Below are positions 1 through 64,000 of a stretch of DNA of 64,000 nt, one piece after another. Positions within the stretch are counted from its first letter, which is position 1. The number at the start of each line of letters is the position of its first letter. The stretch is from the NCBI RefSeq assembly GCF_014196425.1, contig NZ_JACIDR010000003.1:248001-312000 (forward strand), in the 5' to 3' direction. Below the pieces are notes generated by a model. That model was not told the DNA's origin and made no database searches. It saw only the letters and a list, made by a program, of their open reading frames with translations. The stretch is from Hansschlegelia beijingensis (GTDB lineage Bacteria > Pseudomonadota > Alphaproteobacteria > Rhizobiales > Methylopilaceae). Both the position numbers and the translations under genes were made by a program.

Positions 1-142
1 CCCCGAGGCTGGACAGGAAGACAGGCGCGCCATGCTGGTGGAAGGCGTTGTGATCGAGCGTGCCGATGAACAGCGTCCGGCCGGCGTCGAGCCGCCAGAG
101 CGGGGCGAGCGGCGCGTCCCCCGTCGCAGCAGGTCCGTACAA
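1..142 (-). CDS. N-terminal fragment of a probable AraC-family regulator (cut by window edge)
   Basis: An open frame runs off the left edge on the minus strand. It begins at a TTG codon preceded by a GGAGGG ribosome binding site seven bases away. The 47 visible residues include LDAGRTLFIGTLDHNAFHQHGAP. The H-x-H-GAPV pattern resembles the cupin-like effector domain at the start of many AraC-type regulators, where the histidines line the ligand pocket. The gene points away from the metallo-beta-lactamase-fold gene at 215, so it may regulate it. The DNA-binding domain lies outside the window, so the family call rests on a short stretch only. Confidence 0.42.
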   Translation of the reverse strand, partial: MYGPAATGDAPLAPLWRLDAGRTLFIGTLDHNAFHQHGAPVFLSSLG

Positions 143-214
143 GCGCCGTCCCTCCGGCGTTCCTAACCTCGGGCTCTGGCCGGCATGAGCCGGCAGCCTA
201 GGGGGAGCCTAACG

Positions 215-1222
215 ATGTTCAGCCAGAAGACCATCCTGACCCGGAGAGGCGCGATCGCCTGCGCGACAGCCGCCCTGGCCGCGCCGGCGCTGCTGCGCGG
301 CCTCGCGGCTCCGGCGCAGGCGAAGGCGCCGCTGGCCGGGCCCTGGTCGCCGGTCTTCCACAGGTTCCGGCTGGGCGACTTCGAGGTGACCACGGTGTCG
401 GACGCCGGCGTGATGATCGACGGGCCGTGGCCGATCGTGGGCGAGGATCGTCCTGCCGCGGAGGTCGAGGCGCTGATGCGCGACAACCTGCTGCCCGAGA
501 AGCGCTTCCAGCCCGGCTTCACGCCCACCTTTGTCAACACCGGCCGGGAGCTGATCCTGTTCGACGCCGGCAACGGCCCGGACGGCTTCGTGCCGCGCCC
601 TGCGGGCGGACGGCTGGTCGAGTCGATGAAGCAGGCTGGCCTCACGCCCGAGCAGGTCGACGTGGTGGCGCTGACGCACTGCCATCCGGACCACATGGGC
701 GGGCTGATGGAAGGCGGGAAGCCGGTTTTTCCCAACGCCCGCTATGCGGTCGGCGCCGACGAGCACGCCTTCTGGTCCAGGGACGAGCGGATGTCGGCGG
801 CGGAGGGCGGCAACGAGCTCGCCTCGGCCAGGATGTTCCGCCGCAATGTGGCGCCGTTCGCCGAGCGCACGACGTTCCTCAAGCCGGGCCAGGAGGTCGC
901 GCCGGGCGTCACGGCGCTCGCGGCCTTCGGGCATACGCCGGGCCATCTCGCCTACCATCTGGAAAGCGGCGGCCGGCGGCTGCTGCTCTGGGGCGACTGC
1001 GCGCACCACGAGGTGGCGTCGCTCGCGCGGCCCGAATGGAGCGCGTTCTTCGACATGGACAAGCAGCAGGGCGCGGCCACGCGCAAGCGGATCTATGACA
1101 TGGCCGCGACCGAGCGCCTGCCCGTGGTCGGCTACCACACGTCGTTCCCGTCGGCCGGCTATGTGGAGCGCGCGGGCGAGGCGTACCGCTGGCTGCCCTT
1201 GACCTACCAGCTCAACCCCTGA
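215..1222 (+). CDS. Tat-exported metallo-beta-lactamase-fold hydrolase
   Basis: This is a 335-residue protein with an N-terminal twin-arginine-type signal (LTRRGAIACATAALAAPALL), so export to the periplasm is likely. The metal-binding signature THCHPDHMGG, around residues 150-160 of the mature-length frame, is the HxHxDH motif of the metallo-beta-lactamase superfamily. Further histidine and aspartate ligands lie in GHTPGHL, WGDCAHH and the late VGYHTSFP. The start at 215 is preferred over 185 because AGGGGGAG sits just upstream of it. Members of this group hydrolyse lactones, esters or thioesters; the substrate here cannot be read from sequence. The gene diverges from the AraC-like fragment at the left edge. 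Confidence 0.85.
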   Translation: MFSQKTILTRRGAIACATAALAAPALLRGLAAPAQAKAPLAGPWSPVFHRFRLGDFEVTTVSDAGVMIDGPWPIVGEDRPAAEVEALMRDNLLPEKRFQPGFTPTFVNTGRELILFDAGNGPDGFVPRPAGGRLVESMKQAGLTPEQVDVVALTHCHPDHMGGLMEGGKPVFPNARYAVGADEHAFWSRDERMSAAEGGNELASARMFRRNVAPFAERTTFLKPGQEVAPGVTALAAFGHTPGHLAYHLESGGRRLLLWGDCAHHEVASLARPEWSAFFDMDKQQGAATRKRIYDMAATERLPVVGYHTSFPSAGYVERAGEAYRWLPLTYQLNP

Positions 1223-1319
1223 AGCTTTGCGGCGGGCGCGTCGCGGCGGGGCGGCGCATCCGCCTCGTCGCGGCGCCGCGCGCCGGAGGGGCTTGGCGCG
1301 CCCGCCGGAGCGCGTGCGC

Positions 1320-2003
1320 ATGCGACCTGCCCTGCCGGCCCTGCTCAGCCTGATCGCCGGTTACGTCGACACGGTGGGCTTTCTCGCCTTGCACGGGCTG
1401 TTCACCACCCACGTCACGGGCAACTTCGTGACGCTCGGCGCGTCCCTCGTGCTCGGCACCTCCGGTGCCCTCGCCAAGCTGCTGGCCCTGCCGCTGTTCT
1501 GCGTGGTGGTCACGCTGGTCACGCTGCTCGGGAAACTGTTCGCGCGGCTCAGGGTCCACGGGCTGAGCGCCATGCTGGCGCTCGAGCTCGTCCTGCTGAT
1601 CGTCTCCGCCGTGCTGTCGATGCAGCTCGCCCCGTTTCCGGACGGCGACGCCCCGCGGGCGCTGATGATGGGCGGCGCCCTGGTCGCCGCCATGGCGATC
1701 CAGAACGCGGCCCAGCGCATCCACATGTCCGCTCTGCCGCCGACCACCATCATGACCGGCACCACGACCCAGATCATGATCGACGTCGGCGATCTTCTGC
1801 ATGGCGGAATGACCCCCGAGGCGCGGGCGCTCGCCAGGGGCCGGCTGAAGCGGATGAGCTTCGCTGTGGTGACCTTCGCGGTCGGCTGCGCGTTCGGCGC
1901 CGCGCTCTACGCCTGGCGCCCGGCGATGTCCTTCATCGCGCCCGCGGCCCTCGCCGCCGCTGCGCTCGCGCTCGCCAACCCGGAGGCGCGGCGCGCGGCC
2001 TGA
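1320..2003 (+). CDS. DUF1275 (YoaK-type) membrane protein
   Basis: This is a 227-residue hydrophobic protein with about six predicted membrane segments. It begins MRPALPALLSLIAGYVDTVGFLALHG and continues with FTTHVTGNFVTLG. The pattern GYVD-GF near the start followed by HVTGN-V is typical of the DUF1275/YoaK family of inner-membrane proteins, whose function is not established. A longer upstream frame exists, but the ATG at 1320 has a GGAG element at normal distance and starts exactly where family similarity begins. The gene is convergent with flhA, with ten bases between the stop codons. It has no obvious link to its neighbours. Confidence 0.82.
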   Translation: MRPALPALLSLIAGYVDTVGFLALHGLFTTHVTGNFVTLGASLVLGTSGALAKLLALPLFCVVVTLVTLLGKLFARLRVHGLSAMLALELVLLIVSAVLSMQLAPFPDGDAPRALMMGGALVAAMAIQNAAQRIHMSALPPTTIMTGTTTQIMIDVGDLLHGGMTPEARALARGRLKRMSFAVVTFAVGCAFGAALYAWRPAMSFIAPAALAAAALALANPEARRAA

Positions 2004-2013
2004 GACGTCGCGC

Positions 2014-4155
2014 TCACACGCTGCCGACGGTCTTGAGCCGCGCGCGCGGGTGCACCTCGTTCTGCGACATCACCGGGGTCTGGGCGCGGAAGCGCTCGAC
2101 GATCGAGCGCACGAAGGGGCGCGCCGCCGCCGAGGTCAGCAGCACCGGCGCCTCGCCCATCCGCGCCGCGTCCTCGAAACGATCGCGCACGGCGGCGATG
2201 AACTCGTGCAGCTTGGAGGGGGCCATCGCGAGGCTCTTCTCCTCGCCGGTCCCGACGATCGACTCCGCGAAGGCCTGCTCCCAGGCGGGCGACAGCGCGA
2301 TCAGCGGCAGGTAGCCGCCGAACGACTGATGCTGCGCGCACAGCTGGCGCGACAGGCGGGCGCGCACATGCTCGACGATCTGCGCCGGCGAGCGGGTGTA
2401 GCCGACCGCCTCCGCGACGCCTTCGAGGATCGTGCCGAGGTCGCGGATCGAGACCCGCTCGGCCAGCAGCAGCTGCAGCACGCGCTGCACCACGGTGGTC
2501 GAGATCTGGCTCGGGATCAGGTCGTCGACCAGCTTGCGCTGCTCCTGCGGCAGCTCCTTCAGAAGCTTCGCCACCTCGCCATAGGACAGCAGGTCCGGCA
2601 TGTTGGCCTTGATGATCTCACTGAGATGCGTCGACAGCACCGTGGTGGCGTCCACCACCGTGTGGCCGCGGATGTTGGCCTCCTCGCGCAGCGAGGCGTC
2701 GACCCAGGTGGCCGGCAGCCCGAAGGTCGGCTCGACGGTGTGGACGCCCGGCAGGTCGACCTGCCCGCCGGACGGGTCCATGACCATGAACTGGCTCGGA
2801 TAGACCGACCCGGAACCGGCTTCGACCTCCTTGACCTTCACCGCGTAGGCGTTCGGCGCGAGCTGCAGATTGTCGAGCAGCCGCACCTGAGGCATCAGGA
2901 AGCCCATGTCGCCCGCAATCGTGCGCCTCAGCGCCTTGATCTGCTCCGTGAGCTTGTCGGGCCCCTCCGACGCGTCGACCAGCGGCAGCAGCGCGTAACC
3001 GAGCTCGATCTTCACGTCGTCCATGCGGAGCGCGGCCGCCACCGGCTCCTCCGCCGCCGCGCCGCCGGTCGCCTCTCGGGCGATCTTGGCCGCGCGCTCG
3101 AGCTCCGCCGCGCGGTTCGCCTTGTCGGCGCGCCAGGCCAGCCAGCCGGCGCCGGCCGCGAGCCCCGCGAACGGTATCAGCGGAATGCCCGGCAGCAACG
3201 CCATCACGCCCATGACCGCGGCCGACAGGCCGAGCGCCTTGGGATAGCCCGAGAGCTGACGCACCAGCGCCCGGTCGGCCGAGCCGCTCACGCCGGCCTT
3301 CGAGACCAGCAAGCCCGCGGCGGTCGAGACCACCAGCGCCGGGATCTGGCTGACCAGACCGTCGCCGACCGAGAGCAGCGTGTAGGAATGCGCGGCTTCC
3401 GAGAAGCCGATCCCGTTCTGGGCGATGCCGATGATCATGCCGCCGAGCACGTTGACGAACACGATCAGCAGGCCGGCGATGGCGTCGCCGCGCACGAACT
3501 TCGAGGCGCCGTCCATCGCGCCGAAGAAGGTGCTCTCGTCCTCGAGCTCCTTGCGGCGCGTCTTGGCCGTGGCCTCGTCGATCAGCCCCGCCGACAGGTC
3601 GGCGTCGATCGCCATCTGCTTGCCCGGCATGGCGTCGAGGGTGAAGCGCGCCGCGACCTCGGCGATGCGGCCCGAACCCTTGGTGATGACCACGAAGTTC
3701 ACGATCACCAGGATCGCGAACACGATGATGCCGATGACGAAATTGCCGCCCATCACGAAGGCGCCGAAGGCCTCGATGACGTGGCCGGCCGCGTCGGTCC
3801 CTTCATGGCCATGGGCCAGGATCAGGCGCGTGGAGGCGAGGTTGAGCGCCAGCCGCAGCATGGTGGCGACCAGCAGCACCGTCGGGAACGCCGAGAACTC
3901 GAGCGGCTTCTCGATGAACAGCGCGGTCATCAGGATCAGCACGGAGAGGATGATCGAGATCGCCAGCAGCAGGTCGAGCAGCAGCGCCGGCAGCGGCACG
4001 ATCAGGACGCACAGGATCACCAGGACGCCGACCGCGAGCCCGATGTCGCCGCGGCGCACGACGTCCCAGGCTTTGACGAGGCCGGCAGGCAACGGGACGC
4101 CCGTACTCCGCGCGGCGGGGGCCTTCGCCCCGCCGACGACCGTCACGTCAGACAT
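2014..4155 (-). CDS. flhA: Flagellar type III export apparatus protein FlhA
   Basis: This 713-residue protein has about eight membrane segments in its first 330 residues and a large cytoplasmic C-terminal domain. It forms the ring of the flagellar export gate that takes up substrates and couples export to proton flow. Family-typical stretches include PAFPTVLL-like EFSAFPTVLLVATMLRLALN and FVRGDAIAGLLIVFVNVLGG. The start at 4155 (MSDVTVVGG) is preferred to the ATG-led extension at 4200. A CtrA-like box lies 53-67 bases upstream. In relatives flhA usually sits directly behind flbD; here about 4.4 kb of other genes intervene. Confidence 0.97.
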   Translation of the reverse strand: MSDVTVVGGAKAPAARSTGVPLPAGLVKAWDVVRRGDIGLAVGVLVILCVLIVPLPALLLDLLLAISIILSVLILMTALFIEKPLEFSAFPTVLLVATMLRLALNLASTRLILAHGHEGTDAAGHVIEAFGAFVMGGNFVIGIIVFAILVIVNFVVITKGSGRIAEVAARFTLDAMPGKQMAIDADLSAGLIDEATAKTRRKELEDESTFFGAMDGASKFVRGDAIAGLLIVFVNVLGGMIIGIAQNGIGFSEAAHSYTLLSVGDGLVSQIPALVVSTAAGLLVSKAGVSGSADRALVRQLSGYPKALGLSAAVMGVMALLPGIPLIPFAGLAAGAGWLAWRADKANRAAELERAAKIAREATGGAAAEEPVAAALRMDDVKIELGYALLPLVDASEGPDKLTEQIKALRRTIAGDMGFLMPQVRLLDNLQLAPNAYAVKVKEVEAGSGSVYPSQFMVMDPSGGQVDLPGVHTVEPTFGLPATWVDASLREEANIRGHTVVDATTVLSTHLSEIIKANMPDLLSYGEVAKLLKELPQEQRKLVDDLIPSQISTTVVQRVLQLLLAERVSIRDLGTILEGVAEAVGYTRSPAQIVEHVRARLSRQLCAQHQSFGGYLPLIALSPAWEQAFAESIVGTGEEKSLAMAPSKLHEFIAAVRDRFEDAARMGEAPVLLTSAAARPFVRSIVERFRAQTPVMSQNEVHPRARLKTVGSV

Positions 4156-4207
4156 CCACGCCCCCGCATTCTGCGATCCTGCTAGGCAGAAAATGCCCAC
4201 CGCATGG

Positions 4208-4222
4208 TTAGCGCGAGGTTAA
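4208..4222. promoter_or_regulatory. CtrA-type box upstream of flhA
   Basis: TTAG-N7-TTAA matches the CtrA consensus TTAA-N7-TTAA with one mismatch. The surrounding GCATGGTTAGCG...GTTAAC closely copies the sequence before fliF (14022-14044), which argues that both are real flagellar promoter elements. The rest of 4156-4374 holds no gene that I can see. Confidence 0.6.
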
Positions 4223-4374
4223 CAGCCGGCTTCGGATCTCCTGGAATCTGGAGGCCGGCACGGAAGGCGCGGGGCCTGCGGCAGCTTAAGAGTTGCATAA
4301 GTTTGGGCCGTCACCGACGATCGTGAGGAGATCCCTTCTCCCGGGCCTTCGCCCTCAGCCGGAGCAGGTCTGAC

Positions 4375-5619
4375 ATGGCGCCAAGCTCTGCCTCCTGCCT
4401 GATCGCCGTCGGGGCGTTTGCGGCTGCGGCCTGGGGTTCCTTGGCCGCCGCTGGCGGGGAGCCTTCGCGCTACGCCACCCTTGAAGCCGAGCGCGCGGTG
4501 ACGGCCGCCTGCGCGTCGCCCGCGCCCTTCGTCATCCTCGACACGTTCGCCTTTCTGAAGCCGGTCAACATCGACGACGAGTTCGACGAGCGGAATGAAG
4601 ACGGAGCGGCGCGCATCGGCCATGGCGACGTCGTCGCGGCCATCGTCTCCGTCGCGCACCCGGCGATCGCGCCCTATCAGATTGATCCCGTGTTCAACGT
4701 GCGCACGCTGGTGCGGGATTTCAGGCGGCTCGCGGACGACATCGAGGCCGGCCGGATACCGAAGCCTGCCGCGGTGGTGAGCTCGATCGTGCTGCCCGTC
4801 TCGCTTCGCGAGGTGAACGCGCGGGCGACGATGCGCTCCGTCCCGGCTTCCGAGATCTTTTTTCGCCGCGACGAGCTGCGCGCGCTGGTGACAGGCGACG
4901 GCGCGCCCGGCAACCCTTACGCGGAGATCGACCGCCAGATCGGCCGGCTGCGGGCCGGCGGGGTGCCTGTCTTCGTCGCGGCCGGGAACACGGGGCCGGA
5001 CGACCTGTTCAACGTGCTCGCCCTGTCGGACGGCGTCTACGCGGTCGGGGCGCTCGACCGGGAGGGGCGCAAGGCCGGCTACACCAGCGCGCCTGACCTC
5101 GTCTCCGTCTGGAGCGACGGCTATGTCGTGCTGACCGAGACGGCGGAGGGCGTCAGCGTCAGCGCCGGACGCCGCGTCGAGCTTCCAGGCGCCACCCTTC
5201 CGGAAGAGCGTGAGGCGGTCGAGGACTTCGCGGGCAGGAAGGCGCGCGAACTGGTGCTCGACGTGCCGTCCGAGATCGCTTCGCTGCCGCGCGGGGCGCC
5301 GGTCTATCTGCGGAGCCGCTACATGCACGCGGTGATGCAGCCGGGGCTCTACCGCACCGAGGATCTGCTGGCCGCCTACGGCTACCCACGGGAGTCGGGG
5401 AACTTCATCCGGGCGCTCGAGCAGGGCCCCTATATGCACTTTCCCTCCGACACGATCTTCGCCGTCGACGTGGACGGCGCGCTGCGATTCGATCCTCTGG
5501 GGGACGGCACGCCCGGGCAGGTCAAGCTCCAGGACGCGACCTCGTTCGCGGCGCCGAATGTGTGCGCGGCGGAAGCGGGGCAGGGGGGCGCGCGGCTTGC
5601 TGCGGCGGCCCGAGAATGA
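4375..5619 (+). CDS. Divergent subtilisin-like (S8) protease-fold protein, secreted
   Basis: This 414-residue protein has an N-terminal hydrophobic signal (about residues 8-27). I do not know a named family, but the order of subtilase landmarks is visible. A candidate Asp56 lies in VILDTFAF, His83 in IGHGDVVAAI, the oxyanion Asn205 in VFVAAGNTGPD, and the nucleophile Ser390 in LQDATSFAAPNV, where classical enzymes have GTS-x-A-x-P. The segment YAVGALDREGRKAGYTS also matches the strand after the AAGN motif. The stretch between 250 and 380 is long and unusual. The protein ends only about 24 residues after the serine motif. Activity is uncertain because the motifs are relaxed. It lies inside the flagellar locus with no evident partner. 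Confidence 0.6.
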   Translation: MAPSSASCLIAVGAFAAAAWGSLAAAGGEPSRYATLEAERAVTAACASPAPFVILDTFAFLKPVNIDDEFDERNEDGAARIGHGDVVAAIVSVAHPAIAPYQIDPVFNVRTLVRDFRRLADDIEAGRIPKPAAVVSSIVLPVSLREVNARATMRSVPASEIFFRRDELRALVTGDGAPGNPYAEIDRQIGRLRAGGVPVFVAAGNTGPDDLFNVLALSDGVYAVGALDREGRKAGYTSAPDLVSVWSDGYVVLTETAEGVSVSAGRRVELPGATLPEEREAVEDFAGRKARELVLDVPSEIASLPRGAPVYLRSRYMHAVMQPGLYRTEDLLAAYGYPRESGNFIRALEQGPYMHFPSDTIFAVDVDGALRFDPLGDGTPGQVKLQDATSFAAPNVCAAEAGQGGARLAAAARE

Positions 5620-5628
5620 GGCGGCGGC

Positions 5629-6255
5629 CTAGTCGCTCAGAAAGCTGGAGCCGATGCTGACGCTGAAGGCGATGATCACCGTGTTGAACACGAAGGAGAT
5701 CACGCCGTGAACGAGCGTCAGGCGCCGCATCTCGCTCGACTGCGTGGCGGTGTCGGACACCTGGAACGTCATGCCCACCGTGAACGCGTAATAGGCGAAG
5801 TCGATGAAGCGAGGCGGCTCGTCGCCGGGGAAATCGATGTCCGGCTTGTCGGCTCCGCGGGCGAAGGCGCTGTGGGCGTAATGCGCGGCGAACGCCGTGT
5901 GCAGCAGCGTCCATGAACAAGCGATGGTGAAGGCGGCGAGCGAGAGGATGGTCGCGCTCGACTTGTCCGAGACCATCGCGAAGATCGCGATGAAGCTCGC
6001 CCCCACGGCGGCGGTGAGGATCAGCGTCAGCGCCCAGCGGCCTTCGTCCTCACGGTCCGCCCAGCTCTGGATCTCGCCGGCGGAGGCCGGCTGCAGCAGC
6101 CACCAGACGCGCGCCGTGTAGGCCAGCGCCGCGGCGTCCCATCCGGTGACGGCGGCGGCCGAGGGCGGCGCGATCACCCCCGCGACTGTTCCGACCAGGA
6201 CACCGATGAGCGCGCAGGACGCGAGCCGCAGTCCATGCTGCTTCCAGGCTCTCAC
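5629..6255 (-). CDS. DUF1345 membrane protein
   Basis: This is a 208-residue integral membrane protein with about five hydrophobic segments. The later part contains FIDFAYYAFTVGMTFQVSDTA and a preceding TLLHTAFAAHYAH, which are the hallmarks of the DUF1345 family; no function is established for it. The GTG start at 6255 was chosen because GAAGGA lies seven bases upstream and the family similarity begins there. The longer frame upstream reads as low-complexity shadow sequence. It diverges from the DUF1523 gene at 6340 and converges with the subtilisin-like gene, nine bases apart. Confidence 0.78.
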   Translation of the reverse strand: MRAWKQHGLRLASCALIGVLVGTVAGVIAPPSAAAVTGWDAAALAYTARVWWLLQPASAGEIQSWADREDEGRWALTLILTAAVGASFIAIFAMVSDKSSATILSLAAFTIACSWTLLHTAFAAHYAHSAFARGADKPDIDFPGDEPPRFIDFAYYAFTVGMTFQVSDTATQSSEMRRLTLVHGVISFVFNTVIIAFSVSIGSSFLSD

Positions 6256-6339
6256 GCTCGGTCCTTCGCCATTCGAGTCCGCGCTCCATTTAGGGCGCGG
6301 TGTATAGTGCGCCCCGGGAATAGCTGGAGTACGCCCCCT

Positions 6340-6843
6340 ATGTCGCTGCGCGTCTACGTCGTTCTGCTCTGCCTGGTGGCGCTGCCCTGCGTGCTGTTCC
6401 TCGACTACGTGCTGCCACGGCACGACGTGGTCCGCATCGTCAACACCGAGGTCAAACGCGTCGATCCGAAGAACCGCTCCGCCGGCGACCAGCGCGAGCC
6501 GGGCGCGGACGTCTATTACATCTACGCCGAGGACATCGAGACCAAGAAGCCGCACGTCTACCGCAACGAGGACACCGGCTGGGGCTTCCCGTTCTACTTC
6601 AAGTTCAACAGCGCCGACGTGCAGGCGATCGCCTCCTCGATCGCCTCCGAGAAGGGCGTCGCGCGGATCACGAAGTACGGCTGGCGGCTCAACGTCTTCT
6701 CGATGTTCCCGAACGCCACGAGCGTTCGCCGCTGGGATCCGGCCGACGCCGTGATTCCGTGGTTCAATATCGTCTTCTTCACTCTCCTCGGCGCGGTCGC
6801 GCTCTATATCGCCATCAGGATCCGGCGCCGCCGTTCAGCCTGA
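6340..6843 (+). CDS. DUF1523 family membrane-anchored protein
   Basis: The 167-residue protein has one membrane segment at each end (about residues 5-22 and 140-160) and a polar central domain. The run PRHDVVRIVNTEVKR followed by YYIYAEDIETKKPHVYRNEDTGWGFPFYFKF is characteristic of DUF1523 proteins in alphaproteobacteria. The function is unknown. The topology suggests a periplasmic loop held between two inner-membrane helices. It is followed after 29 bases by the HdeD-like gene and may be cotranscribed with it. Confidence 0.78.
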   Translation: MSLRVYVVLLCLVALPCVLFLDYVLPRHDVVRIVNTEVKRVDPKNRSAGDQREPGADVYYIYAEDIETKKPHVYRNEDTGWGFPFYFKFNSADVQAIASSIASEKGVARITKYGWRLNVFSMFPNATSVRRWDPADAVIPWFNIVFFTLLGAVALYIAIRIRRRRSA

Positions 6844-6872
6844 GCCGCGGGCGCATAGGGCAGGAGGCATTA

Positions 6873-7475
6873 ATGGCCGACAAACTGACCGAGAACCGGG
6901 CGATGAGCGATTTGCTCGCCAAGAACTGGTGGGCGATCGCGCTGCGCGGCGTCCTGGCGATCGTCGTCGGGCTCATCGCGCTGGCGGCTCCGGGGCTGGC
7001 GCTGCTCTCGTTCGCGCTGGTGTTCGCGGCTTACCTGATCGCGGACGGCCTGGTGGGCGTCACCAGCGCGATCTGGGCGGCGCGCAGCCATGAGCGCTGG
7101 GGGATGCTGCTCGCGGAGGGCGTGCTCAACCTCGTGGTCGGCGTGGTCGCCGCCTTCTTCCCTCTGGCGGCGGTGCTGGCCTTCGCGCTGCTGGCTGCCT
7201 TCTGGGCTCTGGTCACGGGCGGCCTGATGCTGGCCTCCGCCTATTCGCTGACGGCCAAGCACGGCCGATGGTGGATGGTCCTCTCAGGCGTCGTCTCGAT
7301 CGTTTTCGGGATCGCCCTGCTGATCGCGCCGCTCCTGGGCGCGGTGGTTCTGACGTGGTGGTTCGCCGGTTACGCTCTCGCGTTCGGCGCCTTCATGCTC
7401 GTCCTCGCCTTCCGCCTGCGGAAGGAGAGGCGCCAGAATCCCACTGTCTCGTCTGACGCGCCTCCCCGGGTGTAA
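6873..7475 (+). CDS. HdeD/DUF308 family membrane protein
   Basis: This is a 200-residue protein made of about six short membrane helices with small, repetitive hydrophobic segments. The early NWWAIALRGVLAIVVGLIAL and the later WWMVLSGVVSIVFGIALL are the repeated signature of the HdeD/DUF308 family. That family is linked to acid or general stress tolerance in enterobacteria, but its mechanism is unresolved. CAGGAGG precedes the ATG at 6873. It sits 29 bases behind the DUF1523 gene and is followed by a hairpin, so the two probably form a unit. Confidence 0.82.
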   Translation: MADKLTENRAMSDLLAKNWWAIALRGVLAIVVGLIALAAPGLALLSFALVFAAYLIADGLVGVTSAIWAARSHERWGMLLAEGVLNLVVGVVAAFFPLAAVLAFALLAAFWALVTGGLMLASAYSLTAKHGRWWMVLSGVVSIVFGIALLIAPLLGAVVLTWWFAGYALAFGAFMLVLAFRLRKERRQNPTVSSDAPPRV

Positions 7476-7513
7476 GCCGAGGCGAATCGGTCCATCTGAC
7501 GTCTGCCGCCTGC

Positions 7514-7547
7514 AAGGGGCGCGTCGCTCGCGGCAACGCCGCCCCTT
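7514..7547 (+). terminator. Hairpin after the HdeD-like gene
   Basis: AAGGGGCG pairs with CGCCCCTT across an 18-base loop and is followed by CTTGAGG rather than a long U run. It lies between the HdeD-like gene and the diguanylate cyclase and is a plausible weak terminator or attenuator. Confidence 0.4.
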
Positions 7548-7563
7548 CTTGAGGTAAGTCCGC

Positions 7564-8832
7564 ATGGGCGGCGTCGCTCTTCTGGCGCTTCAGGCGATCG
7601 TTTATTTCGGCGTGATGGCGGCCCTGCTCAGGGCCCGCCGGGTCTATGGCGTGGGCCTGTTCGTCTGCGCCCTCGGCGTGATGCACTTCCTCGAGACCTA
7701 TCTGGCGGCGGTGTTCTTCATCGAGCTGCCGTTCGGGCTGCTGTCGCCCGGCTCGACCGTGCTGTTCTCGGGCAAGCTGATGATGTTCCTGCTGCTCTAC
7801 ATCCGCGAGGACGCGGAGACGGTGCGGCAGCCGATCTACGGCCTTTTCATCGGCAACCTTCTGCTGGTCGTGCTGGCGCTCATCCTGCGCCTGCACACCA
7901 CCGTGGTTCGTCTCCCCGGAGACGCGCCGAACCTGCAGTTCGTCGACCAGATGGGCGTGCTGATGGTGTGGGGCACGCTGCTGCTCTTCATCGACTGCAT
8001 CGCGCTCATCCTGCTCTACGAGAACCTCGCGCGCCGCCTGAGGCGCAACGTCGTGCTCGCGGCCTTCCTCAGCGCAGCCGCCGTTCTGAGCTTCGACCAG
8101 ATCGCGTTCTATCCGGCGCTCAGGCTCACCAGCGGCGTGCCGTTCTCCGCCCTCACCGGAGGCTGGGTGGCGAAGATCGGCGCGGCGGCGCTCTACAGCG
8201 TCCTGATCGGCGTCTACCTTCGCTGGATCGAGAGGGACGGCCAGCGCCGCGGCTCGCGCGGGCTGCGCGACGTGTTCGAGACGCTCACCTACCGCAGCCG
8301 CTACGAGGATCTTCTCAGACGCTCGCTGATCGACGAGCTGACCGGGGTCCGCAACCGCAGCGCCTTCGAGCAGATGTGCCGCGACTGGCTGGAGCGGCCC
8401 GCGCCCGACGGACAGGCGGTGACGCTGGCGATGATCGACATCGACCGCTTCAAGGCGATCAATGACGGTCTCGGCCACGCGGCCGGCGACGAGGTGCTGC
8501 GCCATGTCGGCAGAACGCTCGAGGCCAACATGCGGCCGGGGGATCTCGTCTTCCGCTATGGCGGGGAGGAGTTCGCGCTGCTGCTGAAGGGCCTCTCGCA
8601 CAACGAGGCCCTGGCGTTCGCCGACCGGGTGAGGCGGGCGGTCGCCTCGGAGGTCCGCGCGGTGGACGGCGGATCCGTGACGGTCAGCATCGGCGTCGCG
8701 AGTTCGGCCTTCGGAAGCGGGAACCTGCGCAGCCTGCTCGACCGGGCGGACCAGCGACTCTACGAGGCGAAGCGGCGCGGGCGCGACCGGGTCGTCGGCG
8801 ACCCCGCGCCGCGGCTCACCATCGCCGACTGA
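7564..8832 (+). CDS. Membrane diguanylate cyclase (GGDEF domain)
   Basis: This 422-residue enzyme makes cyclic di-GMP from two GTP. Six or so hydrophobic segments fill residues 1-220 and form an unclassified membrane sensor region. A GGDEF domain follows, starting at DELTGVRNRSAFEQ. The active-site motif GGEEF is at residues 333-337, and an inhibitory-site RPGD is at 324-327, exactly five residues before it, so product inhibition is likely. Its position inside the flagellar locus fits control of the motile-to-sessile switch, but that link is inferred. No EAL domain is present. It converges with flbD, with nine bases between the stops. Confidence 0.93.
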   Translation: MGGVALLALQAIVYFGVMAALLRARRVYGVGLFVCALGVMHFLETYLAAVFFIELPFGLLSPGSTVLFSGKLMMFLLLYIREDAETVRQPIYGLFIGNLLLVVLALILRLHTTVVRLPGDAPNLQFVDQMGVLMVWGTLLLFIDCIALILLYENLARRLRRNVVLAAFLSAAAVLSFDQIAFYPALRLTSGVPFSALTGGWVAKIGAAALYSVLIGVYLRWIERDGQRRGSRGLRDVFETLTYRSRYEDLLRRSLIDELTGVRNRSAFEQMCRDWLERPAPDGQAVTLAMIDIDRFKAINDGLGHAAGDEVLRHVGRTLEANMRPGDLVFRYGGEEFALLLKGLSHNEALAFADRVRRAVASEVRAVDGGSVTVSIGVASSAFGSGNLRSLLDRADQRLYEAKRRGRDRVVGDPAPRLTIAD

Positions 8833-8841
8833 ACGCTTGTC

Positions 8842-10203
8842 TCAGGCGGCCGCCACCCCGGCCTGCGGCGGGGGAACCGGGAAGCCTTCGTCGTCATACT
8901 GGTTGAGCTTGTTCCTGAGCGTCCGGATCGAGATGCCCAGGATGTTGGCCGCATGGGTGCGGTTGCCGCGGGTGTGGCCGAGCGTGTCGATGATGAGGTC
9001 GCGTTCGACGTCCGCGAGCGTGCGGCCGACGAAGCCGCGCGCGACGGTCTCGGCGGTCTCGGCCGCGCGCGCCGCCGGGCCGCGCGGCGTGGAGTCGAGC
9101 GGCGACCCGTCCGGAGTGCGGATCGTCTCGGCGCCGATCTCGGGGCCGGTCGCAAGCAGCACCGCGCGATGGATCGTGTTCTCGAGTTCGCGGACGTTGC
9201 CGGGGAAGCGGCCGCGCGCGAGCTCGACCCGCGCCTCCGCCGAGAGCGGACGTGGGGGCAGCCCGTTCGCCGCCGCGTACTTCTTCGCGAAATGGGTCGC
9301 GAGCTCGAGGATGTCCGCCGGGCGCTCGCGCAGCGGCGGGATCTTCAGGTTCACGACATTGAGGCGGTAGAGCAGGTCCTCGCGGAACGTCCCCTTGCGG
9401 ACCTCGTCCGCCAGCGTGCGGTTCGAGGTCGCGATCACGCGGATGTCGACCGGCACCGGCTTGCCGCCGCCGACCCGGTCGATCACGCGCTCCTGCAGCG
9501 CCCGCAGCAGCTTCGCCTGCAGGCGCACGTCCATCTCGGAAATCTCGTCGAGCAGCAGCGTCCCCCCGGAGGCCTCCTCGAACTTTCCGATGCGCCGGGC
9601 CGTCGCGCCCGTGAACGCGCCCTTCTCATGACCGAACAGCTCGCTCTCGAGCAGGTGCTCGGGGATCGCGGCGCAGTTCACGGACACGAAGGGCGCCTTG
9701 GCGCGCGGCGAGGCGGCGTGGACGTGGCGGGCGAGCATCTCCTTGCCACAGCCGCTCTCGCCGGTGATCAGCACGCTCGCGGAAGAGGCGGCGATCTGGG
9801 TCGCGAGCTTGATCAGCGACACCATCGCGGGGTCGCGGAACACGAAGTCGCGGGCGTCGTCGGCGACGGCCGACAGGACGGCCGCGATCAGGTCCGGATC
9901 GGGCGGGAGCGGGATGTACTCCTTCGCGCCGGCGCGGATCGCCGCCACCGCGGCGCGGGCGTCGTGCTCCACGCCGCAGGCCACCACGGGCACATGGAAG
10001 CGCTCCGCCTCCAGCGCCTCGATCAGCTCCCGCACGTCGAGCGCGACGTCGACCATGATCAGGTCGGCGCCGCGGCCGGCCCGCAGGCTCCGCATCGCCT
10101 GATCGACGCTTTCGGCATGGGTCACGGCGGCCCCGCGGTCCATCGCGATGCGGGTGGCCTGCGTGAGCTGACCCTTGAGATGGCCGACGATGGTGAGGCG
10201 CAT
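8842..10203 (-). CDS. flbD: Sigma-54-dependent flagellar regulator FlbD
   Basis: This 453-residue activator has three parts. An N-terminal receiver-like domain (about 1-120) carries VDVALDV around Asp52. A AAA+ domain has Walker A GESGCGKE at 148-155, the sigma-54 contact loop GAFTGA at 195-200 and Walker B LLLDEI. A Fis-type helix-turn-helix near the C terminus reads NRTHAANILGISIRTLRNKL. The receiver lacks the usual acidic cluster, as in Caulobacter FlbD. FlbD activates late flagellar operons with sigma-54. It lies directly after fliN in the fliF-G-H-N order and is probably the last gene of that operon. Confidence 0.9.
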   Translation of the reverse strand: MRLTIVGHLKGQLTQATRIAMDRGAAVTHAESVDQAMRSLRAGRGADLIMVDVALDVRELIEALEAERFHVPVVACGVEHDARAAVAAIRAGAKEYIPLPPDPDLIAAVLSAVADDARDFVFRDPAMVSLIKLATQIAASSASVLITGESGCGKEMLARHVHAASPRAKAPFVSVNCAAIPEHLLESELFGHEKGAFTGATARRIGKFEEASGGTLLLDEISEMDVRLQAKLLRALQERVIDRVGGGKPVPVDIRVIATSNRTLADEVRKGTFREDLLYRLNVVNLKIPPLRERPADILELATHFAKKYAAANGLPPRPLSAEARVELARGRFPGNVRELENTIHRAVLLATGPEIGAETIRTPDGSPLDSTPRGPAARAAETAETVARGFVGRTLADVERDLIIDTLGHTRGNRTHAANILGISIRTLRNKLNQYDDEGFPVPPPQAGVAAA

Positions 10204-10228
10204 GGGGGGCTCTCCTCTCGCTCCGTCC

Positions 10229-10579
10229 TCAGGCCCTGTCGGGCTTGATGATTTCGGTCATGGTGACGCCGAGCTTGTCCTCGACGAGCACCACCTCGCC
10301 GCGGGCGACGAGCCGGTCGTTGACGTAGATGTCGATCGCCTCGCCGACCTTGCGGTCGAGCTCGATCACGGCGCCGGGCTTCAGCCGCATCAGCTGATGA
10401 ACCTCCACCTTGGCGCGGCCGAGAATGGCCGAGACCGCCACGGGCACATCGAACACGGCCTCGAGGTCGGCCGCGCTGCGAGCCTCGATCGCAGCCGGCG
10501 AGCCGATGTCCTCGATCGTCGCGATGTCGCCGTCGTCCGGCCCGAACTCCGGCAGGGGCATCGATTTGTCGCCGCTCAT
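10229..10579 (-). CDS. fliN: Flagellar motor switch protein FliN
   Basis: This 116-residue protein is a component of the C-ring that reverses flagellar rotation. The SpoA domain occupies roughly residues 40-110, with VFDVPVAVSAILGRAKVEV and LKPGAVIELDRKVGEAIDIYVNDRLVARGEV as clear family landmarks. A short acidic N-terminal tail precedes it. Its start overlaps the fliH stop by four bases (ATGA), showing translational coupling. FliM is not in this window. Confidence 0.94.
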   Translation of the reverse strand: MSGDKSMPLPEFGPDDGDIATIEDIGSPAAIEARSAADLEAVFDVPVAVSAILGRAKVEVHQLMRLKPGAVIELDRKVGEAIDIYVNDRLVARGEVVLVEDKLGVTMTEIIKPDRA

Positions 10580-11247
10580 CGCTGCGCTCCTTCATCGTCG
10601 GCCATGGGGGAGGGCGGTCCGAAACGCAGCGCGATCGCCTGTTCGACTGCGCGCGCCACGGCGGCGCCGTCACGGACCACGCCGCCGTCGGCCCATTCGA
10701 GCCGCGCGTCGCCCTCGGCGACGTCCGGATCGCCCAGCACCACCAGCCGCCCGGCGAAGCCGCGCTCCTGGGCGGTCGCGGTCAGCTCCGCCCGCACCGC
10801 CTCGACGAAGTCCGGCGCGACCCGAACCGCGAGATGCGGCGCGCTGCGCAATTCTGCGAAACAGGTTTCGGCGGCGGCCTGGATCTCTGCGAGCGGGAAG
10901 CGCTTGGCGGCCGCGGCGGCGAATTTCTGCGCGAAGGCGAGCGCCAGCGCGACCGCGTCGCGCTCTGTGGACTCCGCCCGCGTGTCGGCCTCCATGAAGG
11001 CCTCCGAGAGCCGCGCGCCGAGCGCCTCGACGGCGGAGATCAGACGCGCGGCTTCGGCTTCGCGCGCGGCTCGCCGGCCGTCGGCCTCGCCTCGGCGGTA
11101 GCCGGAGGCCTCCGCATCGGCGAGCGCCGCCTCATGCTCGTCGAGCGCGATCGAGCCGGGCGCGGCCGGAAGCGGCGCGGCGGCGGCCGCAGGCTGAGCC
11201 GGCCGGCCGAAGTCGACGTCGAACAGGAACGGGACGGGCCGGCTCAT
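10576..11247 (-). CDS. fliH: FliH-type flagellar export regulator
   Basis: This 223-residue, alanine- and glutamate-rich protein lies between fliG and fliN, the usual place of fliH in these bacteria. FliH binds the export ATPase FliI and links it to the C-ring. The first residues, MSRPVPFLFDVDFG, are typical of alphaproteobacterial FliH. The middle (about 50-110) is helical with strong coiled-coil character. The C-terminal part, VRVAPDFVEAVRAEL then LVVLGDPDVAEGDARLEWADGG, matches the FliH/HrpE C-terminal domain. Sequence conservation in this family is low, so position carries much of the call. No fliI is in the window. Confidence 0.82.
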   Translation of the reverse strand: MSRPVPFLFDVDFGRPAQPAAAAAPLPAAPGSIALDEHEAALADAEASGYRRGEADGRRAAREAEAARLISAVEALGARLSEAFMEADTRAESTERDAVALALAFAQKFAAAAAKRFPLAEIQAAAETCFAELRSAPHLAVRVAPDFVEAVRAELTATAQERGFAGRLVVLGDPDVAEGDARLEWADGGVVRDGAAVARAVEQAIALRFGPPSPMADDEGAQR

Positions 11248-11280
11248 CGCCGCGCTTCCGGTCTGCGGGGGAGGATCGCG

Positions 11281-12309
11281 TCAGTAGACAAGCTCATCCT
11301 CGCCCTTGCTCTTGGAGATGGTGATCTGGCCGCGGGCCGCGAGATCCTTAGCGAGATTGACCAGAGCGGCCTGCGCCTCGTCGACGTCCCGGAGGCGTAC
11401 CGGTCCCATCGCCTCCATGTCGTCGGCCAGCATTCGCGCCGCGCGGCCGGAGAGATTGCCGAGGATGAACTCGCGCATCAGCTGGCTCGCGCCCTTGAGG
11501 GCGACCGTCAGCCGGTCGCGGGGCGCGTCCCGCAGCAGGGTCTGGATGCCGGCGGAATCGAGCTTCGCCAAGTCGTCGAAGGTGAACATCAGCTGCTTGA
11601 TGCGCTCCGCGCTCTCCTTGGCGGCCTCTTCGAGCTTGGTCAGGAAGCGGGTCTCGGTCTGCCGGTCGAAGGCGTTGAAGATCTCCGCCATCACCTCGTG
11701 CGCGTCGCGCCGCGAGGTCTGCGACAGGCTCGACATGAGCTCCGAGCGCAGCGTCTGTTCGACGCGCTCCAGAATGTCCTTCTGCACGGATTCCATCGCG
11801 AGCATCCGACGCACGACGTCGAGCGCGAAATCCTCGGGCAGGATCGCCAGCACGCGCGCGGCCTGCTCGGCCCGGATCTTCGACAGCACCACCGCGACGG
11901 TCTGCGGATACTCGTTCTTGAGGTAGTTCGCGAGCGCCGCCTCCGGGACGTTGGAGAGCTTCTCCCACATGTTCCGGCCGGCCGGTCCGCGGATCTCCTC
12001 CATGATGGAGCCGACGCGCTCCTTCGGCAGGAACTGCGTGAGCAGCCGCTCGGTGGATTCGACGTCGCCCACGATGCCGCCATTGCTGGTGAGCCGGGAC
12101 GCGAACTCCACCATCAGGTTCTCGACGGTCTCGACCTCGACGGCGCCGAGCGAGGACATCGCCGCCGAGAGGTCGCGGATCTCGTCGTCGTCGAGCAGCT
12201 TCCAGACTTCTTCGCCGTGGGTCTCGCCGAGCGCCAGCATCAGGACGGCGGCGCGCTCGACGCCGCTCAGCCTGCGGCCGGAGGAGGGGGTAAGGGCGCG
12301 AGAGGCCAT
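11281..12309 (-). CDS. fliG: Flagellar motor switch protein FliG
   Basis: This 342-residue C-ring protein joins the MS-ring (FliF) to the stator and generates torque. Family landmarks are the early SGVERAAVLMLALGETHGEEVW, the middle EYPQTVAVVLSKIRAEQAARVL (an EHPQ-type motif) and the C-terminal FDDLAKLDSAGIQTLLRD with charged torque-helix residues in RAARMLADDMEAMGPVRLRDVDEAQ. Its start codon lies one base from the fliF stop, so the two are coupled. Length and domain order are normal. Confidence 0.97.
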   Translation of the reverse strand: MASRALTPSSGRRLSGVERAAVLMLALGETHGEEVWKLLDDDEIRDLSAAMSSLGAVEVETVENLMVEFASRLTSNGGIVGDVESTERLLTQFLPKERVGSIMEEIRGPAGRNMWEKLSNVPEAALANYLKNEYPQTVAVVLSKIRAEQAARVLAILPEDFALDVVRRMLAMESVQKDILERVEQTLRSELMSSLSQTSRRDAHEVMAEIFNAFDRQTETRFLTKLEEAAKESAERIKQLMFTFDDLAKLDSAGIQTLLRDAPRDRLTVALKGASQLMREFILGNLSGRAARMLADDMEAMGPVRLRDVDEAQAALVNLAKDLAARGQITISKSKGEDELVY

Positions 12310-12310
12310 C

Positions 12311-13963
12311 TCAGGCGGGCTCCTGCAGCCATTGGCGGATGATGGCGACGCTCTCCGCGGGGTTTCCTCGGACGAGTTCTCCCAGCCGGTCGACGCTCTC
12401 CGACTTCCGGCCGGATATCTCCGCCGCGGTCAGCCGGCGGCCTCCGGCGGGGATGTCGCCGGCCGTCAGCGCGCCGTCGGAGCCGAGAGGCGTGGCGACG
12501 AGCGTCGCGGGCGAAGCGCCCGCAAGCTGCGGCGTCGCGTTGCCGCCCGCGGCGTCGCCGGCCGGCAGCGCAGGCATGAAGATCTCGGACGACAGCGCCT
12601 TGCGCATCAGCGGCCGCACCACGAACAGCAGCACCAGCAGGGTGAGCAGCGCGAGCACCGCGAGTTCCGCGAAGCGCATCACGTCCGCCCGGCTGAGCTC
12701 GAACATGCCGGCCGCAGGCGGGTCCCCGGCGCCTGCGCCCGGAAGCTGGGCGAAGCGGAGGTTGACGACCTCGACCGTGTCGCCGCGCGCCTGGTCGAAG
12801 CCGACGCCCGCGCGCACCAGCGCGCCGATCCGGTCGAGTTCCTCCTGCGGCCGCGGGGCGTAGCTCACATCGCCGTTCGGCGCGTGGGAGTAGACGCCGT
12901 CGACCAGCACCGCGACCGAGATCCGCTTGAGGCGCCCGCCGTCCTGGACCTCCGTGCGGGTGGTGCGGGAGATCTCGTAATTGACGACCTCCTCGGTCTT
13001 GTTGGAGGCGTCCCTGGCCTGCTGCGCGGTCTGGTTCTGCTGCGCGTTGGGAAGCTGGTTGGCGACGGTCACGCCCTGCTCGGCCGGCTCCGTCGACTGC
13101 GAGGTCTCCTCGCGGGTCTGCGTCGAGCGAACGACCTTGCTCTCCGGGTCATAGACGTCGGAGGTGAGCGTCGACTTGGTGCGGTCCATCTCCGCCCGCA
13201 CCTCGACGCGCGCGCGGTCGGCGCCGACCACCCGGCCGACGATGGCCTCGACGCGGTCGCGCAGGCGCTTCTCGAGCGCCGTCGCCTGATCCTCCGCGGC
13301 GCCCACGGCGTCCTCCGATCCGGCGCCGTCCGCGAGCAGCTTGCCGGCGTCGTCGATCAGCGAGACCTTCTCGGGCTTCAGGCCCTGCACGGCGGACGCG
13401 ACGAGGTGACGGATCGCCCGGATCTCTCCGACGCCGAGTTCGCCGCGGGCGCGGATCACGATCGAGGCCGACGGGCTCGGCGCGTCGCGCGTGAAAAGCG
13501 GGCGCTCAGGCACCACGAGATGCACCCGCGCGGAGGCCACCCGGTCGAGCGAGGCGATCGAGCGCGCCAGTTCGCCTTCGAGCGCGCGCAGGTGATTGAC
13601 GTTCTGGACGAAGCTCGTGGCCGAGAAGCCGTCGCCCTTGTCGAAGATCTCCCAGCCGACGCCGCCGCCGGAGGGCAGCCGCTGCTCGGCGAGCTGCATG
13701 CGCAGTTTCGCGGCGCGTTCCCTCGGCACGACGATGCTGGCGCCCTCCTGGCGCAGCTCGTAGGGCACGGCCTGCTGGTCCAGCTGCTTCACGATCGCCG
13801 CGGAGTCGGAGAGCGTGAGGTCCGTGAACAGGGGGACCATCTCGGGCGTGGTGAAGCGGACGATGACGAAGGCGAAGAAGCCGACGAGCGCAAGCGTGAC
13901 GGCGCCCATGGCGGCGATGCGGCCCGGGCCGAACGTGCGCAAGAACTGGAGCAGACCCGTCAC
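12311..13963 (-). CDS. fliF: Flagellar MS-ring protein FliF
   Basis: This is a 550-residue membrane protein with one helix near each end (about residues 17-38 and 430-450) and a periplasmic YscJ/FliF domain between. ERPLFTRDAPSPSASIVI and the later GVEVRAEMD-like region are typical. The C-terminal cytoplasmic tail binds FliG. The GTG at 13963 (VTGLLQFLRTFGPGR) is preferred to the TTG at 13984 because GGGGGAT lies just upstream of it. It is first in the fliF-G-H-N-flbD operon, and a CtrA-like box lies 65-80 bases upstream. Confidence 0.96.
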   Translation of the reverse strand: MTGLLQFLRTFGPGRIAAMGAVTLALVGFFAFVIVRFTTPEMVPLFTDLTLSDSAAIVKQLDQQAVPYELRQEGASIVVPRERAAKLRMQLAEQRLPSGGGVGWEIFDKGDGFSATSFVQNVNHLRALEGELARSIASLDRVASARVHLVVPERPLFTRDAPSPSASIVIRARGELGVGEIRAIRHLVASAVQGLKPEKVSLIDDAGKLLADGAGSEDAVGAAEDQATALEKRLRDRVEAIVGRVVGADRARVEVRAEMDRTKSTLTSDVYDPESKVVRSTQTREETSQSTEPAEQGVTVANQLPNAQQNQTAQQARDASNKTEEVVNYEISRTTRTEVQDGGRLKRISVAVLVDGVYSHAPNGDVSYAPRPQEELDRIGALVRAGVGFDQARGDTVEVVNLRFAQLPGAGAGDPPAAGMFELSRADVMRFAELAVLALLTLLVLLFVVRPLMRKALSSEIFMPALPAGDAAGGNATPQLAGASPATLVATPLGSDGALTAGDIPAGGRRLTAAEISGRKSESVDRLGELVRGNPAESVAIIRQWLQEPA

Positions 13964-14027
13964 TGCTATCCCCCGTCGCCGCAACTCCGAGGATGGCGGC
14001 GCCCGGCAAGAATTGCCCGGCGCATGG

Positions 14028-14042
14028 TAAACGGGTCGTTAA
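14028..14042 (-). promoter_or_regulatory. CtrA-type box upstream of fliF
   Basis: Read on the minus strand this is TTAA-N7-TTTA, one mismatch from the CtrA consensus. The flanks (GCATGGTAAACG...GTTAACC on the plus strand) nearly repeat those before flhA at 4202-4223. A SciP gene, a known partner of CtrA, lies next to it. Confidence 0.6.
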
Positions 14043-14121
14043 CCGCGGCCGCCGCAGGTCCGGAAACGAGTGCGCCGGCCACGAGGGCCGGCGCGCTTGA
14101 AGCGTCGAAGTCTTGAGTTGT

Positions 14122-14397
14122 TCAGGCGCGATACTGTTGGATTCGCGTCGTCCTCAGCCCCGCGAGGCCGTGGCGGTCGATCGAGGCCTGCCACGACAGA
14201 AATTCCTCCACGGTCAGCGTGTAGCGCTGACAGGCTTCCTCGAGGCTCAACAGGCCGCCGCGAACCGCCGCGACCACCTCTGCTTTGCGACGGATCACCC
14301 AGCGCTTGGTGTCAGACGGCGGCAAGTCCGCGATCGTGAGCGGACTGCCGTCCGGCCCGATCACGTATTTGGTTCGTCCGCGATGCACTTCGGTCAT
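14122..14397 (-). CDS. sciP: SciP-like (DUF1153) CtrA-interacting regulator
   Basis: This is a 91-residue helix-turn-helix protein. The sequence YVIGPDGSPLTIADLPPSDTKRWVIRRKAEVV, followed by GGLLSLEEACQRYTLTVEEFLSWQ, is the DUF1153 family to which Caulobacter SciP belongs. SciP binds CtrA at its promoters and blocks transcription in swarmer cells. The ATG at 14397 gives a length close to SciP; a GTG at 14409 is an alternative start. The position between fliF and fliK, among CtrA-like boxes, suits a cell-cycle regulator of flagellar genes. Family membership is firm; equivalence of role is inferred. Confidence 0.85.
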   Translation of the reverse strand: MTEVHRGRTKYVIGPDGSPLTIADLPPSDTKRWVIRRKAEVVAAVRGGLLSLEEACQRYTLTVEEFLSWQASIDRHGLAGLRTTRIQQYRA

Positions 14398-14449
14398 CGA
14401 TACTCTCACGCGCGTCTGACCCTTACACGCTGACGTTACGGGCCTGGAT

Positions 14450-14464
14450 TTAACATTTGGCTAA
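14450..14464. promoter_or_regulatory. CtrA-type box between sciP and fliK
   Basis: TTAA-N7-CTAA differs from the CtrA consensus at one base. It lies in the 293-base gap that separates the divergent sciP and fliK genes and could serve sciP, whose orthologue is CtrA-controlled. The gap is noticeably AT-richer than its surroundings between 14440 and 14530 and also holds a small hairpin (CTTGGG...CCCAAG near 14535-14551). No gene was seen in it. Confidence 0.5.
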
Positions 14465-14690
14465 GCGGAAAAGCGGTTTTCGAGAGAGTTCCAAAGGTTA
14501 AGAGAGAGTAATTCGAATACTAACGATTTATGATCTTGGGCCTTTCCCAAGTACCTTTCGCAAGGCGGCAGTTTTTGCCTGAGCGGGCAGAAACCGCCGG
14601 GCGGACGCACGCAAGGATCGCCTCGAAATTGAGGCGTTTCGCGTGGCATGGCGATTGCTGCGGTGACGCTGTCCGTCGACCGAGACCAGA

Positions 14691-16292
14691 ATGACCGTTA
14701 TTTCCGCGATCGCTCCTGCGAGCCTCGCCTCCGCGCCCGCGGAGGCCACGTCGCCCGCCGCCGACTCGGCGCTGGGCGCGCTTTTTGGCGCGCTTCTGGA
14801 CGCGGCGACGGCGGGATCCGGGGCGAACGACTCGCCTGTCGCGCCGGTCCCCGGCCCACGCAAGACAAAGGAAGAGGCGGCGGACGCGAGCCCCCCGGTT
14901 CCGGGGAGCGTCGCTCCCGTCGCGATTCCGGCTCCGCTCGCTGTGCTCCAGATCGACGGCGCCCCGGCCCAGGAGGCGCAGCTTCCGGCCGCAGCCTCCA
15001 GCCCGGCTGGCTCCGAAGGCGCCACTGCCTCCGCCGCTGTCCCGGCCGCCGCCCTCCCGGGGCCCCAGACTGCCCGCGCCGCGGACGCCGCGCCCGCGTT
15101 CACGCGACAGACGTCGCAGACCGCCGCGCGCTCCTTCCCGCAACAACAGACGCCGCAGGTCGCCGTGTCAGACACCGCGGCGGCTGCGGCTTCTGCGTCA
15201 GCGCCGGCGGCGTCCGCGCAGCCAGCCGGCGCGTCTGCGCCCGCCAATGTCGCCGCGCCTCAACCTCCCGCAGCGCCCGCCGCCATTGCGGAAGCATCCG
15301 CGCCGCCGTCGCCCGCGGTCGCCGCCGCCCCGGAGGAGGGGCGCAAGACGGCCGCGGCGGCGCTCGCCGCCTCGGCGAAGGCCATCACGGCCAAGTCCGG
15401 ACCCGACGCGGAGGCCTCGGGCGACGCCTCCGAACCCGCGGAGCCCTCGACGGCGGACGAGAGCGCCTCGGTCGACGGAGCCATCAAGCCATCTTCGGCG
15501 CCGGACGCCGGCCATAAGAGTGTGCAGACCGTCACGCTCGCGCGCCCTGATCAGCCGCGAGCGCCTGATGCGGCCGCCGCGCTCCCGGGCTCGCCGCAGC
15601 AGGGCGTCGTCGCCCAGCCCGCGACGGACGCCTCCGCCGCGACGGCTTCGGACCCCGCGCGTGCCGAGGCGCAGCCCAGGTCGTCCTCGGACGAGCCGAG
15701 CGCGCGGGACGTTTCCGAGGCCGACGGTTCGGCCCCGCAGAGCGCAACCCAGTCGGCCACGGCGCGGCACGGCGAGCCGAACGCGCCCGCCGCCCCGGCC
15801 GATCGGGCGGCGGCCGGCTCGCCCGCAGCCGGCCAGCCGCCGTCGAGTTCCGGCGCATCCCCCCAGGTCGCCTCCGCCGCGGTGACGGGGGTCGCGAACG
15901 CCATCGCGACGAACGCCGGCGCACGGCGCACCCGCTTCGAGGTGCGGCTTGATCCGGACGAGCTCGGGCGCGTCGACGTCCGGCTCGACATCGCGCATGA
16001 CGGACGGGTCGCGACCCGGCTGATCGTCGACCGGCCGGAGACGCTGAACCTCCTGCGCCACGACGCGCGGGAGCTCGTTCGCACGCTGGAGCAGGCGGGA
16101 TTCCAGCTGCCGGACGCGGGCCTGTCGTTCCAGCTCCGCGACGGACGGCAGGACGCGTGGCGCGAGCAGGCCTCGCAGGCTCCCGCTTCGCGGCTGTCCG
16201 TCGAAGCGTCCGACGCGCCGGCGGAGGTCGCGCCGGCTCCCTATCACCGGCCGACGCGCACGGGCGCGGGCGGCGTCGACATGACGGTCTGA
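14691..16292 (+). CDS. fliK: Flagellar hook-length control protein FliK
   Basis: This 533-residue protein has a long, low-complexity Ala/Pro/Ser/Thr-rich N-terminal ruler region (about 1-400) and a conserved C-terminal domain. The latter contains RFEVRLDPDELGRVDVRLDI and then LVRTLEQAGFQLPDAGLSFQL, the Flg_hook signature. FliK is exported, measures hook length and switches the export gate from hook to filament substrates. The disordered region is expected for this family and varies freely in length. It is followed after 11 bases by flgD, the hook cap, as in many flagellar clusters. Confidence 0.88.
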   Translation: MTVISAIAPASLASAPAEATSPAADSALGALFGALLDAATAGSGANDSPVAPVPGPRKTKEEAADASPPVPGSVAPVAIPAPLAVLQIDGAPAQEAQLPAAASSPAGSEGATASAAVPAAALPGPQTARAADAAPAFTRQTSQTAARSFPQQQTPQVAVSDTAAAAASASAPAASAQPAGASAPANVAAPQPPAAPAAIAEASAPPSPAVAAAPEEGRKTAAAALAASAKAITAKSGPDAEASGDASEPAEPSTADESASVDGAIKPSSAPDAGHKSVQTVTLARPDQPRAPDAAAALPGSPQQGVVAQPATDASAATASDPARAEAQPRSSSDEPSARDVSEADGSAPQSATQSATARHGEPNAPAAPADRAAAGSPAAGQPPSSSGASPQVASAAVTGVANAIATNAGARRTRFEVRLDPDELGRVDVRLDIAHDGRVATRLIVDRPETLNLLRHDARELVRTLEQAGFQLPDAGLSFQLRDGRQDAWREQASQAPASRLSVEASDAPAEVAPAPYHRPTRTGAGGVDMTV

Positions 16293-16303
16293 GGGCAGGT
16301 CTG

Positions 16304-16963
16304 ATGGCGGTCGATCCAGTCTCCGGCGCAGCGGCGAGCAGCGCGACCGCCACGTCGCGCACCACGCTCGCGAGCAATTTCGACACCTTCCTCTCGCTGC
16401 TCACGACGCAGCTCAGGAACCAGAATCCGCTCGACCCGCTCGACACCAACCAGTTCACCCAGCAGCTCGTGCAGTTCGCCGGCGTCGAACAGCAGCTCAA
16501 GACGAACGACACGCTGACCGCGCTGCTGTCGGCCACCCAGACCAGCCAGGCCGGCACCGCTCTCGGCCTGGTGGGGAAGTCGATCACCGCCGAGGGCGAC
16601 ACCTCCCTGCTCACCGGCAATTCCGCCAAATGGCAGCTCAAGGCGCCGAAGGACGGCGTCACCGGCACGATCACCATCCGGGACGCCAATGGGTCGGTGG
16701 TCGCGACCAAGGAGGTCGACTTCGTCTATGGCGACCAGGACTTCACCTGGGACGGCCGCAAGGCGGATGGTTCGCGGGCGAAGGAAGGTCTCTACAGCAT
16801 CGCGGTCGACGCCCATGACGTCGCCGGCAACGCCGTCACGATCACCTCGGAGGTCAGCGGGACGGTGGACGGCGTCGACCTGTCCACCGGGCAGGCGGTG
16901 CTGCTGATGGGCGATCTGAGAATCCCGCTCGGCTCGCTGAAGTCGGTGCGCGCGCCGTCCTGA
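16304..16963 (+). CDS. flgD: Flagellar hook capping protein FlgD
   Basis: This 219-residue protein forms the cap on which hook subunits assemble. The N-terminal region FDTFLSLLTTQLRNQNPLDPLDTNQFTQQLVQFAGVEQQ is nearly diagnostic of FlgD. A FlgD Ig-like domain follows, with FTWDGRKADGSRAKEGLYSIAVDA. The ATG at 16304 follows the fliK stop closely, so the pair is probably cotranscribed. Length is normal for the family. Confidence 0.96.
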   Translation: MAVDPVSGAAASSATATSRTTLASNFDTFLSLLTTQLRNQNPLDPLDTNQFTQQLVQFAGVEQQLKTNDTLTALLSATQTSQAGTALGLVGKSITAEGDTSLLTGNSAKWQLKAPKDGVTGTITIRDANGSVVATKEVDFVYGDQDFTWDGRKADGSRAKEGLYSIAVDAHDVAGNAVTITSEVSGTVDGVDLSTGQAVLLMGDLRIPLGSLKSVRAPS

Positions 16964-17048
16964 CAGGACGAATTGCCCGCGCGCCGGGCGTGAAGTAGCG
17001 TCCGCGCTCCCCGAAGCGCGCGGTCGCCAGACGCGCCCGCGAGGCCGG

Positions 17049-17924
17049 ATGCCGCGGTCCATCAAGCAACTCGTCCTCGCCGTCTATCACGCCGCCGTCG
17101 AGCCCCTGACGGCGCTGAGGCGGCGCTCCGCCCGGCTCGCGATGTTCGAGCCGCGAGGGGAGGCGTGGCCTCCGGAGATCAGCGTGCGGGCGTTGCGCGC
17201 CCGCGACTGCCCCCCGCGCTGCAAGGCGCACCCGCACAGGATCGAGGGCGTCGTGTCGCGCTATCTGGGCGGCCCGCGCAAGCCGTCCCGGCTGACCCCG
17301 CTGGTGATCGACCTCGAGAAGTACCCGACCAACGCCGCGTTCGAGGCCTATGTCAGGAAGCGCTCCTCACGCAGCCTGCCCAAGGTGCGCCAGGCCCAGC
17401 GGCTCGGCTACCGGGCCGGCCGCTTCCCGCTCTCGCGCCACGTGCACGACGTGCACGCGGTCAAGACCTCGATGAAGCGACGCGCCTTCGGACTGGTGCT
17501 GGACTACTGGCTGCTGCGGCTCGAGGACGTCGGCAAGCCCGCGGTGAAGCCGGTCGCGTGGCGGCCGCCGCCCTGCCGGCGACACTGGACCATGTGGTGG
17601 GGCGTCTTCCTGCCCGAGCCCGGCCACGCCCAGGGGCCGGTCACGGTCGACGAGCGGCTCGTCGCCTATGTGAAGCTCGTGCGCCGCGGCGACTTCATCC
17701 ACTACGCGGATCTGATGGGGCACGCCGACAGCCTGGACGCCAACGTCATGGCGCTGCTGCATTTCGAGATCATGAAATGGCTGCTCGACCGCGAGGACCC
17801 GCTGGTCCTCGGGGTGCGCGCGGTGCTCTACGGCGCGGCGGAGCAGGGCGGGGAAGGGCTCGTGACCTGGAAGAAGCGGGCCGGTTTCGAGCCGGCCCGT
17901 CTGACGCTGGTCGAGGAGAGCTGA
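17049..17924 (+). CDS. Conserved hypothetical protein, possibly GNAT-fold acyltransferase
   Basis: I do not recognise a named family for this 291-residue protein. It is rich in arginine and tryptophan, with RKRSSRSLPKVRQAQRLGYRAGRFPLSRHVHDVHAVKTSMKRRA near the middle and a late GGEGLVTWKKRAGFEPARL. That last pattern resembles the end of GNAT or FemAB-type acyltransferases, in which a WK-x-R-x-GF motif closes the acceptor site. This is a weak hint only. It is a single gene between flgD and mnmA with short gaps on either side. Codon use matches its neighbours, so it is probably native. Confidence 0.55.
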   Translation: MPRSIKQLVLAVYHAAVEPLTALRRRSARLAMFEPRGEAWPPEISVRALRARDCPPRCKAHPHRIEGVVSRYLGGPRKPSRLTPLVIDLEKYPTNAAFEAYVRKRSSRSLPKVRQAQRLGYRAGRFPLSRHVHDVHAVKTSMKRRAFGLVLDYWLLRLEDVGKPAVKPVAWRPPPCRRHWTMWWGVFLPEPGHAQGPVTVDERLVAYVKLVRRGDFIHYADLMGHADSLDANVMALLHFEIMKWLLDREDPLVLGVRAVLYGAAEQGGEGLVTWKKRAGFEPARLTLVEES

Positions 17925-18003
17925 ACCGGCCGGGCTTTCGCCGCGCGGCCGCGCGCGCTAAGACCCGCTCGATTTTCTGGTAGCAGCCGCCATCTCAAGT
18001 CCC

Positions 18004-19179
18004 ATGAAACTCGACCTCGATCTCCCGGGCGACCCGGCCGCGACGCGCGTCGTCGTGGCGATGTCGGGCGGCGTCGACTCCTCCGTGGTCGCCGGGCTGC
18101 TCAAGCGCTCAGGCTATGATGTCGTGGGCGTGACGATGCAGCTCTACGATCATGGCGCCGCGACCGCCCGCAAGGGCGCCTGCTGCGCCGGCCGCGACAT
18201 CCACGACGCGCGCGACGTCGCCGACCGGCTCGGCATCCCGCATTATGTGCTGGATTACGAGGCGCGGTTCCGCCAGGCGGTGATCGAGCCCTTCGCGGCG
18301 AGCTATCTCGCGGGCGAGACGCCGATCCCGTGCGTGGCCTGCAACCAGACGGTCAAGTTCCTCGACCTGCTCGGCATGGCCCGCGACCTCGGAGCCGCGG
18401 CGCTCGCGACCGGCCACTATGTCGCGAGCCGGGCGGTTCCGGGGGGCGGCCGGGGTCTGTTCCGCGCGGCCGACCAGGACCGCGACCAGAGCTACTTCCT
18501 CTACGGCACGACCTCGGAGCAGCTTTCGATGCTGCGCTTCCCGCTCGGCGAGATGACCAAGCCGCAGGTGCGCGAGCACGCGCGCGAGCTCGGCCTCTCG
18601 GTCGCGGACAAGCCCGACAGCCAGGACATCTGCTTCGTGCCGCAGGGTCGCTATTCGGACGTCATCGAGAAGCTGAAGCCCGGCGCGGCCGAGCCGGGTC
18701 CGATCCGCCATGTCGACGGACGCGAGCTCGGGCGGCACGAGGGCGTACTTCGCTACACGGTCGGCCAGCGGCGCGGCCTCGGGCTCAACGATGGCGGCGA
18801 GCCGCTGTTCGTGGTGCGGATCGAGGCGGCGACCAGGACGCTGGTGGTCGGCCCCCGCGAGGCGCTCGCGGCCCGCACCATTCGCCTGCGGAGCCTGAAC
18901 TGGCTCGGCGACGGCCCCTTCGACGCGCTCCCTGCCGACGGGATCGCGGTGCGCGCCAAGGTGCGCTCGACGCGCGCCCCCGCGCCGGCGCGGCTGCGCC
19001 CGGTCGGGGACGGGGAGGCGGAGGTCGAGCTGCTCGACGGCGAGAGCGGCGTCGCCCCCGGGCAGGCCTGCGCGCTCTATGACGACGGGACCGGCGAGCG
19101 CGTGCTCGGCGGCGGGATCATCCGGGGCGCCGCAAGCGGCGCGCGCCCGGCCAACCAGCTGAGCGAGGCGGCGGCGTGA
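18004..19179 (+). CDS. mnmA: tRNA 2-thiouridine(34) synthase MnmA
   Basis: This 391-residue enzyme adds sulfur to uridine 34 of Lys, Glu and Gln tRNAs. The PP-loop [17 protein letters not shown] binds ATP. Cys113 in the [10 protein letters not shown] motif and Cys210 in [10 protein letters not shown] match the catalytic pair of MnmA. The [12 protein letters not shown] stretch marks the central domain, and a beta-barrel C-terminal domain follows. Its stop overlaps the GTG start of the next gene, so the two are probably cotranscribed. Confidence 0.96.
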
Positions 19180-19817
19180 GCGTCCAGTACGATCTGGCGG
19201 GCCAGAAGAAGGCCTATGAGAGCTGGGCGCCGTTCTACGACAAGGTCTACGTCAAGTTTCTCGCCGACGGGCAGCGCAAGGCGGCGGCCGCGGCGGCGGC
19301 CTGCGGCCCCGACATCCTCGAGGTGGGCGTCGGCACCGGCCTGGTGCTGCGCTACTACCCGCCGCACGCCCGCGTGGTGGGCGTCGATCTCTCAACCCAC
19401 ATGCTCGCCAAGGCGCGCGAGAAGGTCGTGAGCGAAGGCCTCCGGCAGGTCCGCGGCCTCGTCTGCATGGACGCCTGCAATCTCGGGCTGCCGGACGCCT
19501 CGTTCGACGCCGTGACGGTGCCGTTCGTCATCACGCTGGTGCCGGACCCGGAGGGCGCGCTCGACGAGATGCGCCGCGTGCTGCGGCCGGGCGGCGAGAT
19601 CATCGTCGCGTCCAAGATGGGAGCGGAGGGCGGCCTGCGCATGAAGCTCGAAACCGCGCTCGCGCCGCTCGTGAAGAAGGTCGGCTGGTCGACCGACTTC
19701 AAGGTCTCGCGCCTGCGCGCCTGGGCCGCGACCACGCCCGACATGGCGGTGGTCGACGTCCAGCCGATCTTTCCCGCGCCGTTCTTCCAGCTGATCCGGA
19801 TAAAGCGCGCGGGCTGA
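19176..19817 (+). CDS. pmtA: PmtA-type phosphatidylethanolamine N-methyltransferase
   Basis: This 213-residue class I SAM-dependent methyltransferase carries the SAM-binding motif [15 protein letters not shown] and the acidic post-I strand VVGVDLS. The start ([12 protein letters not shown]) and the run [32 protein letters not shown], then KKVGWSTDF, match the Rhodobacter-type PmtA enzymes. These convert phosphatidylethanolamine to phosphatidylcholine. It begins with GTG inside the mnmA stop. A general methyltransferase of another substrate remains possible. Confidence 0.72.
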
Positions 19818-19869
19818 GGCGTTCAACCGCTCTTGCATCCGCTGCGGCGCGCACGACGTAAGTCCTCGC

Positions 19870-21228
19870 ATGCCTTCCGATCGCGATCTCGAACGTAACC
19901 GTCTGTCCGCCCGCGTCGGGCGCTACGCCCGCGTCGGCGTCAATGTCGGCGGCGTCGCGGCGCGGATCGCGCAGGCGCAGCTGTTCGGGCGCGCCGCCGG
20001 CCGGGCCGACCGGGCGGCCGATCTGAGAGCCGCGCTCGGCGGCCTCAAGGGCCCGATCATGAAGGTGGCCCAGCTGCTCGCCACCATCCCGGACGCGCTG
20101 CCCCCGGAATACGCGGCCGAACTCGCCCAGCTCCAGTCCGACGCGCCGCCGATGGGCTACGGCTTCGTGCGCCGCCGGATGGCGGCCGAGCTGGGACCGG
20201 ACTGGCTCGACAAGTTCGGCTCGTTCGAGAAGGAGCCGGCCGCCGCGGCCTCGCTCGGCCAGGTGCACCGCGCGACCGACCATCAGGGCGCGCCGCTCGC
20301 CGTGAAGCTGCAATATCCCGACATGGCCTCGACCGTGGAGGCTGATCTCGGCCAGCTCAGGCTGCTGTTCGACATTCGCCGCCGGTTCGACGCCTCGATC
20401 GACACCAGCCAGATCGTCGAGGAGATCGGAGCCCGCATCCGCGAGGAGCTGGACTACCGCCACGAGGCCAGGAACGCGGCGCTCTACGGGCTGATGCTCG
20501 ACGGCGTCCCCGAAGTGCGCGTGCCGGGCGTGCGGCCGGAGCTCTCGACCGGGCGCCTGCTCACGCTCGACTGGCTCGAGGGAACGCGGCTGCTCGATCA
20601 CAAGGACGCGCCGCTCGAGATCCGCAACCGGCTGGCGGTCGCGATGTTCAAGGCGTGGTGGGGTCCGTTCTCGACCCATGGGGTGATCCATGGCGACCCG
20701 CACCTCGGCAACTACACGGCGTTCTCGGAAGGCGGCGAGCCGCAAGGCATCAACCTGCTCGATTATGGCTGCATCCGCATCTTCCCGCCGTCCTTCGTGG
20801 GCGGCGTGGTCGATCTCTATGAGGGCCTGCGCGACGGCGACGAGGCGCGGGTCGTCCGTGCCTACGAGGTCTGGGGCTTCAAGAACCTCAAGCGCGAGCT
20901 GATCGACGTCCTGAACATCTGGGCGCGCTTCATCTACGGCCCGCTGCTGGACGACCGGGTGCGCACCATCGCGGACGGCGTATCGCCCGGCGAATACGGC
21001 CGCAAGCAGGCCTTCGAGGTCCAGCAGGAGCTGAAGCGCAAGGGCCCCGTGACGGTGCCTCGCGAGTTCGTGTTCATGGACCGGGCGGCGATCGGGCTCG
21101 GCGCCGTCTTCCTGCACCTGCAGGCCGAACTGAACTTTTCGGCCCTGTTCCGGGAGGCGATGGGGGACTTCTCGGAGGCGCAGGTCGCCGCGCGGCAGAG
21201 CGCGGCGCTGAAGGCCGCGGGGCTATGA
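19870..21228 (+). CDS. ABC1/UbiB-family atypical kinase
   Basis: This 452-residue protein belongs to the UbiB/ADCK family of atypical kinases linked to ubiquinone supply. Landmarks are LKGPIMKVAQLLATIPDALPPEY (the KxGQ-type regulatory helix, here KVAQ), AAASLGQVHRA (the Ala-rich loop), the lysine in LAVKLQYP, EELDYRHEARN and the HGDPHLGNY catalytic loop followed by LLDYG. There is no obvious C-terminal membrane helix, unlike E. coli UbiB, so it is more likely one of the soluble paralogues. It stands alone between pmtA and the oxidase subunit gene. Confidence 0.87.
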   Translation: MPSDRDLERNRLSARVGRYARVGVNVGGVAARIAQAQLFGRAAGRADRAADLRAALGGLKGPIMKVAQLLATIPDALPPEYAAELAQLQSDAPPMGYGFVRRRMAAELGPDWLDKFGSFEKEPAAAASLGQVHRATDHQGAPLAVKLQYPDMASTVEADLGQLRLLFDIRRRFDASIDTSQIVEEIGARIREELDYRHEARNAALYGLMLDGVPEVRVPGVRPELSTGRLLTLDWLEGTRLLDHKDAPLEIRNRLAVAMFKAWWGPFSTHGVIHGDPHLGNYTAFSEGGEPQGINLLDYGCIRIFPPSFVGGVVDLYEGLRDGDEARVVRAYEVWGFKNLKRELIDVLNIWARFIYGPLLDDRVRTIADGVSPGEYGRKQAFEVQQELKRKGPVTVPREFVFMDRAAIGLGAVFLHLQAELNFSALFREAMGDFSEAQVAARQSAALKAAGL

Positions 21229-21354
21229 GCCGGCTCCCCTAGCACGCTCACTGGTATGTGGCATGCCAGACTTTCGGCGCGATTGCCGCGTCTGGGCCTT
21301 TCCGGTACATGGCGACACAACGACGCTTTCTAGACGCCGCAATGGGGAGCCAGC

Positions 21355-21645
21355 ATGGCCGATCACGCTGTCGAATACGCCGCCGCGCCGGGCAATGACT
21401 ACGCCGAGCATGAGCGCACCTACGCCAATTTCCTGAAGCTTTCCAAGGTCTGCACCGCCGCCGTGGTGCTGGTCATGATCGCGCTCGCGATCGGCGGGGT
21501 GAAGGGCCACTGGGGCCTCTGCGGCATCGGCGTGCTGCTCGCGATCGGCTCCGGCGTGATCGGCGCCATGACCCCCAAGGGATCCGTCGTGCCGTCGATC
21601 GTCGCCGGCGTGGTGCTCCTGGGCCTCTACGTGTTGTTCGGCTGA
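21355..21645 (+). CDS. aa3-type cytochrome c oxidase subunit IV-like protein
   Basis: This 96-residue protein begins with a short soluble part ending EHERTYANFLKLSK, the characteristic motif of bacterial aa3 oxidase subunit IV. Three hydrophobic segments follow (about residues 34-50, 55-72 and 78-95). Classical subunit IV has one membrane helix and about 50 residues, so this is the extended form often found before pnt genes. Its role in the oxidase is structural and not well defined. The gene ends four bases before pntAA, so it is very likely transcribed with it. Confidence 0.75.
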   Translation: MADHAVEYAAAPGNDYAEHERTYANFLKLSKVCTAAVVLVMIALAIGGVKGHWGLCGIGVLLAIGSGVIGAMTPKGSVVPSIVAGVVLLGLYVLFG

Positions 21646-21649
21646 GGCG

Positions 21650-22849
21650 ATGAGGATCGCCGTCGCCAAGGAGACCGACCCCGCCGAAACCCGAGTCGCG
21701 TTGACGCCAGACGTCGTCAAGCGGCTCGTGGGAACCGGCGCCCAGGTGACGGTCGAGAGCGGCGCGGGCCTTGCGGCCGGCGCCACGGATGAAGCCTACA
21801 GGGAAGCCGGCGCGACGATCGCCGGCTCGCGCGGCGAGGCCCTCTCGGGCGCCGACGTGCTGTTGACGGTCCGGCGCCCCGCGGCCGGCGGGCTCGAGGG
21901 TCTGAAGCCCGGCGCGCTGGTGATCGGCGTGATGGACCCCTACGGCAAGGGCGCCGAGATCGCCGAACTCGCCCGGAACGGCGCCTCGATCTTCGCGATG
22001 GAGCTGATGCCCCGCATCACCCGCGCGCAGGTCATGGACGTGCTCTCCAGCCAGGCGAACCTCGCCGGCTATCGCGCGGTGATCGACGCGGCCGCCGAGT
22101 TCGGCCGCGCCTTTCCGCAGATGATGACGGCCGCCGGCACCGTGCCGCCGGCCAGGGCCTTCGTGATGGGCGCCGGCGTCGCCGGCCTCCAGGCGATCGC
22201 CACCGCCCGCCGTCTCGGCGCGGTGGTCTCGGCGACCGACGTGCGGCCCGCCGCCAAGGAGCAGGTGGCGAGCCTCGGCGCCAAGTTCGTCGCGGTCGAG
22301 GACGACGAGTTCAAGCAGGCCGAGACCTCCGCCGGCTACGCCAAGGAGATGTCGGACGCCTACAAGGCGAAGCAGGCCGAACTGGTCGCCAGCCACATCG
22401 CCAAGCAGGACATCGTGATCACCACGGCGCTGATCCCGGGGCGCCCCGCGCCGCGGCTCATCACCACCGCGATGGTGAAGTCGATGAAGCCGGGCTCCGT
22501 GATCGTCGACCTCGCGGTCGAGCGCGGCGGCAACGTCGAGGGCTCGAAGGCCGATCAGGTGGTCGAGGTCGACGGCGTCAAGATCGTCGGCTACGCCAAC
22601 GTCGCCGGCCGGCTCGCGGCGTCCTCCTCGGCGCTCTACGCGAAGAACCTCACGGCGTTCCTCGAGACGCTGGTCTCCAAGGAGACCAAGGAGCTCGCGA
22701 TCAACTGGGACGACGAGCTCGTGAAGGCGACCGCGCTCACCCGCGACGGCGCGCTCATCCACCCGATCGTCAAGCCAGCCGACGCGCCGACGCCCGCTCC
22801 TGCGGCTGAAGCGCCCTCAGACGTTTCGCCCGTTCAGGAAGCCCGCTAA
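21650..22849 (+). CDS. pntAA: NAD(P) transhydrogenase subunit alpha, part 1 (PntAA)
   Basis: This 399-residue soluble NAD(H)-binding domain belongs to the proton-translocating transhydrogenase, which uses the proton gradient to make NADPH from NADH. It starts MRIAVAKETDPAETRVALTPDVVKRL, typical of the alanine dehydrogenase/PNT family. The Rossmann region contains AFVMGAGVAGLQAIATARRLGAVV followed by the ATDVRPAAKEQVASLGAKF stretch. The mobile loop appears as SDAYKAKQAELV. The alpha subunit is split in two here, as is common in alphaproteobacteria. pntAB starts at the base after its stop. Confidence 0.96.
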   Translation: MRIAVAKETDPAETRVALTPDVVKRLVGTGAQVTVESGAGLAAGATDEAYREAGATIAGSRGEALSGADVLLTVRRPAAGGLEGLKPGALVIGVMDPYGKGAEIAELARNGASIFAMELMPRITRAQVMDVLSSQANLAGYRAVIDAAAEFGRAFPQMMTAAGTVPPARAFVMGAGVAGLQAIATARRLGAVVSATDVRPAAKEQVASLGAKFVAVEDDEFKQAETSAGYAKEMSDAYKAKQAELVASHIAKQDIVITTALIPGRPAPRLITTAMVKSMKPGSVIVDLAVERGGNVEGSKADQVVEVDGVKIVGYANVAGRLAASSSALYAKNLTAFLETLVSKETKELAINWDDELVKATALTRDGALIHPIVKPADAPTPAPAAEAPSDVSPVQEAR

Positions 22850-23293
22850 ATGGCCGAACTCTCTCCCGACCAGGCGCTGGAACGCGCCCGCGCGGCGGCC
22901 GAGGCCGCCCGTGAATCCGCCAACGCCGCGCAGGCCTATGCGGACCAGATCGCCGACGCCGCAGGGGTCGCGCTCCATGGCGCCACCGGCGGCGTGATCG
23001 ATCCCTTCGTGTTCCGGCTCGCGATCTTCGTGCTCGCCGTGTTCGTCGGCTACTACGTCGTCTGGAGCGTGACGCCTGCGCTGCACACCCCGCTGATGGC
23101 CGTCACCAACGCGATCTCCTCGGTGATCGTCGTCGGCGCCCTGCTCGCGGTCGGCGTCGAGCTCGCCGGCGGGTCCGGGCCCTGGTGGGCGCGCGCCTTC
23201 GGCTTCGTCGCCCTCGTGCTCGCCAGCGTGAACATCTTCGGCGGCTTCCTGGTCACCGAGCGCATGCTCGGCATGTACAAGAAGAAGGGCTGA
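22850..23293 (+). CDS. pntAB: NAD(P) transhydrogenase subunit alpha, part 2 (PntAB)
   Basis: This 147-residue membrane part of the split alpha subunit opens with an Ala/Glu-rich soluble helix (about 1-45). Four hydrophobic segments then include [34 protein letters not shown], the conserved PntA transmembrane signature. It forms part of the proton channel together with PntB. It abuts pntAA without a gap and is followed five bases later by the GTG start of pntB. The N-terminal soluble helix is longer than in many homologues. Confidence 0.95.
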
Positions 23294-23298
23294 GGCCG

Positions 23299-24693
23299 GT
23301 GACAGACCTCGTCCAGATCCTCTACCTCGTCTCCGGCGTCCTGTTCATCCTGGCGCTGCAGGGGCTCTCGAGCCCGGCCTCGTCGCGGCGCGGCAACTAC
23401 ATGGGCATGGCGGGCATGACGCTCGCCATCGCCACCACCCTGTTCGTTTCGCCGCCGCAGGGCGCGGGCGGCTGGATCCTGGTGCTGCTCGGCCTCGGCG
23501 TCGGCGGCGCGGTGGGCGCGCTCACGGCCAAGCGGATCGCCATGACGGCGATGCCGCAGCTCGTCGCGGCGTTCCATTCGCTGGTCGGCCTCGCGGCCGT
23601 CCTGGTCGCGGCGGCGGCGCTCTATGCGCCGGAAGCCTTCGGCATCGGCGCGGTCGGGACGATCCACGGCCAGAGCCTGGTCGAGATGGCGCTCGGCGTC
23701 GCGATCGGCGCGATCACCTTCACGGGCTCGATCATCGCCTTCGCCAAGCTCGACGGACGCATGTCTGGCGCGCCGATCATGCTGCCCATGCGGCACGCGA
23801 TCAACATCGGCCTCGCGGCGCTGATCGTCGTGCTCGTGGTCATCTTCTGCATGACCGAGAGCCACGCGGTCTTCTGGCTGATCGTGCTGGCGTCGCTGGT
23901 GTTCGGCTTCCTGATCATCATCCCGATCGGCGGCGCCGACATGCCGGTCGTGGTGTCGATGCTGAACTCCTACTCGGGTTGGGCGGCGGCCGGCATCGGC
24001 TTCACGCTCGGCAACCTCGCGCTGATCATCACCGGCGCGCTGGTCGGCTCCTCGGGCGCGATCCTGTCCTACATCATGTGCAAGGGCATGAACCGCTCCT
24101 TCATCTCGGTCATCCTCGGCGGCTTCGGCGGCGAGACGTCCGGGGGCGGCGGCGGCCAGGTGGAGCAGCGGCCGGTCAAGCAGGGCTCCGCCGAGGACGC
24201 GGCCTTCATCATGAAGAACGCCTCCAAGGTCATCATCGTGCCCGGCTACGGCATGGCGGTCGCTCAGGCGCAGCACGCGCTGCGTGAAATGGCCGACAAG
24301 CTCAAGGAAGAGGGCGTCGAGGTGAAGTACGCCATCCATCCGGTGGCGGGCCGCATGCCGGGCCACATGAACGTGCTGCTCGCCGAGGCGCAGGTGCCTT
24401 ATGACGAGGTGTTCGAACTCGAGGACATCAACTCCGAGTTCTCGGGCGCGGACGTGGCCTTCGTGATCGGGGCCAACGACGTCACCAACCCGGCGGCCAA
24501 GACCGACAAGACCTCGGCGATCTACGGCATGCCGATCCTGGACGTCGAGAAGGCCGGCACGGTGCTGTTCATCAAGCGCGGCATGGGCTCGGGCTACGCC
24601 GGCGTGGAGAACGAGCTGTTCTTCCGCGACAACACCATGATGCTGTTCGGCGACGCCAAGAAGATGACTGAGGCGATCGTCAGGGGCCTCTGA
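23299..24693 (+). CDS. pntB: NAD(P) transhydrogenase subunit beta (PntB)
   Basis: This 464-residue subunit has about eight or nine membrane helices and a C-terminal NADP(H)-binding domain. The latter contains VIIVPGYGMAVAQAQHAL and VKYAIHPVAGRMPGHMNVLLAEAQVPYD, both near-invariant in PntB. The start is the GTG at 23299 (VTDLVQILYLVSG). The longer frame upstream reads through pntAB in another frame and is not real. A strong terminator follows, closing the operon that probably begins with the oxidase subunit IV gene. Confidence 0.97.
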   Translation: MTDLVQILYLVSGVLFILALQGLSSPASSRRGNYMGMAGMTLAIATTLFVSPPQGAGGWILVLLGLGVGGAVGALTAKRIAMTAMPQLVAAFHSLVGLAAVLVAAAALYAPEAFGIGAVGTIHGQSLVEMALGVAIGAITFTGSIIAFAKLDGRMSGAPIMLPMRHAINIGLAALIVVLVVIFCMTESHAVFWLIVLASLVFGFLIIIPIGGADMPVVVSMLNSYSGWAAAGIGFTLGNLALIITGALVGSSGAILSYIMCKGMNRSFISVILGGFGGETSGGGGGQVEQRPVKQGSAEDAAFIMKNASKVIIVPGYGMAVAQAQHALREMADKLKEEGVEVKYAIHPVAGRMPGHMNVLLAEAQVPYDEVFELEDINSEFSGADVAFVIGANDVTNPAAKTDKTSAIYGMPILDVEKAGTVLFIKRGMGSGYAGVENELFFRDNTMMLFGDAKKMTEAIVRGL

Positions 24694-24718
24694 CCCCGGT
24701 CGGCGCATCGCAGAACCG

Positions 24719-24750
24719 AAAAGGCCGGACCGTAGCGTCCGGCCTTTTTC
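24719..24750 (+). terminator. Rho-independent terminator of the pnt operon
   Basis: AAAAGGCCGGAC pairs with GTCCGGCCTTTT around the loop CGTAGC, and the stem runs into a T tract. It lies 26 bases after the pntB stop. Confidence 0.9.
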
Positions 24751-24808
24751 TTGATATGTGCCCCAGAGCACGGCGCAGCCCCGTGAGAAGAAGACGACGG
24801 ACGCCCGC

Positions 24809-25468
24809 ATGACGACCGATCTCTCCCGCATCCTCGTCCTCGTCCGGCACGGCCAGAGCGAAGACAACGCGCAGGACCTGTTCTCCGGCCTGCGCGACCC
24901 GGCGCTCACCGCCCGCGGCGTCGACGAGGCGCGCGCGGCGGGGCGGGAGCTGAAGCGCCTGGGCCTGAGCTTCACGCACGCCTTCACCAGCGCGCTCACG
25001 CGGGCCCGCCGGACGATGGCCCTCGTCCTGTCCGAACTCGGCCAGTCCGACCTGCCGGTCGAGGCCGACCCTGCGCTGAACGAACGCGACTACGGGGAGC
25101 TGGCGGGCCTCAACAAGACCCAGGCCCGCGAGCGGTTCGGGGTGGAGCAGGTTCGCGTATGGCGCAAATCCTTCCACGCCGTGCCGCCGGGCGGGGAGAG
25201 TCTCGCCATGACGGCGGACAGGGTCTGGCCGTTCTATGAGCGGCGGATCGCGCCGGCCGTGCGGAATGGCGGGCGGGCGCTGCTGGTCGGGCACGGCAAC
25301 GCCCTGCGCTCGATGCTGATGCGCCTCGACGGCATCGACCCGGAGACCATCGAGGACGTGAACATCGGGACGGCGCAGATCCTCGTCTACGGGCTCAGCG
25401 CCGACGGCGAGCGGCTGGTGAAGGCGCGCCGGCCCGATGCCGCCGGCGAGGATCTTCGCCCGGCCTGA
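24809..25468 (+). CDS. gpmA: 2,3-bisphosphoglycerate-dependent phosphoglycerate mutase-like enzyme
   Basis: This is a 219-residue histidine phosphatase superfamily protein. The phosphorylated histidine lies in LVRHGQSEDNAQDLFSG, followed by the GpmA-like LTARGVDEA, LNERDYGELAGLNKTQARERFG and the second catalytic histidine in LLVGHGNALRSM. These features fit the cofactor-dependent glycolytic mutase (3- to 2-phosphoglycerate) rather than a broad-specificity phosphatase. The ATG at 24809 starts just before the first strand; an upstream in-frame ATG overlaps the pnt terminator region and is unlikely. It is monocistronic, with the TPP riboswitch region following. Confidence 0.82.
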   Translation: MTTDLSRILVLVRHGQSEDNAQDLFSGLRDPALTARGVDEARAAGRELKRLGLSFTHAFTSALTRARRTMALVLSELGQSDLPVEADPALNERDYGELAGLNKTQARERFGVEQVRVWRKSFHAVPPGGESLAMTADRVWPFYERRIAPAVRNGGRALLVGHGNALRSMLMRLDGIDPETIEDVNIGTAQILVYGLSADGERLVKARRPDAAGEDLRPA

Positions 25469-25587
25469 GCGGTCGCATGGCTCCGGCGGGAGACGCCGGG
25501 CCGCCGATCACGACCTGGAAGCGCCTGGCCTCCAGAACCTTGCCGAATACTCTCGACATCCTTCCCGCCCGCTCCTAACCTTCGCTC

Positions 25588-25688
25588 GTTCCGAGGGGCG
25601 TCCCGCTGCGATGCGGGGCTGAGATGGCCAGAGGCCGATCCCTTTGAACCTGATCCGGGTCATGCCGGCGAAGGGACGGGAACCGACG
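25588..25688 (+). promoter_or_regulatory. TPP riboswitch (THI element)
   Basis: The leader of thiC carries the conserved thi-box parts in order: CGAGGGGCG-type helix start, GGGGCTGAGATGG, and ACCTGATCCGGGTCATGCC followed by GGCGAAGGGA. These are the pyrimidine- and pyrophosphate-sensing elements of the thiamine pyrophosphate riboswitch. Ligand binding would lower thiC expression, probably by masking the GAGGAGAT ribosome binding site near 25763. Exact ends are approximate. Confidence 0.95.
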
Positions 25689-25751
25689 GCCGAGAGGGCG
25701 GGACTCCGCGCAAGGCCTCCCAGACGTTTCGTCAACGCCCGGATCTCCTGA

Positions 25752-27614
<1,863 letters not shown>

Positions 27615-27623
27615 ACGTTCAAA

Positions 27624-27643
27624 CGGGGCGCTGCGGCGCCCCG
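27624..27643 (+). terminator. GC-rich hairpin after thiC
   Basis: CGGGGCGC pairs perfectly with GCGCCCCG around TGCG, ten bases after the thiC stop. There is no T tract, so termination strength is uncertain. Confidence 0.55.
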
Positions 27644-27791
27644 CCTCCGCTTGATCTCCGGCCTCCACAGGGAAGGGGACCGCCGCGCCCGGCGCGCGCA
27701 AGAGCCGCGATTCAGAGCGAGCAGCTTTGCCGTGACAGAGATGCTCACGGCATGGAAACTGCACATAATAGCGCCGTGATGGAGGCTCATC

Positions 27792-29066
27792 ATGGATTGG
27801 CTGCTGAAGCTCGCCTTTCGTCAGATCATCGAACGCGGTTCGCTGATCATCCGCTCGCCTTCCGGACAGACGCTCAGCTTCGGGGACGGGCAGGGGCCCC
27901 CCGTCGGGATCCGCTTCACGGATCGCATGGCCGTCGTCGCGCTCGTCCTCGACCCTGATCTCAAGCTCGGCGAACTCTATACCGACGGCCGGCTCATCAT
28001 GGAGCAGGGCGGGATTTATGATTTCCTGCGACTGGTCCACGATCAGCCGGCAGCGCTCAGAAAGCCGCTGCTCGGACGTCTGGTGGACCGCGCCCGGCTG
28101 GCGCTCCGCTGGCTTTCACACAGCAACGGCGCCGCTCGGTCCCGCAGGAACGTGGCGCATCATTACGACCTCGACGGCCGGCTGTACGACCTCTTCCTGG
28201 ACGAAGACCGACAGTATTCCTGCGCCTATTACGAGACGCCGGAGGCCACGCTGGAGGAGGCGCAACGCGCCAAGCGGCGACACATAGCGGCGAAGCTCGC
28301 CCTTCGGCCGGGCGATCGCGTGCTCGACATCGGCTGCGGCTGGGGCGGGCTCGGGCTCTATCTCGCCGGAGTCGCCGGAGCCGGCGAAGTTCTTGGCGTG
28401 ACGCTGTCCGATGAGCAGCTCGCGACCGCGCAACGGCGCGCCCGAGAGTCCGGGCTCGAGGGCGCGGTGCGGTTCGAGATGCAGGACTACAGAGCGGTGG
28501 AAGGCCGCTTCGACCGGATCGTCTCGGTCGGCATGTTCGAACATGTCGGCCTGCACAACCAGCGCACCTTCTTCGAGAAGTGCAAGAGCCTGCTCGCCGA
28601 CGACGGCGTGATGCTGCTGCACACGATCGGCCTGTCCGACGGGCCCTGGTTCACCAATCCGTGGATCGACAAGTACATCTTCCCCGGGGGGCATCTGCCG
28701 GCGCTCTCGGAGCTGATGCCCTGGATCGAGAAGTCGGGGCTCGTGCTCACCGACGTCGAGATACTGCGGCTGCACTACGCCTCCACGCTGCGCGACTGGC
28801 GCGAGCGCTTCATGGCGCGGCGGGATGAGGCGGCGAAGCTTTATGACGACCGCTTCTGCCGGATGTGGGAGTTCTATCTCGCCGGCTGCGAGGCGGCGTT
28901 CCGCTGGCGCAACGTCGTGGTGTTCCAGCTCCAGCTCGCGCGGAAGCAGGACGCCGCCCCGCTCACGCGCAACTACATCGAGGAGGGCGAGGCCGCGCTG
29001 CGCCGCGCCGAGGCGGGGTCCGGCCGGTCCGCTGTTCCGGAAGGTCGCCGGCTGGCGTCCGTCTGA
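27792..29066 (+). CDS. cfa: Cyclopropane-fatty-acyl-phospholipid synthase
   Basis: This 424-residue SAM-dependent enzyme methylenates double bonds of membrane lipid acyl chains. The N-terminal lipid-binding part (about 1-115) leads into RRNVAHHYDLDGRLYDLFLDEDRQYSCAYY, a Cfa signature, then the SAM motif VLDIGCGWGGLGLYLA and later VSVGMFEHVGLHNQRTFF and IFPGGHLPALSEL. GGAGG precedes the ATG. A conserved cysteine appears in the SCAYYE motif. It is probably expressed alone and stress-related, though nothing in the promoter proves this. Confidence 0.93.
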   Translation: MDWLLKLAFRQIIERGSLIIRSPSGQTLSFGDGQGPPVGIRFTDRMAVVALVLDPDLKLGELYTDGRLIMEQGGIYDFLRLVHDQPAALRKPLLGRLVDRARLALRWLSHSNGAARSRRNVAHHYDLDGRLYDLFLDEDRQYSCAYYETPEATLEEAQRAKRRHIAAKLALRPGDRVLDIGCGWGGLGLYLAGVAGAGEVLGVTLSDEQLATAQRRARESGLEGAVRFEMQDYRAVEGRFDRIVSVGMFEHVGLHNQRTFFEKCKSLLADDGVMLLHTIGLSDGPWFTNPWIDKYIFPGGHLPALSELMPWIEKSGLVLTDVEILRLHYASTLRDWRERFMARRDEAAKLYDDRFCRMWEFYLAGCEAAFRWRNVVVFQLQLARKQDAAPLTRNYIEEGEAALRRAEAGSGRSAVPEGRRLASV

Positions 29067-29187
29067 GGGTCATGGCCGCTCGTCCCGGGGCCGGGGAAGC
29101 GAACGGCCGGCCGCGTCACGTCTTTCGGCTCCGGGGCGCTTGCGCCGGATTGCGTGAACAGCCATAAGCCTTGCCTCCCGTTGGTCT

Positions 29188-29264
29188 CGGGGCGTAGCTC
29201 AGCCTGGTAGAGCGCCTGCTTTGGGAGCAGGGGGTCGCATGTTCGAATCATGTCGCCCCGACCA
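29188..29264 (+). tRNA. tRNA-Pro (TGG)
   Basis: The cloverleaf folds with acceptor CGGGGCG/CGCCCCG, anticodon stem CCTGC/GCAGG and loop TTTGGGA giving anticodon TGG. The T arm has GTTCGAATC, and the CCA end is encoded. Confidence 0.95.
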
Positions 29265-29294
29265 GCGCCGCACTGTTTGAATGAGGCCGCGTTC

Positions 29295-29603
29295 ATGTCC
29301 GCGCGCATCTACAAGCCCGCCCGCAACGCCATGCAGTCGGGGACCGCGAAAACCAGGCGATGGGTGCTGGAGCACGAGCTCGCCGAGGCGCGCCGTATCG
29401 AGCCGCTGATGGGCTGGACCTCGTCGGGCGACACCCGCCAGCAGGTGCGGCTGTTCTTCGACACCAAGGAGGAGGCGATCGCCTACGCCACGCGCGAGGG
29501 CATCGCCTACCGGGTGGAGGAGCCGAAGCCGGAGGCGCCGCCCCGGGCGATGGCCTATGCGGACAATTTCCGCGCAGGCCTGCCGGAGCCCTGGACGCAC
29601 TGA
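29295..29603 (+). CDS. Complex I NDUFS4-type accessory subunit
   Basis: The 102-residue protein matches the ETC complex I subunit conserved region, the bacterial counterpart of mitochondrial NDUFS4 (18 kDa). It starts MSARIYKPARNAMQSGTAKT and has WVLEHELAEARRIEPLMGWTSSGDTRQQVRLFFDTKEEAIAYA, the diagnostic core. It stabilises the NADH-oxidising module of complex I. It is wedged between tRNA-Pro and tRNA-Arg, an arrangement common for this gene in alphaproteobacteria. Length is normal. Confidence 0.92.
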   Translation: MSARIYKPARNAMQSGTAKTRRWVLEHELAEARRIEPLMGWTSSGDTRQQVRLFFDTKEEAIAYATREGIAYRVEEPKPEAPPRAMAYADNFRAGLPEPWTH

Positions 29604-29610
29604 ACCTTCC

Positions 29611-29687
29611 GGCCCCGTAGCTCAGCTGGACAGAGCAGCAGCCTTCTAAGCTGTTGGTCGCAGGTTCGAATCCTGCCGGGGTCGCCA
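29611..29687 (+). tRNA. tRNA-Arg (TCT)
   Basis: Acceptor GGCCCCG pairs with CGGGGTC. The anticodon stem is GCAGC/GCTGT with loop CTTCTAA giving TCT. The T arm is GTTCGAATCC and CCA is encoded. Its 3' side borders the lower-GC stretch, so it may have been an integration site. Confidence 0.95.
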
Positions 29688-30600
29688 TCAAAGCCCTTCA
29701 GTTCTCAACGATTTTCGGCTCCGGGCAGGTTCAGCCAGCGGCCTCGGTAAGAGAACAGAACGAGCCCCAGGGGCCCGCAAAAAGGCCCCACCGCCGCGTA
29801 AAGGCCCGCAAAAGGCCCACACTACGTTCGCGAGGCGTTCTCCGGTCAGCCCGCCTGCCGCTCGATCCTGGCTATCGTCCATTCCGCCACGTCGATTTCG
29901 CCTATCAGCTAGTGAGGTGGGGAGGTAAGGTAAGATGGGCAGGCTGACTTGCGCCTTAAATGTTGTCGATGAGAGTATAGATAGAGAGAGGAAGCTGCCG
30001 GATCAGGTTTTCACTGGACGCTGGCGTGCTTTCCTGATCTTCGCGTCAGACAACATGTTCTCCAAGGACTTTGTGGCGCTGATAAAAGAGGTGATCCGCC
30101 TTGAAAACGCAGAATGCGTAGCTCTCGTGAACCTATCCAGAGATGCGCCGTTTCAGCGGTCTGTAATAGCAATCGATGGTCGTACATCCCCCGACAAGTA
30201 TATGGCGAGCCTCCGCGAGGGTGGGCCCTCGAATGGTTGGATATATGACGTTGAACGATACGGCTGCGCTTCGGACTCAGGTGCATGGGCAATTTACGCC
30301 GAGCGTCTGAACGACGTCGCAGTTCTGGGGTTCAGATCCGTCGATAGTAGAAGTCCCTTAGCCACGATCTTTGCGTCACTGTGCGCAGCAACGGTCGATA
30401 AATACGATGATTCGGACAGCACCAGTATCATTGGAGCGCCCGGAAGTGACTGGAGAAGCGCGATGCTTTCAAATTACAGGTGCGATTAATGCATTGACTG
30501 CGCAATGCGATAGCGGAGTAATGGCCCGGTCCGTCGCAAGGGCATACTTCCGACCTAAGGTCACCAGAAGTGGCATCTCAGATGCGTGACGAGCAAGGGA
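29688..30600. other. Lower-GC stretch beside tRNA-Arg, possible island remnant
   Basis: Base composition drops visibly compared with both sides, and codon third positions are less GC-biased. The first 240 bases hold no gene. They contain near-repeats such as GGGCCCGCAAAAAGGCCCC and AGGCCCGCAAAAGGCCC (about 29775-29818). The only credible gene is the 184-codon frame at 29935. No integrase, and no second copy of the tRNA 3' end, was found before 30712. Confidence 0.45.
29935..30489 (+). CDS. Hypothetical protein in a lower-GC stretch
   Basis: I do not recognise this 184-residue protein. It is soluble, slightly acidic, and has the pattern GWIYDVERYGCASDSGAWAIYAERLNDVAVLGFR. That W-x-IY-x-E...AV pattern resembles small orphan proteins, such as contact-toxin immunity proteins, but this is an impression and not a family assignment. 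Codon use differs from all neighbours, with more A/T at third positions, which suggests transfer. No partner toxin or mobility gene lies beside it. The start at ATG 29935 follows GGGAGGTAAGGTAAG, a fair ribosome binding site. Confidence 0.55.
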   Translation: MGRLTCALNVVDESIDRERKLPDQVFTGRWRAFLIFASDNMFSKDFVALIKEVIRLENAECVALVNLSRDAPFQRSVIAIDGRTSPDKYMASLREGGPSNGWIYDVERYGCASDSGAWAIYAERLNDVAVLGFRSVDSRSPLATIFASLCAATVDKYDDSDSTSIIGAPGSDWRSAMLSNYRCD

Positions 30601-30712
30601 AGGTGTTGGGCGTTGGATTGACGTGCGATATCATTGCCGATGCACGAGCCCCCGGCGCCCTCGAGACCCGCCGTCGGGCGCGTCCCTTCGCGATTGTGTC
30701 CGGCCCCCCGCC

Positions 30713-31597
30713 TCACCCCTCCCGGACGGACGGACGGAACGGCGCGGCGGAGGGAAGCGCGCGCGAAATGAACTGCGCAAGATGCTCGGCGGCGTCCGAG
30801 ACGCCCGCGGGGCGGCGCAGCAGCACAAGGCCGATGCCGGGAAGCGACGGCATGCCTTCTTCCTCGCCGAGCCGCCGCATGCCGGGCGAGACGGCGCATT
30901 GCGGGAACACCGAGACCGCGAGGCGGGCCAGCACCGCCGCCTGAAGCCCGGCGATCGTGTCGCTCACGGTGCGGATCGCCCATTTGCGCCCGACCGACGA
31001 CAGCGCCTCGAGCGCGCGCTGGCGATAGACGCTGCCGGCGGGCAGCACCGCGAGCGGCGTCGGGTCCGCAAGCTCCGGCCGCGCGCCGCGCGCCGCGACC
31101 CAGACCAGCGGTTCGCGGCGCACGATCTCCCCGCCCTGAAGGTCCGGCTGCTCAGTCAGGATCGCGATGTCCAGGCGATCGCGCATCAACTCGGAGTGCA
31201 GATGCACGCTGCGCCGGCAGTGCAGCTGGATCTCGACATCCGGATAGGCGTGGGAGAAGCGGCTGAGCACGTCGGGCAAGAGATAGGCGGCGTAGAGGTC
31301 GGGCGTTCCGAGCATGACCTTTCCGGCGACGCTGGGCGCCGCGAAGCGGGCCCTGGCCTCCTCGGAAAGCTTCAGCATGACGCGGGCGTATTCGAGCAGG
31401 ATCTCGCCGTCGGCCGTCAGCGTGATGCGCCGGCGGTCATTGGCGAAGACCGTGCGGCCGAGCTGGCACTCCAGCCGGTTCATCTGGTGGGTGACGGCGG
31501 ACTGCGTCCGCCCGACCGCGCGCCCGCCGGAGGTGATGCTTCCGGTGTCGACGATCGCCACGAAGGTGCGCAGCAGAGCGAGGTCGAGGTCAGGCAT
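30713..31597 (-). CDS. LysR-family regulator, divergent from tctCBA
   Basis: This 294-residue protein has an N-terminal winged helix-turn-helix (MPDLDLALLRTFVAIVDTGSITSGGRAVGRTQSAVTHQMNRLE) and a LysR effector-binding domain from about residue 90. Such regulators bind the shared promoter and respond to a pathway metabolite. The gene diverges from the tripartite transporter genes 225 bases away, so it likely controls that operon. Its own ribosome binding site lies in a perfect palindrome at 31601-31617. The effector is not readable; a sulfonate is inferred from context. Confidence 0.9.
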   Translation of the reverse strand: MPDLDLALLRTFVAIVDTGSITSGGRAVGRTQSAVTHQMNRLECQLGRTVFANDRRRITLTADGEILLEYARVMLKLSEEARARFAAPSVAGKVMLGTPDLYAAYLLPDVLSRFSHAYPDVEIQLHCRRSVHLHSELMRDRLDIAILTEQPDLQGGEIVRREPLVWVAARGARPELADPTPLAVLPAGSVYRQRALEALSSVGRKWAIRTVSDTIAGLQAAVLARLAVSVFPQCAVSPGMRRLGEEEGMPSLPGIGLVLLRRPAGVSDAAEHLAQFISRALPSAAPFRPSVREG

Positions 31598-31600
31598 CCC

Positions 31601-31617
31601 GATGAAGCTCCTTCATC
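31601..31617. promoter_or_regulatory. Palindrome covering the lysR ribosome binding site
   Basis: GATGAAG-CTC-CTTCATC is a perfect inverted repeat. On the lysR strand it contains AAGGAG ten bases before the ATG. It could be an operator for autoregulation or an RNA hairpin that hides the ribosome binding site. Confidence 0.45.
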
Positions 31618-31822
31618 GTCAGGATGCACATAATGAACTTTGTTGTCTCGGGGCGCGCATGTAGCCTTTCGTGAAACGCGAGAAGGCTTGCCTTTTGGAG
31701 CAGGCTTTGCCGGCGCCTCGAAGGCGGACTTCAACCAAGAGACCCCCGGACAACGGGGCGATGCGACGTGGGCTGCGACCGGGACAACCGGCGGAAAGAC
31801 CTGCGCGCAAGGGAGGGAAGCC

Positions 31823-32779
31823 ATGAACGTCAGCAGACGAGAGGTTCTCGTCGGCGGCTCGGCGCTCGCCGCCATGTCCGTCGTGAAGCCCGCTTTCGCG
31901 GAAGAGTATCCCAGCCGGCCGATCGAACTCGTGGTCCCGTGGGGTCCGGGCGGCGGCGCGGACCAGCTCGCCAGAAAGATCGCCCAGCTCGGGGAACCGG
32001 AGATCGGCAAGCCGATGCCGGTCGTGAACATCCCCGGGGGCACGGGCGCGACCGGGATGGCCAAGATCCTCGCCAACCCCGCCGACGGCCAGACGGCGGC
32101 GATCTACATCGCGGACGCGCATGCGCTTCTCGCCGGCAAGAGCCCGCGCTGGACCATGGAGGACATCACGCCGGTCGCCGTGCTGATCCAGGCGCCTTCC
32201 TTCATCTTCGTGGCGCAGGACAGCCCCCACAAGACCTGGGACGACTTCGCCAAGGCCGCCAAGGAGCGGCCGGGCGCGCTCAAGGTCGCGACGCTCGGCT
32301 TCGGCAGCGTCGACGACTTCACGCTGAGCTTCCTCGGCTCCAAGGGCGTGAAGGTGAACCAGGTGCCGTTCTCCAAGCCGAGCGAGCGCTACGTCTCGAT
32401 CCTCGGAGGCCACGCCGACGCTCTCTACGAGCAGGCCGGCGACGTCGGCAGCTTCCTCAACGGCAAGCAGATGCGCCCGTTGCTGGTCTTCGGATCGGAG
32501 CGCTTCGCGGCGTTCCCGGACGTGCCCTGCTCGAAGGAAGCCGGCTTCAACATCGCGCTTCCGCAGTTCCGTTCGATCATCGTGCGTGGCGGCACGCCGC
32601 CGGAGCGGGTCAAGAAGCTTTCGGACGCGCTCCAGAAGGTCGCGGCCACGGACGACTACAAGGCCTTCCTCAAGGAGCAGTTCGCGAAGGACGACAGCTT
32701 CATCGCCTCGGACGGCGCAGGCGCCTTCGTGGCGAAGCAGCTCGACGACATGAAAGCCGCCATCAAGCAGGCGAGCTGA
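31823..32779 (+). CDS. tctC: Tripartite tricarboxylate transporter (TTT) substrate-binding protein
   Basis: This 318-residue periplasmic binding protein has an N-terminal signal with a twin-arginine look (VSRREVLVGGSALAAMSVVKPAFA). The mature part starts YPSRPIELVVPWGPGGGADQLAR, the hallmark of the TctC/Bug family, and continues with VVNIPGGTGATGMAKI. The ATG at 31823 follows GGGAGGG and is preferred to upstream starts. The protein delivers a carboxylate-type ligand to the TctA-TctB membrane complex encoded next. Linkage to sulfoacetaldehyde genes suggests sulfoacetate as ligand. This is inference, since Bug proteins bind diverse organic acids. Confidence 0.9.
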   Translation: MNVSRREVLVGGSALAAMSVVKPAFAEEYPSRPIELVVPWGPGGGADQLARKIAQLGEPEIGKPMPVVNIPGGTGATGMAKILANPADGQTAAIYIADAHALLAGKSPRWTMEDITPVAVLIQAPSFIFVAQDSPHKTWDDFAKAAKERPGALKVATLGFGSVDDFTLSFLGSKGVKVNQVPFSKPSERYVSILGGHADALYEQAGDVGSFLNGKQMRPLLVFGSERFAAFPDVPCSKEAGFNIALPQFRSIIVRGGTPPERVKKLSDALQKVAATDDYKAFLKEQFAKDDSFIASDGAGAFVAKQLDDMKAAIKQAS

Positions 32780-32782
32780 GCC

Positions 32783-33337
32783 ATGAATGGGGCTCCCGTC
32801 GGAGGAAGCTTCGGCATGGGCGCGCGGCTTACGCAGGCGCTTCCCTACGTCATCCTGCTCACCGTCGCCGCATGGCTGTGGTCCATCGCGAACGGCGTCG
32901 AATATGACGCGCGCCCCGACGCGCTCGGCCCCGCCTTCTGGCCCAAGGCCGCGCTCGTGCTCATCGGCGCGATGTCGGTGTTCCAGATCGCCCGGACGCT
33001 GATGTCCTCCTCCGACGACGAAGCGGTCGGCATCGCCGCCGGGCTGGAGGAGGAAGAGGACGATGCGCCCCGGCGTCCGCTTCTTCTCGCCCTCGGCGTC
33101 GGACTGACGATCATCTACGCCCTGACGCTCGACACCCTCGGCTTTCCGGTCGCGACCGCCGCCTTCCTGATCGCCTTCATGTATGTGGGCGGCGCCCGCA
33201 ACCATGTCGCGATCTGGGCCTCGAGCCTGATCGGCGTCGCCGTGACGGCGCTGCTTCTCATGCGCGTCGTCTACGTCTCCCTGCCGCGCGGCGTCGCGCC
33301 GTTCTCGGGCGTCTCCGACTTCATCACCAGCTTCTGA
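32783..33337 (+). CDS. tctB: TTT transporter small membrane subunit TctB
   Basis: This 184-residue protein has four hydrophobic segments (about residues 20-37, 50-68, 97-125 and 140-160), the usual topology of TctB. The segment DARPDALGPAFWPKAALVLIGAMSVFQI matches the family's GPGF/AFWP motif. An acidic loop EEEEDDAPRR separates helices two and three. It follows tctC by three bases and precedes tctA by twelve, so the three form one transcript. Confidence 0.87.
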   Translation: MNGAPVGGSFGMGARLTQALPYVILLTVAAWLWSIANGVEYDARPDALGPAFWPKAALVLIGAMSVFQIARTLMSSSDDEAVGIAAGLEEEEDDAPRRPLLLALGVGLTIIYALTLDTLGFPVATAAFLIAFMYVGGARNHVAIWASSLIGVAVTALLLMRVVYVSLPRGVAPFSGVSDFITSF

Positions 33338-33349
33338 GGAGGGCCGATC

Positions 33350-34915
33350 GTGATCGAGATCTTCGCCCAACTCGGCGACGGCTTCATCGCCTGTCTCCAC
33401 CCGACGACCATGCTGATGCTCCTGCTCGGCATCGTCGTGGGCCTGCTGGTCGGCGTCCTGCCGGGCCTCACCCTCGTCATGGGCGTCGTTCTGTTCCTGC
33501 CCTTCACCTACAAGATGCAGGTGACCGACGCGATCGTGCTGCTGAGCGCGATGTACGTGTCCGGCACCTATGGCGGGGCGTTCACCTCCATTCTGTTCCG
33601 AATACCGGGCGAGCCGATCCACGTGCCGCTGCTCTGGGACGGCTACGCCATGGCGCGCAACGGCCAGCCCGCCCGCGCGCTCGGCTGGACGCTGGTCGCG
33701 GCGCTGGTCGGCGGCCTGCTGTCAGCCGTCGCGATGGTGATGCTGACGAAGTCGGTCGCAAGCTTCGCGCTGCGCTTCTCCTCGCCGGAATATTTCGCGA
33801 TCCTCGTGTTCGGCCTGACGAGCGTCATCGCCCTCGGGTCTGGCTCGCTCGCGAACGCCGTCATCGGCCTCGCGCTCGGGCTGCTGATCGCCTCGGTTGG
33901 AACAGACCCGATCTACGGCGCCGCCCGGTTCACCTTCGACATGCCGATCTTCGCGGACGGCATCGAGTTTCTCGTCGTGATGGTGGGCGCCTACGGCGTG
34001 GGCGAGGTGCTGTCGCGCCTCGAGCGCGGCTTCTCCAGCAAGCCGCTCGCCACGATCTCCTCGACCAAGACCGAGCTCCCCAGCCTCGCCGAGGTGGGCC
34101 AGGTCAAGGCCATGCTGCTGCGCTCGACGGTGGTCGGCCACATCATCGGCATAATCCCCGGCGCAGGCGCGACGGTCGCGGCCTTCGTGGCCTACGGTCT
34201 GGAGAGCCAGTTCGGCCGCCGCCGCGCGCAGATGGGTTCGGGCGTCGTCGAAGGCATCGTCGCGCCCCAGAGCGCGGCGACCGCCTCGGTCGGGGGCGCG
34301 CTGATCCCGCTGCTCGCGCTCGGCATCCCCGGCAGCGGCGCGACCGCGGTGATCCTCGGCGCCTTCATGCTGCACGGCATCCAGCCCGGGCCGCAGATCA
34401 TGATGACCTCGTCCGCGATGGTCTACACGATCTTCGCGTCGATCTTCATCGGCATCGCCATGATGTGCGTGCTGGGCTACTTCGCGATCCGGCCGCTCGT
34501 GAAGATCCTCGACTTTCCGGAGGCGATCGTCTCGGCCTTCGTGATGCTGTTCTGCTTCGTCGGCGCGCTGGCGATCCGCAGCAACGTCACCGACCTCTGG
34601 CTGATGATCGGCTTCGGCGCGCTCGGTTACCTGTTCGAGCGCTACAAGTTCCCGATCGCGCCGCTGGTGCTCGGCGTGATCCTCGGCCCGCTCGCCGAGG
34701 AAAGCTTCATGAACTCGATGATCAGCTTCTCGAACGACTGGACCGTGTTCTTCACGCGGCCAATCGCCGGGACCGTGATGGCGCTCGCCATCCTGACCCT
34801 GTCGCTGCCGATCATCGGGCTGATCCGCAACCGGCGAAAGCCGAGCGGTCCGCCGTCCGCCCCGCAGCTGTCGTCCGTCGGCGGCGCAGAGCGGGTCCTG
34901 ACGCCCGAAGCCTAG
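33350..34915 (+). CDS. tctA: TTT transporter large membrane subunit TctA
   Basis: This 521-residue permease has about eleven or twelve membrane helices. Conserved TctA motifs are visible: VGLLVGVLPGLTLVMGVVLFLPFTY, SGTYGGAFTSILFRIPGEP and the second half repeat IGIIPGAGATVAAFVAYGLE with LALGIPGSGATAVILGAF. These glycine/proline-rich repeats line the substrate path. The start is a GTG at 33350 preceded by GAGGAGGG. It completes the transporter whose binding protein is tctC. A small frame and the acylating dehydrogenase follow on the same strand. Confidence 0.94.
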   Translation: MIEIFAQLGDGFIACLHPTTMLMLLLGIVVGLLVGVLPGLTLVMGVVLFLPFTYKMQVTDAIVLLSAMYVSGTYGGAFTSILFRIPGEPIHVPLLWDGYAMARNGQPARALGWTLVAALVGGLLSAVAMVMLTKSVASFALRFSSPEYFAILVFGLTSVIALGSGSLANAVIGLALGLLIASVGTDPIYGAARFTFDMPIFADGIEFLVVMVGAYGVGEVLSRLERGFSSKPLATISSTKTELPSLAEVGQVKAMLLRSTVVGHIIGIIPGAGATVAAFVAYGLESQFGRRRAQMGSGVVEGIVAPQSAATASVGGALIPLLALGIPGSGATAVILGAFMLHGIQPGPQIMMTSSAMVYTIFASIFIGIAMMCVLGYFAIRPLVKILDFPEAIVSAFVMLFCFVGALAIRSNVTDLWLMIGFGALGYLFERYKFPIAPLVLGVILGPLAEESFMNSMISFSNDWTVFFTRPIAGTVMALAILTLSLPIIGLIRNRRKPSGPPSAPQLSSVGGAERVLTPEA

Positions 34916-34955
34916 TCGACACGTCAGCAACCGCGTTCCGGGAGGAAGACGAGCC

Positions 34956-35120
34956 GTGCCCATCGTTCGGAAACAGACAAGCCGCCTCGCGCCCGGCATG
35001 GGCGAAGGGCCGGCCTTCCCGACCGCGACGCGCGCGCTCGCGAACCGGCTGCGGGCCATCCGACGCTTCATCGCGCCGGGCCAAGGCGCCGCCGCGCCCG
35101 TCGCCCCGTGCGCCGCCTGA
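34956..35120 (+). CDS. Possible 54-residue basic small protein between tctA and sauS
   Basis: A GTG-led frame (VPIVRKQTSRLAPGMGEGP) is preceded by GGGAGGAAG at normal spacing and ends 23 bases before the dehydrogenase start. The product would be basic and soluble, with RALANRLRAIRRFIAPGQ as its helical part, and has no family that I recognise. It could equally be an untranslated spacer that happens to stay open in GC-rich sequence. The good ribosome binding site and the position inside the operon are the only support. Confidence 0.3.
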   Translation: MPIVRKQTSRLAPGMGEGPAFPTATRALANRLRAIRRFIAPGQGAAAPVAPCAA

Positions 35121-35143
35121 TACGACACCGACAGGAGACCCCC

Positions 35144-36571
35144 ATGAGCTTGGCCGCAGTCGAAGCCGGCGCCGCGCCGGACCCGCAGGAGGTGGTCGGC
35201 GCCCTCATGCGCCGGGCCCGCGCCGCGCAGGAAGCCTTCGCGGACGCCGACCAGGCCCGCGTCGACGAGGCGGTGCGCGCGCTCGCCTGGTCGCTCTACA
35301 AGCCCGAGCACGCGCAGGAGCTCGCGACGCTCGCCGTCGAGGACACCGGCCTCGGCAATGTGCCCGACAAGGTGATCAAGAAGCAGCGCAAGACCTTCGG
35401 GACCCTGCGCGACCTGCTGCGCGCCAAAACCGTCGGCGAGATCGAGCGCGACGAGGCGAGGGGGATCGTGAAGTTCGCCAAGCCGCTCGGAGTGGTGGGC
35501 GCTGTGACGCCCTCCACCAATCCGGGCGCGACGCCGGTCAACAAGGCCATGATGGCGATCAAGGGCCGCAACGCGATCATCATCGCGCCGTCGCCGCTCG
35601 GCCACCGCACCACCGAGAAGGCCGTGAACTTCATGCGCGAGGCGCTCGAGGCGATCGGCCTGCCTGCCGACCTCGTGCAGATCCTGCCGGCGCCGATCAC
35701 CAAGGAGGTGACGCAGGCGCTGATGAGCGCGGTCGAACTCGTGGTCGTCACCGGTTCGCAGGACAATGTCCGCCGCGCCTATTCGAGCGGGACGCCCGCG
35801 ATCGGCGTCGGCGCCGGCAACGTGCCTGTCATGATCGACGAAACCGCCGATCTCGACGCCGCCGCGCGCAAGATCTGCGCGTCGAAGATCTTCGATAACG
35901 CCACCTCGTGCTCGTCCGAGAACGCCGTCGTCATCGTGGACGCGGTCTATGACGCCGCGATCGCCGCGCTCGAACGGGCGGGAGGCTTCCTTGTCGACCC
36001 GGGCCTGAAGGACAAGGTCGTCGGCGAACTCTGGAAGAACGGCAAGCTCAACCGTCACCTCATCGCGCGCGACGCCGAGACGCTCGCGACCGCCTTCGGC
36101 CTGCCGGAAGAAGCCCGGCGGTCGCGCTTCTTCATGGTTGAGGAGACCGGCGTCGGCCGCGGCTACCCGCTCTCGGGCGAGAAGCTCGCGCTGGTGCTCA
36201 CCGTCTATCGCGCCGCCGACTTCGAGGCCGCCAAGGCCAAGACCCGCGAGATCCTGGAGCTCCAGGGCAAGGGGCATTCGATCGGCCTGCACACCACGCG
36301 GCCTGAGCGCGCGCGGGAGCTCGCGGAGGAGATGCCCGTGGTGCGTGTTCTGATGAATTTCGCGCACACCTTCGGGAACGGAGGAGGCTTCGACAGCGGG
36401 CTCGAGTTCACGCTCTCGATGGGCTGCGGCTCCTGGCAGAAGAATTCGCTTTCTGAGAACCTGAACTACCGCCACTTCATCAACATCACCCACCTGGTGA
36501 CGCCGATCCCGGAGGACAAGCCGTCCGAAGAAGCTTTGTTCGGCCCCCACTGGACCAAGTACGGGAAGTAA
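35144..36571 (+). CDS. sauS: CoA-acylating sulfoacetaldehyde dehydrogenase (SauS-like)
   Basis: This 475-residue member of the acylating aldehyde dehydrogenase branch (EutE/AdhE-like) has a candidate catalytic Cys256 in DNATSCSSENAVVIVD, the form seen in SauS. It also has the cofactor region VVGAVTPSTNPGATPVNKAMMAIKGRNAIIIAPSP and late FNFAHT-like VRVLMNFAHTFGNGGGF. SauS reduces sulfoacetyl-CoA to sulfoacetaldehyde with NAD(P)H. The ATG at 35144 follows AGGAG and is preferred to 35108. Immediate neighbours are a two-subunit CoA ligase and, further on, Xsc. That makes sulfoacetate use the best reading, although other short acyl-CoA substrates are possible. Confidence 0.8.
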   Translation: MSLAAVEAGAAPDPQEVVGALMRRARAAQEAFADADQARVDEAVRALAWSLYKPEHAQELATLAVEDTGLGNVPDKVIKKQRKTFGTLRDLLRAKTVGEIERDEARGIVKFAKPLGVVGAVTPSTNPGATPVNKAMMAIKGRNAIIIAPSPLGHRTTEKAVNFMREALEAIGLPADLVQILPAPITKEVTQALMSAVELVVVTGSQDNVRRAYSSGTPAIGVGAGNVPVMIDETADLDAAARKICASKIFDNATSCSSENAVVIVDAVYDAAIAALERAGGFLVDPGLKDKVVGELWKNGKLNRHLIARDAETLATAFGLPEEARRSRFFMVEETGVGRGYPLSGEKLALVLTVYRAADFEAAKAKTREILELQGKGHSIGLHTTRPERARELAEEMPVVRVLMNFAHTFGNGGGFDSGLEFTLSMGCGSWQKNSLSENLNYRHFINITHLVTPIPEDKPSEEALFGPHWTKYGK

Positions 36572-36576
36572 CGCCG

Positions 36577-37704
36577 ATGAAACTCGAAGAACATGCGGCG
36601 AAGTCGGTCGTGCTGCGCCCGGCTGGCGCGCCGATCGGGAACGCGCGTCTCTGCGCGAGCCCGGAAGAGGTGGCGGAGGCCGTCCGCGCGATCGGTCCGG
36701 CGGTTGTGAAGGCCCAGGTGCCGAGCGGAAAGCGCGGCAAGGCTGGCGGCATCAAGGTCGCGGAAACGCCGGAGGAGGGCGCGGAGGTCGCCAGCAAGAT
36801 CCTCGGCATGACGATCGGCGGCGACGTTGTCGAGCGCGTGCTCGTCGAGGAGAAGGCGGCGATCGCCCGCGAGTTCTACGCCGCGGTGCTGATCGACGTC
36901 GCGAACCGCAGCCCGCTGGTGCTGTTCTCCACCGAGGGGGGCATGGACATCGAGGAGGTCGCGCTCGACCGGCCGGACGCCATTCGCCGCCATGTGGTGG
37001 ATGTGCTGGAAGGCTTCGGCGAGCCCGAGGCCCGGGCGATGCTGCGCGGCCTCGAGCTCGGTTCGGCGGAGGCGGGCGTCGTCGATATCCTGGCGAAACT
37101 CTACCGGATCTTCCGCGAGCGGGACACCGAGCTCGTCGAGATCAATCCGCTGGCGGAGCTCAAGGACGGGCGCGTGGTGGCGCTCGACTGCAAATTCGTC
37201 GGCGACGACGCCTCCCGGGACCTGCAGCCCGAGATCGCGGCCGCGGCGACGCCGGACAAGCAGACCGAACTCGAAAGGCGGGGCGCGGAGGTGGGCCTCA
37301 AGTTCATCCAGCTCGACGGCGATGTGGGCGTGCTGGCGAACGGCGCCGGCCTGACGATGACCACCATGGACGTCATCAACCACGCCGGCGGCCGGCCGGC
37401 GAACTTCCTCGAGATCGGCGGCGAGGCCTACACCAAGGCCGAGACCGCGCTCGATCTCGTGCTGTCGAACCCCGGCGTGAAGAGCCTTGTGGTGAACTTC
37501 TGCGGAGCCTTCGCGCGCACCGACGTCATGGCAGAGGGCGTGGTGAAGGCGTGGGAGACGCTGAAGCCCAGCGTGCCGGTGTTCTTCTCGATCCACGGCA
37601 CCGGCGAGGACGAGGCGGTGGCGCTGGTCCGCGACCGGCTCGGGCTGGAACCCTACGATCTCATGGAGGACGCGGTGAAGGCCGCGGTCGAGGCGGCGCA
37701 ATGA
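36577..37704 (+). CDS. ADP-forming acyl-CoA ligase beta subunit (SucC-like), probably sulfoacetate-CoA ligase
   Basis: This 375-residue ATP-grasp subunit is homologous to succinyl-CoA synthetase beta and malate thiokinase. Landmarks are VVKAQVPSGKRGKAGGIKVA in the nucleotide domain, LVEINPLAELKDGRVVALDCKF for metal binding and LDGDVGVLANGAGLTMTTMDVINHAGGRPANFLEIGG in the C-terminal domain. It starts five bases after sauS, and its stop overlaps the next start (ATGA). A TCA-cycle role is unlikely because it is embedded with sauS, ackA and a transporter. Activation of sulfoacetate at the cost of one ATP is inferred. Malate-CoA ligase is the main alternative. Confidence 0.78.
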   Translation: MKLEEHAAKSVVLRPAGAPIGNARLCASPEEVAEAVRAIGPAVVKAQVPSGKRGKAGGIKVAETPEEGAEVASKILGMTIGGDVVERVLVEEKAAIAREFYAAVLIDVANRSPLVLFSTEGGMDIEEVALDRPDAIRRHVVDVLEGFGEPEARAMLRGLELGSAEAGVVDILAKLYRIFRERDTELVEINPLAELKDGRVVALDCKFVGDDASRDLQPEIAAAATPDKQTELERRGAEVGLKFIQLDGDVGVLANGAGLTMTTMDVINHAGGRPANFLEIGGEAYTKAETALDLVLSNPGVKSLVVNFCGAFARTDVMAEGVVKAWETLKPSVPVFFSIHGTGEDEAVALVRDRLGLEPYDLMEDAVKAAVEAAQ

Positions 37705-38570
37705 TCTATCGCAGCGGACAGAAGGTCCTCGTCCAGGGGATCACGGGCAAGCAGGGGACGTTCTGGTCCCAGAAGATGATGGAGATGGGCACGTCCGTGG
37801 TCGCAGGCGTGAACCCCAAGCGCGCCGGCGAGACCCATCTCGGCGTGCCGGTGTTCGCGAGCGCGGTCGAAGCCACCAGACAGATCGCGTGCGACATCTC
37901 GGTGATCTTCGTGCCGCCGATGCTGGCGCGCGACGCGATCGTGGACGCGATCGACGCCGGGATCGGGTGCGTCGTCGTGCTCACCGAGCACATCCCGGCG
38001 CAGCACGTGCTGGAGATCCACGCGCGGGCGAAACGCGCCGGCTGCCGGATCGTCGGGCCGAACACAGCCGGCATCGTGACGCCGGGCGAGGGCTTCGTCG
38101 GGATCATGCCGGGTCACAACCCCAACATCTTCAAGCCGGGCCATGTCGGCGTCATCTCGCGCTCGGGCAGCCTCGGCACGCTGATCTGCCTGAACCTCAC
38201 GCGCGCGGGCCTTGGGCAGTCGGCCTTCATCGGCATCGGGGGCGACCCGATGATCGGCACGACGACCCGCGACGCGCTCGAGGCGCTCGACCGCGACGAG
38301 CGCACCCACGCGATCGCGATGATCGGCGAGATCGGCGGGACGATGGAGGAGGAGGCGGCCGAATACGCCAGGACGATGCGCAAGCCGATCGCCTCCTTCA
38401 TCGCCGGGCGCTCGTCTCCTCCGGACAAGAAGATGGGCCATGCGGGCGCGATCGTGACGGGCGGCCGCGGCGGCTACGCCTCGAAGCGCGAGGCGCTCGA
38501 GCAGGCGGGCGTCCGCGTCGTCGACACGCCGCACGAAATCGCCATCGCGCTTGCGGGCGTCTACGCTTAA
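37701..38570 (+). CDS. ADP-forming acyl-CoA ligase alpha subunit (SucD-like)
   Basis: This 289-residue partner subunit binds CoA and carries the phosphorylated histidine. VLVQGITGKQGTFWSQKMMEMGT is the CoA-binding Rossmann start, and His247 in KKMGHAGAIVTGGRGG is the phosphohistidine. RIVGPNTAGIVTPGE and GVISRSGSLGTLICLNLTRAGLGQS are further family motifs. The ATG overlaps the beta-subunit stop. The GTFW-x-KMMEMGT form differs from the usual TCA enzyme (GTFH-x-QQ) and resembles malate thiokinase-like or specialised ligases. Together with the beta subunit it would make the acyl-CoA consumed by SauS. Confidence 0.78.
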   Translation: MIYRSGQKVLVQGITGKQGTFWSQKMMEMGTSVVAGVNPKRAGETHLGVPVFASAVEATRQIACDISVIFVPPMLARDAIVDAIDAGIGCVVVLTEHIPAQHVLEIHARAKRAGCRIVGPNTAGIVTPGEGFVGIMPGHNPNIFKPGHVGVISRSGSLGTLICLNLTRAGLGQSAFIGIGGDPMIGTTTRDALEALDRDERTHAIAMIGEIGGTMEEEAAEYARTMRKPIASFIAGRSSPPDKKMGHAGAIVTGGRGGYASKREALEQAGVRVVDTPHEIAIALAGVYA

Positions 38571-38655
38571 AAATGCTCGAATAAGAAGGCGCGCGGCGGA
38601 GTCGTCGCCGTGCGCAGCCCCCTTCTGGCGCAGTCTCCTCAGAACAAGAGGCATC

Positions 38656-39861
38656 ATGGCGGATCCGGTCATCCTGGTCCTCAATGCGGGCTCCTCGAGC
38701 GTCAAGTTCGCGGCTTATGAGGCCGGTCCCGAGGGGCTGGGATCTGCGCGCTGGCGAGGGCAGGTCGAGAACATCCCGGACGATCCGTCGCTTACGCTTT
38801 CCGAAGACGACCGCCGCGTGGTCGACGGCGAGAAGCTCAGAGCCTCCGGGGTCACGGGCCACGCCGACGCGGTGCGGGTTTCGCTGAAGCGGCTGTTCGC
38901 CCTGTTCGGCCGCGAACGGCTGATCGCGGCGGGCCATCGCGTCGTCCACGGCGGGGCGGAATTCGGCGCGCCGGCGCTGGTCGACGACGCGACCTTCGCG
39001 CGTCTCGAAGCCCTGATCCCGCTCGCGCCGCTTCATCAGCCGCACAATCTCGCGGGGATGCGCGCGGTGGCCGAGGTGGCGCCGGGCCTGCCGCAGGTCG
39101 CGTCCTTCGACACGAGCTTCCACCGCACCATCCCGGCCGTCGCCTACACCATCGCTCTGCCGAGGGAGCTCCGCGAGAAGGGTCTCAGACGCTACGGCTT
39201 CCACGGCATCTCCTACTCCTACATCGCGAGCCAGCTGCCGAAGCGGCTGTCGGAGGCCGAGCGCCGCCGGGTGGTCGTGGCGCATCTCGGCAATGGCGCC
39301 AGTCTCTGCGCGATGCGCGACGGCAGGTCGGTCGAGACCACCATGGGCTTCTCCGCGCTCGACGGCCTGCTGATGGGCACGCGCTGCGGCCTGCTCGATC
39401 CCGGCGTGCTGCTCTACCTGATGCGCGAGCGCGGCGATGACGTCGAAAGCCTCGAGGACCTGCTCTATCGCCGCGGCGGCCTTCTGGGCCTGTCCGGCGT
39501 CAGCGCAGACATGCGCAAGGTGCTGGCGAGCGAGGAGCCGGATGCGCGGCTGGCGGCCGAGCAGTTCGTCTACCGCATCGTCCGCGAGGTCGGAGCGATG
39601 GCGTCCGTTCTCGGCGGCCTGGACGCGCTGGTGTTCACCGCCGGGATTGGCGAGCACTCGGCGGAGATCCGCGAGCGCGTCTGCGCCGGGCTCGCCTGGC
39701 TCGGCCTGTCTTTCGACCGTGAAGCCAGCGCGCGGTCGGCCGAGCGCATCAGCGCCCCGGGCAGCCGGGTCGCGGCCTTCGTGATCCCGACCGACGAGGA
39801 GGGCGTCATCGCCCGCGACGCCGCAGCGCTCGCAACGCAGCAGCTGGAGCCGGTGGGTTAG
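38656..39861 (+). CDS. ackA: Acetate kinase
   Basis: This 401-residue enzyme interconverts acetyl phosphate + ADP with acetate + ATP. It has LVLNAGSSSVKF at the start, GHRVVHGGAEF, FDTSFHRTIPAVAYTIALP, RRYGFHGISYSYI and FTAGIGEHSAEIRER, all family landmarks. The ATG at 38656 is placed right before the first strand. Xsc releases acetyl phosphate, so an acetate kinase in this cluster lets the cell recover the ATP spent by the CoA ligase. Most described Xsc clusters use phosphate acetyltransferase (pta) instead, and no pta is present in this window. A bidirectional terminator follows. Confidence 0.93.
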   Translation: MADPVILVLNAGSSSVKFAAYEAGPEGLGSARWRGQVENIPDDPSLTLSEDDRRVVDGEKLRASGVTGHADAVRVSLKRLFALFGRERLIAAGHRVVHGGAEFGAPALVDDATFARLEALIPLAPLHQPHNLAGMRAVAEVAPGLPQVASFDTSFHRTIPAVAYTIALPRELREKGLRRYGFHGISYSYIASQLPKRLSEAERRRVVVAHLGNGASLCAMRDGRSVETTMGFSALDGLLMGTRCGLLDPGVLLYLMRERGDDVESLEDLLYRRGGLLGLSGVSADMRKVLASEEPDARLAAEQFVYRIVREVGAMASVLGGLDALVFTAGIGEHSAEIRERVCAGLAWLGLSFDREASARSAERISAPGSRVAAFVIPTDEEGVIARDAAALATQQLEPVG

Positions 39862-39935
39862 GGGCGGCTGCGCCTGCCGCCGGACCCGCAGGCCCGGATG
39901 ACGATCTGGGGCGTCGGCGCACCTCGAAAACGAAA

Positions 39936-39961
39936 ACGGCCCGCCTCGTAAGGCGGGCCGT
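39936..39961. terminator. Bidirectional terminator between ackA and the MHS transporter
   Basis: ACGGCCCGCCT pairs with AGGCGGGCCGT around CGTA. A A-rich run lies before it and CTGTTTC after, so it can serve both convergent transcripts. Confidence 0.85.
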
Positions 39962-39985
39962 CTGTTTCTGATAAGGCCGCTCCCG

Positions 39986-41311
39986 TCAGGTCGTGGCCGT
40001 CTTCAATTCCGCGCGGAGCTCGTCCGGCTGCTTCGCCGCGGTGCGCATCGCCATGGCGCAGCCCATGCTGACGAGCGCCGCGAACACGACATAGGCGCAG
40101 ATCAGCCAGGGCTGGCCGCCGCCCTTCGCCAGGAGCCAGGTCGCGATGATCGGCGTCAGGCCCGACGCGAAGATCCCGGAGAACTGGTAGACGAACGAGA
40201 TGCCGGTGTAGCGCACGTTCGCGTCGAACAGGTCCGCGAACAAGGCGGCCTCGGGCCCGTAGCAGACGGCGTAGACGATGCCGAACGGGATCACGATGCC
40301 GAGCGCGACCATGAAGGGGTCGCCGGTGCTCATCAGGTAGAAGGACGGATAGGCGCAGATCGCGAGCAGCAACGATCCGAGCGCGTAGGTCTTCGGCCGC
40401 CCGAGCCTGTCGGACAGTTTTCCGGCGAGCGGGATGGCGAAGATCATCACGAAGGCCGCGAGCGTCACGAGCCAGAGCGCGGTCGTGCGCGGGATGTTCA
40501 CGTTCTTCGACAGATAGACGACCGAGAACACCGCGAAGATGTTGAAGAACACCCCGTCGATGTAGCGCGCTCCCATGCCGAGCATGATGTTGCGCGGATA
40601 TTTCTTGATCATGTGGATGAAGGGCACGTCGGCTTCCTTGCCGGTTTCCTTCACCTTCGCGAATTCGGGCGTCTCGAGCACCTTGAGGCGGATGTAGAGG
40701 CCGACCGCCACAAGCAGGATGCTGAGCAGGAAGCCGACCCGCCAGCCCCAGGACATGAACTGCTCGTCCGGCAGGCTCGACATGATGGCGACGACGCCCG
40801 AGGCGAGGCAGAGGCCGAGCGCCAGGCCGATCTGGGGAAGGCTGGCGTAGAAGCCGCGCTTTTCCTTGGGCGCGTATTCATAAGCCATGAGCACCGCGCC
40901 GCCCCACTCGCCGCCGATGCCGATGCCCTGCAGGATGCGCATCAGGAGCAGCAGCAGCGGCGCCGCGATGCCGATCTGCTCGTAGGTCGGGATGAGGCCG
41001 ATGATGACCGTCGCGACGCCCATGATCATCAGCGTCATCACCAGCATCGACTTGCGGCCGAGCTTGTCGCCGAAATGGCCGAACACCACGCCGCCGAGCG
41101 GACGCGCCACGAAGCCGACCGCGAAGGTCGTATAGGCAAGCATCGTCGACACGACGGCGTCGTCGGTCGGGAAATAGAGCTTGTTGAGCACGATCCCCGC
41201 CACGATGCCGTAGAGGAAGAAATCGTACCATTCGATTGTTGCGCCGATGACGCTGGCGGCGACGACGCGCCTCAGGTCACTGTTGGATACGCTCTGCGCG
41301 CCCTCCGCCAT
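39986..41311 (-). CDS. MHS-family MFS transporter (organic acid or sulfonate:H+ symporter)
   Basis: This 441-residue protein has twelve predicted membrane helices. Its opening SVIGATIEWYDFFLYG, the loop FGHFGDKLGRKSML and LMRILQGIGIGGEWGGAVLMAYEYAP are typical of the metabolite:H+ symporter branch (ShiA/ProP-like) of the major facilitator superfamily. Its place between ackA and a beta-hydroxyacid dehydrogenase, near xsc, suggests import of a C2 sulfonate such as isethionate, or export of a product. The substrate is inferred from context only. Its 5' side holds a perfect palindrome at 41399-41416. Confidence 0.87.
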   Translation of the reverse strand: MAEGAQSVSNSDLRRVVAASVIGATIEWYDFFLYGIVAGIVLNKLYFPTDDAVVSTMLAYTTFAVGFVARPLGGVVFGHFGDKLGRKSMLVMTLMIMGVATVIIGLIPTYEQIGIAAPLLLLLMRILQGIGIGGEWGGAVLMAYEYAPKEKRGFYASLPQIGLALGLCLASGVVAIMSSLPDEQFMSWGWRVGFLLSILLVAVGLYIRLKVLETPEFAKVKETGKEADVPFIHMIKKYPRNIMLGMGARYIDGVFFNIFAVFSVVYLSKNVNIPRTTALWLVTLAAFVMIFAIPLAGKLSDRLGRPKTYALGSLLLAICAYPSFYLMSTGDPFMVALGIVIPFGIVYAVCYGPEAALFADLFDANVRYTGISFVYQFSGIFASGLTPIIATWLLAKGGGQPWLICAYVVFAALVSMGCAMAMRTAAKQPDELRAELKTATT

Positions 41312-41398
41312 GTCTTCCCCTTTGGGTTTCCTCTTGCGTCCGCTCGCATTGCGTCGCCGGCGTTTGCGCCGATCTGGACTGCGGGGACTTGGTTGTGG

Positions 41399-41416
41399 CC
41401 GGACATGCGTGTCCGG
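41399..41416. promoter_or_regulatory. 18-base perfect palindrome upstream of the MHS transporter
   Basis: CCGGACA-TGCG-TGTCCGG is a perfect inverted repeat 87 bases before the transporter start. Candidate operator; it could also be a transcribed hairpin. Confidence 0.4.
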
Positions 41417-41569
41417 ATCGTCCGGGAGGCGGAGGCGCGCGACGACAGCGGCCGGGCCACGCGTGGCGCGGCGGCGTCCCCGTCACGATCGTGTTGGAGC
41501 TCGATCATCCACCCCGTCCCCAGAACCTCGCGATGCTGCGATGGGGTCGTGATCGAGTCAACGTGAAAC

Positions 41570-41597
41570 GAGACGATATGTCTCACTGAATGAGACA
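41570..41597. promoter_or_regulatory. Overlapping palindromes, probable operator of the dehydrogenase/transporter pair
   Basis: TGTCTCA-CTGAA-TGAGACA (41579-41597) is a perfect 7-5-7 inverted repeat. It overlaps a second one, GAGAC-GATAT-GTCTC (41570-41584), so three GAGAC half-sites alternate in direction. This is the layout expected for cooperative binding by a dimeric regulator of the IclR or GntR type. Confidence 0.6.
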
Positions 41598-41882
41598 ATG
41601 GCGAGAAAGACGGGTCGCCTGCGTCGGCGCGCGGACGTGCGGCGCGTGGCGCCGGGTTCCGGGCCGAGACGGGAGCCGGCCCGTGACGCCGACTGCGCGC
41701 TGCAGAACATCAGGCGACCGATCCACAAAACTGGAGTTGTTGCTTCGTCCGAGATCCGAAAAACCGGCCGGGATCACGGCTGTCTTCGCGTCGGCGGCAA
41801 AGTGGCGCCCACTGGTGCTTGGATCGCAGCTTCGCTAGACAACCACATACGCTTGGCGTCACGCCCAAAAAAGGACAGCCCA

Positions 41883-42770
41883 ATGAAAGTCGGCTTCGTC
41901 GGTCTTGGCCTCATGGGCCGCCCCATGGCGGAGAACCTGCGCAAGGCGGGTCACGACCTTTTCCTGACGAGCCGGTCGGGGGTGCCGCAGGACATGCAGG
42001 GCGAGGGCACGACGGCCTGCGCCAATGCGGCGGAGGTCGCAAGCAACGCCGATGTCGTCATCACGATGGTGCCGGACACCCCGGACGTCGAGAAAGTGCT
42101 GTTCGGCGAGAACGGCGTCGCGAGCGGCCTGTCGAAGGGCAAGCTCGTCATCGACATGAGCTCGATCTCGCCGGTCGCCACGAAGGGCTTCGCCAAGCGC
42201 ATCGGTGAGCTGGGCTGCGGCTATGTCGACGCGCCGGTCTCGGGCGGCGACATCGGCGCGAAGGCCGGGACGCTGACCATCATGGTCGGGGCGGACGACG
42301 CAGACTTCGGACGCGCTAAGCCGCTGTTCGAGGCGATGGGAAAGACCATCACGCTGGTGGGACCGGTGGGCTCCGGCCAGACCTGCAAGGTCGCGAACCA
42401 GATCATCGTCGCGCTCAACATCCAGGCGGTCTCCGAGGCGCTGGTGTTCGCCTCCAAGGCCGGCGCCGATCCGGTGCGCGTGCGGCAGGCGCTGATGGGC
42501 GGCTTCGCCAACTCCCGCGTGCTCGAGGTCCACGCCGAGCGCATGATCAACCGCACCTTCAAGCCGGGCTTCCGCACGGGGCTGCACATGAAGGACCTCG
42601 AGGTCGCGCTGTCGAACGCCCGCGCCCTCGGCGTCGCGATGCCGGGCACGGCGCTCGCCCAGCAGCTGTTCAACTCCTGCGTCGCCGCCGGCGAGATCGA
42701 CGAGGACGACTCGATCATGTGCAAGGCGATCGAGCGCCTGTCGGGCCACGAGATCACCAAGAAGAGCTGA
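41883..42770 (+). CDS. Beta-hydroxyacid dehydrogenase (tartronate semialdehyde reductase-like)
   Basis: This 295-residue NAD(P)-dependent enzyme has the nucleotide motif VGFVGLGLMGRPMAENL, the substrate loop DAPVSGGDIGAKAGTLTIMVGA, catalytic Lys169 in GSGQTCKVANQIIVALN and the late FKPGFRTGLHMKDLEVAL. These are closest in pattern to GarR/GlxR (2-hydroxy-3-oxopropionate reductase). In this neighbourhood it may instead act on a sulfonated C2 or C3 hydroxyacid or aldehyde, as the related YihU acts on sulfolactaldehyde. That is inference. The ATG at 41883 begins at the first strand of the fold; longer upstream frames are shadows. Confidence 0.82.
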   Translation: MKVGFVGLGLMGRPMAENLRKAGHDLFLTSRSGVPQDMQGEGTTACANAAEVASNADVVITMVPDTPDVEKVLFGENGVASGLSKGKLVIDMSSISPVATKGFAKRIGELGCGYVDAPVSGGDIGAKAGTLTIMVGADDADFGRAKPLFEAMGKTITLVGPVGSGQTCKVANQIIVALNIQAVSEALVFASKAGADPVRVRQALMGGFANSRVLEVHAERMINRTFKPGFRTGLHMKDLEVALSNARALGVAMPGTALAQQLFNSCVAAGEIDEDDSIMCKAIERLSGHEITKKS

Positions 42771-42779
42771 GGCGCCCCG

Positions 42780-42851
42780 GCCTCCGCCGTCGTCGCCGGG
42801 CCTGACCGGCGATCCGTCGCCCGGATCAGCTCCGGGCGTCTCGGCGGAGGC
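42780..42851. terminator. Long stem between convergent dehydrogenase and IclR genes
   Basis: GCCTCCGCC (42780-42788) pairs perfectly with GGCGGAGGC (42843-42851). The 54-base interior contains further GC-rich pairing. It fills the whole gap between the two stop codons. Confidence 0.45.
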
Positions 42852-43610
42852 TCACTCCAGCGTCCCGGCCAGCATCCGCGCCGCGTCCTGCAGCGCAGGC
42901 AGCTTCTCGAGCATCTGATCGCAGGACATGCGCGAGACCGGCGCCTGCATGGCGAGCGCCGCGACGCAGGCCGGCGAGCGGCCGATCCTCTGCATGACCG
43001 GCACGGCGAGGCAGACCAGTCCCGCCAGGTATTCCTCGCGGTCGAGCGCGTATTTCTGCTTCCGGATCGTCGCGACTTCGGCCAGCAGCGCGTCGCGGTC
43101 GGTCAGCGTGCTGTCGGTGAATCTCTCGAAGGTCAGATCACGCACCACCGCCTCGCGCCTGGCTGGCGGCATCAGCGCGAGAAACAGCTTCCCGCTCGCC
43201 GAGCAGTGCGCCGGCACCCGTGAGCCCCGCTGGAACGTGATCCTGAGCGGCCACATCGCCTCGACGCGGTCGATATAGGTCACCTCGGCGCCGTGCATCA
43301 CGGTGAGATTGCAGGACTCGCCCACCGTCTCGACCACCTTCCGCAGAAGCTGGTGCCGAAGCGCCCCGCCGGGCTGGTTCGACAGGATCGCGAAGGCGAG
43401 CTGCGAGGCGCGCGGCGCGATCTCGTAGCGCCGCCCGTCGGGCGAGCGCTGCAGCAGCCCCGCGCCGACGAGCGCGTTCAGCCATCGATGCAGCGTCGGG
43501 CGCGGCGTCTCCGAGCCGGCCGCAAGGTCCGCGAGCGTGGGCGGCTGCTCCATCGCGGCCACGCGTTCGAGCAGGGATATCGGTTTGAGGCCGCCGGCGA
43601 GATCATCCAT
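42852..43610 (-). CDS. IclR-family regulator, divergent from xsc
   Basis: This 252-residue protein has an N-terminal winged helix (TLADLAAGSETPRPTLHRWLNALVGAGLLQRSPDGRRYEIAPRA) and a C-terminal IclR effector domain. The latter shows SCNLTVMHGAEVTYIDRVEAMWPLRITFQRGSRVPAHCSASGKLFLAL. The effector domain keeps the HCSASGK-type pocket motif. It diverges from xsc with 151 bases between, and that gap carries a TTCC-N7-GGAA palindrome 20 bases from this start. Control of xsc by a sulfonate effector is the likely role. Confidence 0.9.
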   Translation of the reverse strand: MDDLAGGLKPISLLERVAAMEQPPTLADLAAGSETPRPTLHRWLNALVGAGLLQRSPDGRRYEIAPRASQLAFAILSNQPGGALRHQLLRKVVETVGESCNLTVMHGAEVTYIDRVEAMWPLRITFQRGSRVPAHCSASGKLFLALMPPARREAVVRDLTFERFTDSTLTDRDALLAEVATIRKQKYALDREEYLAGLVCLAVPVMQRIGRSPACVAALAMQAPVSRMSCDQMLEKLPALQDAARMLAGTLE

Positions 43611-43629
43611 GGCGTCCGTCTACATAATT

Positions 43630-43646
43630 ATTCCGAAAATTGGAAT
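43630..43646. promoter_or_regulatory. TTCC-N7-GGAA palindrome in the iclR-xsc gap
   Basis: ATTCCGAAAATTGGAAT has inverted ATTCC/GGAAT arms seven bases apart. The same arms and spacing occur at 47305-47321 before the GMC oxidoreductase. Probable IclR-type operator. Confidence 0.6.
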
Positions 43647-43761
43647 GCTTCGGCTCAAAATCTGACAATTGGTTGCGAAGCGTCCGCCGCCATGCGATGG
43701 GTGACCATCAAGATCGCGAGCCGGGATCGGCCACGCGACGCGCCATTGAGAGGATCGCCCG

Positions 43762-45543
43762 ATGAAGATGACGACCGAGGAAGCCTTCGTGAAAGTGCTC
43801 CAGATGCACGGCATCGAGCACGCCTTCGGCATCATCGGGTCGGCCTTCATGCCGATCTCCGACCTGTTCCCGGAGGCGGGCATCACCTTCTGGGACGTCG
43901 CGCATGAGACCAATGGCGGCCTGATCTGCGACGGCTACACCCGCACCACCGGCAAGATCGGCATGGCGATCGCGCAGAACGGCCCGGGCATCACGGGCTT
44001 CGTCACGGCGATCAAGACCGCCTACTGGAACCACACGCCGATGCTGCTGGTGACCCCGCAGGCGGCCAACAAGACGATCGGCCAGGGCGGCTTCCAGGAA
44101 GTCGAGCAGATGGCGCTGTTCCGCGACATGGTCTGCTACCAGGAGGAGGTCCGCGATCCCTCCCGCGTCGCGGAGGTGCTGAACCGCGTGATCCTGAAGG
44201 CCAAGCGCCTGTCGGCCCCGGCGCAGCTCAACATCCCGCGCGATTTCTGGACGCAGGTCATCGACATCGACCTGCCGGCGATCGTCGAGTTCGAGCGCCC
44301 GGCGGGCGGCGAGAAGGCGGTCGCGGAAGCGGCGCGGCTGCTCTCAGAGGCGAAGTTCCCGGTCATCCTGTCGGGCGCCGGCGTCGTCATCGGCAATGCG
44401 ATCAAGGACTGCGTCGCGCTCGCCGAGCGCCTCGACGCTCCGGTCTGCAACAACTACCAGCACAACGACTCGTTTCCCGGCTCCCACCGCCTGGCGGTCG
44501 GCCCGCTCGGCTACAACGGCTCGAAGGCCGCGATGGAGCTCGTCGCCAAGGCCGACGTCGTCCTTGCGCTCGGCACGCGGCTGAACCCGTTCTCGACGCT
44601 GCCCGGCTACGGGATCGACTACTGGCCGAAGGACGCCAAGATCATCCAGGTCGACATCAACGCCGACCGCATCGGCCTGACGAAACGCGTCACGGTCGGC
44701 ATCTGCGGCGACGCCGCGCAGGTCGCGCGCGGCATTCTGGCGAAGCTCGCCGACACGGCCGGCGACGCAGGGCGCGAGGATCGCAAGAACCTGATCCACC
44801 AGACCAAGTCCCGCTGGCTCCAGACTCTCTCCAGCATGGACCACGAGGATGACGACGAGGGCACCAGCTGGAACGCGGACGCCCGCGCGCGCGACGCCGA
44901 CCGCATGTCGCCCCGCCAGGCCTGGCGCGCCATCCAGGCGGGCCTGCCAAAGGACGCGATCATCTCTTCCGACATCGGCAACAACTGCGCGATCGGCAAC
45001 GCCTATCCGACGTTCGACCAGCCCCGGAAATATCTGGCGCCGGGCCTGTTCGGCCCGTGCGGCTACGGCTTCCCTGCGATCATCGGGGCCAAGATCGGCA
45101 ATCCGGACACGCCTTGCGTCGGTTTTGCGGGCGACGGCGCCTTCGGCATTTCGATGAGCGAGATGAGCTCGATCGGCCGCGAGGAGTGGCCGGGCATCAC
45201 CATGGTGATCTTCCGCAACTACCAGTGGGGAGCCGAAAAGCGGAACTCGATCCTCTGGTACGACAACAACTTCGTCGGCACCGAGCTCGACCCGCATCTG
45301 AGCTATGCGCGGGTCGCGGAAGGATGCGGCTTCAAGGGCGTGGTCGCGCGCACGCAGGCGGAGGTGACGGAAGCCATCCGCCAGTCCTGCGAGGACCAGA
45401 AGAAGCGGATCACGACCTTCATCGAGATCGTGCTCAACCAGGAGCTCGGCGAGCCATTCCGCCGCGACGCGATGAAGAAGCCGGTCAGGGTCGCGGGCAT
45501 CAACCGCGCCGACATGCGCCCGCAGGCGGGGTTCGCGGCCTGA
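43762..45543 (+). CDS. xsc: Sulfoacetaldehyde acetyltransferase Xsc
   Basis: This 593-residue thiamine diphosphate enzyme cleaves sulfoacetaldehyde with phosphate into sulfite and acetyl phosphate. The start MTTEEAFVKVLQMHGIEHAFGIIGSAFMPISDLFPEAGI is the Xsc signature and differs from glyoxylate carboligase or acetolactate synthase. GFAGDGAFGISMSEMSSIGREEWPGITMVIFRNYQWGAEKRN holds the ThDP/Mg motif (GDGAF...NN-type) with the Xsc-specific QWGAEKRN. Length equals the family norm. It is the anchor for reading the surrounding genes as C2-sulfonate catabolism. A hairpin follows. Confidence 0.95.
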   Translation: MKMTTEEAFVKVLQMHGIEHAFGIIGSAFMPISDLFPEAGITFWDVAHETNGGLICDGYTRTTGKIGMAIAQNGPGITGFVTAIKTAYWNHTPMLLVTPQAANKTIGQGGFQEVEQMALFRDMVCYQEEVRDPSRVAEVLNRVILKAKRLSAPAQLNIPRDFWTQVIDIDLPAIVEFERPAGGEKAVAEAARLLSEAKFPVILSGAGVVIGNAIKDCVALAERLDAPVCNNYQHNDSFPGSHRLAVGPLGYNGSKAAMELVAKADVVLALGTRLNPFSTLPGYGIDYWPKDAKIIQVDINADRIGLTKRVTVGICGDAAQVARGILAKLADTAGDAGREDRKNLIHQTKSRWLQTLSSMDHEDDDEGTSWNADARARDADRMSPRQAWRAIQAGLPKDAIISSDIGNNCAIGNAYPTFDQPRKYLAPGLFGPCGYGFPAIIGAKIGNPDTPCVGFAGDGAFGISMSEMSSIGREEWPGITMVIFRNYQWGAEKRNSILWYDNNFVGTELDPHLSYARVAEGCGFKGVVARTQAEVTEAIRQSCEDQKKRITTFIEIVLNQELGEPFRRDAMKKPVRVAGINRADMRPQAGFAA

Positions 45544-45564
45544 GACAGGCGCCGACCTGAATGA

Positions 45565-45598
45565 AGGGCCCCGGCCGCGACGACGCGTCCGGGGCCCT
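45565..45598. terminator. Hairpin between convergent xsc and GMC genes
   Basis: AGGGCCCCGG pairs with CCGGGGCCCT over a 14-base loop. There is no T tract, but the stem is very stable and centred in the gap. Confidence 0.65.
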
Positions 45599-45646
45599 GA
45601 CGTTCCAGCCGGGCGCACGAGGCCGGGCACGAAACGGCGTTCGGCG

Positions 45647-47266
45647 TCACGCCGCCTTCGCGTAGCCTGTGGCGTCCTCAAGGATCATGTCGGACGCCTT
45701 CTCGGCCATCATCACCACCGGCGCGTGCGTGTTGCCGGAGACCAGCGTCGGCATCACCGAGCAGTCGCAGACGCGCAGCCCCGTGACGCCGCGCACCCGC
45801 AGGCGCGCGTCGACCACCGCCATCGGGTCCGGGCCCATCTTGCAGGTGCCGGAGGGGTGGAAGATCGTCGCGCCATATTCGCGGGCGAAGTCGAGGATCT
45901 CGTCGTCGCTCCGCACGCCGGGCCCCGGCTTGTATTCTCCGGCGATGTAGGGTTTCAGGGCTTCGGTCGCTGCGAGCCGCCGTGCGTATTTGATGCTCTC
46001 GATCGCGCAGATCCGGTCGACCTCGGCCGACAGATAGTTGGGCCGCATCGAGGGCGCCTCCATCGGGTCTGTCGACTTGATCGCCACCCTCCCGCGCGAC
46101 TCCGGACGCAACTGGCACACTGAAAAAGTGCAGCCCGGCCAGGGATGCGGCTTCGCGCCGGCCATGTCCGCCGACAGGGTCGCGAAGTGGAACTGGATGT
46201 CAGGCGTCGCGGATCCCGGAAGGATGCGCGTGAACAGGCCGCCCTGGTTGATGCCGATGCCGAGCGGCCCCCGGCCCGTCGTCAGCCATTTGAGGCCGAT
46301 GCGCGCCCGGCTCCAGATCGACTTCAGCTCGTCATTCGTCGTGATCGGCTTCGAGACCCGGTACATCAGCCGGAACTGCAGATGGTCCTGCAGGTTCTCG
46401 CCGACGCCGGGCAGGTCATGGACGACGTCCACTCCATGGCCGCGAAGCAGCGAAGCCGGACCAATCCCCGACAACTGAAGCAGTTGTGGGCTTTGCAGCG
46501 CGCCGGCCGCGAGGACGACTTCGCCGCTTGCGCGCGCTTCGACGATCTCCCCGCCCTGCCTGTAACGCACGCCCACGGCGCGGCGGCCCTGCATGATCAA
46601 GCCCGTCGCGTGGGCGTTGGTCTCGATCCTCAGATTGGCCCGGCCGCGGGCGGGCTTCAGATAGGCGACCGCCGCGCTGTTGCGCCAGCCGTTCCTGGTG
46701 AAGAGCTGATAGTAGCCGACGCCCTCCTGGTCGCCGGCGTTGAAATCGTCCGTCCGCCTGACGCCAAGCTCCCCGGCGCCGCGGATGATCGCCTCCATCA
46801 ACTCGCTCTTTTCCTCGATGTCCGAGGACCAGAGCGGGCCGTCGCCGCCATGGGCGTCGCTCTCGCCGCGGCTGTTGTGCTCGCAGCGCTTGAAGTAGGG
46901 CAGCACGCTCGCCCAGTCCCAGCCGGGGTTTCCGGCCTGCGCCCAGCGGTCATAGTCCTGCGGCTGGCCGCGCACGAAGATCAGGCCGTTGATCGAGCTC
47001 GACCCGCCGAGCCCCCGCCCGCGCGGCCAGTAGATCCGGCGGTTCTTCATCGTCGGCTCTTCGTCGGTGTAGAACCCCCAATTGTATTCGGGGTGGAACA
47101 TCGTCTTCCCGTAGCCGATCGGGATGTGGATCCACAGGTAGTTGTCGCGCGGCCCCGCCTCGAGCAGCAGGACCTTATGCTTTCCGCTTTCGCTCAGGCG
47201 GTTGGCCAGAACGCAGCCGGCTGAGCCGGCCCCTACGACGATGTAGTCGAATCTGGAACTCTCCAT
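45647..47266 (-). CDS. GMC-family oxidoreductase, candidate isethionate dehydrogenase
   Basis: This 539-residue FAD-dependent alcohol dehydrogenase of the choline dehydrogenase type has the dinucleotide motif DYIVVGAGSAGCVLANRL, then GLGGSSSINGLIFVRGQPQDYDRWA. The second GMC signature is around GEVVLAAGALQSPQLLQLSGIG, and the C-terminal active-site histidine region is FHPSGTCKMG and SGNTHAPVVMMAEKA. The ATG at 47266 is preferred to 47311. Known isethionate dehydrogenase (IseJ) is a GMC protein feeding sulfoacetaldehyde to Xsc. Here the gene is convergent with xsc, and its promoter shares the TTCC-N7-GGAA palindrome. The assignment is inferred; choline- or aryl-alcohol-type substrates are alternatives. 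Confidence 0.8.
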   Translation of the reverse strand: MESSRFDYIVVGAGSAGCVLANRLSESGKHKVLLLEAGPRDNYLWIHIPIGYGKTMFHPEYNWGFYTDEEPTMKNRRIYWPRGRGLGGSSSINGLIFVRGQPQDYDRWAQAGNPGWDWASVLPYFKRCEHNSRGESDAHGGDGPLWSSDIEEKSELMEAIIRGAGELGVRRTDDFNAGDQEGVGYYQLFTRNGWRNSAAVAYLKPARGRANLRIETNAHATGLIMQGRRAVGVRYRQGGEIVEARASGEVVLAAGALQSPQLLQLSGIGPASLLRGHGVDVVHDLPGVGENLQDHLQFRLMYRVSKPITTNDELKSIWSRARIGLKWLTTGRGPLGIGINQGGLFTRILPGSATPDIQFHFATLSADMAGAKPHPWPGCTFSVCQLRPESRGRVAIKSTDPMEAPSMRPNYLSAEVDRICAIESIKYARRLAATEALKPYIAGEYKPGPGVRSDDEILDFAREYGATIFHPSGTCKMGPDPMAVVDARLRVRGVTGLRVCDCSVMPTLVSGNTHAPVVMMAEKASDMILEDATGYAKAA

Positions 47267-47304
47267 GTGTCTCCACCCCGGCGCATTTGAAGCGCTGCTT
47301 ATTC

Positions 47305-47321
47305 GTTCCATTCAATGGAAC
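47305..47321. promoter_or_regulatory. 17-base perfect palindrome before the GMC gene
   Basis: GTTCCATT-C-AATGGAAC is a perfect inverted repeat 39 bases from the GMC start. It shares TTCC-N7-GGAA with the site in front of xsc. Probable IclR-type operator. Confidence 0.68.
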
Positions 47322-47426
47322 ATTTTGTACCATTTCAGGCCCATCCCGCGTCGCGGTCAAGTGTCTGGCGGGTGCTTGTCCGGCTTTACGTCCGCCGCCT
47401 GATGGCGACGAACGGCGAGCGTGCTA

Positions 47427-47443
47427 TCCCACTGAATGGAACG
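47427..47443. promoter_or_regulatory. Second, degenerate copy of the operator, near iclR
   Basis: ATCCCACTGAATGGAAC keeps 13 of 17 positions of the 47305 palindrome (TCCC-N7-GGAA). It lies 41 bases before the IclR start, consistent with autoregulation. Confidence 0.5.
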
Positions 47444-47484
47444 CGCTTCCCGCATAAGGGGCGCTCTGGCGTGGGGTCGTGCGG

Positions 47485-48255
47485 ATGAGACGCGGGGACG
47501 TGGGACCGAGCTCGGTGGCGGAACGGGTTCTCCTGCTGCTCGAGGTCGTCGCAGGCCGCGAGGAGCCCGCGACGCTCGCCGAGTTGACCGCCGCGATGGG
47601 GCTCGCGAAAGCGACGGTGCACCGTCTCGCCAATCTGCTGGTCGAGCTCCGCTATCTCGAGCGGACGGTGGACGGGAAGCGGTATGGCGTCGGGGCGCGC
47701 TTCGCGGAAGCTGCGGCCGGCGCGCTTCGCTCCACCCTCGCCTGGGGGCCGCGCCGCGTCGTGCTGCGCGAGCTTGTCGGCCAGCTCAACGAGACATGCA
47801 ACATCACCGCGCTCGACGGCGGCCAGCTCGTCTATCTCGACCGGGTCGAATCCGATTGGCCGCTCCAGATCAGGCTTAGCGTCGGCTCCCACGTGCCGCT
47901 GCATTGCACTGCGAGCGGCAAGCTTTTTCTTGCGATGTCATCCAGGAAGATCGTCCGCGACCTGTTGAGCGCCGGAGAGCTGCCGCGTCACACGCCCAAA
48001 ACGCTCGTGACGTGGAAGGATCTGGAGCCGGCTCTCGCTCAGGTCCGCAAGGACGGTTTCGGCACCGACGACGAGGAATTCATCGAGGGAATGACCGCGG
48101 TCGCCGTCCCGGTGCTCGGCCGCTCGCGCGCGATGATCGCGACCGTCGCCGTCCACGGTCCGAAAAGCAGACTGCCGCTTTCGCGGGCCGTCACGCACAT
48201 CCCGGCGCTGCGCAGGGCGGCCGAAAAGCTCGGCGCCATGCTCGACCTTCCCTGA
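47485..48255 (+). CDS. IclR-family regulator, divergent from the GMC oxidoreductase
   Basis: This 256-residue protein has an N-terminal winged helix (ATLAELTAAMGLAKATVHRLANLLVELRYLERTVDGKRYGVG) and an IclR effector domain with TCNITALDGGQLVYLDRVESDWPLQIRLSVGSHVPLHCTASGKLFLAM. The effector domains of this protein and the IclR at 42852 share the CNxT...YxDRVE...PLxIxxxxGSxVPxHCxASGKLFLA layout. They are therefore likely paralogues sensing related ligands. The ATG at 47485 is preferred to a GTG six bases upstream. Two operator-like sites lie between it and the GMC gene. Confidence 0.9.
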   Translation: MRRGDVGPSSVAERVLLLLEVVAGREEPATLAELTAAMGLAKATVHRLANLLVELRYLERTVDGKRYGVGARFAEAAAGALRSTLAWGPRRVVLRELVGQLNETCNITALDGGQLVYLDRVESDWPLQIRLSVGSHVPLHCTASGKLFLAMSSRKIVRDLLSAGELPRHTPKTLVTWKDLEPALAQVRKDGFGTDDEEFIEGMTAVAVPVLGRSRAMIATVAVHGPKSRLPLSRAVTHIPALRRAAEKLGAMLDLP

Positions 48256-48436
48256 CGACCGTCAGTCGGCGTCAGCGCTTCCGACGGGCCGCTGCGTCCG
48301 GGTCGGATTGGTCGTGGACGCCGAGCACGCGGCGCCCGCCGGGCGCGTCATCACCGGAGGAGCCGCGGTTCGCAGCTCGACCGCCCGCGGCGCCCTCCGG
48401 GCCGCAGCGATGCACACAAAACGGGCGGCGCCGCGC

Positions 48437-48928
48437 TTAAGTTGATGGCATTCCGCTCACAAGCCGATCCTCGTGGGCGGCGACTGCGCGCTTCATGAGG
48501 CCGATGAGCGTGGCTTGCTCTTCGGGGTTCAGGGGCTCGACCGTCGCCTCATGGGCGGAGCGCGCGGCGGCCTCCATCGCGGCGAGCAGCGCCGCTCCGG
48601 CGGGCGTCATCCGGCACGCCTGAGACCGGCGGTCACGATCGGACGTCACGCGGCGCAGAAGGCCGCGCACCTCCAGGCGTTTCAGGGCTCCGGTCGTGGT
48701 CGTGCGGTCGATCGCGACGGCCCGCGCAAGCCGCGTCTGGTCCGCCTCGCCGAGCTCGGAAAGCGCGGAAAGGAGGCTGTACTGGAGCGGAGTTATCCGG
48801 AATTCCGCGCAGCGTTCCGCAAACAGGCTCACATGGATCTGGTGCAGGCGCCTGGCCAGGAAGCCCGGGCGCTCGAGCAGCGGCCAATCCTCCTTCGCAG
48901 CTTCTGATTCCGCAGCCTTTTCGATCAT
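48437..48928 (-). CDS. MarR-family regulator of the molybdenum hydroxylase operon
   Basis: This 163-residue protein has the MarR winged helix: RITPLQYSLLSALSELGEADQTRLARAVAIDRTTTTGALKRLEVRGLLRRVTSDRDRRSQACRMTPAG. The DRDRRS wing motif is classical. MarR proteins usually repress a divergent catabolic or efflux operon and release DNA upon ligand binding. The gene diverges from the amidohydrolase at 49077, and a perfect 16-base palindrome lies in the 148-base gap. Its ligand is unknown. Confidence 0.92.
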   Translation of the reverse strand: MIEKAAESEAAKEDWPLLERPGFLARRLHQIHVSLFAERCAEFRITPLQYSLLSALSELGEADQTRLARAVAIDRTTTTGALKRLEVRGLLRRVTSDRDRRSQACRMTPAGAALLAAMEAAARSAHEATVEPLNPEEQATLIGLMKRAVAAHEDRLVSGMPST

Positions 48929-49007
48929 CCATCACGTCCTTGTGGGGCGGACTGGCGCCCGCGGGCGACGGCGCCTGGGCCATCTGGCATGCGGCCTGCA
49001 TAGCGTT

Positions 49008-49023
49008 GCGAAGCATACTTCGC
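49008..49023. promoter_or_regulatory. Perfect palindrome, probable MarR operator
   Basis: GCGAAG-CATA-CTTCGC is a perfect inverted repeat roughly midway between the divergent marR and amidohydrolase genes. Size and symmetry suit a MarR dimer. Confidence 0.65.
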
Positions 49024-49076
49024 TTTTTACCGGATCGCGTGACAGCGTTCCGCGGTCTGGAGTTGGAGAAGTCGAA

Positions 49077-50363
49077 ATGGCGGAAGCGAGTGGTTACGAT
49101 CTGCTCCTGAAGGGCGGTCGCGTGATGTGCCCGGCCTCCGGCATCGACGGCGTACGCGACGTCGCAGTCAAGGGCGGCAAGGTCGCGGCTGTCGAGGAGG
49201 CGATCCTGCCGAGCGCGGCTCGGGAGGTGATCGACGTCACGGGCAAGCTCGTGCTCCCGGGCCTCATCGATACGCACGGTCATGTCTATCAGTACGTCAC
49301 CGGCCGCTTCGGGCTGGACCCGGACATGGTCGGCGTCCGCTCCGGCGTGACCACGGTGGTCGATCAGGGCGGCCCCTCCTGCATGACCCTGCCGGGCTTC
49401 CGCAAGTTCATCGCCGAGCCCGCGAAGACGAACGTGCTCTGCTTCCTGTCCGCCTATCTGGTCGGCGGCCTCGAGGGGCACTTCTATCCCAATCTCTACA
49501 GCCCCGACGGCGTCGACATCGAAGCCACCACGCGGTCTGCGCTCGCCAACAAGGACATCGTGCGCGGCATCAAGGGCCATGCCGAGATCGGCGGCTTCGC
49601 GCGCTGGGGCATCAAGGTCATGGAGATGGCGGCGGAGATCAGCCGCCGCGCCGACCTGCCGCTCTACGTCCATTTCGGCCAGCTCTGGGGCCTACCGGAA
49701 AGCGGCAAGAACGGCGAGGACGCCGACACCATCCTCGAGCGGGTCATTCCGCTTCTGAAGGAGGGCGACGTGCTCGCCCATCCGTTCACCCGTCATCCCG
49801 GCGGCTTCGTGAACGCAAAGGGCGAACTTCACCACGTCCTGCAGGCCGCCATCGATCGCGGCCTCAAGGTCGACGTCGGGCACGGCAGCCACTTCTCGTA
49901 TCGCCTGGCCAAGATGGCGCTCGCCGCGGGCGTCGTCCCGCACACGCTGGGCGCCGACATGCACGGCTACAACACGCAGGTGCCCGAAAATCCTGCGCCG
50001 GCCGGCACGCCCGAAGAGCACCACGACGACGAGAACCATCCGTTCAAGGGCCAGGCCCGCTTCAGCCTCACCCAGGCGATGAGCTCGATGATGACGCTCG
50101 GCCTGCCGCTCGACTACGTCGTGAAGATGGTGACCACCCACCCGGCCAAGATGCTGGGCATGGAGGACAGCCTCGGCTCGCTCGCGGTGGGTCGCGCCGC
50201 GGACGTCTCCGTCCTGAACGACGTCCGCGGCCGTTTCGTGCTGCGCGACAACGAGGATCACCGCGTGCTCGCCGAGCGTCTGCTGCAGCCGGCGTTCTGC
50301 CTGCGCAACGGCGAACGCTTCGACGCCGACAGCCCGATCCTGCCGCAGGCGATCGCGGCGTGA
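49077..50363 (+). CDS. Metal-dependent amidohydrolase (dihydroorotase/deacetylase type)
   Basis: This 428-residue amidohydrolase-superfamily enzyme has the first metal motif LPGLIDTHGHVYQYV. Later ligands are VHFGQLWG, LAHPFTRHPGG, VDVGHGSHFS and the closing LGADMHGYN. The pattern fits the amidohydrolase/deacetylase group that opens cyclic amides or removes acyl groups. The ATG at 49077 is placed before the start of the beta-sandwich (YDLLLKGGRVMCPASG). It is first in the operon, facing marR, and its stop overlaps the next start (GTGA). Hydrolysis of an amide produced or imported by the pathway is inferred. Confidence 0.85.
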   Translation: MAEASGYDLLLKGGRVMCPASGIDGVRDVAVKGGKVAAVEEAILPSAAREVIDVTGKLVLPGLIDTHGHVYQYVTGRFGLDPDMVGVRSGVTTVVDQGGPSCMTLPGFRKFIAEPAKTNVLCFLSAYLVGGLEGHFYPNLYSPDGVDIEATTRSALANKDIVRGIKGHAEIGGFARWGIKVMEMAAEISRRADLPLYVHFGQLWGLPESGKNGEDADTILERVIPLLKEGDVLAHPFTRHPGGFVNAKGELHHVLQAAIDRGLKVDVGHGSHFSYRLAKMALAAGVVPHTLGADMHGYNTQVPENPAPAGTPEEHHDDENHPFKGQARFSLTQAMSSMMTLGLPLDYVVKMVTTHPAKMLGMEDSLGSLAVGRAADVSVLNDVRGRFVLRDNEDHRVLAERLLQPAFCLRNGERFDADSPILPQAIAA

Positions 50364-51241
50364 TCGAAGCCCCGGACATGGCGCGGGCGCCGCAGGAGGT
50401 CTGGGACACGCTGTCCCAGGCGGACCGCGACCGCGCCTACAACAACAATCTCGCGGTGCAGAACAGCGCCGAGCTGATCCGCGAGCGCGATGCGCTGTCG
50501 GCGGAATGGCGCGCCGGGCATCCGGCCGCGCTTGATGTTCCATACGGTCCGAAGCCGCGTCAGGCGTTCGACCTCTATCCGGCTTCGGATCCGGCGGCGC
50601 CCTGCCTCGTCTTCATCCACGGCGGCTACTGGCAGAAGAATTCGCGTGAAGTCTTCGCCGCCTATGCGGAAGGCGCGGCCGCGATCGGCTGGTCGGTCGC
50701 GATGCCGAGCCACACCCTCGCGCCCGACGCGACCCTGACCGAGATCGTGGCCGAGATCGGCGACGCGCTGGACTGGCTCACCCGCGAAGGGCCGCAGCAC
50801 GGGATCGCCGGGCCGATCGTGCTGTCCGGCTGGTCCGCCGGCGGGCACCTCGTCGCGATGACGCTGAACCACTCCGCCGTGACGGCCGGTCTGGCGGTCT
50901 CCGGCGTCTATGAGCTGGCGCCGATCCGGGACACCTTCCTCAATGGCGCGCTGAACCTGACCGACGAGGAAGTCGCGACGCTCTCGCCGCTGCGCCTGCC
51001 GGTGGTGCAGAAGCCCCTCGCGATCGCCTATGGCGAGGCCGAGGTTCCGGCGCTGGCCCACGATTCCCGCGCCCTGCACGCGCTTCGCGCCGAGGCCGGC
51101 GCGCCGGGCGCGCTCATCCCGATCCCGGGCGCCGACCACTTCACCATCCTGGACGAGTTGCGTTCGGCCGAAGGAGCGCTGGTCCAGGCCGCGCAGGACG
51201 TGCTGGCGCTGGCGCTGGACCTGAAGAAGGGCGAGTCGTGA
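50360..51241 (+). CDS. Alpha/beta hydrolase of the kynurenine-formamidase-like type
   Basis: This 293-residue hydrolase has the oxyanion motif FIHGGYWQKNS, the nucleophile elbow LSGWSAGGHLVAM and the final histidine in PGADHFTILDEL. HGGYW is typical of arylformamidases, which cleave N-formyl groups from aromatic amines. An Asp for the triad probably lies in the VP-rich segment near residue 225. It begins with GTG overlapping the previous stop, and it overlaps the next gene the same way. The context suggests cleavage of an N-formyl or ester intermediate from a heterocycle; no direct evidence for the substrate. Confidence 0.82.
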   Translation: MIEAPDMARAPQEVWDTLSQADRDRAYNNNLAVQNSAELIRERDALSAEWRAGHPAALDVPYGPKPRQAFDLYPASDPAAPCLVFIHGGYWQKNSREVFAAYAEGAAAIGWSVAMPSHTLAPDATLTEIVAEIGDALDWLTREGPQHGIAGPIVLSGWSAGGHLVAMTLNHSAVTAGLAVSGVYELAPIRDTFLNGALNLTDEEVATLSPLRLPVVQKPLAIAYGEAEVPALAHDSRALHALRAEAGAPGALIPIPGADHFTILDELRSAEGALVQAAQDVLALALDLKKGES

Positions 51242-53604
51242 GCGCAGGCGGGGCAGGACAAGGGGTCGGCGCGCGGCTTCCCCGCAAGGAGGACGACCGC
51301 TTCATGCGCGGCCGCGGGCAGTATGTGGCGGATGTCAGGCTGCCCGGCATGCAGGACGTCGCCTTCGTCCGCAGCCCGCTCGCCCATGCGCGCATCAGGG
51401 GGATCTCCGTGCCTCCCGAACTGCGCGACCGCGTCTTCATCGCTTCCGACCTCGACGGCGTGAAGCCTATCCGCGCCGTGTCGGGGCTCGCCGGCTTCAA
51501 GCCCTCCGAGCAGCCGCCGCTGGCGCGCGACAAGGTCCGGCAGGTCGGCGAACTCGTCGCCATGTGCGTCGCGCCGACGCGCGCCGAAGCCGAGGACATC
51601 GCGGCGCTGGTCGAACTCGACCTCGAGGAGCTGCCTGCGGTCTACGACATGCGCCGCGCCCGCGACGAGAAGGCGTCGCTGGTGCACGAGGAGTGGGGCG
51701 ACAACGTCTTCCTCGAGACGCTGGTCGACGTCGATATCGCCTCCGCCTTCGACGCCCCCATCAAGGTCTCGCGCACGATCTCGACGGCCCGCCAGTGCAT
51801 GGCGCCGATCGAGGGCCGCGGCGTGGTCGTCCATCTCGATCGCAGGCTCGATCAGTTGACGGTGACGACCTCCTGCCAGATGCCGCACATCGTCCGGTCG
51901 GGCCTGTCGGAATGCCTCGGGATCGCCGAGGAGCGCATCCGGGTCGTCTCGCCCGATGTCGGCGGCGGCTTCGGCTATAAGGGCATTCTGCTCGCCGAGG
52001 AGGTCTGCCTCGGCTGGCTGGCGCTGCGCTGCGGCCATCCGGTGCGCTGGATCGAGGACAGGCGCGAGCACCTCACGGCCAACGCCGACTGCCGGGAGCA
52101 TCATTACGAGATCACCGTCTACGCCGAGCGCGACGGAACGATCCGTGGCGTCGATTGCGAGGCGATCGTCGATAGCGGCGCCTATTCGGCCTATCCGTTC
52201 TCGGCCTGTCTCGAAGCGGCCCAGGTCGCGAGCATCCTGCCCGGCCCGTATGACTTCCCGGCCTATCGCTGCCGCACCTGGTCGGTCGCGACCAACAAGC
52301 CGCCGATCCTGCCTTATCGCGGCGTCGCCCGAACCGGCGTCTGCTTCGCGATGGAGCTCGCCCTGGATGCCGTGGCGGCGGAAGCCGGCGTGACGCCGGA
52401 GCAGGTCCGGCTGAAGAACCTCGTGCGGCCCGACCAGATGCCGTTCGACAACATCACGAACAAGCACTTCGACAGCGGCGACTATCCGGAGGCGCTGACG
52501 CGCGCGCTTCGCATGATCGACGTCGACGGAGTGCGGGCGCGCCAGGCGGCGGGCGAGCCGGACGGGCGGCGGATCGGCTTCGGCCTCTCGATCTATTGCG
52601 AGCAGTCGGCCCACGGCACCTCCGTCTATTCCGGCTGGGGGATCCCCATGGTGCCGGGCCACGAGCAGGCCGGCGCGCGGCTGACGCCGGACGGCGGCCT
52701 GGAGCTTCGCATCGGGGCGCACTCCCACGGCCAGAGCCTCGAGACCACGCTGCCGCAGGTCGCCAACGAGATCCTCGGCATTCCGACCGATCGCATCCGC
52801 CTCGTCCATGGCGACACCGCGATGACGCCGTACTCCACCGGCGCGTGGGGCTCGCGCATGATGGTGATGACCGGCGGCGCCGTCGCGACGGCCTGCGAGG
52901 AGCTCGTCGAGAGGGCGATGGCGATCGGCGCCCATCTGCTGCAGGCCGACGTCTCCGACGTGCGCTTCGAGATGGGTCGCGTGGTCGGGCCGAACGGAGA
53001 CGTCGCGCTCTCGGAGATCGCGCGGGTCTGGTATCGCCGCCCGCAGGATCTGCCGCTCGGCGCGCATGGCGGCGGCCTGGAGGTCACCGCCGGCTACAAG
53101 CCAAAGCGCGACAGCGGCACCTTCTCCTACGCCGCCCACGCGGTGGTCGTGGCCGTCGATTCCGAGATCGGGTCGATCGAGATCCTCGACTACGTCATCG
53201 TGGAGGACGGCGGCGTTCTGGTGAACCCGATGGTCGTGGACGGCCAGATCCTCGGCGGCCTCGCGCAGGGGATCGGCACCGCGCTGCTCGAGGAGATGCC
53301 GTACGACCAGGCGGGGCAGCCGCTCGCCTCAACGCTCGGCGACTACCTGCTCCCCGGCGCGGCCGAGGTTCCCGCGCCGCGCATCGGGCACATGGAGACC
53401 CCGTCGCCCTACACCCGCTTCGGCGTGAAGGGCATCGGCGAGGGCGGGGCCATCGCTCCCCCGGCGGCGCTTGCGAACGCCGTCAACGACGCGTTGCGCC
53501 CTCTCGGCGTCGAGATGCTGGTCTCGCCGGTGACGCCGGACCGCATCGTGGCGGCCGTGCTCGCCGCGCGCTCCAGCACTCTTCAGCGGAGGGACGCGGC
53601 GTGA
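51238..53604 (+). CDS. Molybdenum hydroxylase large (molybdopterin-binding) subunit, CoxL-like
   Basis: This 788-residue xanthine oxidase-family subunit opens with VGARLPRKEDDRFMRGRGQYVADVRLPGMQDVAFVRSPLAHARI, the usual N-terminal domain. Cofactor motifs follow: DVGGGFGYKG, PYRGVARTGVCFAMEL (about residue 360) and the catalytic glutamate in GVKGIGEGGAIAPPAAL (about residue 733). It lacks the AYxCSFR loop of true CO dehydrogenase, so it is a different hydroxylase, perhaps acting on a heterocycle or aldehyde. GTG start overlaps the previous stop. Medium and small subunits follow with four-base overlaps. Confidence 0.92.
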   Translation: MSAGGAGQGVGARLPRKEDDRFMRGRGQYVADVRLPGMQDVAFVRSPLAHARIRGISVPPELRDRVFIASDLDGVKPIRAVSGLAGFKPSEQPPLARDKVRQVGELVAMCVAPTRAEAEDIAALVELDLEELPAVYDMRRARDEKASLVHEEWGDNVFLETLVDVDIASAFDAPIKVSRTISTARQCMAPIEGRGVVVHLDRRLDQLTVTTSCQMPHIVRSGLSECLGIAEERIRVVSPDVGGGFGYKGILLAEEVCLGWLALRCGHPVRWIEDRREHLTANADCREHHYEITVYAERDGTIRGVDCEAIVDSGAYSAYPFSACLEAAQVASILPGPYDFPAYRCRTWSVATNKPPILPYRGVARTGVCFAMELALDAVAAEAGVTPEQVRLKNLVRPDQMPFDNITNKHFDSGDYPEALTRALRMIDVDGVRARQAAGEPDGRRIGFGLSIYCEQSAHGTSVYSGWGIPMVPGHEQAGARLTPDGGLELRIGAHSHGQSLETTLPQVANEILGIPTDRIRLVHGDTAMTPYSTGAWGSRMMVMTGGAVATACEELVERAMAIGAHLLQADVSDVRFEMGRVVGPNGDVALSEIARVWYRRPQDLPLGAHGGGLEVTAGYKPKRDSGTFSYAAHAVVVAVDSEIGSIEILDYVIVEDGGVLVNPMVVDGQILGGLAQGIGTALLEEMPYDQAGQPLASTLGDYLLPGAAEVPAPRIGHMETPSPYTRFGVKGIGEGGAIAPPAALANAVNDALRPLGVEMLVSPVTPDRIVAAVLAARSSTLQRRDAA

Positions 53605-54464
53605 AGGCTGCTCGCTTCGACCTCGTCCGTCCCCGCGACCTCGCCGAGGCGCTCGATCTGCTCGCCGCGCCTGCGGGCGTCGTGAAGGTGATGGCTGGCG
53701 GCCAGTCGCTCGGCCCGATGCTCAATCTGCGCCTCGTCGAGCCCGACCTCATCGTCGACATCAGCGCCGTCCCGGACCTCCGCCGCTTCGAGCGCGAAGG
53801 CGGGACGATCGTCATCGGCGCAGGCTGCACGCACGCCGACCTCGAGGATGGCCGCGCGCCCGACGTCGGCCGCGACATGCTCGCCCGCGTGGCGTCCGGC
53901 ATCGCCTACCGCGCGGTGCGCAATCGCGGCACGGTCGGCGGCAGCCTCGCGCACGCCGATCCGGCGGCCGACTGGCCGACGGCGCTGCTCGCGCTTGGCG
54001 CGGAGATCGAACTGGCCTCGAAGGTGGGCCGGCGGCGCCTCCCGCTTGGAGAATTCCTCACCGGCGCGCTGTCGACGGCTCTCGCGCCCGGCGAACTCAT
54101 TGTCGCCGTGCGCGTCGCGGCGGCGTCCGCCTCCGCGGGCTTCGGCTACGTCAAGCACGCACGCAAGGTCGGCGAGTTCGCTCACGCGCTCGGCGCGGCG
54201 GTGATCGATCCGGAGGCCGGCGCGGGCCACGCCGTGGTGGGCGCGCTCGACCGGGCGCCCATCGTGTTCGAGGACGCCGGCGTCCTGTTCGGCGGACGGG
54301 TGGGGCCGGACGCCCGGTCTTTCGACAGAACCGTCGCCGACGCGGCGCTGAAAGCCGCGGGCGTGGAGAACGAGGCGTCCCGCCACGTCCATGTCGAGAT
54401 CCTTCGCCGGGCCCTCGTCCAGGCCTTCGAGAGAGCTCCGGCGCCAGCGAGGGCAGCGGCATGA
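53601..54464 (+). CDS. Molybdenum hydroxylase FAD-binding subunit, CoxM-like
   Basis: This 287-residue subunit passes electrons from the iron-sulfur centres to an acceptor. FAD motifs are VMAGGQSLGPMLNLRLVEPDLIVDI and VRNRGTVGGSLAHADPAADWP, both standard for the CoxM family. The C-terminal CO dehydrogenase flavoprotein domain follows from about residue 175. The start is a GTG inside the large-subunit stop, and the stop overlaps the next ATG. Length is normal. Confidence 0.92.
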   Translation: MKAARFDLVRPRDLAEALDLLAAPAGVVKVMAGGQSLGPMLNLRLVEPDLIVDISAVPDLRRFEREGGTIVIGAGCTHADLEDGRAPDVGRDMLARVASGIAYRAVRNRGTVGGSLAHADPAADWPTALLALGAEIELASKVGRRRLPLGEFLTGALSTALAPGELIVAVRVAAASASAGFGYVKHARKVGEFAHALGAAVIDPEAGAGHAVVGALDRAPIVFEDAGVLFGGRVGPDARSFDRTVADAALKAAGVENEASRHVHVEILRRALVQAFERAPAPARAAA

Positions 54465-55675
54465 ACGCCCCCGTCCGAACGCCATCCGGCGCCGCGCTCG
54501 ATCTCACCGTCAACGGGCGGGCCGTCTCGCGCGCCGTCGAGCCGCGCACCCACCTCGCGGACTTCCTGCGCGAGGAGCTGAACCTCACCGGCACGCATCT
54601 CGGCTGCGAGCATGGCGTCTGCGGCGCCTGCACCGTGCTGGTGGACGGCGAGCCGGCGCGCAGCTGCCTCACCTTCGCGGCGGTCTGCTCCGGCGCCTCC
54701 GTCACGACCATCGAGGGGCTCGACGACGACCAGCTGACCAGTGAACTCCGCGCCGCCTTCACCCGCGAGCACGCGCTGCAGTGCGGCTTCTGCACGCCGG
54801 GCATGCTGGTGGCCGCGCGTGACCTCGTCCTGCGCCTTCCGGAGCCGGACGAGCGCCGCATCCGCGTCGGCCTCGCGGGCAATCTCTGCCGCTGCACCGG
54901 CTATCTCGGCATCGTCCGGGCGATCCAGTCGGTGATCGAGGAGCGCCGCGCCCGCGGCGTCGCGCCGCTCCTCGTCGAGAGGTCGCTTGGGCCGGTCGGC
55001 GCGCATGTCGCGAGCGCGCCCGCGGCGGCCCCCACGCTGCGCGATGCCGCGCCCGCGGAGCGAACCTCGGCCGCTGTGGGCGTCTCGGAGTTCGTCCCGG
55101 CCCACACCTTCGAGCAGCGCTTCACCGTCGCCTTCCCGCCCGAGCAGGTCTTCGGCCTGTTCGGAGACGTCCGCGCCGTCGCGGACTGCCTGCCCGGCGC
55201 CTTCATCGAGGCGACGCCGTCGCCGGAGCGCGTCGAGGGCGGCATCCGGGTCAAGCTCGGCCCGATCACCGCCGCGTTCCGGGGCGCCGCCTCGGTCTCG
55301 CGAGACGAGGCCGAACGCGCGGGGCGGATTCTTGGCGCCGGCGCCGACGGCCGCTCCGGCGCGCAGGGCGAAATCCGCTACCGGGTGGCCGAAGGCGCGA
55401 CGCCCGACGCCTCCGAGGTGATCCTGACCGTCGGCTACACGCTCAAGGGGCCGCTCGCCCAGTTCGGCCGGCCCGGGCTGGTGCGCGACGTCGCCGGGCG
55501 GCTGACCGCCGCGTTCGTCCGAAACCTCGAGGACCGCCTGGCGGGCCGCGCCCTCCCGCAGGACCGCGGCGCCCCGTCCGCCGGCCTCAATCCCATTCGC
55601 CTCGTGACCGGCCTTCTGCTCGGCCGGATCTCGTCCTGGTTCAAGCGCATCCGCCCCGGCGGAGCGTCCCGATGA
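54461..55675 (+). CDS. Fusion of 2Fe-2S subunit (CoxS-like) with a CoxG-like domain
   Basis: This 404-residue protein has two parts. Residues 1-165 are the iron-sulfur subunit, with Cys49, Cys54, Cys57 and Cys69 for the plant-type cluster and Cys108, Cys111, Cys143 and Cys145 for the second cluster. After an Ala-rich linker (about 165-215), residues 215-370 form an SRPBCC/CoxG-like domain (FEQRFTVAFPPEQVFGLFGDVRAVADCLPGA). A C-terminal hydrophobic, basic helix follows (LVTGLLLGRISSWFKRIRP). CoxG is normally a separate protein linked to membrane attachment of CO dehydrogenase, so the fusion probably tethers this hydroxylase near the quinone pool. That role is inferred. Confidence 0.88.
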   Translation: MNAPVRTPSGAALDLTVNGRAVSRAVEPRTHLADFLREELNLTGTHLGCEHGVCGACTVLVDGEPARSCLTFAAVCSGASVTTIEGLDDDQLTSELRAAFTREHALQCGFCTPGMLVAARDLVLRLPEPDERRIRVGLAGNLCRCTGYLGIVRAIQSVIEERRARGVAPLLVERSLGPVGAHVASAPAAAPTLRDAAPAERTSAAVGVSEFVPAHTFEQRFTVAFPPEQVFGLFGDVRAVADCLPGAFIEATPSPERVEGGIRVKLGPITAAFRGAASVSRDEAERAGRILGAGADGRSGAQGEIRYRVAEGATPDASEVILTVGYTLKGPLAQFGRPGLVRDVAGRLTAAFVRNLEDRLAGRALPQDRGAPSAGLNPIRLVTGLLLGRISSWFKRIRPGGASR

Positions 55676-55704
55676 TTTCCCGCCCCTGATCCTAGGAGAT
55701 CGCC

Positions 55705-56859
55705 ATGCCGACCTATCGCATCGCATCGATCGCAGCCCTGGCCATGGCCCTTCTCGCGGGCCCCGCCGCCGCCGAAGACGCCATCAAGATCGGCGTCAAC
55801 CAGCCCCTGACGGGGGCCTTCGCGGCCTCCGGCTCCTATGTGGTCAACGGCGCGAAGATCGCGGCCGACGAGATCAACGCCAAGGGCGGCGTGCTGGGCA
55901 AGAAGATCCAGCTCGTCGTCGAAGACAACAAGTCGAACCCGACCGAGGCGGCCGCGGTCGCCGAGAAGCTGATCACCAGCGACAAGACGCCGGTCATGAT
56001 GGGGGCCTGGGGCTCCAGCCTGACGCTCGCGGTCCTGCCGAAGCTCGAGGAATACGAGATCCCGATGCTGGTCGAGACTTCGTCGTCCGGGAAGATCACG
56101 ACGTCCGGCAATCCGTTCGTGTTCCGCATCTCGCCGCCGTCCGCGCTCGAGGCGGAAGCCTTCGCGCCGATGGTCGAGAAGCTCGGGGTGAAGAAGGTCG
56201 ACTTTCTCGTCATCAACAATGACTGGGGCCGCGGCGCGGCGGTCGACTTCGGCAAGATGCTGAAGGGCAAAGGCGTCCAGGTCGGCCTGACCGAGACGAT
56301 GGACGCGGGCGCGCAGGACATGAGCGCCCAGCTCGCCAAGATCAAAGGCACCGACTCCGACACGCTCATGATCACGGCCGCCGTCGACCAGCTGACGCTG
56401 GTCTTCAAGCAGATGGCCGCGATGGGCGTGAAGAAGCGGGTCGTGACCACCGGCGGTTCGCAGAACCCCGACCAGATCCTCGCCCAGGCGGGCTCGGCGG
56501 CCGACAAGACCATGCATCTCACGACCTTCCTGCCCTGGTCGCCGGAGAAGACGCCGGACCCGAAGGCCACCGCCTACTTCCTCGGCGAGTGGAAGAACCG
56601 CGGCTACCCCTTCGCCGGCTCGACGGAGAGCTTCCGCGGCTATGACGGCATCCGCACCATCGCGGCGGCGATCGAGAAGGCCGGCTCCACCGACCCCAAG
56701 GCGATCCAGAAGGCGTTCTGGGACGTCAGCTTCATCGGCCTCAATGGTCCGATCGCCTTCGTCAAGGCCGGGCCCGAGGGCAAGGAGAGCGGGCAGAGCA
56801 AGCCCGGCGTGTACCTGATCGAGATCGCCGACGGCGCGATCGGCGAGGTCAAGCTCTAA
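55705..56859 (+). CDS. Branched-chain-amino-acid-type ABC transporter substrate-binding protein
   Basis: This 384-residue periplasmic binding protein has a Sec signal (IASIAALAMALLAGPAAAED). The mature start IKIGVNQPLTGAFAASGSYVVNGAKIAADEINAKGG is typical of the LivJ/HAAT family, whose members bind amino acids, amides, aromatic acids or urea derivatives. It begins 29 bases after the fused iron-sulfur gene and is followed by permeases and ATPases. The ligand is probably the substrate of the upstream enzymes, but this cannot be read from sequence. Confidence 0.92.
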   Translation: MPTYRIASIAALAMALLAGPAAAEDAIKIGVNQPLTGAFAASGSYVVNGAKIAADEINAKGGVLGKKIQLVVEDNKSNPTEAAAVAEKLITSDKTPVMMGAWGSSLTLAVLPKLEEYEIPMLVETSSSGKITTSGNPFVFRISPPSALEAEAFAPMVEKLGVKKVDFLVINNDWGRGAAVDFGKMLKGKGVQVGLTETMDAGAQDMSAQLAKIKGTDSDTLMITAAVDQLTLVFKQMAAMGVKKRVVTTGGSQNPDQILAQAGSAADKTMHLTTFLPWSPEKTPDPKATAYFLGEWKNRGYPFAGSTESFRGYDGIRTIAAAIEKAGSTDPKAIQKAFWDVSFIGLNGPIAFVKAGPEGKESGQSKPGVYLIEIADGAIGEVKL

Positions 56860-56884
56860 GGGGCGCCGCGAAGGGAGTCCGCCC

Positions 56885-57757
56885 GTGGACCAGTTTCTCC
56901 AGCATCTCGTCAACGCCATGGTTCTGGGCGGCGCCTACGCGCTGCTCGGGATCGGCCTGACGCTGATCTTCGGCATCATGAACGTCGTGAACTTCACCCA
57001 CGGCGCGCTCTACACCTTCGGCGCCTACGCGATGTTCATCGCCTCCACGGCTCTGGGGCTCAACTTCTTCGTGGCGCTGCCCTTCTCGATCGTGGCCGGC
57101 CTCGCGCTCGGCGCCGCGATCGAGCTGACGCTGCTGCGGCCGCTCAGGGGCGCCGACATCGACACCACGATGCTGGTGATGATCGGCGCCGGAATCATTC
57201 TCCAGTCCGGCACGCTCTGGATCTTCGGCGGCGTCGCCAAGGCCATCCCGTCGCCCTTCCCGGACGCGCCGCTGACGCTCGGCTCGGTCTCGATCTCGTG
57301 GCTCAGGCTGTTCGTGCTGGTCGCGGCGGCGGCGCTGATCGCGCTCGCCTACGCGATGATCAACGGCACGCGGCTCGGCCGCGCGATGCGCGCGACGTTC
57401 CAGGACTCCGACGCCGCCGCGCTCATGGGGGTCAATGTGCGCTTCATCTACACCGCGACCTTCGCCCTCGGGTCGAGCCTCGCGGCCGCGGCCGGCGCCT
57501 TGCTCGGCCCGGTCTATGTGGTGTTTCCCCAGATGGGCGACCTCGCCGCCGTGAAGGCCTTCGCCATCGTCATTCTGGGCGGGCTCGGCTCCATCACCGG
57601 CGCGGCGCTGGGCGGCTTCATCCTCGCCCTCGCCGAGGAGTTCGGCGCCGGCTACGTGTCGTCCGGCTACCGCGACGCGATGGGCTTCCTGATCATCATC
57701 GCCGTGCTCTTGGCGAAACCCACGGGCCTGTTCGCCCGGGCGGAGCGCGTCGGATGA
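56885..57757 (+). CDS. ABC transporter permease, LivH type
   Basis: This 290-residue protein has about eight membrane helices. LLGIGLTLIFGIMNVVNFTHGALYTFGAY and the later VKAFAIVILGGLGSITGAALGGFILALAEEF are the LivH signatures, the second being the ATPase-coupling loop. The GTG at 56885 follows GGGAGTCC. Its stop overlaps the livM-type start (ATGA), so subunits are made in step. Confidence 0.93.
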   Translation: MDQFLQHLVNAMVLGGAYALLGIGLTLIFGIMNVVNFTHGALYTFGAYAMFIASTALGLNFFVALPFSIVAGLALGAAIELTLLRPLRGADIDTTMLVMIGAGIILQSGTLWIFGGVAKAIPSPFPDAPLTLGSVSISWLRLFVLVAAAALIALAYAMINGTRLGRAMRATFQDSDAAALMGVNVRFIYTATFALGSSLAAAAGALLGPVYVVFPQMGDLAAVKAFAIVILGGLGSITGAALGGFILALAEEFGAGYVSSGYRDAMGFLIIIAVLLAKPTGLFARAERVG

Positions 57758-58791
57758 CCCGCTATCTTCCGCCCGCCATCCTCGTCGTCCTGGCGCTGCT
57801 GCCGCTCGTGCTCAAGGACCCCTATCTCCTCAACGCCCTGATCACCGGCGGCATCTTCACGATCGGGGCCATCAGCCTGAATCTTCTGCTCGGCTACACC
57901 GGCCAGCTCAGCCTCGGCCACATCGCGTTCTTCGGCATCGGGGCCTACGCAAGCGCGCTCACGACGCTCGGCTTCGACATCGGAATCTTCGGCGACTTCC
58001 GCATCGTCCATGAGGGCTGGCACCCGTTCGCGGGCTTCATCGTCGCCATCCTGCTTTCGGGCGCCTGCGGCTATGTCGTCGGACGGCTCTCGTTCCGGGT
58101 CCGCGGCGCGTATTTCGTGATCGTCACGATCTGCTTCGCCGAAGTCGTGCGCCTGGTCGCGCTGAACTGGGTGGAACTCACGCAGGGGCCGCTCGCGCTC
58201 ACCGCGATCCCGCAGATGAAGATCGGCTTTCCGGGCCTCGGCGAGATCACGCTGAGGACCAAGGCGCAGAACTACTATCTGATGCTCGCCGTGGCGGCGC
58301 TCGCCTATGTGGTCGTGGCGCGGCTGGTGAGTTCGCGCTTCGGCCGCGCGATGCGCGGGCTGAAGGAGAATGAGCAGCTCGCCATATCGGTCGGCGTCAA
58401 CGCCACCCGCACGCTCACCGTCGCGGCCGCCATCTCGGCCGCGATCGCGGGCGCGGCGGGCAGCATCTACGCCCATTACTTCCGCATCATCGATCCCGAC
58501 GTCTTCCTCTTCACCTACACGGTCACGATGGTGATCATGGTGGTGAGCGGCGGCAAGGGCGCCCTCGCGGGCCCCGTGATCGGCGGCCTGATCTTCGGGA
58601 CGCTGCCGGTGGCGCTGCGGCCTTACATGGCCCCGGAAGCGCAGTGGATCGTCTACGGCGCGGTGCTGATCGCCATCCTGTTCCTCATGCCGCGCGGGAT
58701 CGCGCCCTACCTCGACGACTGGTTCGCGTCGCGCCGGCGCGCGCCCGCGCGAGCGCCCGTCGCCCAGCCGCAACTGGAGGGCCAGCCATGA
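57754..58791 (+). CDS. ABC transporter permease, LivM type
   Basis: This 345-residue permease has about ten membrane helices, with INLLLGYTGQ-like SLNLLLGYTGQLSLGHIAFFGIGAYASALTT near the start. The coupling loop is MVIMVVSGGKGALAGPVIGGLIFG. It pairs with the LivH-type permease to form the channel. It overlaps the previous and next genes by four bases. A basic cytoplasmic tail (RRRAPARAP) ends the protein. Confidence 0.93.
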   Translation: MTRYLPPAILVVLALLPLVLKDPYLLNALITGGIFTIGAISLNLLLGYTGQLSLGHIAFFGIGAYASALTTLGFDIGIFGDFRIVHEGWHPFAGFIVAILLSGACGYVVGRLSFRVRGAYFVIVTICFAEVVRLVALNWVELTQGPLALTAIPQMKIGFPGLGEITLRTKAQNYYLMLAVAALAYVVVARLVSSRFGRAMRGLKENEQLAISVGVNATRTLTVAAAISAAIAGAAGSIYAHYFRIIDPDVFLFTYTVTMVIMVVSGGKGALAGPVIGGLIFGTLPVALRPYMAPEAQWIVYGAVLIAILFLMPRGIAPYLDDWFASRRRAPARAPVAQPQLEGQP

Positions 58792-59595
58792 GCGCGAACG
58801 CCGCTCCGATCCTCTCCGTCGATCACGTCGGCGTGCGCTTCGGCGGGCTGGTCGCGATCGCGGACCTGCACTTCGACGTTCGCGAAGGCGAGATCCTGAG
58901 CCTCATCGGACCGAACGGCGCGGGCAAGACCACCGCGTTCAACGTGGTCACGGGCTTCCTCAAGCCGACCCAGGGCGAGGTCCGTCTGCGCGGGACGAGC
59001 CTGTCCGGCCTGTCGCCGAACCGCATCAACCGGCTCGGCCTCGCCCGCACCTTCCAGCGCACCAGCGTGTTTCCGAACGACACGGTGACCGACAACGTGC
59101 TGATCGGCCTGCACCGCGAGGACCGCGGCGCGAGCCTGCTCGAGGCGATCTTCAACCTGCCGCGCGAGCGCGCAGGCGAGGCCGCGCGCCGTGAGAAGGC
59201 GAGGGCGCTGATCGACTGGGTCGGCCTGTCCGCGCGCGCGAACGAACGCGCCGGCGCTCTCTCCTACGGCGAACAGCGCCTGGTCGGCGTCGCGCTCGCG
59301 CTCGCGACGGAGCCTTCCATGCTGCTGCTCGACGAGCCGGTGTCGGGCATGAACGCCTCCGAGACCCAGAACTTCGTGCGCCTGATCCGCTCGGTGCGCG
59401 ACCGGGGCGTCACGATCCTGCTGGTCGAGCACGACATGCCGATGGTGATGGAGGTCTCCGACCGGATCGTGGCGCTGAACCACGGCAAGCTGATCGCCGA
59501 CGGGACGCCGGACGAAATCCGAGCCGACCCGGCCGTGATCGAAGCCTATCTTGGCAAGAGCGCCGCCGCTCGCGAGGCCGAACGGGAGGCCGCCC

Positions 59596-59603
<8 letters not shown>
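58788..59603 (+). CDS. ABC transporter ATPase, LivG type
   Basis: This 271-residue ATPase has Walker A LIGPNGAGKTTAFN, the LivG-type GLARTFQRTSVFPNDTVTDNVLIG, signature ALSYGEQRLVGVALALA and Walker B LLLDEPVSGMN followed by the switch histidine in VEHDMPMV. The signature is SYGEQ rather than LSGGQ, which is normal for LivG. It overlaps the next ATPase gene by eight bases. Confidence 0.95.
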
Positions 59604-60300
<697 letters not shown>

Positions 60301-60439
60301 ATCGAGGCGGTCGGCCAAGGGCTGACGCGCCGCCGCCGCTCCAGCCGATGGCCGAGCGGCTTGCGTCCGGGACCGCTCGTCTATGAGCCGGCCCGGCCGC
60401 TCCGCCGTTTCCTCATCGCGAATTATCGAGCCGGCTTTC

Positions 60440-60511
60440 ATAACGGCCGGTATAATACGTTTGACAACACGCGCCAGAAAACGTACCGACCGGTATTATA
60501 ACGGTTGGTAC
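60440..60511. promoter_or_regulatory. Repeated TetR-like operator region before the SDR gene
   Basis: ATAACGGCCGGTA (60440-60452) recurs as ATAACGGTTGGTA (60498-60510). The second copy forms a near-perfect inverted repeat with GTACCGACCG at 60483-60492 (9 of 10 pairs, arms nine bases apart). A TATAAT (60451-60456) and a TTGACA (60461-60466) lie inside. The region is AT-richer than its surroundings. The rest of 60301-60562 shows no gene. No TetR gene is in the window. Confidence 0.6.
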
Positions 60512-60562
60512 AAAATTCTGCGTGAGGCCGCACCTCGGCCCGCGCGTCTACAGGAGCGCACC

Positions 60563-61306
60563 ATGTCGAATTCCCTCGAAGGCAAGATCGCGGTCGTGAC
60601 CGGAGGCAGCACCGGGATCGGTCTCGGAATCGCCAAGCGCTTCGTCTCGGAGGGCGCCACGGTGGTGATCACCGGCCGCCGGCAGGCCGAACTCGACGCG
60701 GCGGTCGCCGAGATCGGGCCGAAGGCCTCCGCGTTCCGGGCCGACGTCGCTGTCCTCGCGGACCTCGACGCGCTTTACGCCGAGGTGGAAAGAACCCATG
60801 GCCGCATCGACGTGGTGGTGGCGAACGCCGGCGGGGGCAGCCTCGCGAAGCTCGGCGAGATCACCGAGGAGCATTTCGACAGCACGTTCGCGATCAACGT
60901 GAAGGGCGTTCTGTTCACCGTGCAGAAGGCCCTGCCGCTCATGCGGAACGGCGGCTCGGTCATCGTCACCGGTTCGACGACCTCGATCATGGGAACCGAG
61001 GCGTTCAGCGTCTACAGCGGGACCAAGGCCGCCATCCGGAACTTCGTGCGAAGCTGGATCCTCGACCTCAAGGGCCGGAACATCCGCGTGAACGTTCTGA
61101 GCCCCGGGCCGATCGACACGCCGGCTCTGCGCGGCGTCGCGGAGCAGGCGGAAGGGCTGATCGACTACCTCACCTCACAGGTCCCGCTCGGCCGCATCGG
61201 CGACGCCGACGAGACCGGCAAGGTTGCGGTCTTCCTCGCCTCGGACGCCTCCAGCTTCGTGAACGGCGCCGAGCTGTTCGTCGACGGGGGAATGGCCCAG
61301 GTCTGA
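60563..61306 (+). CDS. Short-chain dehydrogenase/reductase
   Basis: This 247-residue classical SDR has the cofactor motif VVTGGSTGIGLGIAKRF, NAG in VVVANAGGGSL and the catalytic Ser in VTGSTTSIMG with YSGTKAAIRNF (Tyr and Lys). It ends ASSFVNGAELFVDGGMAQV. GRR after the second strand suggests NADP(H) preference. The ATG at 60563 follows CAGGAG. It is first of a four-gene unit, with 60 bases to the next gene. The substrate is unknown. Confidence 0.93.
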   Translation: MSNSLEGKIAVVTGGSTGIGLGIAKRFVSEGATVVITGRRQAELDAAVAEIGPKASAFRADVAVLADLDALYAEVERTHGRIDVVVANAGGGSLAKLGEITEEHFDSTFAINVKGVLFTVQKALPLMRNGGSVIVTGSTTSIMGTEAFSVYSGTKAAIRNFVRSWILDLKGRNIRVNVLSPGPIDTPALRGVAEQAEGLIDYLTSQVPLGRIGDADETGKVAVFLASDASSFVNGAELFVDGGMAQV

Positions 61307-61366
61307 GACGTCGCCTCGACGTCCGGCGATCGCTCCGGACCGCGAGAGCTTCAGCAGGGCCCGACG

Positions 61367-61750
61367 ATGACCGACCTCGCGCAGAACAAGGCGAACGTGA
61401 TCGCCTTCTACGAACTGATGTTCAACGAATGTCAGCCGCGCGAGGCGATCGAGCGCTACGCGGGCGATGCGTACATCCAGCACAACCCGCACGTGGCGAC
61501 CGGCAAGGACGGCTTCATCGCCTACTTCGAGCGGATGGCGGCGGAGTGGCCGGGCAAGCGCGTCGAGGTGAAGCGCGCGGTCGCGGAGGGCGATCTGGCC
61601 GTGCTGCATTGCCTGCAGCGCTGGCCGGGCGATCACGACTATGCGGCCGTCGACATCTTTCGGCTCGACGGCCAGGGCAAGATCATCGAGCACTGGGACG
61701 TGCTCCAGATCCTGCCCGAAGCCTCCGCAAACCCGAACGGGATGTTTTGA
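61367..61750 (+). CDS. NTF2-like (SnoaL-type) protein
   Basis: This 127-residue cone-shaped fold protein has NKANVIAFYELMFNECQPREAIERYAGDAYIQHNPHVATGKDGFIAYF, then VAEGDLAVLHCLQRWPGDHDYAAVDIFRLDGQGKIIEHWDVLQ. These are the usual landmarks of the SnoaL/NTF2 family often annotated as predicted SnoaL-like aldol condensation enzymes or steroid-isomerase relatives. Function within the unit is unknown, but such proteins often act on the product of a neighbouring SDR. Confidence 0.85.
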   Translation: MTDLAQNKANVIAFYELMFNECQPREAIERYAGDAYIQHNPHVATGKDGFIAYFERMAAEWPGKRVEVKRAVAEGDLAVLHCLQRWPGDHDYAAVDIFRLDGQGKIIEHWDVLQILPEASANPNGMF

Positions 61751-61845
61751 CCGGCCGGCGCCGCGCGTCCGCTCCTTCGACGTGTCGCGCGCCCGCGCCG
61801 CGCCGGTCGGAACGCCCCCTCAGAAAACTTCGACAGGAAAGCACG

Positions 61846-62247
61846 ATGGAAAAGCCGGAATTCTTCGTCACGCCGGGTTACGGCGAGCGCCTGCGCGACC
61901 TGCTGCACTATTCGCAGGCGCTGAAGATCGGGAACCGCGTGGAGATATCGGGGCAGGGCGGCTGGGACGACGACCTGCAGATCCCCGAGGCGCTTGAGGA
62001 CGAGATCGCCCAGGCGTTCCGCAATGTCGAGCGGACGCTCGCGACGGCGGGCGCGGATTGGCGGCACGTCGTCCACGTCAACTCCTACCATGTCGGCGGT
62101 CTTCCGCCGGAGGTGAACGAGACGATGAGCAGGCTCTATCGGCGCTATATGCCCGACCACGCGCCGATCTGGACGCAGACGGGCGTCGAGGCGCTCGGAC
62201 TGCCGACGATGCGGATCGAGATCCGCGTGACGGCTATTCTCAGCTGA
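61846..62247 (+). CDS. Rid-family (YjgF/RidA-like) protein
   Basis: This 133-residue protein matches the Rid fold: LLHYSQALKIGNRVEISGQGGWD, IAQAFRNVERTLATAGADWRHVVHVNSYHV and the final APIWTQTGVEALGLPTMRIEIRVTAIL. RidA deaminates reactive enamines or imines. Here the usual arginine before the last strand is shifted (MRIEIRV), so it may belong to a subfamily that does not deaminate imines. The ATG at 61846 follows ACAGGAAAG. It belongs to the SDR-NTF2-Rid-luciferase-like unit. Confidence 0.85.
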   Translation: MEKPEFFVTPGYGERLRDLLHYSQALKIGNRVEISGQGGWDDDLQIPEALEDEIAQAFRNVERTLATAGADWRHVVHVNSYHVGGLPPEVNETMSRLYRRYMPDHAPIWTQTGVEALGLPTMRIEIRVTAILS

Positions 62248-62299
62248 CCGGCCCGAGGGCCGCCTTCGGCCCCCTGGACCGACGAAAGGGACGCAACGC

Positions 62300-63316
62300 A
62301 TGAAGACGATCGGCTTCCTGTCCTTCGGCCACTGGTCGCCTTCCGCGCACTCGCAGACACGTTCGGCCGCCGACACGCTGCTTCAGTCGATTGACCTCGC
62401 AGTCGCGGCGGAGGAGCTCGGCGCCGACGGCGCCTATTTCCGCGTCCATCACTTCGCCAGGCAGCTCGCCTCGCCGTTTCCGCTGCTCGCGGCGGTCGGC
62501 GCCAGGACGAGCCGCATCGAGATCGGCACCGGCGTGATCGACATGCGCTACGAGAACCCGATGTACATGGCGGAGGATGCGGGCGCGGCGGACCTGATCG
62601 CGGGCGGCCGGCTGCAGCTCGGCATCAGCCGTGGGTCGCCCGAGCAGGTGATCGAGGGCTGGCGGCACTTCGGCTTCGCGCCCGCCGAAGGCGAGAGCGA
62701 CGCCGACATGGGCCGCCGTCACGCCGAAGTCTTCCTCGACCTGCTGAGGGGAGAGGGCTTCGCCGAGCCGAACCCGCGCCCGATGTTCCCGAACCCGCCC
62801 GGATTGCTCCGCATCGAGCCGCATTCGCCCGGCCTTCGCGACCGCATCTGGTGGGGATCGGCCTCCAACGGCACCGCCGTCTGGGCCGCGAGGCAGGGCA
62901 TGAATCTGCAGAGCTCCACCCTGAAGAAGGACGAGAGCGGCGAGCCGTTCCACGTGCAGCAGGCCAAGCAGATCCGGGCGTATCGCGACGCCTGGAAAGA
63001 GGCCGGCCATGCGCGCGCCCCGCGCGTCTCGGTCTCGCGCTCGATCTTCGCCCTCGTGGACGATCGCGACCGCGCCTATTTCGGCCGCGGCGACGGCGAC
63101 GACCAGATCGGCGTCATCGACGACATGCGCGCGATCTTCGGCCGGTCCTATGCGGCCGAGCCCGACCGGCTCGTCGAGCAGCTGAAGGCGGATGAGGCCA
63201 TCGCCGAGGCCGACACGCTGCTCCTGACGGTCCCGAACCAGCTGGGCGTCGCCTACAACGCCCATGTGATCGAGGCCATTCTGAAGCACGTGGCGCCGGC
63301 GCTCGGCTGGCGCTGA
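62300..63316 (+). CDS. Luciferase-like (LLM class) flavin-dependent oxidoreductase
   Basis: This 338-residue TIM-barrel flavoprotein opens MKTIGFLSFGHWSP and contains AVAAEELGADGAYFRVHHFARQLASPFPLLAAVGARTSRIEIGTGVIDMRYENPMYMAEDAGAADLIAGGRLQLGISRGSP, the full LLM core. Such proteins use reduced FMN to oxygenate or cleave ketones, sulfonates, amines or nitrilotriacetate-like compounds. No flavin reductase is nearby. It closes the unit begun by the SDR, 52 bases after the Rid gene, and converges with the hydrolase at the right edge. Confidence 0.9.
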   Translation: MKTIGFLSFGHWSPSAHSQTRSAADTLLQSIDLAVAAEELGADGAYFRVHHFARQLASPFPLLAAVGARTSRIEIGTGVIDMRYENPMYMAEDAGAADLIAGGRLQLGISRGSPEQVIEGWRHFGFAPAEGESDADMGRRHAEVFLDLLRGEGFAEPNPRPMFPNPPGLLRIEPHSPGLRDRIWWGSASNGTAVWAARQGMNLQSSTLKKDESGEPFHVQQAKQIRAYRDAWKEAGHARAPRVSVSRSIFALVDDRDRAYFGRGDGDDQIGVIDDMRAIFGRSYAAEPDRLVEQLKADEAIAEADTLLLTVPNQLGVAYNAHVIEAILKHVAPALGWR

Positions 63317-63337
63317 CGTCTCCGTCGAGGCCGCGGC

Positions 63338-64000
63338 TCAGACGCCGTTGCGTTCGAGGAAGCTCCGCACCCTTCGGGCGATCTCCGCCGAATGCGTCTC
63401 GAGCGCGAAGTGGCCGGCGTCGATCAGGTGGATCTCGGCCTTCGGCAGGTCGCGCGCATAGGCCTTCGCCCCCGCGGGGATGAAGAACGCGTCGTTGCGG
63501 CCCCAGACCGCGAGCAGCGGCGGCTGATGCTTCCGGAAGTAAGCCTGGAAGTCCGGATAGAGCGCGACGTTGGTGCGATAGCTCAGGATCAGGTCGAGCT
63601 GGATCTCCTGCGCCTCGGGGCGGCGCATGTAATGCATGTCGAGCGTCATGCCGTCCGGCGAGACCCGGCCTTCGGGCGCGCCGTGCAGGTACTGGAAGCG
63701 GATCGCCTCGTCGGTCAGCGAGGCCCGGCAGGCTTCGCGGTTCTCAGGCGAAGGATCGCGCCAGTAGGCCTCCCAGGGTCCCCATTCGGCGCTGAAGCCT
63801 TCCGTATAGGCGTTGCCGTTCTGGCTGATGATCGCCGTGACGCGCTCGGGATGCGCCATGGCGAGGCGATACCCGGTCGGGGCGCCGTAATCGAACACGT
63901 AGAGGGCGTATCGGGTGAGCCCCATGGCCTCGACGAAGCCCTCGGTCACCTGCGCGAGAGCGTCGAAGCTGTAGTCGAACGAGGCCCTCGGCGGCGCGAC
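63338..64000 (-). CDS. Alpha/beta hydrolase, 5' end beyond the window
   Basis: The frame stays open to the last base. Seventeen codons before the GTG at 63949 read APPRASFDYSFDALAQ, which is ordinary hydrolase sequence, so the real start lies outside. The elbow YVFDYGAPTGYRLA places an Asp where haloalkane dehalogenases and epoxide hydrolases carry the nucleophile. The acid is probably in WGRNDAFFIP and the histidine in IDAGHFALETH. Epoxide hydrolase or dehalogenase-like activity is plausible; an exact substrate is not. Confidence 0.88.
   Translation of the reverse strand, partial: VAPPRASFDYSFDALAQVTEGFVEAMGLTRYALYVFDYGAPTGYRLAMAHPERVTAIISQNGNAYTEGFSAEWGPWEAYWRDPSPENREACRASLTDEAIRFQYLHGAPEGRVSPDGMTLDMHYMRRPEAQEIQLDLILSYRTNVALYPDFQAYFRKHQPPLLAVWGRNDAFFIPAGAKAYARDLPKAEIHLIDAGHFALETHSAEIARRVRSFLERNGV

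Follow-up and report, generated by a model that had tools for sequence, protein, structure and literature searches.

A predicted C2-sulfonate catabolic island in Hansschlegelia beijingensis, with a two-subunit ADP-forming ligase, Xsc and a local acetate kinase

Sulfoacetate is described as a product of the breakdown of plant sulfoquinovose, and also as arising from taurine (passages of PMC12890257 and PMC12625764). In a 64,000-nucleotide stretch of the Hansschlegelia beijingensis genome (hereafter the window), genes for an importer, an acyl-CoA ligase pair, an acylating dehydrogenase, acetate kinase and Xsc lie close to one another, which raises two questions: do they form a route for sulfoacetate, and how would acetyl phosphate leave it? 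Overall, we consider it highly probable that the locus is a C2-sulfonate catabolic island, handling sulfoacetate via a TTT importer, SauCD, SauS, Xsc and AckA, with a probable isethionate branch beside it. Specifically, the TTT system (TctCBA) would import sulfoacetate, SauCD would spend one ATP, leaving ADP, to form sulfoacetyl-CoA from it, SauS would reduce this to sulfoacetaldehyde, and Xsc would add phosphate to sulfoacetaldehyde and split it into sulfite and acetyl phosphate. From the latter, the local AckA would yield acetate and ATP, and acetyl-CoA synthetase (Acs) or a separate MaoC-Pta may take the carbon on to acetyl-CoA.

The core of the locus is a single run of genes on the forward strand, tctCBA-sauS-sauCD-ackA, with intergenic gaps from tctC to ackA of 3, 12, 228, 5, -4 and 85 bases. 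All three importer subunits exceeded their Pfam cut-offs: the periplasmic binding protein TctC (31823..32779, ATG start at 31823, twin-arginine-like N-terminus; 94.8 bits, cut-off 27), the small membrane subunit TctB (32783..33337; 53.3 bits, cut-off 29.1) and the large membrane subunit TctA (33350..34915, GTG start; 439.7 bits, cut-off 28.9). SauS, the acylating sulfoacetaldehyde dehydrogenase (35144..36571), carries the SCSSEN motif and passed the equivalog model NF047625 (786 bits, cut-off 600). Beside it stands a two-subunit SucCD-type ligase: the SauC-type beta subunit of an ADP-forming acyl-CoA ligase (36577..37704; ATP-grasp_2 and Ligase_CoA domains) starts 5 bases after sauS, and the SauD-type alpha subunit (37701..38570), assigned by profile search, overlaps it by 4 bases (ATGA) and holds a GHAGA motif, which we take to be the phosphohistidine loop. 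The run closes with AckA, a kinase of the acetate/propionate family (38656..39861; Acetate_kinase 365 bits, TIGR00016 359 vs a cut-off of 293). Xsc, sulfoacetaldehyde acetyltransferase (43762..45543, forward strand; TIGR03457 962 bits, cut-off 676), was the single match genome-wide at E 1e-100. Profile scores thus recovered every gene family named in the first-pass annotation, from tctCBA and the SCSSEN-type SauS to the overlapping ligase genes, ackA and xsc. Within the region that it marked out, tctCBA-sauS-sauCD-ackA is contiguous, but xsc is outside this run and lies 4 kb further on, beyond three genes: an MFS carrier on the reverse strand, a beta-hydroxyacid dehydrogenase of the 3-HIBDH family (41883..42770, forward strand; NAD_binding_2 and NAD_binding_11) that adjoins IclR and Xsc in H. 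zhihuaiae too, and an IclR-family regulator (42852..43610, reverse strand; IclR_C 129 bits) divergent from xsc. The xsc transcript is probably separate from that of sauSCD here. Divergent from tctC is a LysR-family regulator (30713..31597, reverse strand; Pfam HTH_1 and LysR_substrate), a candidate sulfoacetate sensor; a similar divergent LysR gene heads the run in many relatives.

We evaluated the ligase pair against models of its closest known functions. The beta subunit missed the cut-offs for succinate-CoA ligase (PRK00696, 351 vs 370; TIGR01016, 322 vs 376) and for malate-CoA ligase, MtkAB (PRK14046, 260 vs 604); the alpha subunit passed one succinate-CoA ligase model (PRK05678, 343 vs 336) and missed another (TIGR01019, 348 vs 353). 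A genome search, proposed with the first-pass annotation, found separate sucCD (577 bits, cut-off 370) and mtkAB (746 bits, cut-off 604) elsewhere. In a quick tree with long outgroup branches, SauC formed a clade of its own (SH-aLRT 100), apart from the SucC and MtkA that this genome encodes and from a third pair. At the residue level, 32 of the 109 columns that are >95% conserved in SauC differ from both SucC and MtkA of this genome, and FCGA, present in all 105 SauC loci compared, stands where this genome's SucC has IFGG. Since both enzymes have their own copies and the beta subunit falls in a distinct clade and under both sets of cut-offs, we rejected a role of SauCD as the TCA-cycle enzyme or the serine-cycle malate thiokinase. 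From the gene context, we infer that SauCD is an ADP-forming sulfoacetate-CoA ligase. The earlier proposal that such a pair works in an alphaproteobacterium is supported by sequence comparison, in that a genome with its own sucCD and mtkAB also carries a ligase of a separate clade, which is linked to SauS and in many cases to Xsc as well.

These ties were evaluated across 105 distinct loci carrying this beta subunit. SauS lies directly upstream of SauC in 101 of them, starting 0.8-1.6 kb upstream (three of the other four have <0.6 kb of contig on that side), and SauD follows ~1.0-1.4 kb downstream in 103; given this conservation of position, the grouping is not a product of chance. TctA is near SauC in 45 loci, and an MFS carrier occupies the position before SauS in 20, of which 16 are without TctA. 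Xsc was found within ~10 kb of SauC in 50 loci and not within that distance in 55, in some because contigs end, and one SauC-bearing genome (G399) gave no Xsc match at all. The arrangement recurs in alpha- and betaproteobacteria, and the notion of a unique hybrid was therefore dropped. SauC-type loci occur in genera that are cultured aerobically, among them Methylobacterium, Azospirillum, Afipia and Bosea. As a separate observation, two loci (L065 and L067) combine SauS with a divergent AckA and have no SauC; the three neighbor proteins scanned at L065 (FAD-binding, MlaE permease and ABC transporter) offered no explanation for this.

The same genes could in principle run the other way, with SauS and SauCD oxidizing sulfoacetaldehyde from taurine or isethionate to sulfoacetyl-CoA and then releasing sulfoacetate with a gain of ATP. 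The SqwD-SqwKL branch of the sulfo-transketolase variant of sulfoglycolysis likewise pairs an acylating dehydrogenase with an ADP-forming ligase and is described as running towards sulfoacetate, with ATP gained, in fermenters (parts of PMC12890257 and PMC11489063). For the present locus we give this direction very little credence: the run opens with a binding-protein-dependent importer, a carrier recurs at other loci, as TctA near SauC or as an MFS protein before SauS, in the numbers given above, and the Xsc found near SauC in 50 of the 105 loci would drain sulfoacetaldehyde. We give very little credence to the idea that the pair acts on another acid (3-sulfopropionate, succinate or malate) and stands beside sauS incidentally. 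That idea draws on the alpha subunit, which scores above one succinate-CoA ligase cut-off, and on HpfYZ, a pair of the same family and, with HpfX, of related design, which is specific for 3-sulfopropionate and inactive with sulfoacetate as far as described in sections of PMC11489063. It sits poorly with the near-invariant SauS directly upstream, the separate sucCD and mtkAB, the distinctness of the beta subunit from SucC and MtkA, and the substrate of Xsc, a C2 aldehyde. An inward, sulfoacetate-activating route is thus the reading that we retain.

The fate of acetyl phosphate is a closer call. No enzyme acting on acetyl phosphate other than AckA was found in the locus; many relatives carry Pta there. 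Among the 105 SauC loci, AckA is local in 8 and Pta in 42, and never both; for the 50 Xsc-bearing loci, 36 hold Pta, 5 AckA, 9 neither and none both. With kinship ignored, the hypergeometric probability of this avoidance is 0.0009 for the 50 Xsc loci and 0.014 for all 105, and a lineage-aware sign test on AckA versus Pta had 2 to 4 independent pairs, too few to reach significance. The claim that AckA replaces Pta therefore holds within the locus but fails genome-wide: the proposed search for pta returned a MaoC-Pta gene adjacent to a second AckA elsewhere in the genome, on contig C1, so that a genome lacking pta is excluded. The associated claim of ATP-neutral entry holds only as far as acetate, which need not be the end product, because the genome keeps both the MaoC-Pta/AckA pair and acetyl-CoA synthetase; Acs scored over its cut-off in all 8 AckA-type genomes, this one included. 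It is accordingly possible, though we lean against it, that the local AckA is a kinase for general overflow that came to lie beside sauD by drift, with acetyl phosphate leaving through MaoC-Pta. Beyond that gene pair and the underpowered sign test, weak deep support in the AckA tree leaves room for such drift. Arguing for AckA as part of the pathway are the strict avoidance of Pta within loci, the five AckA-type genomes outside the genus in which no stand-alone Pta passed the cut-off (the exception being a partial match of 29.8 bits in one), and the 5 changes needed to place AckA beside SauC on the SauC tree, a count that falls to 3 on the AckA tree.

In Cupriavidus necator, the sulfoacetate route of Weinitschke et al. 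(2010) reportedly ends in Xsc and then Pta; Xsc is shared here, and Pta is not in the locus. SauS is shared as well, and the differences at entry are a single-chain SauT ligase and an MFS carrier, SauU, as outlined in PMC12625764. The TTT importer, the two-subunit ADP-forming ligase and SauS are shared with SauXYZ/SauSCD of Bilophila wadsworthia (Liu et al. 2023, as summarized in portions of PMC12625764 and PMC12890257), where TauF reduces sulfoacetaldehyde to isethionate for cleavage by the radical enzyme IseG, as opposed to Xsc and AckA here. A gammaproteobacterial sponge symbiont, OTU3 (Arenicellales), is also described with sauSCD and a TTT importer, in a genome said to hold xsc and pta; it differs in class and in having Pta rather than AckA, and is known there from gene content only (excerpts of PMC12625764). 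TTT with sauSCD is thus already in print and not new in kind. AckA is published as an alternative to Pta after Xsc in taurine users (part of PMC5320631), and for Roseovarius sp. (2007, as listed in PMC10356861) AckA and acetate-CoA ligase are named in place of Pta, with taurine rather than sulfoacetate as the entry. Our literature search on sulfoacetate and acetate kinase together found no paper joining the two. All parts are therefore known, and it is their combination, anaerobe-type activation with aerobe-type end reactions, that is little described.

The loci suggest that the ligase route, bench-proven in an anaerobic gut bacterium, may also be present in Methylobacterium, Azospirillum, Afipia and Bosea; if so, such genera would provide ordinary laboratory strains for direct comparison of ADP-forming with AMP-forming activation, and of AckA with Pta. 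Tentatively, and at somewhat below even expectation, SauCD-Xsc may be a main route of aerobic sulfoacetate use, so far largely undescribed, among soil-dwelling and plant-associated alpha- and betaproteobacteria, with AckA closure having arisen separately in at least two lineages and entry ATP-neutral to acetate.

Two further genes of the island were absent from the first-pass annotation. The MHS-type MFS carrier between ackA and xsc (39986..41311; TIGR00883 421 bits, under the cut-off of 443) is a candidate IseU-like isethionate carrier, and a GMC oxidoreductase beyond xsc (45647..47311, reverse strand; GMC_oxred_N and GMC_oxred_C) is a candidate IseJ-like isethionate dehydrogenase. The latter passed PRK02106, the choline dehydrogenase subfamily (628 bits vs 605), and stayed under the betA model TIGR01810 (523 vs 732); divergent from it is a second IclR-family regulator (47479..48255, forward strand; IclR_C 126 bits). 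Judged from family membership and linkage, the two form a probable isethionate module that would import isethionate and oxidize it to sulfoacetaldehyde: the MFS gene adjoins the GMC gene in 17 of the 18 loci holding both.

All the genes that the first-pass annotation had assigned to a sulfoacetate route (tctCBA, sauS, a ligase pair, ackA and xsc) are present in the window. A LysR gene (30713–31597, − strand) divergently faces tctC (31823–32779), and tctC opens a + strand run that continues with tctB, tctA, sauS, sauC, sauD and ackA, with successive intergenic gaps of 3, 12, 228, 5, −4, and 85 bases. The importer genes scored over cut-off against the TctC, TctB, and TctA Pfam models (95, 53, and 440 bits), while sauS reached 786 bits against NF047625 (cut-off 600) and xsc (43762–45543) reached 962 bits against TIGR03457 (cut-off 676). 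Since three genes on mixed strands part xsc from ackA, i.e., an MFS carrier (−), a beta-hydroxyacid dehydrogenase (+), and an IclR regulator (−), xsc is probably transcribed apart from the sau run. The beta-hydroxyacid dehydrogenase gene (41883–42770) adjoins the IclR gene and xsc in Hansschlegelia zhihuaiae as well; it is not known to act in C2-sulfonate breakdown.

We compared 134 loci in all: the window itself, 80 loci of named genomes, and 53 drawn from the order sample. In 109 of them SauC, the ligase beta subunit, was present at ≥48%; removing four duplicates left 105 distinct loci. Within ~10 kb of SauC, these included SauD (alpha subunit) in 103 loci, SauS in 101, Xsc in 50, TctC in 48, TctA in 45, Pta in 42, and AckA in 8. 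SauS, where present, always started upstream of SauC, at a distance of 0.8–1.6 kb; of the four loci without it, three had <0.6 kb of contig there, while the fourth (L174) had 2.1 kb and still no SauS. The slot before SauS was occupied by TctCBA in some loci and by an MFS carrier, called SauU-like by analogy, in 20 of 105, 4 of these also with TctA. Both the tripartite tricarboxylate (TTT) importer and an MFS carrier precede SauS in L120, L122, L123, and L125. Two further loci, L065 and L067 (genomes G073 and G030), have SauS at 71–73% identity and a divergent AckA, with no SauC match nearby.

Judged by comparison, the sulfoacetate pathway reading is well supported; its parts are already known, and their combination is a variant. 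PMC12625764, which cites Bilophila, reports sauSCD together with a TTT carrier from an Arenicellales symbiont, and sauSCD also in 3 of 99 non-sponge bins; PMC12890257 and PMC11489063 describe SauCD, SqwKL, and HpfYZ. Within open-licence literature, no paper was found that joins sulfoacetate and acetate kinase.

Hansschlegelia belongs to the Methylopilaceae (Hyphomicrobiales), and the closest named loci by SauC are those of Chelatococcus sambhunathii S14 (record label; 96%) and H. zhihuaiae (89%). SauC was found at ≥89% in 3 of 13 genomes of the genus, the window's own counted, the other matches listed there being 33–38% homologues. At class level, SauC at E 1e-100 occurred in 14 of 385 genomes, counting that of the window, hence the distribution is scattered; among its named holders are Methylobacterium, Azospirillum, Afipia, Bosea, Xanthobacter, and several assemblies from betaproteobacteria. 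In the order sample, SauS exceeded its cut-off in 50 of 397 genomes (52 matches), and SauC lay downstream in 28 of 51 fetched matches, plus the window, some of the remaining matches being truncated where the contig stops. In the 2 loci scanned of the 25 lacking SauC, the next gene codes for an enzyme of the AMP-binding type, to which SauT would belong.

Could the ligase pair instead be a housekeeping enzyme? The beta subunit missed two SucC cut-offs (351 vs 370 and 322 vs 376) and that of MtkA (260 vs 604), and a proposed search for separate sucCD and mtkAB recovered both elsewhere in the genome (succinate-CoA ligase, 577 bits, cut-off 370; malate-CoA ligase, 746 bits, cut-off 604), which rules this option out. 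The alpha subunit scored narrowly over PRK05678 (343 vs 336) and narrowly under TIGR01019 (348 vs 353). ATP-grasp_2 had five matches in this genome, four over cut-off: these two ligases, the window's, and a third SucCD-like pair (L095, C1:897161–898225 and following). The beta subunit of this third pair scores 369 against the SucC cut-off of 370, and other members of the genus hold matches with similar scores. In a quick tree built from the 105 SauC sequences plus the three other copies of this genome, a branch with SH-aLRT 100 set SauC off from the rest, though the outgroup branches were long enough for the program to warn of their length. SauC has 109 columns conserved >95%, and at 32 of these the SucC and MtkA of this genome depart from it; one loop, which may contact the acid substrate, reads FCGA in 105/105 SauC, where the genome's own SucC has IFGG and its MtkA IFAG.

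The proposal that AckA replaces Pta is supported in part for the locus but not for the genome. AckA and Pta were found together in none of the 105 SauC loci, and the 50 Xsc-bearing loci held Pta (36), AckA (5), or neither (9, in four of which the contig extends <6 kb to one side). With kinship disregarded, the hypergeometric chance of zero overlap is 0.0009 for the 50 Xsc loci and 0.014 for all 105. On the SauC tree, AckA requires five changes; there are only two to four independent pairs, too few to test AckA against Pta. The AckA tree, weakly supported at depth, required three changes, the Hansschlegelia copies standing apart from the other five, so that two or three recruitments are the safer count.

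At genome level, the suggested search for pta did find a Pta-type gene. The three AckA-type genomes of the genus code for a 471–570 aa frame matching the C-terminal part of Pta, which in the window's genome is MaoC-Pta (PRK08190, 741 bits vs 282), followed by a second AckA. The other five (G046, G397, G398, G399, and G400) have Pta-matching frames of 770–844 aa. These are taken for malic enzymes carrying a Pta-like tail, by likeness to an 816-aa frame in the window's genome that resembles such a protein (PRK12861, 1078 bits, short of the 1178 cut-off). Additional Pta matches occur in G397 (partial, 29.8 bits, over cut-off) and G046 (19.4 bits, below cut-off). Three genomes run counter to a simple AckA/Pta rule: G410 is without stand-alone Pta and has no AckA in 16 kb of locus, G399 has no Xsc match, and G402, tallied as "neither", carries Pta just past the flank.

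Down to acetate, AckA would regain the ATP that SauCD spends. Acs, over cut-off in 8/8 AckA-type genomes, converts acetate to acetyl-CoA at the expense of two further phosphate bonds, so that AckA plus Acs is one bond dearer than Pta to acetyl-CoA. Given this extra cost past acetate, the ATP-neutral entry with acetate as product put forward in the first-pass annotation is possible, not implied.

In 17 of 18 loci holding both MFS and GMC genes, the two are adjacent on one strand near sau genes, 25–195 bases apart. The window is the eighteenth, with MFS (39986–41311) and GMC oxidoreductase (45647–47311) on one strand, 4.3 kb apart; xsc and its neighbors split the pair. PMC6453916 describes IseJ, an isethionate dehydrogenase, as a membrane-bound flavin enzyme used together with Xsc, and IseU as a putative MFS carrier. 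By analogy, MFS and GMC probably form an isethionate module, which would offer a second entry to sulfoacetaldehyde. Against this reading, the GMC protein exceeded a choline dehydrogenase subfamily model (628 vs 605); it fell below the betA equivalog cut-off (523 vs 732). Sulfite from Xsc may pass to a SoxC-type sulfite dehydrogenase coded elsewhere in the genome (L229, C1:345518–346006; TIGR04555, 547 vs 420); a small gene carrying a CxxCH heme motif follows it. Further along the window, 49071–57757 encodes an amidohydrolase and the large and [2Fe-2S] subunits of a molybdenum hydroxylase, followed by the binding protein and permease of a branched-chain-type ABC system; this region resembles a catabolic cluster of its own.
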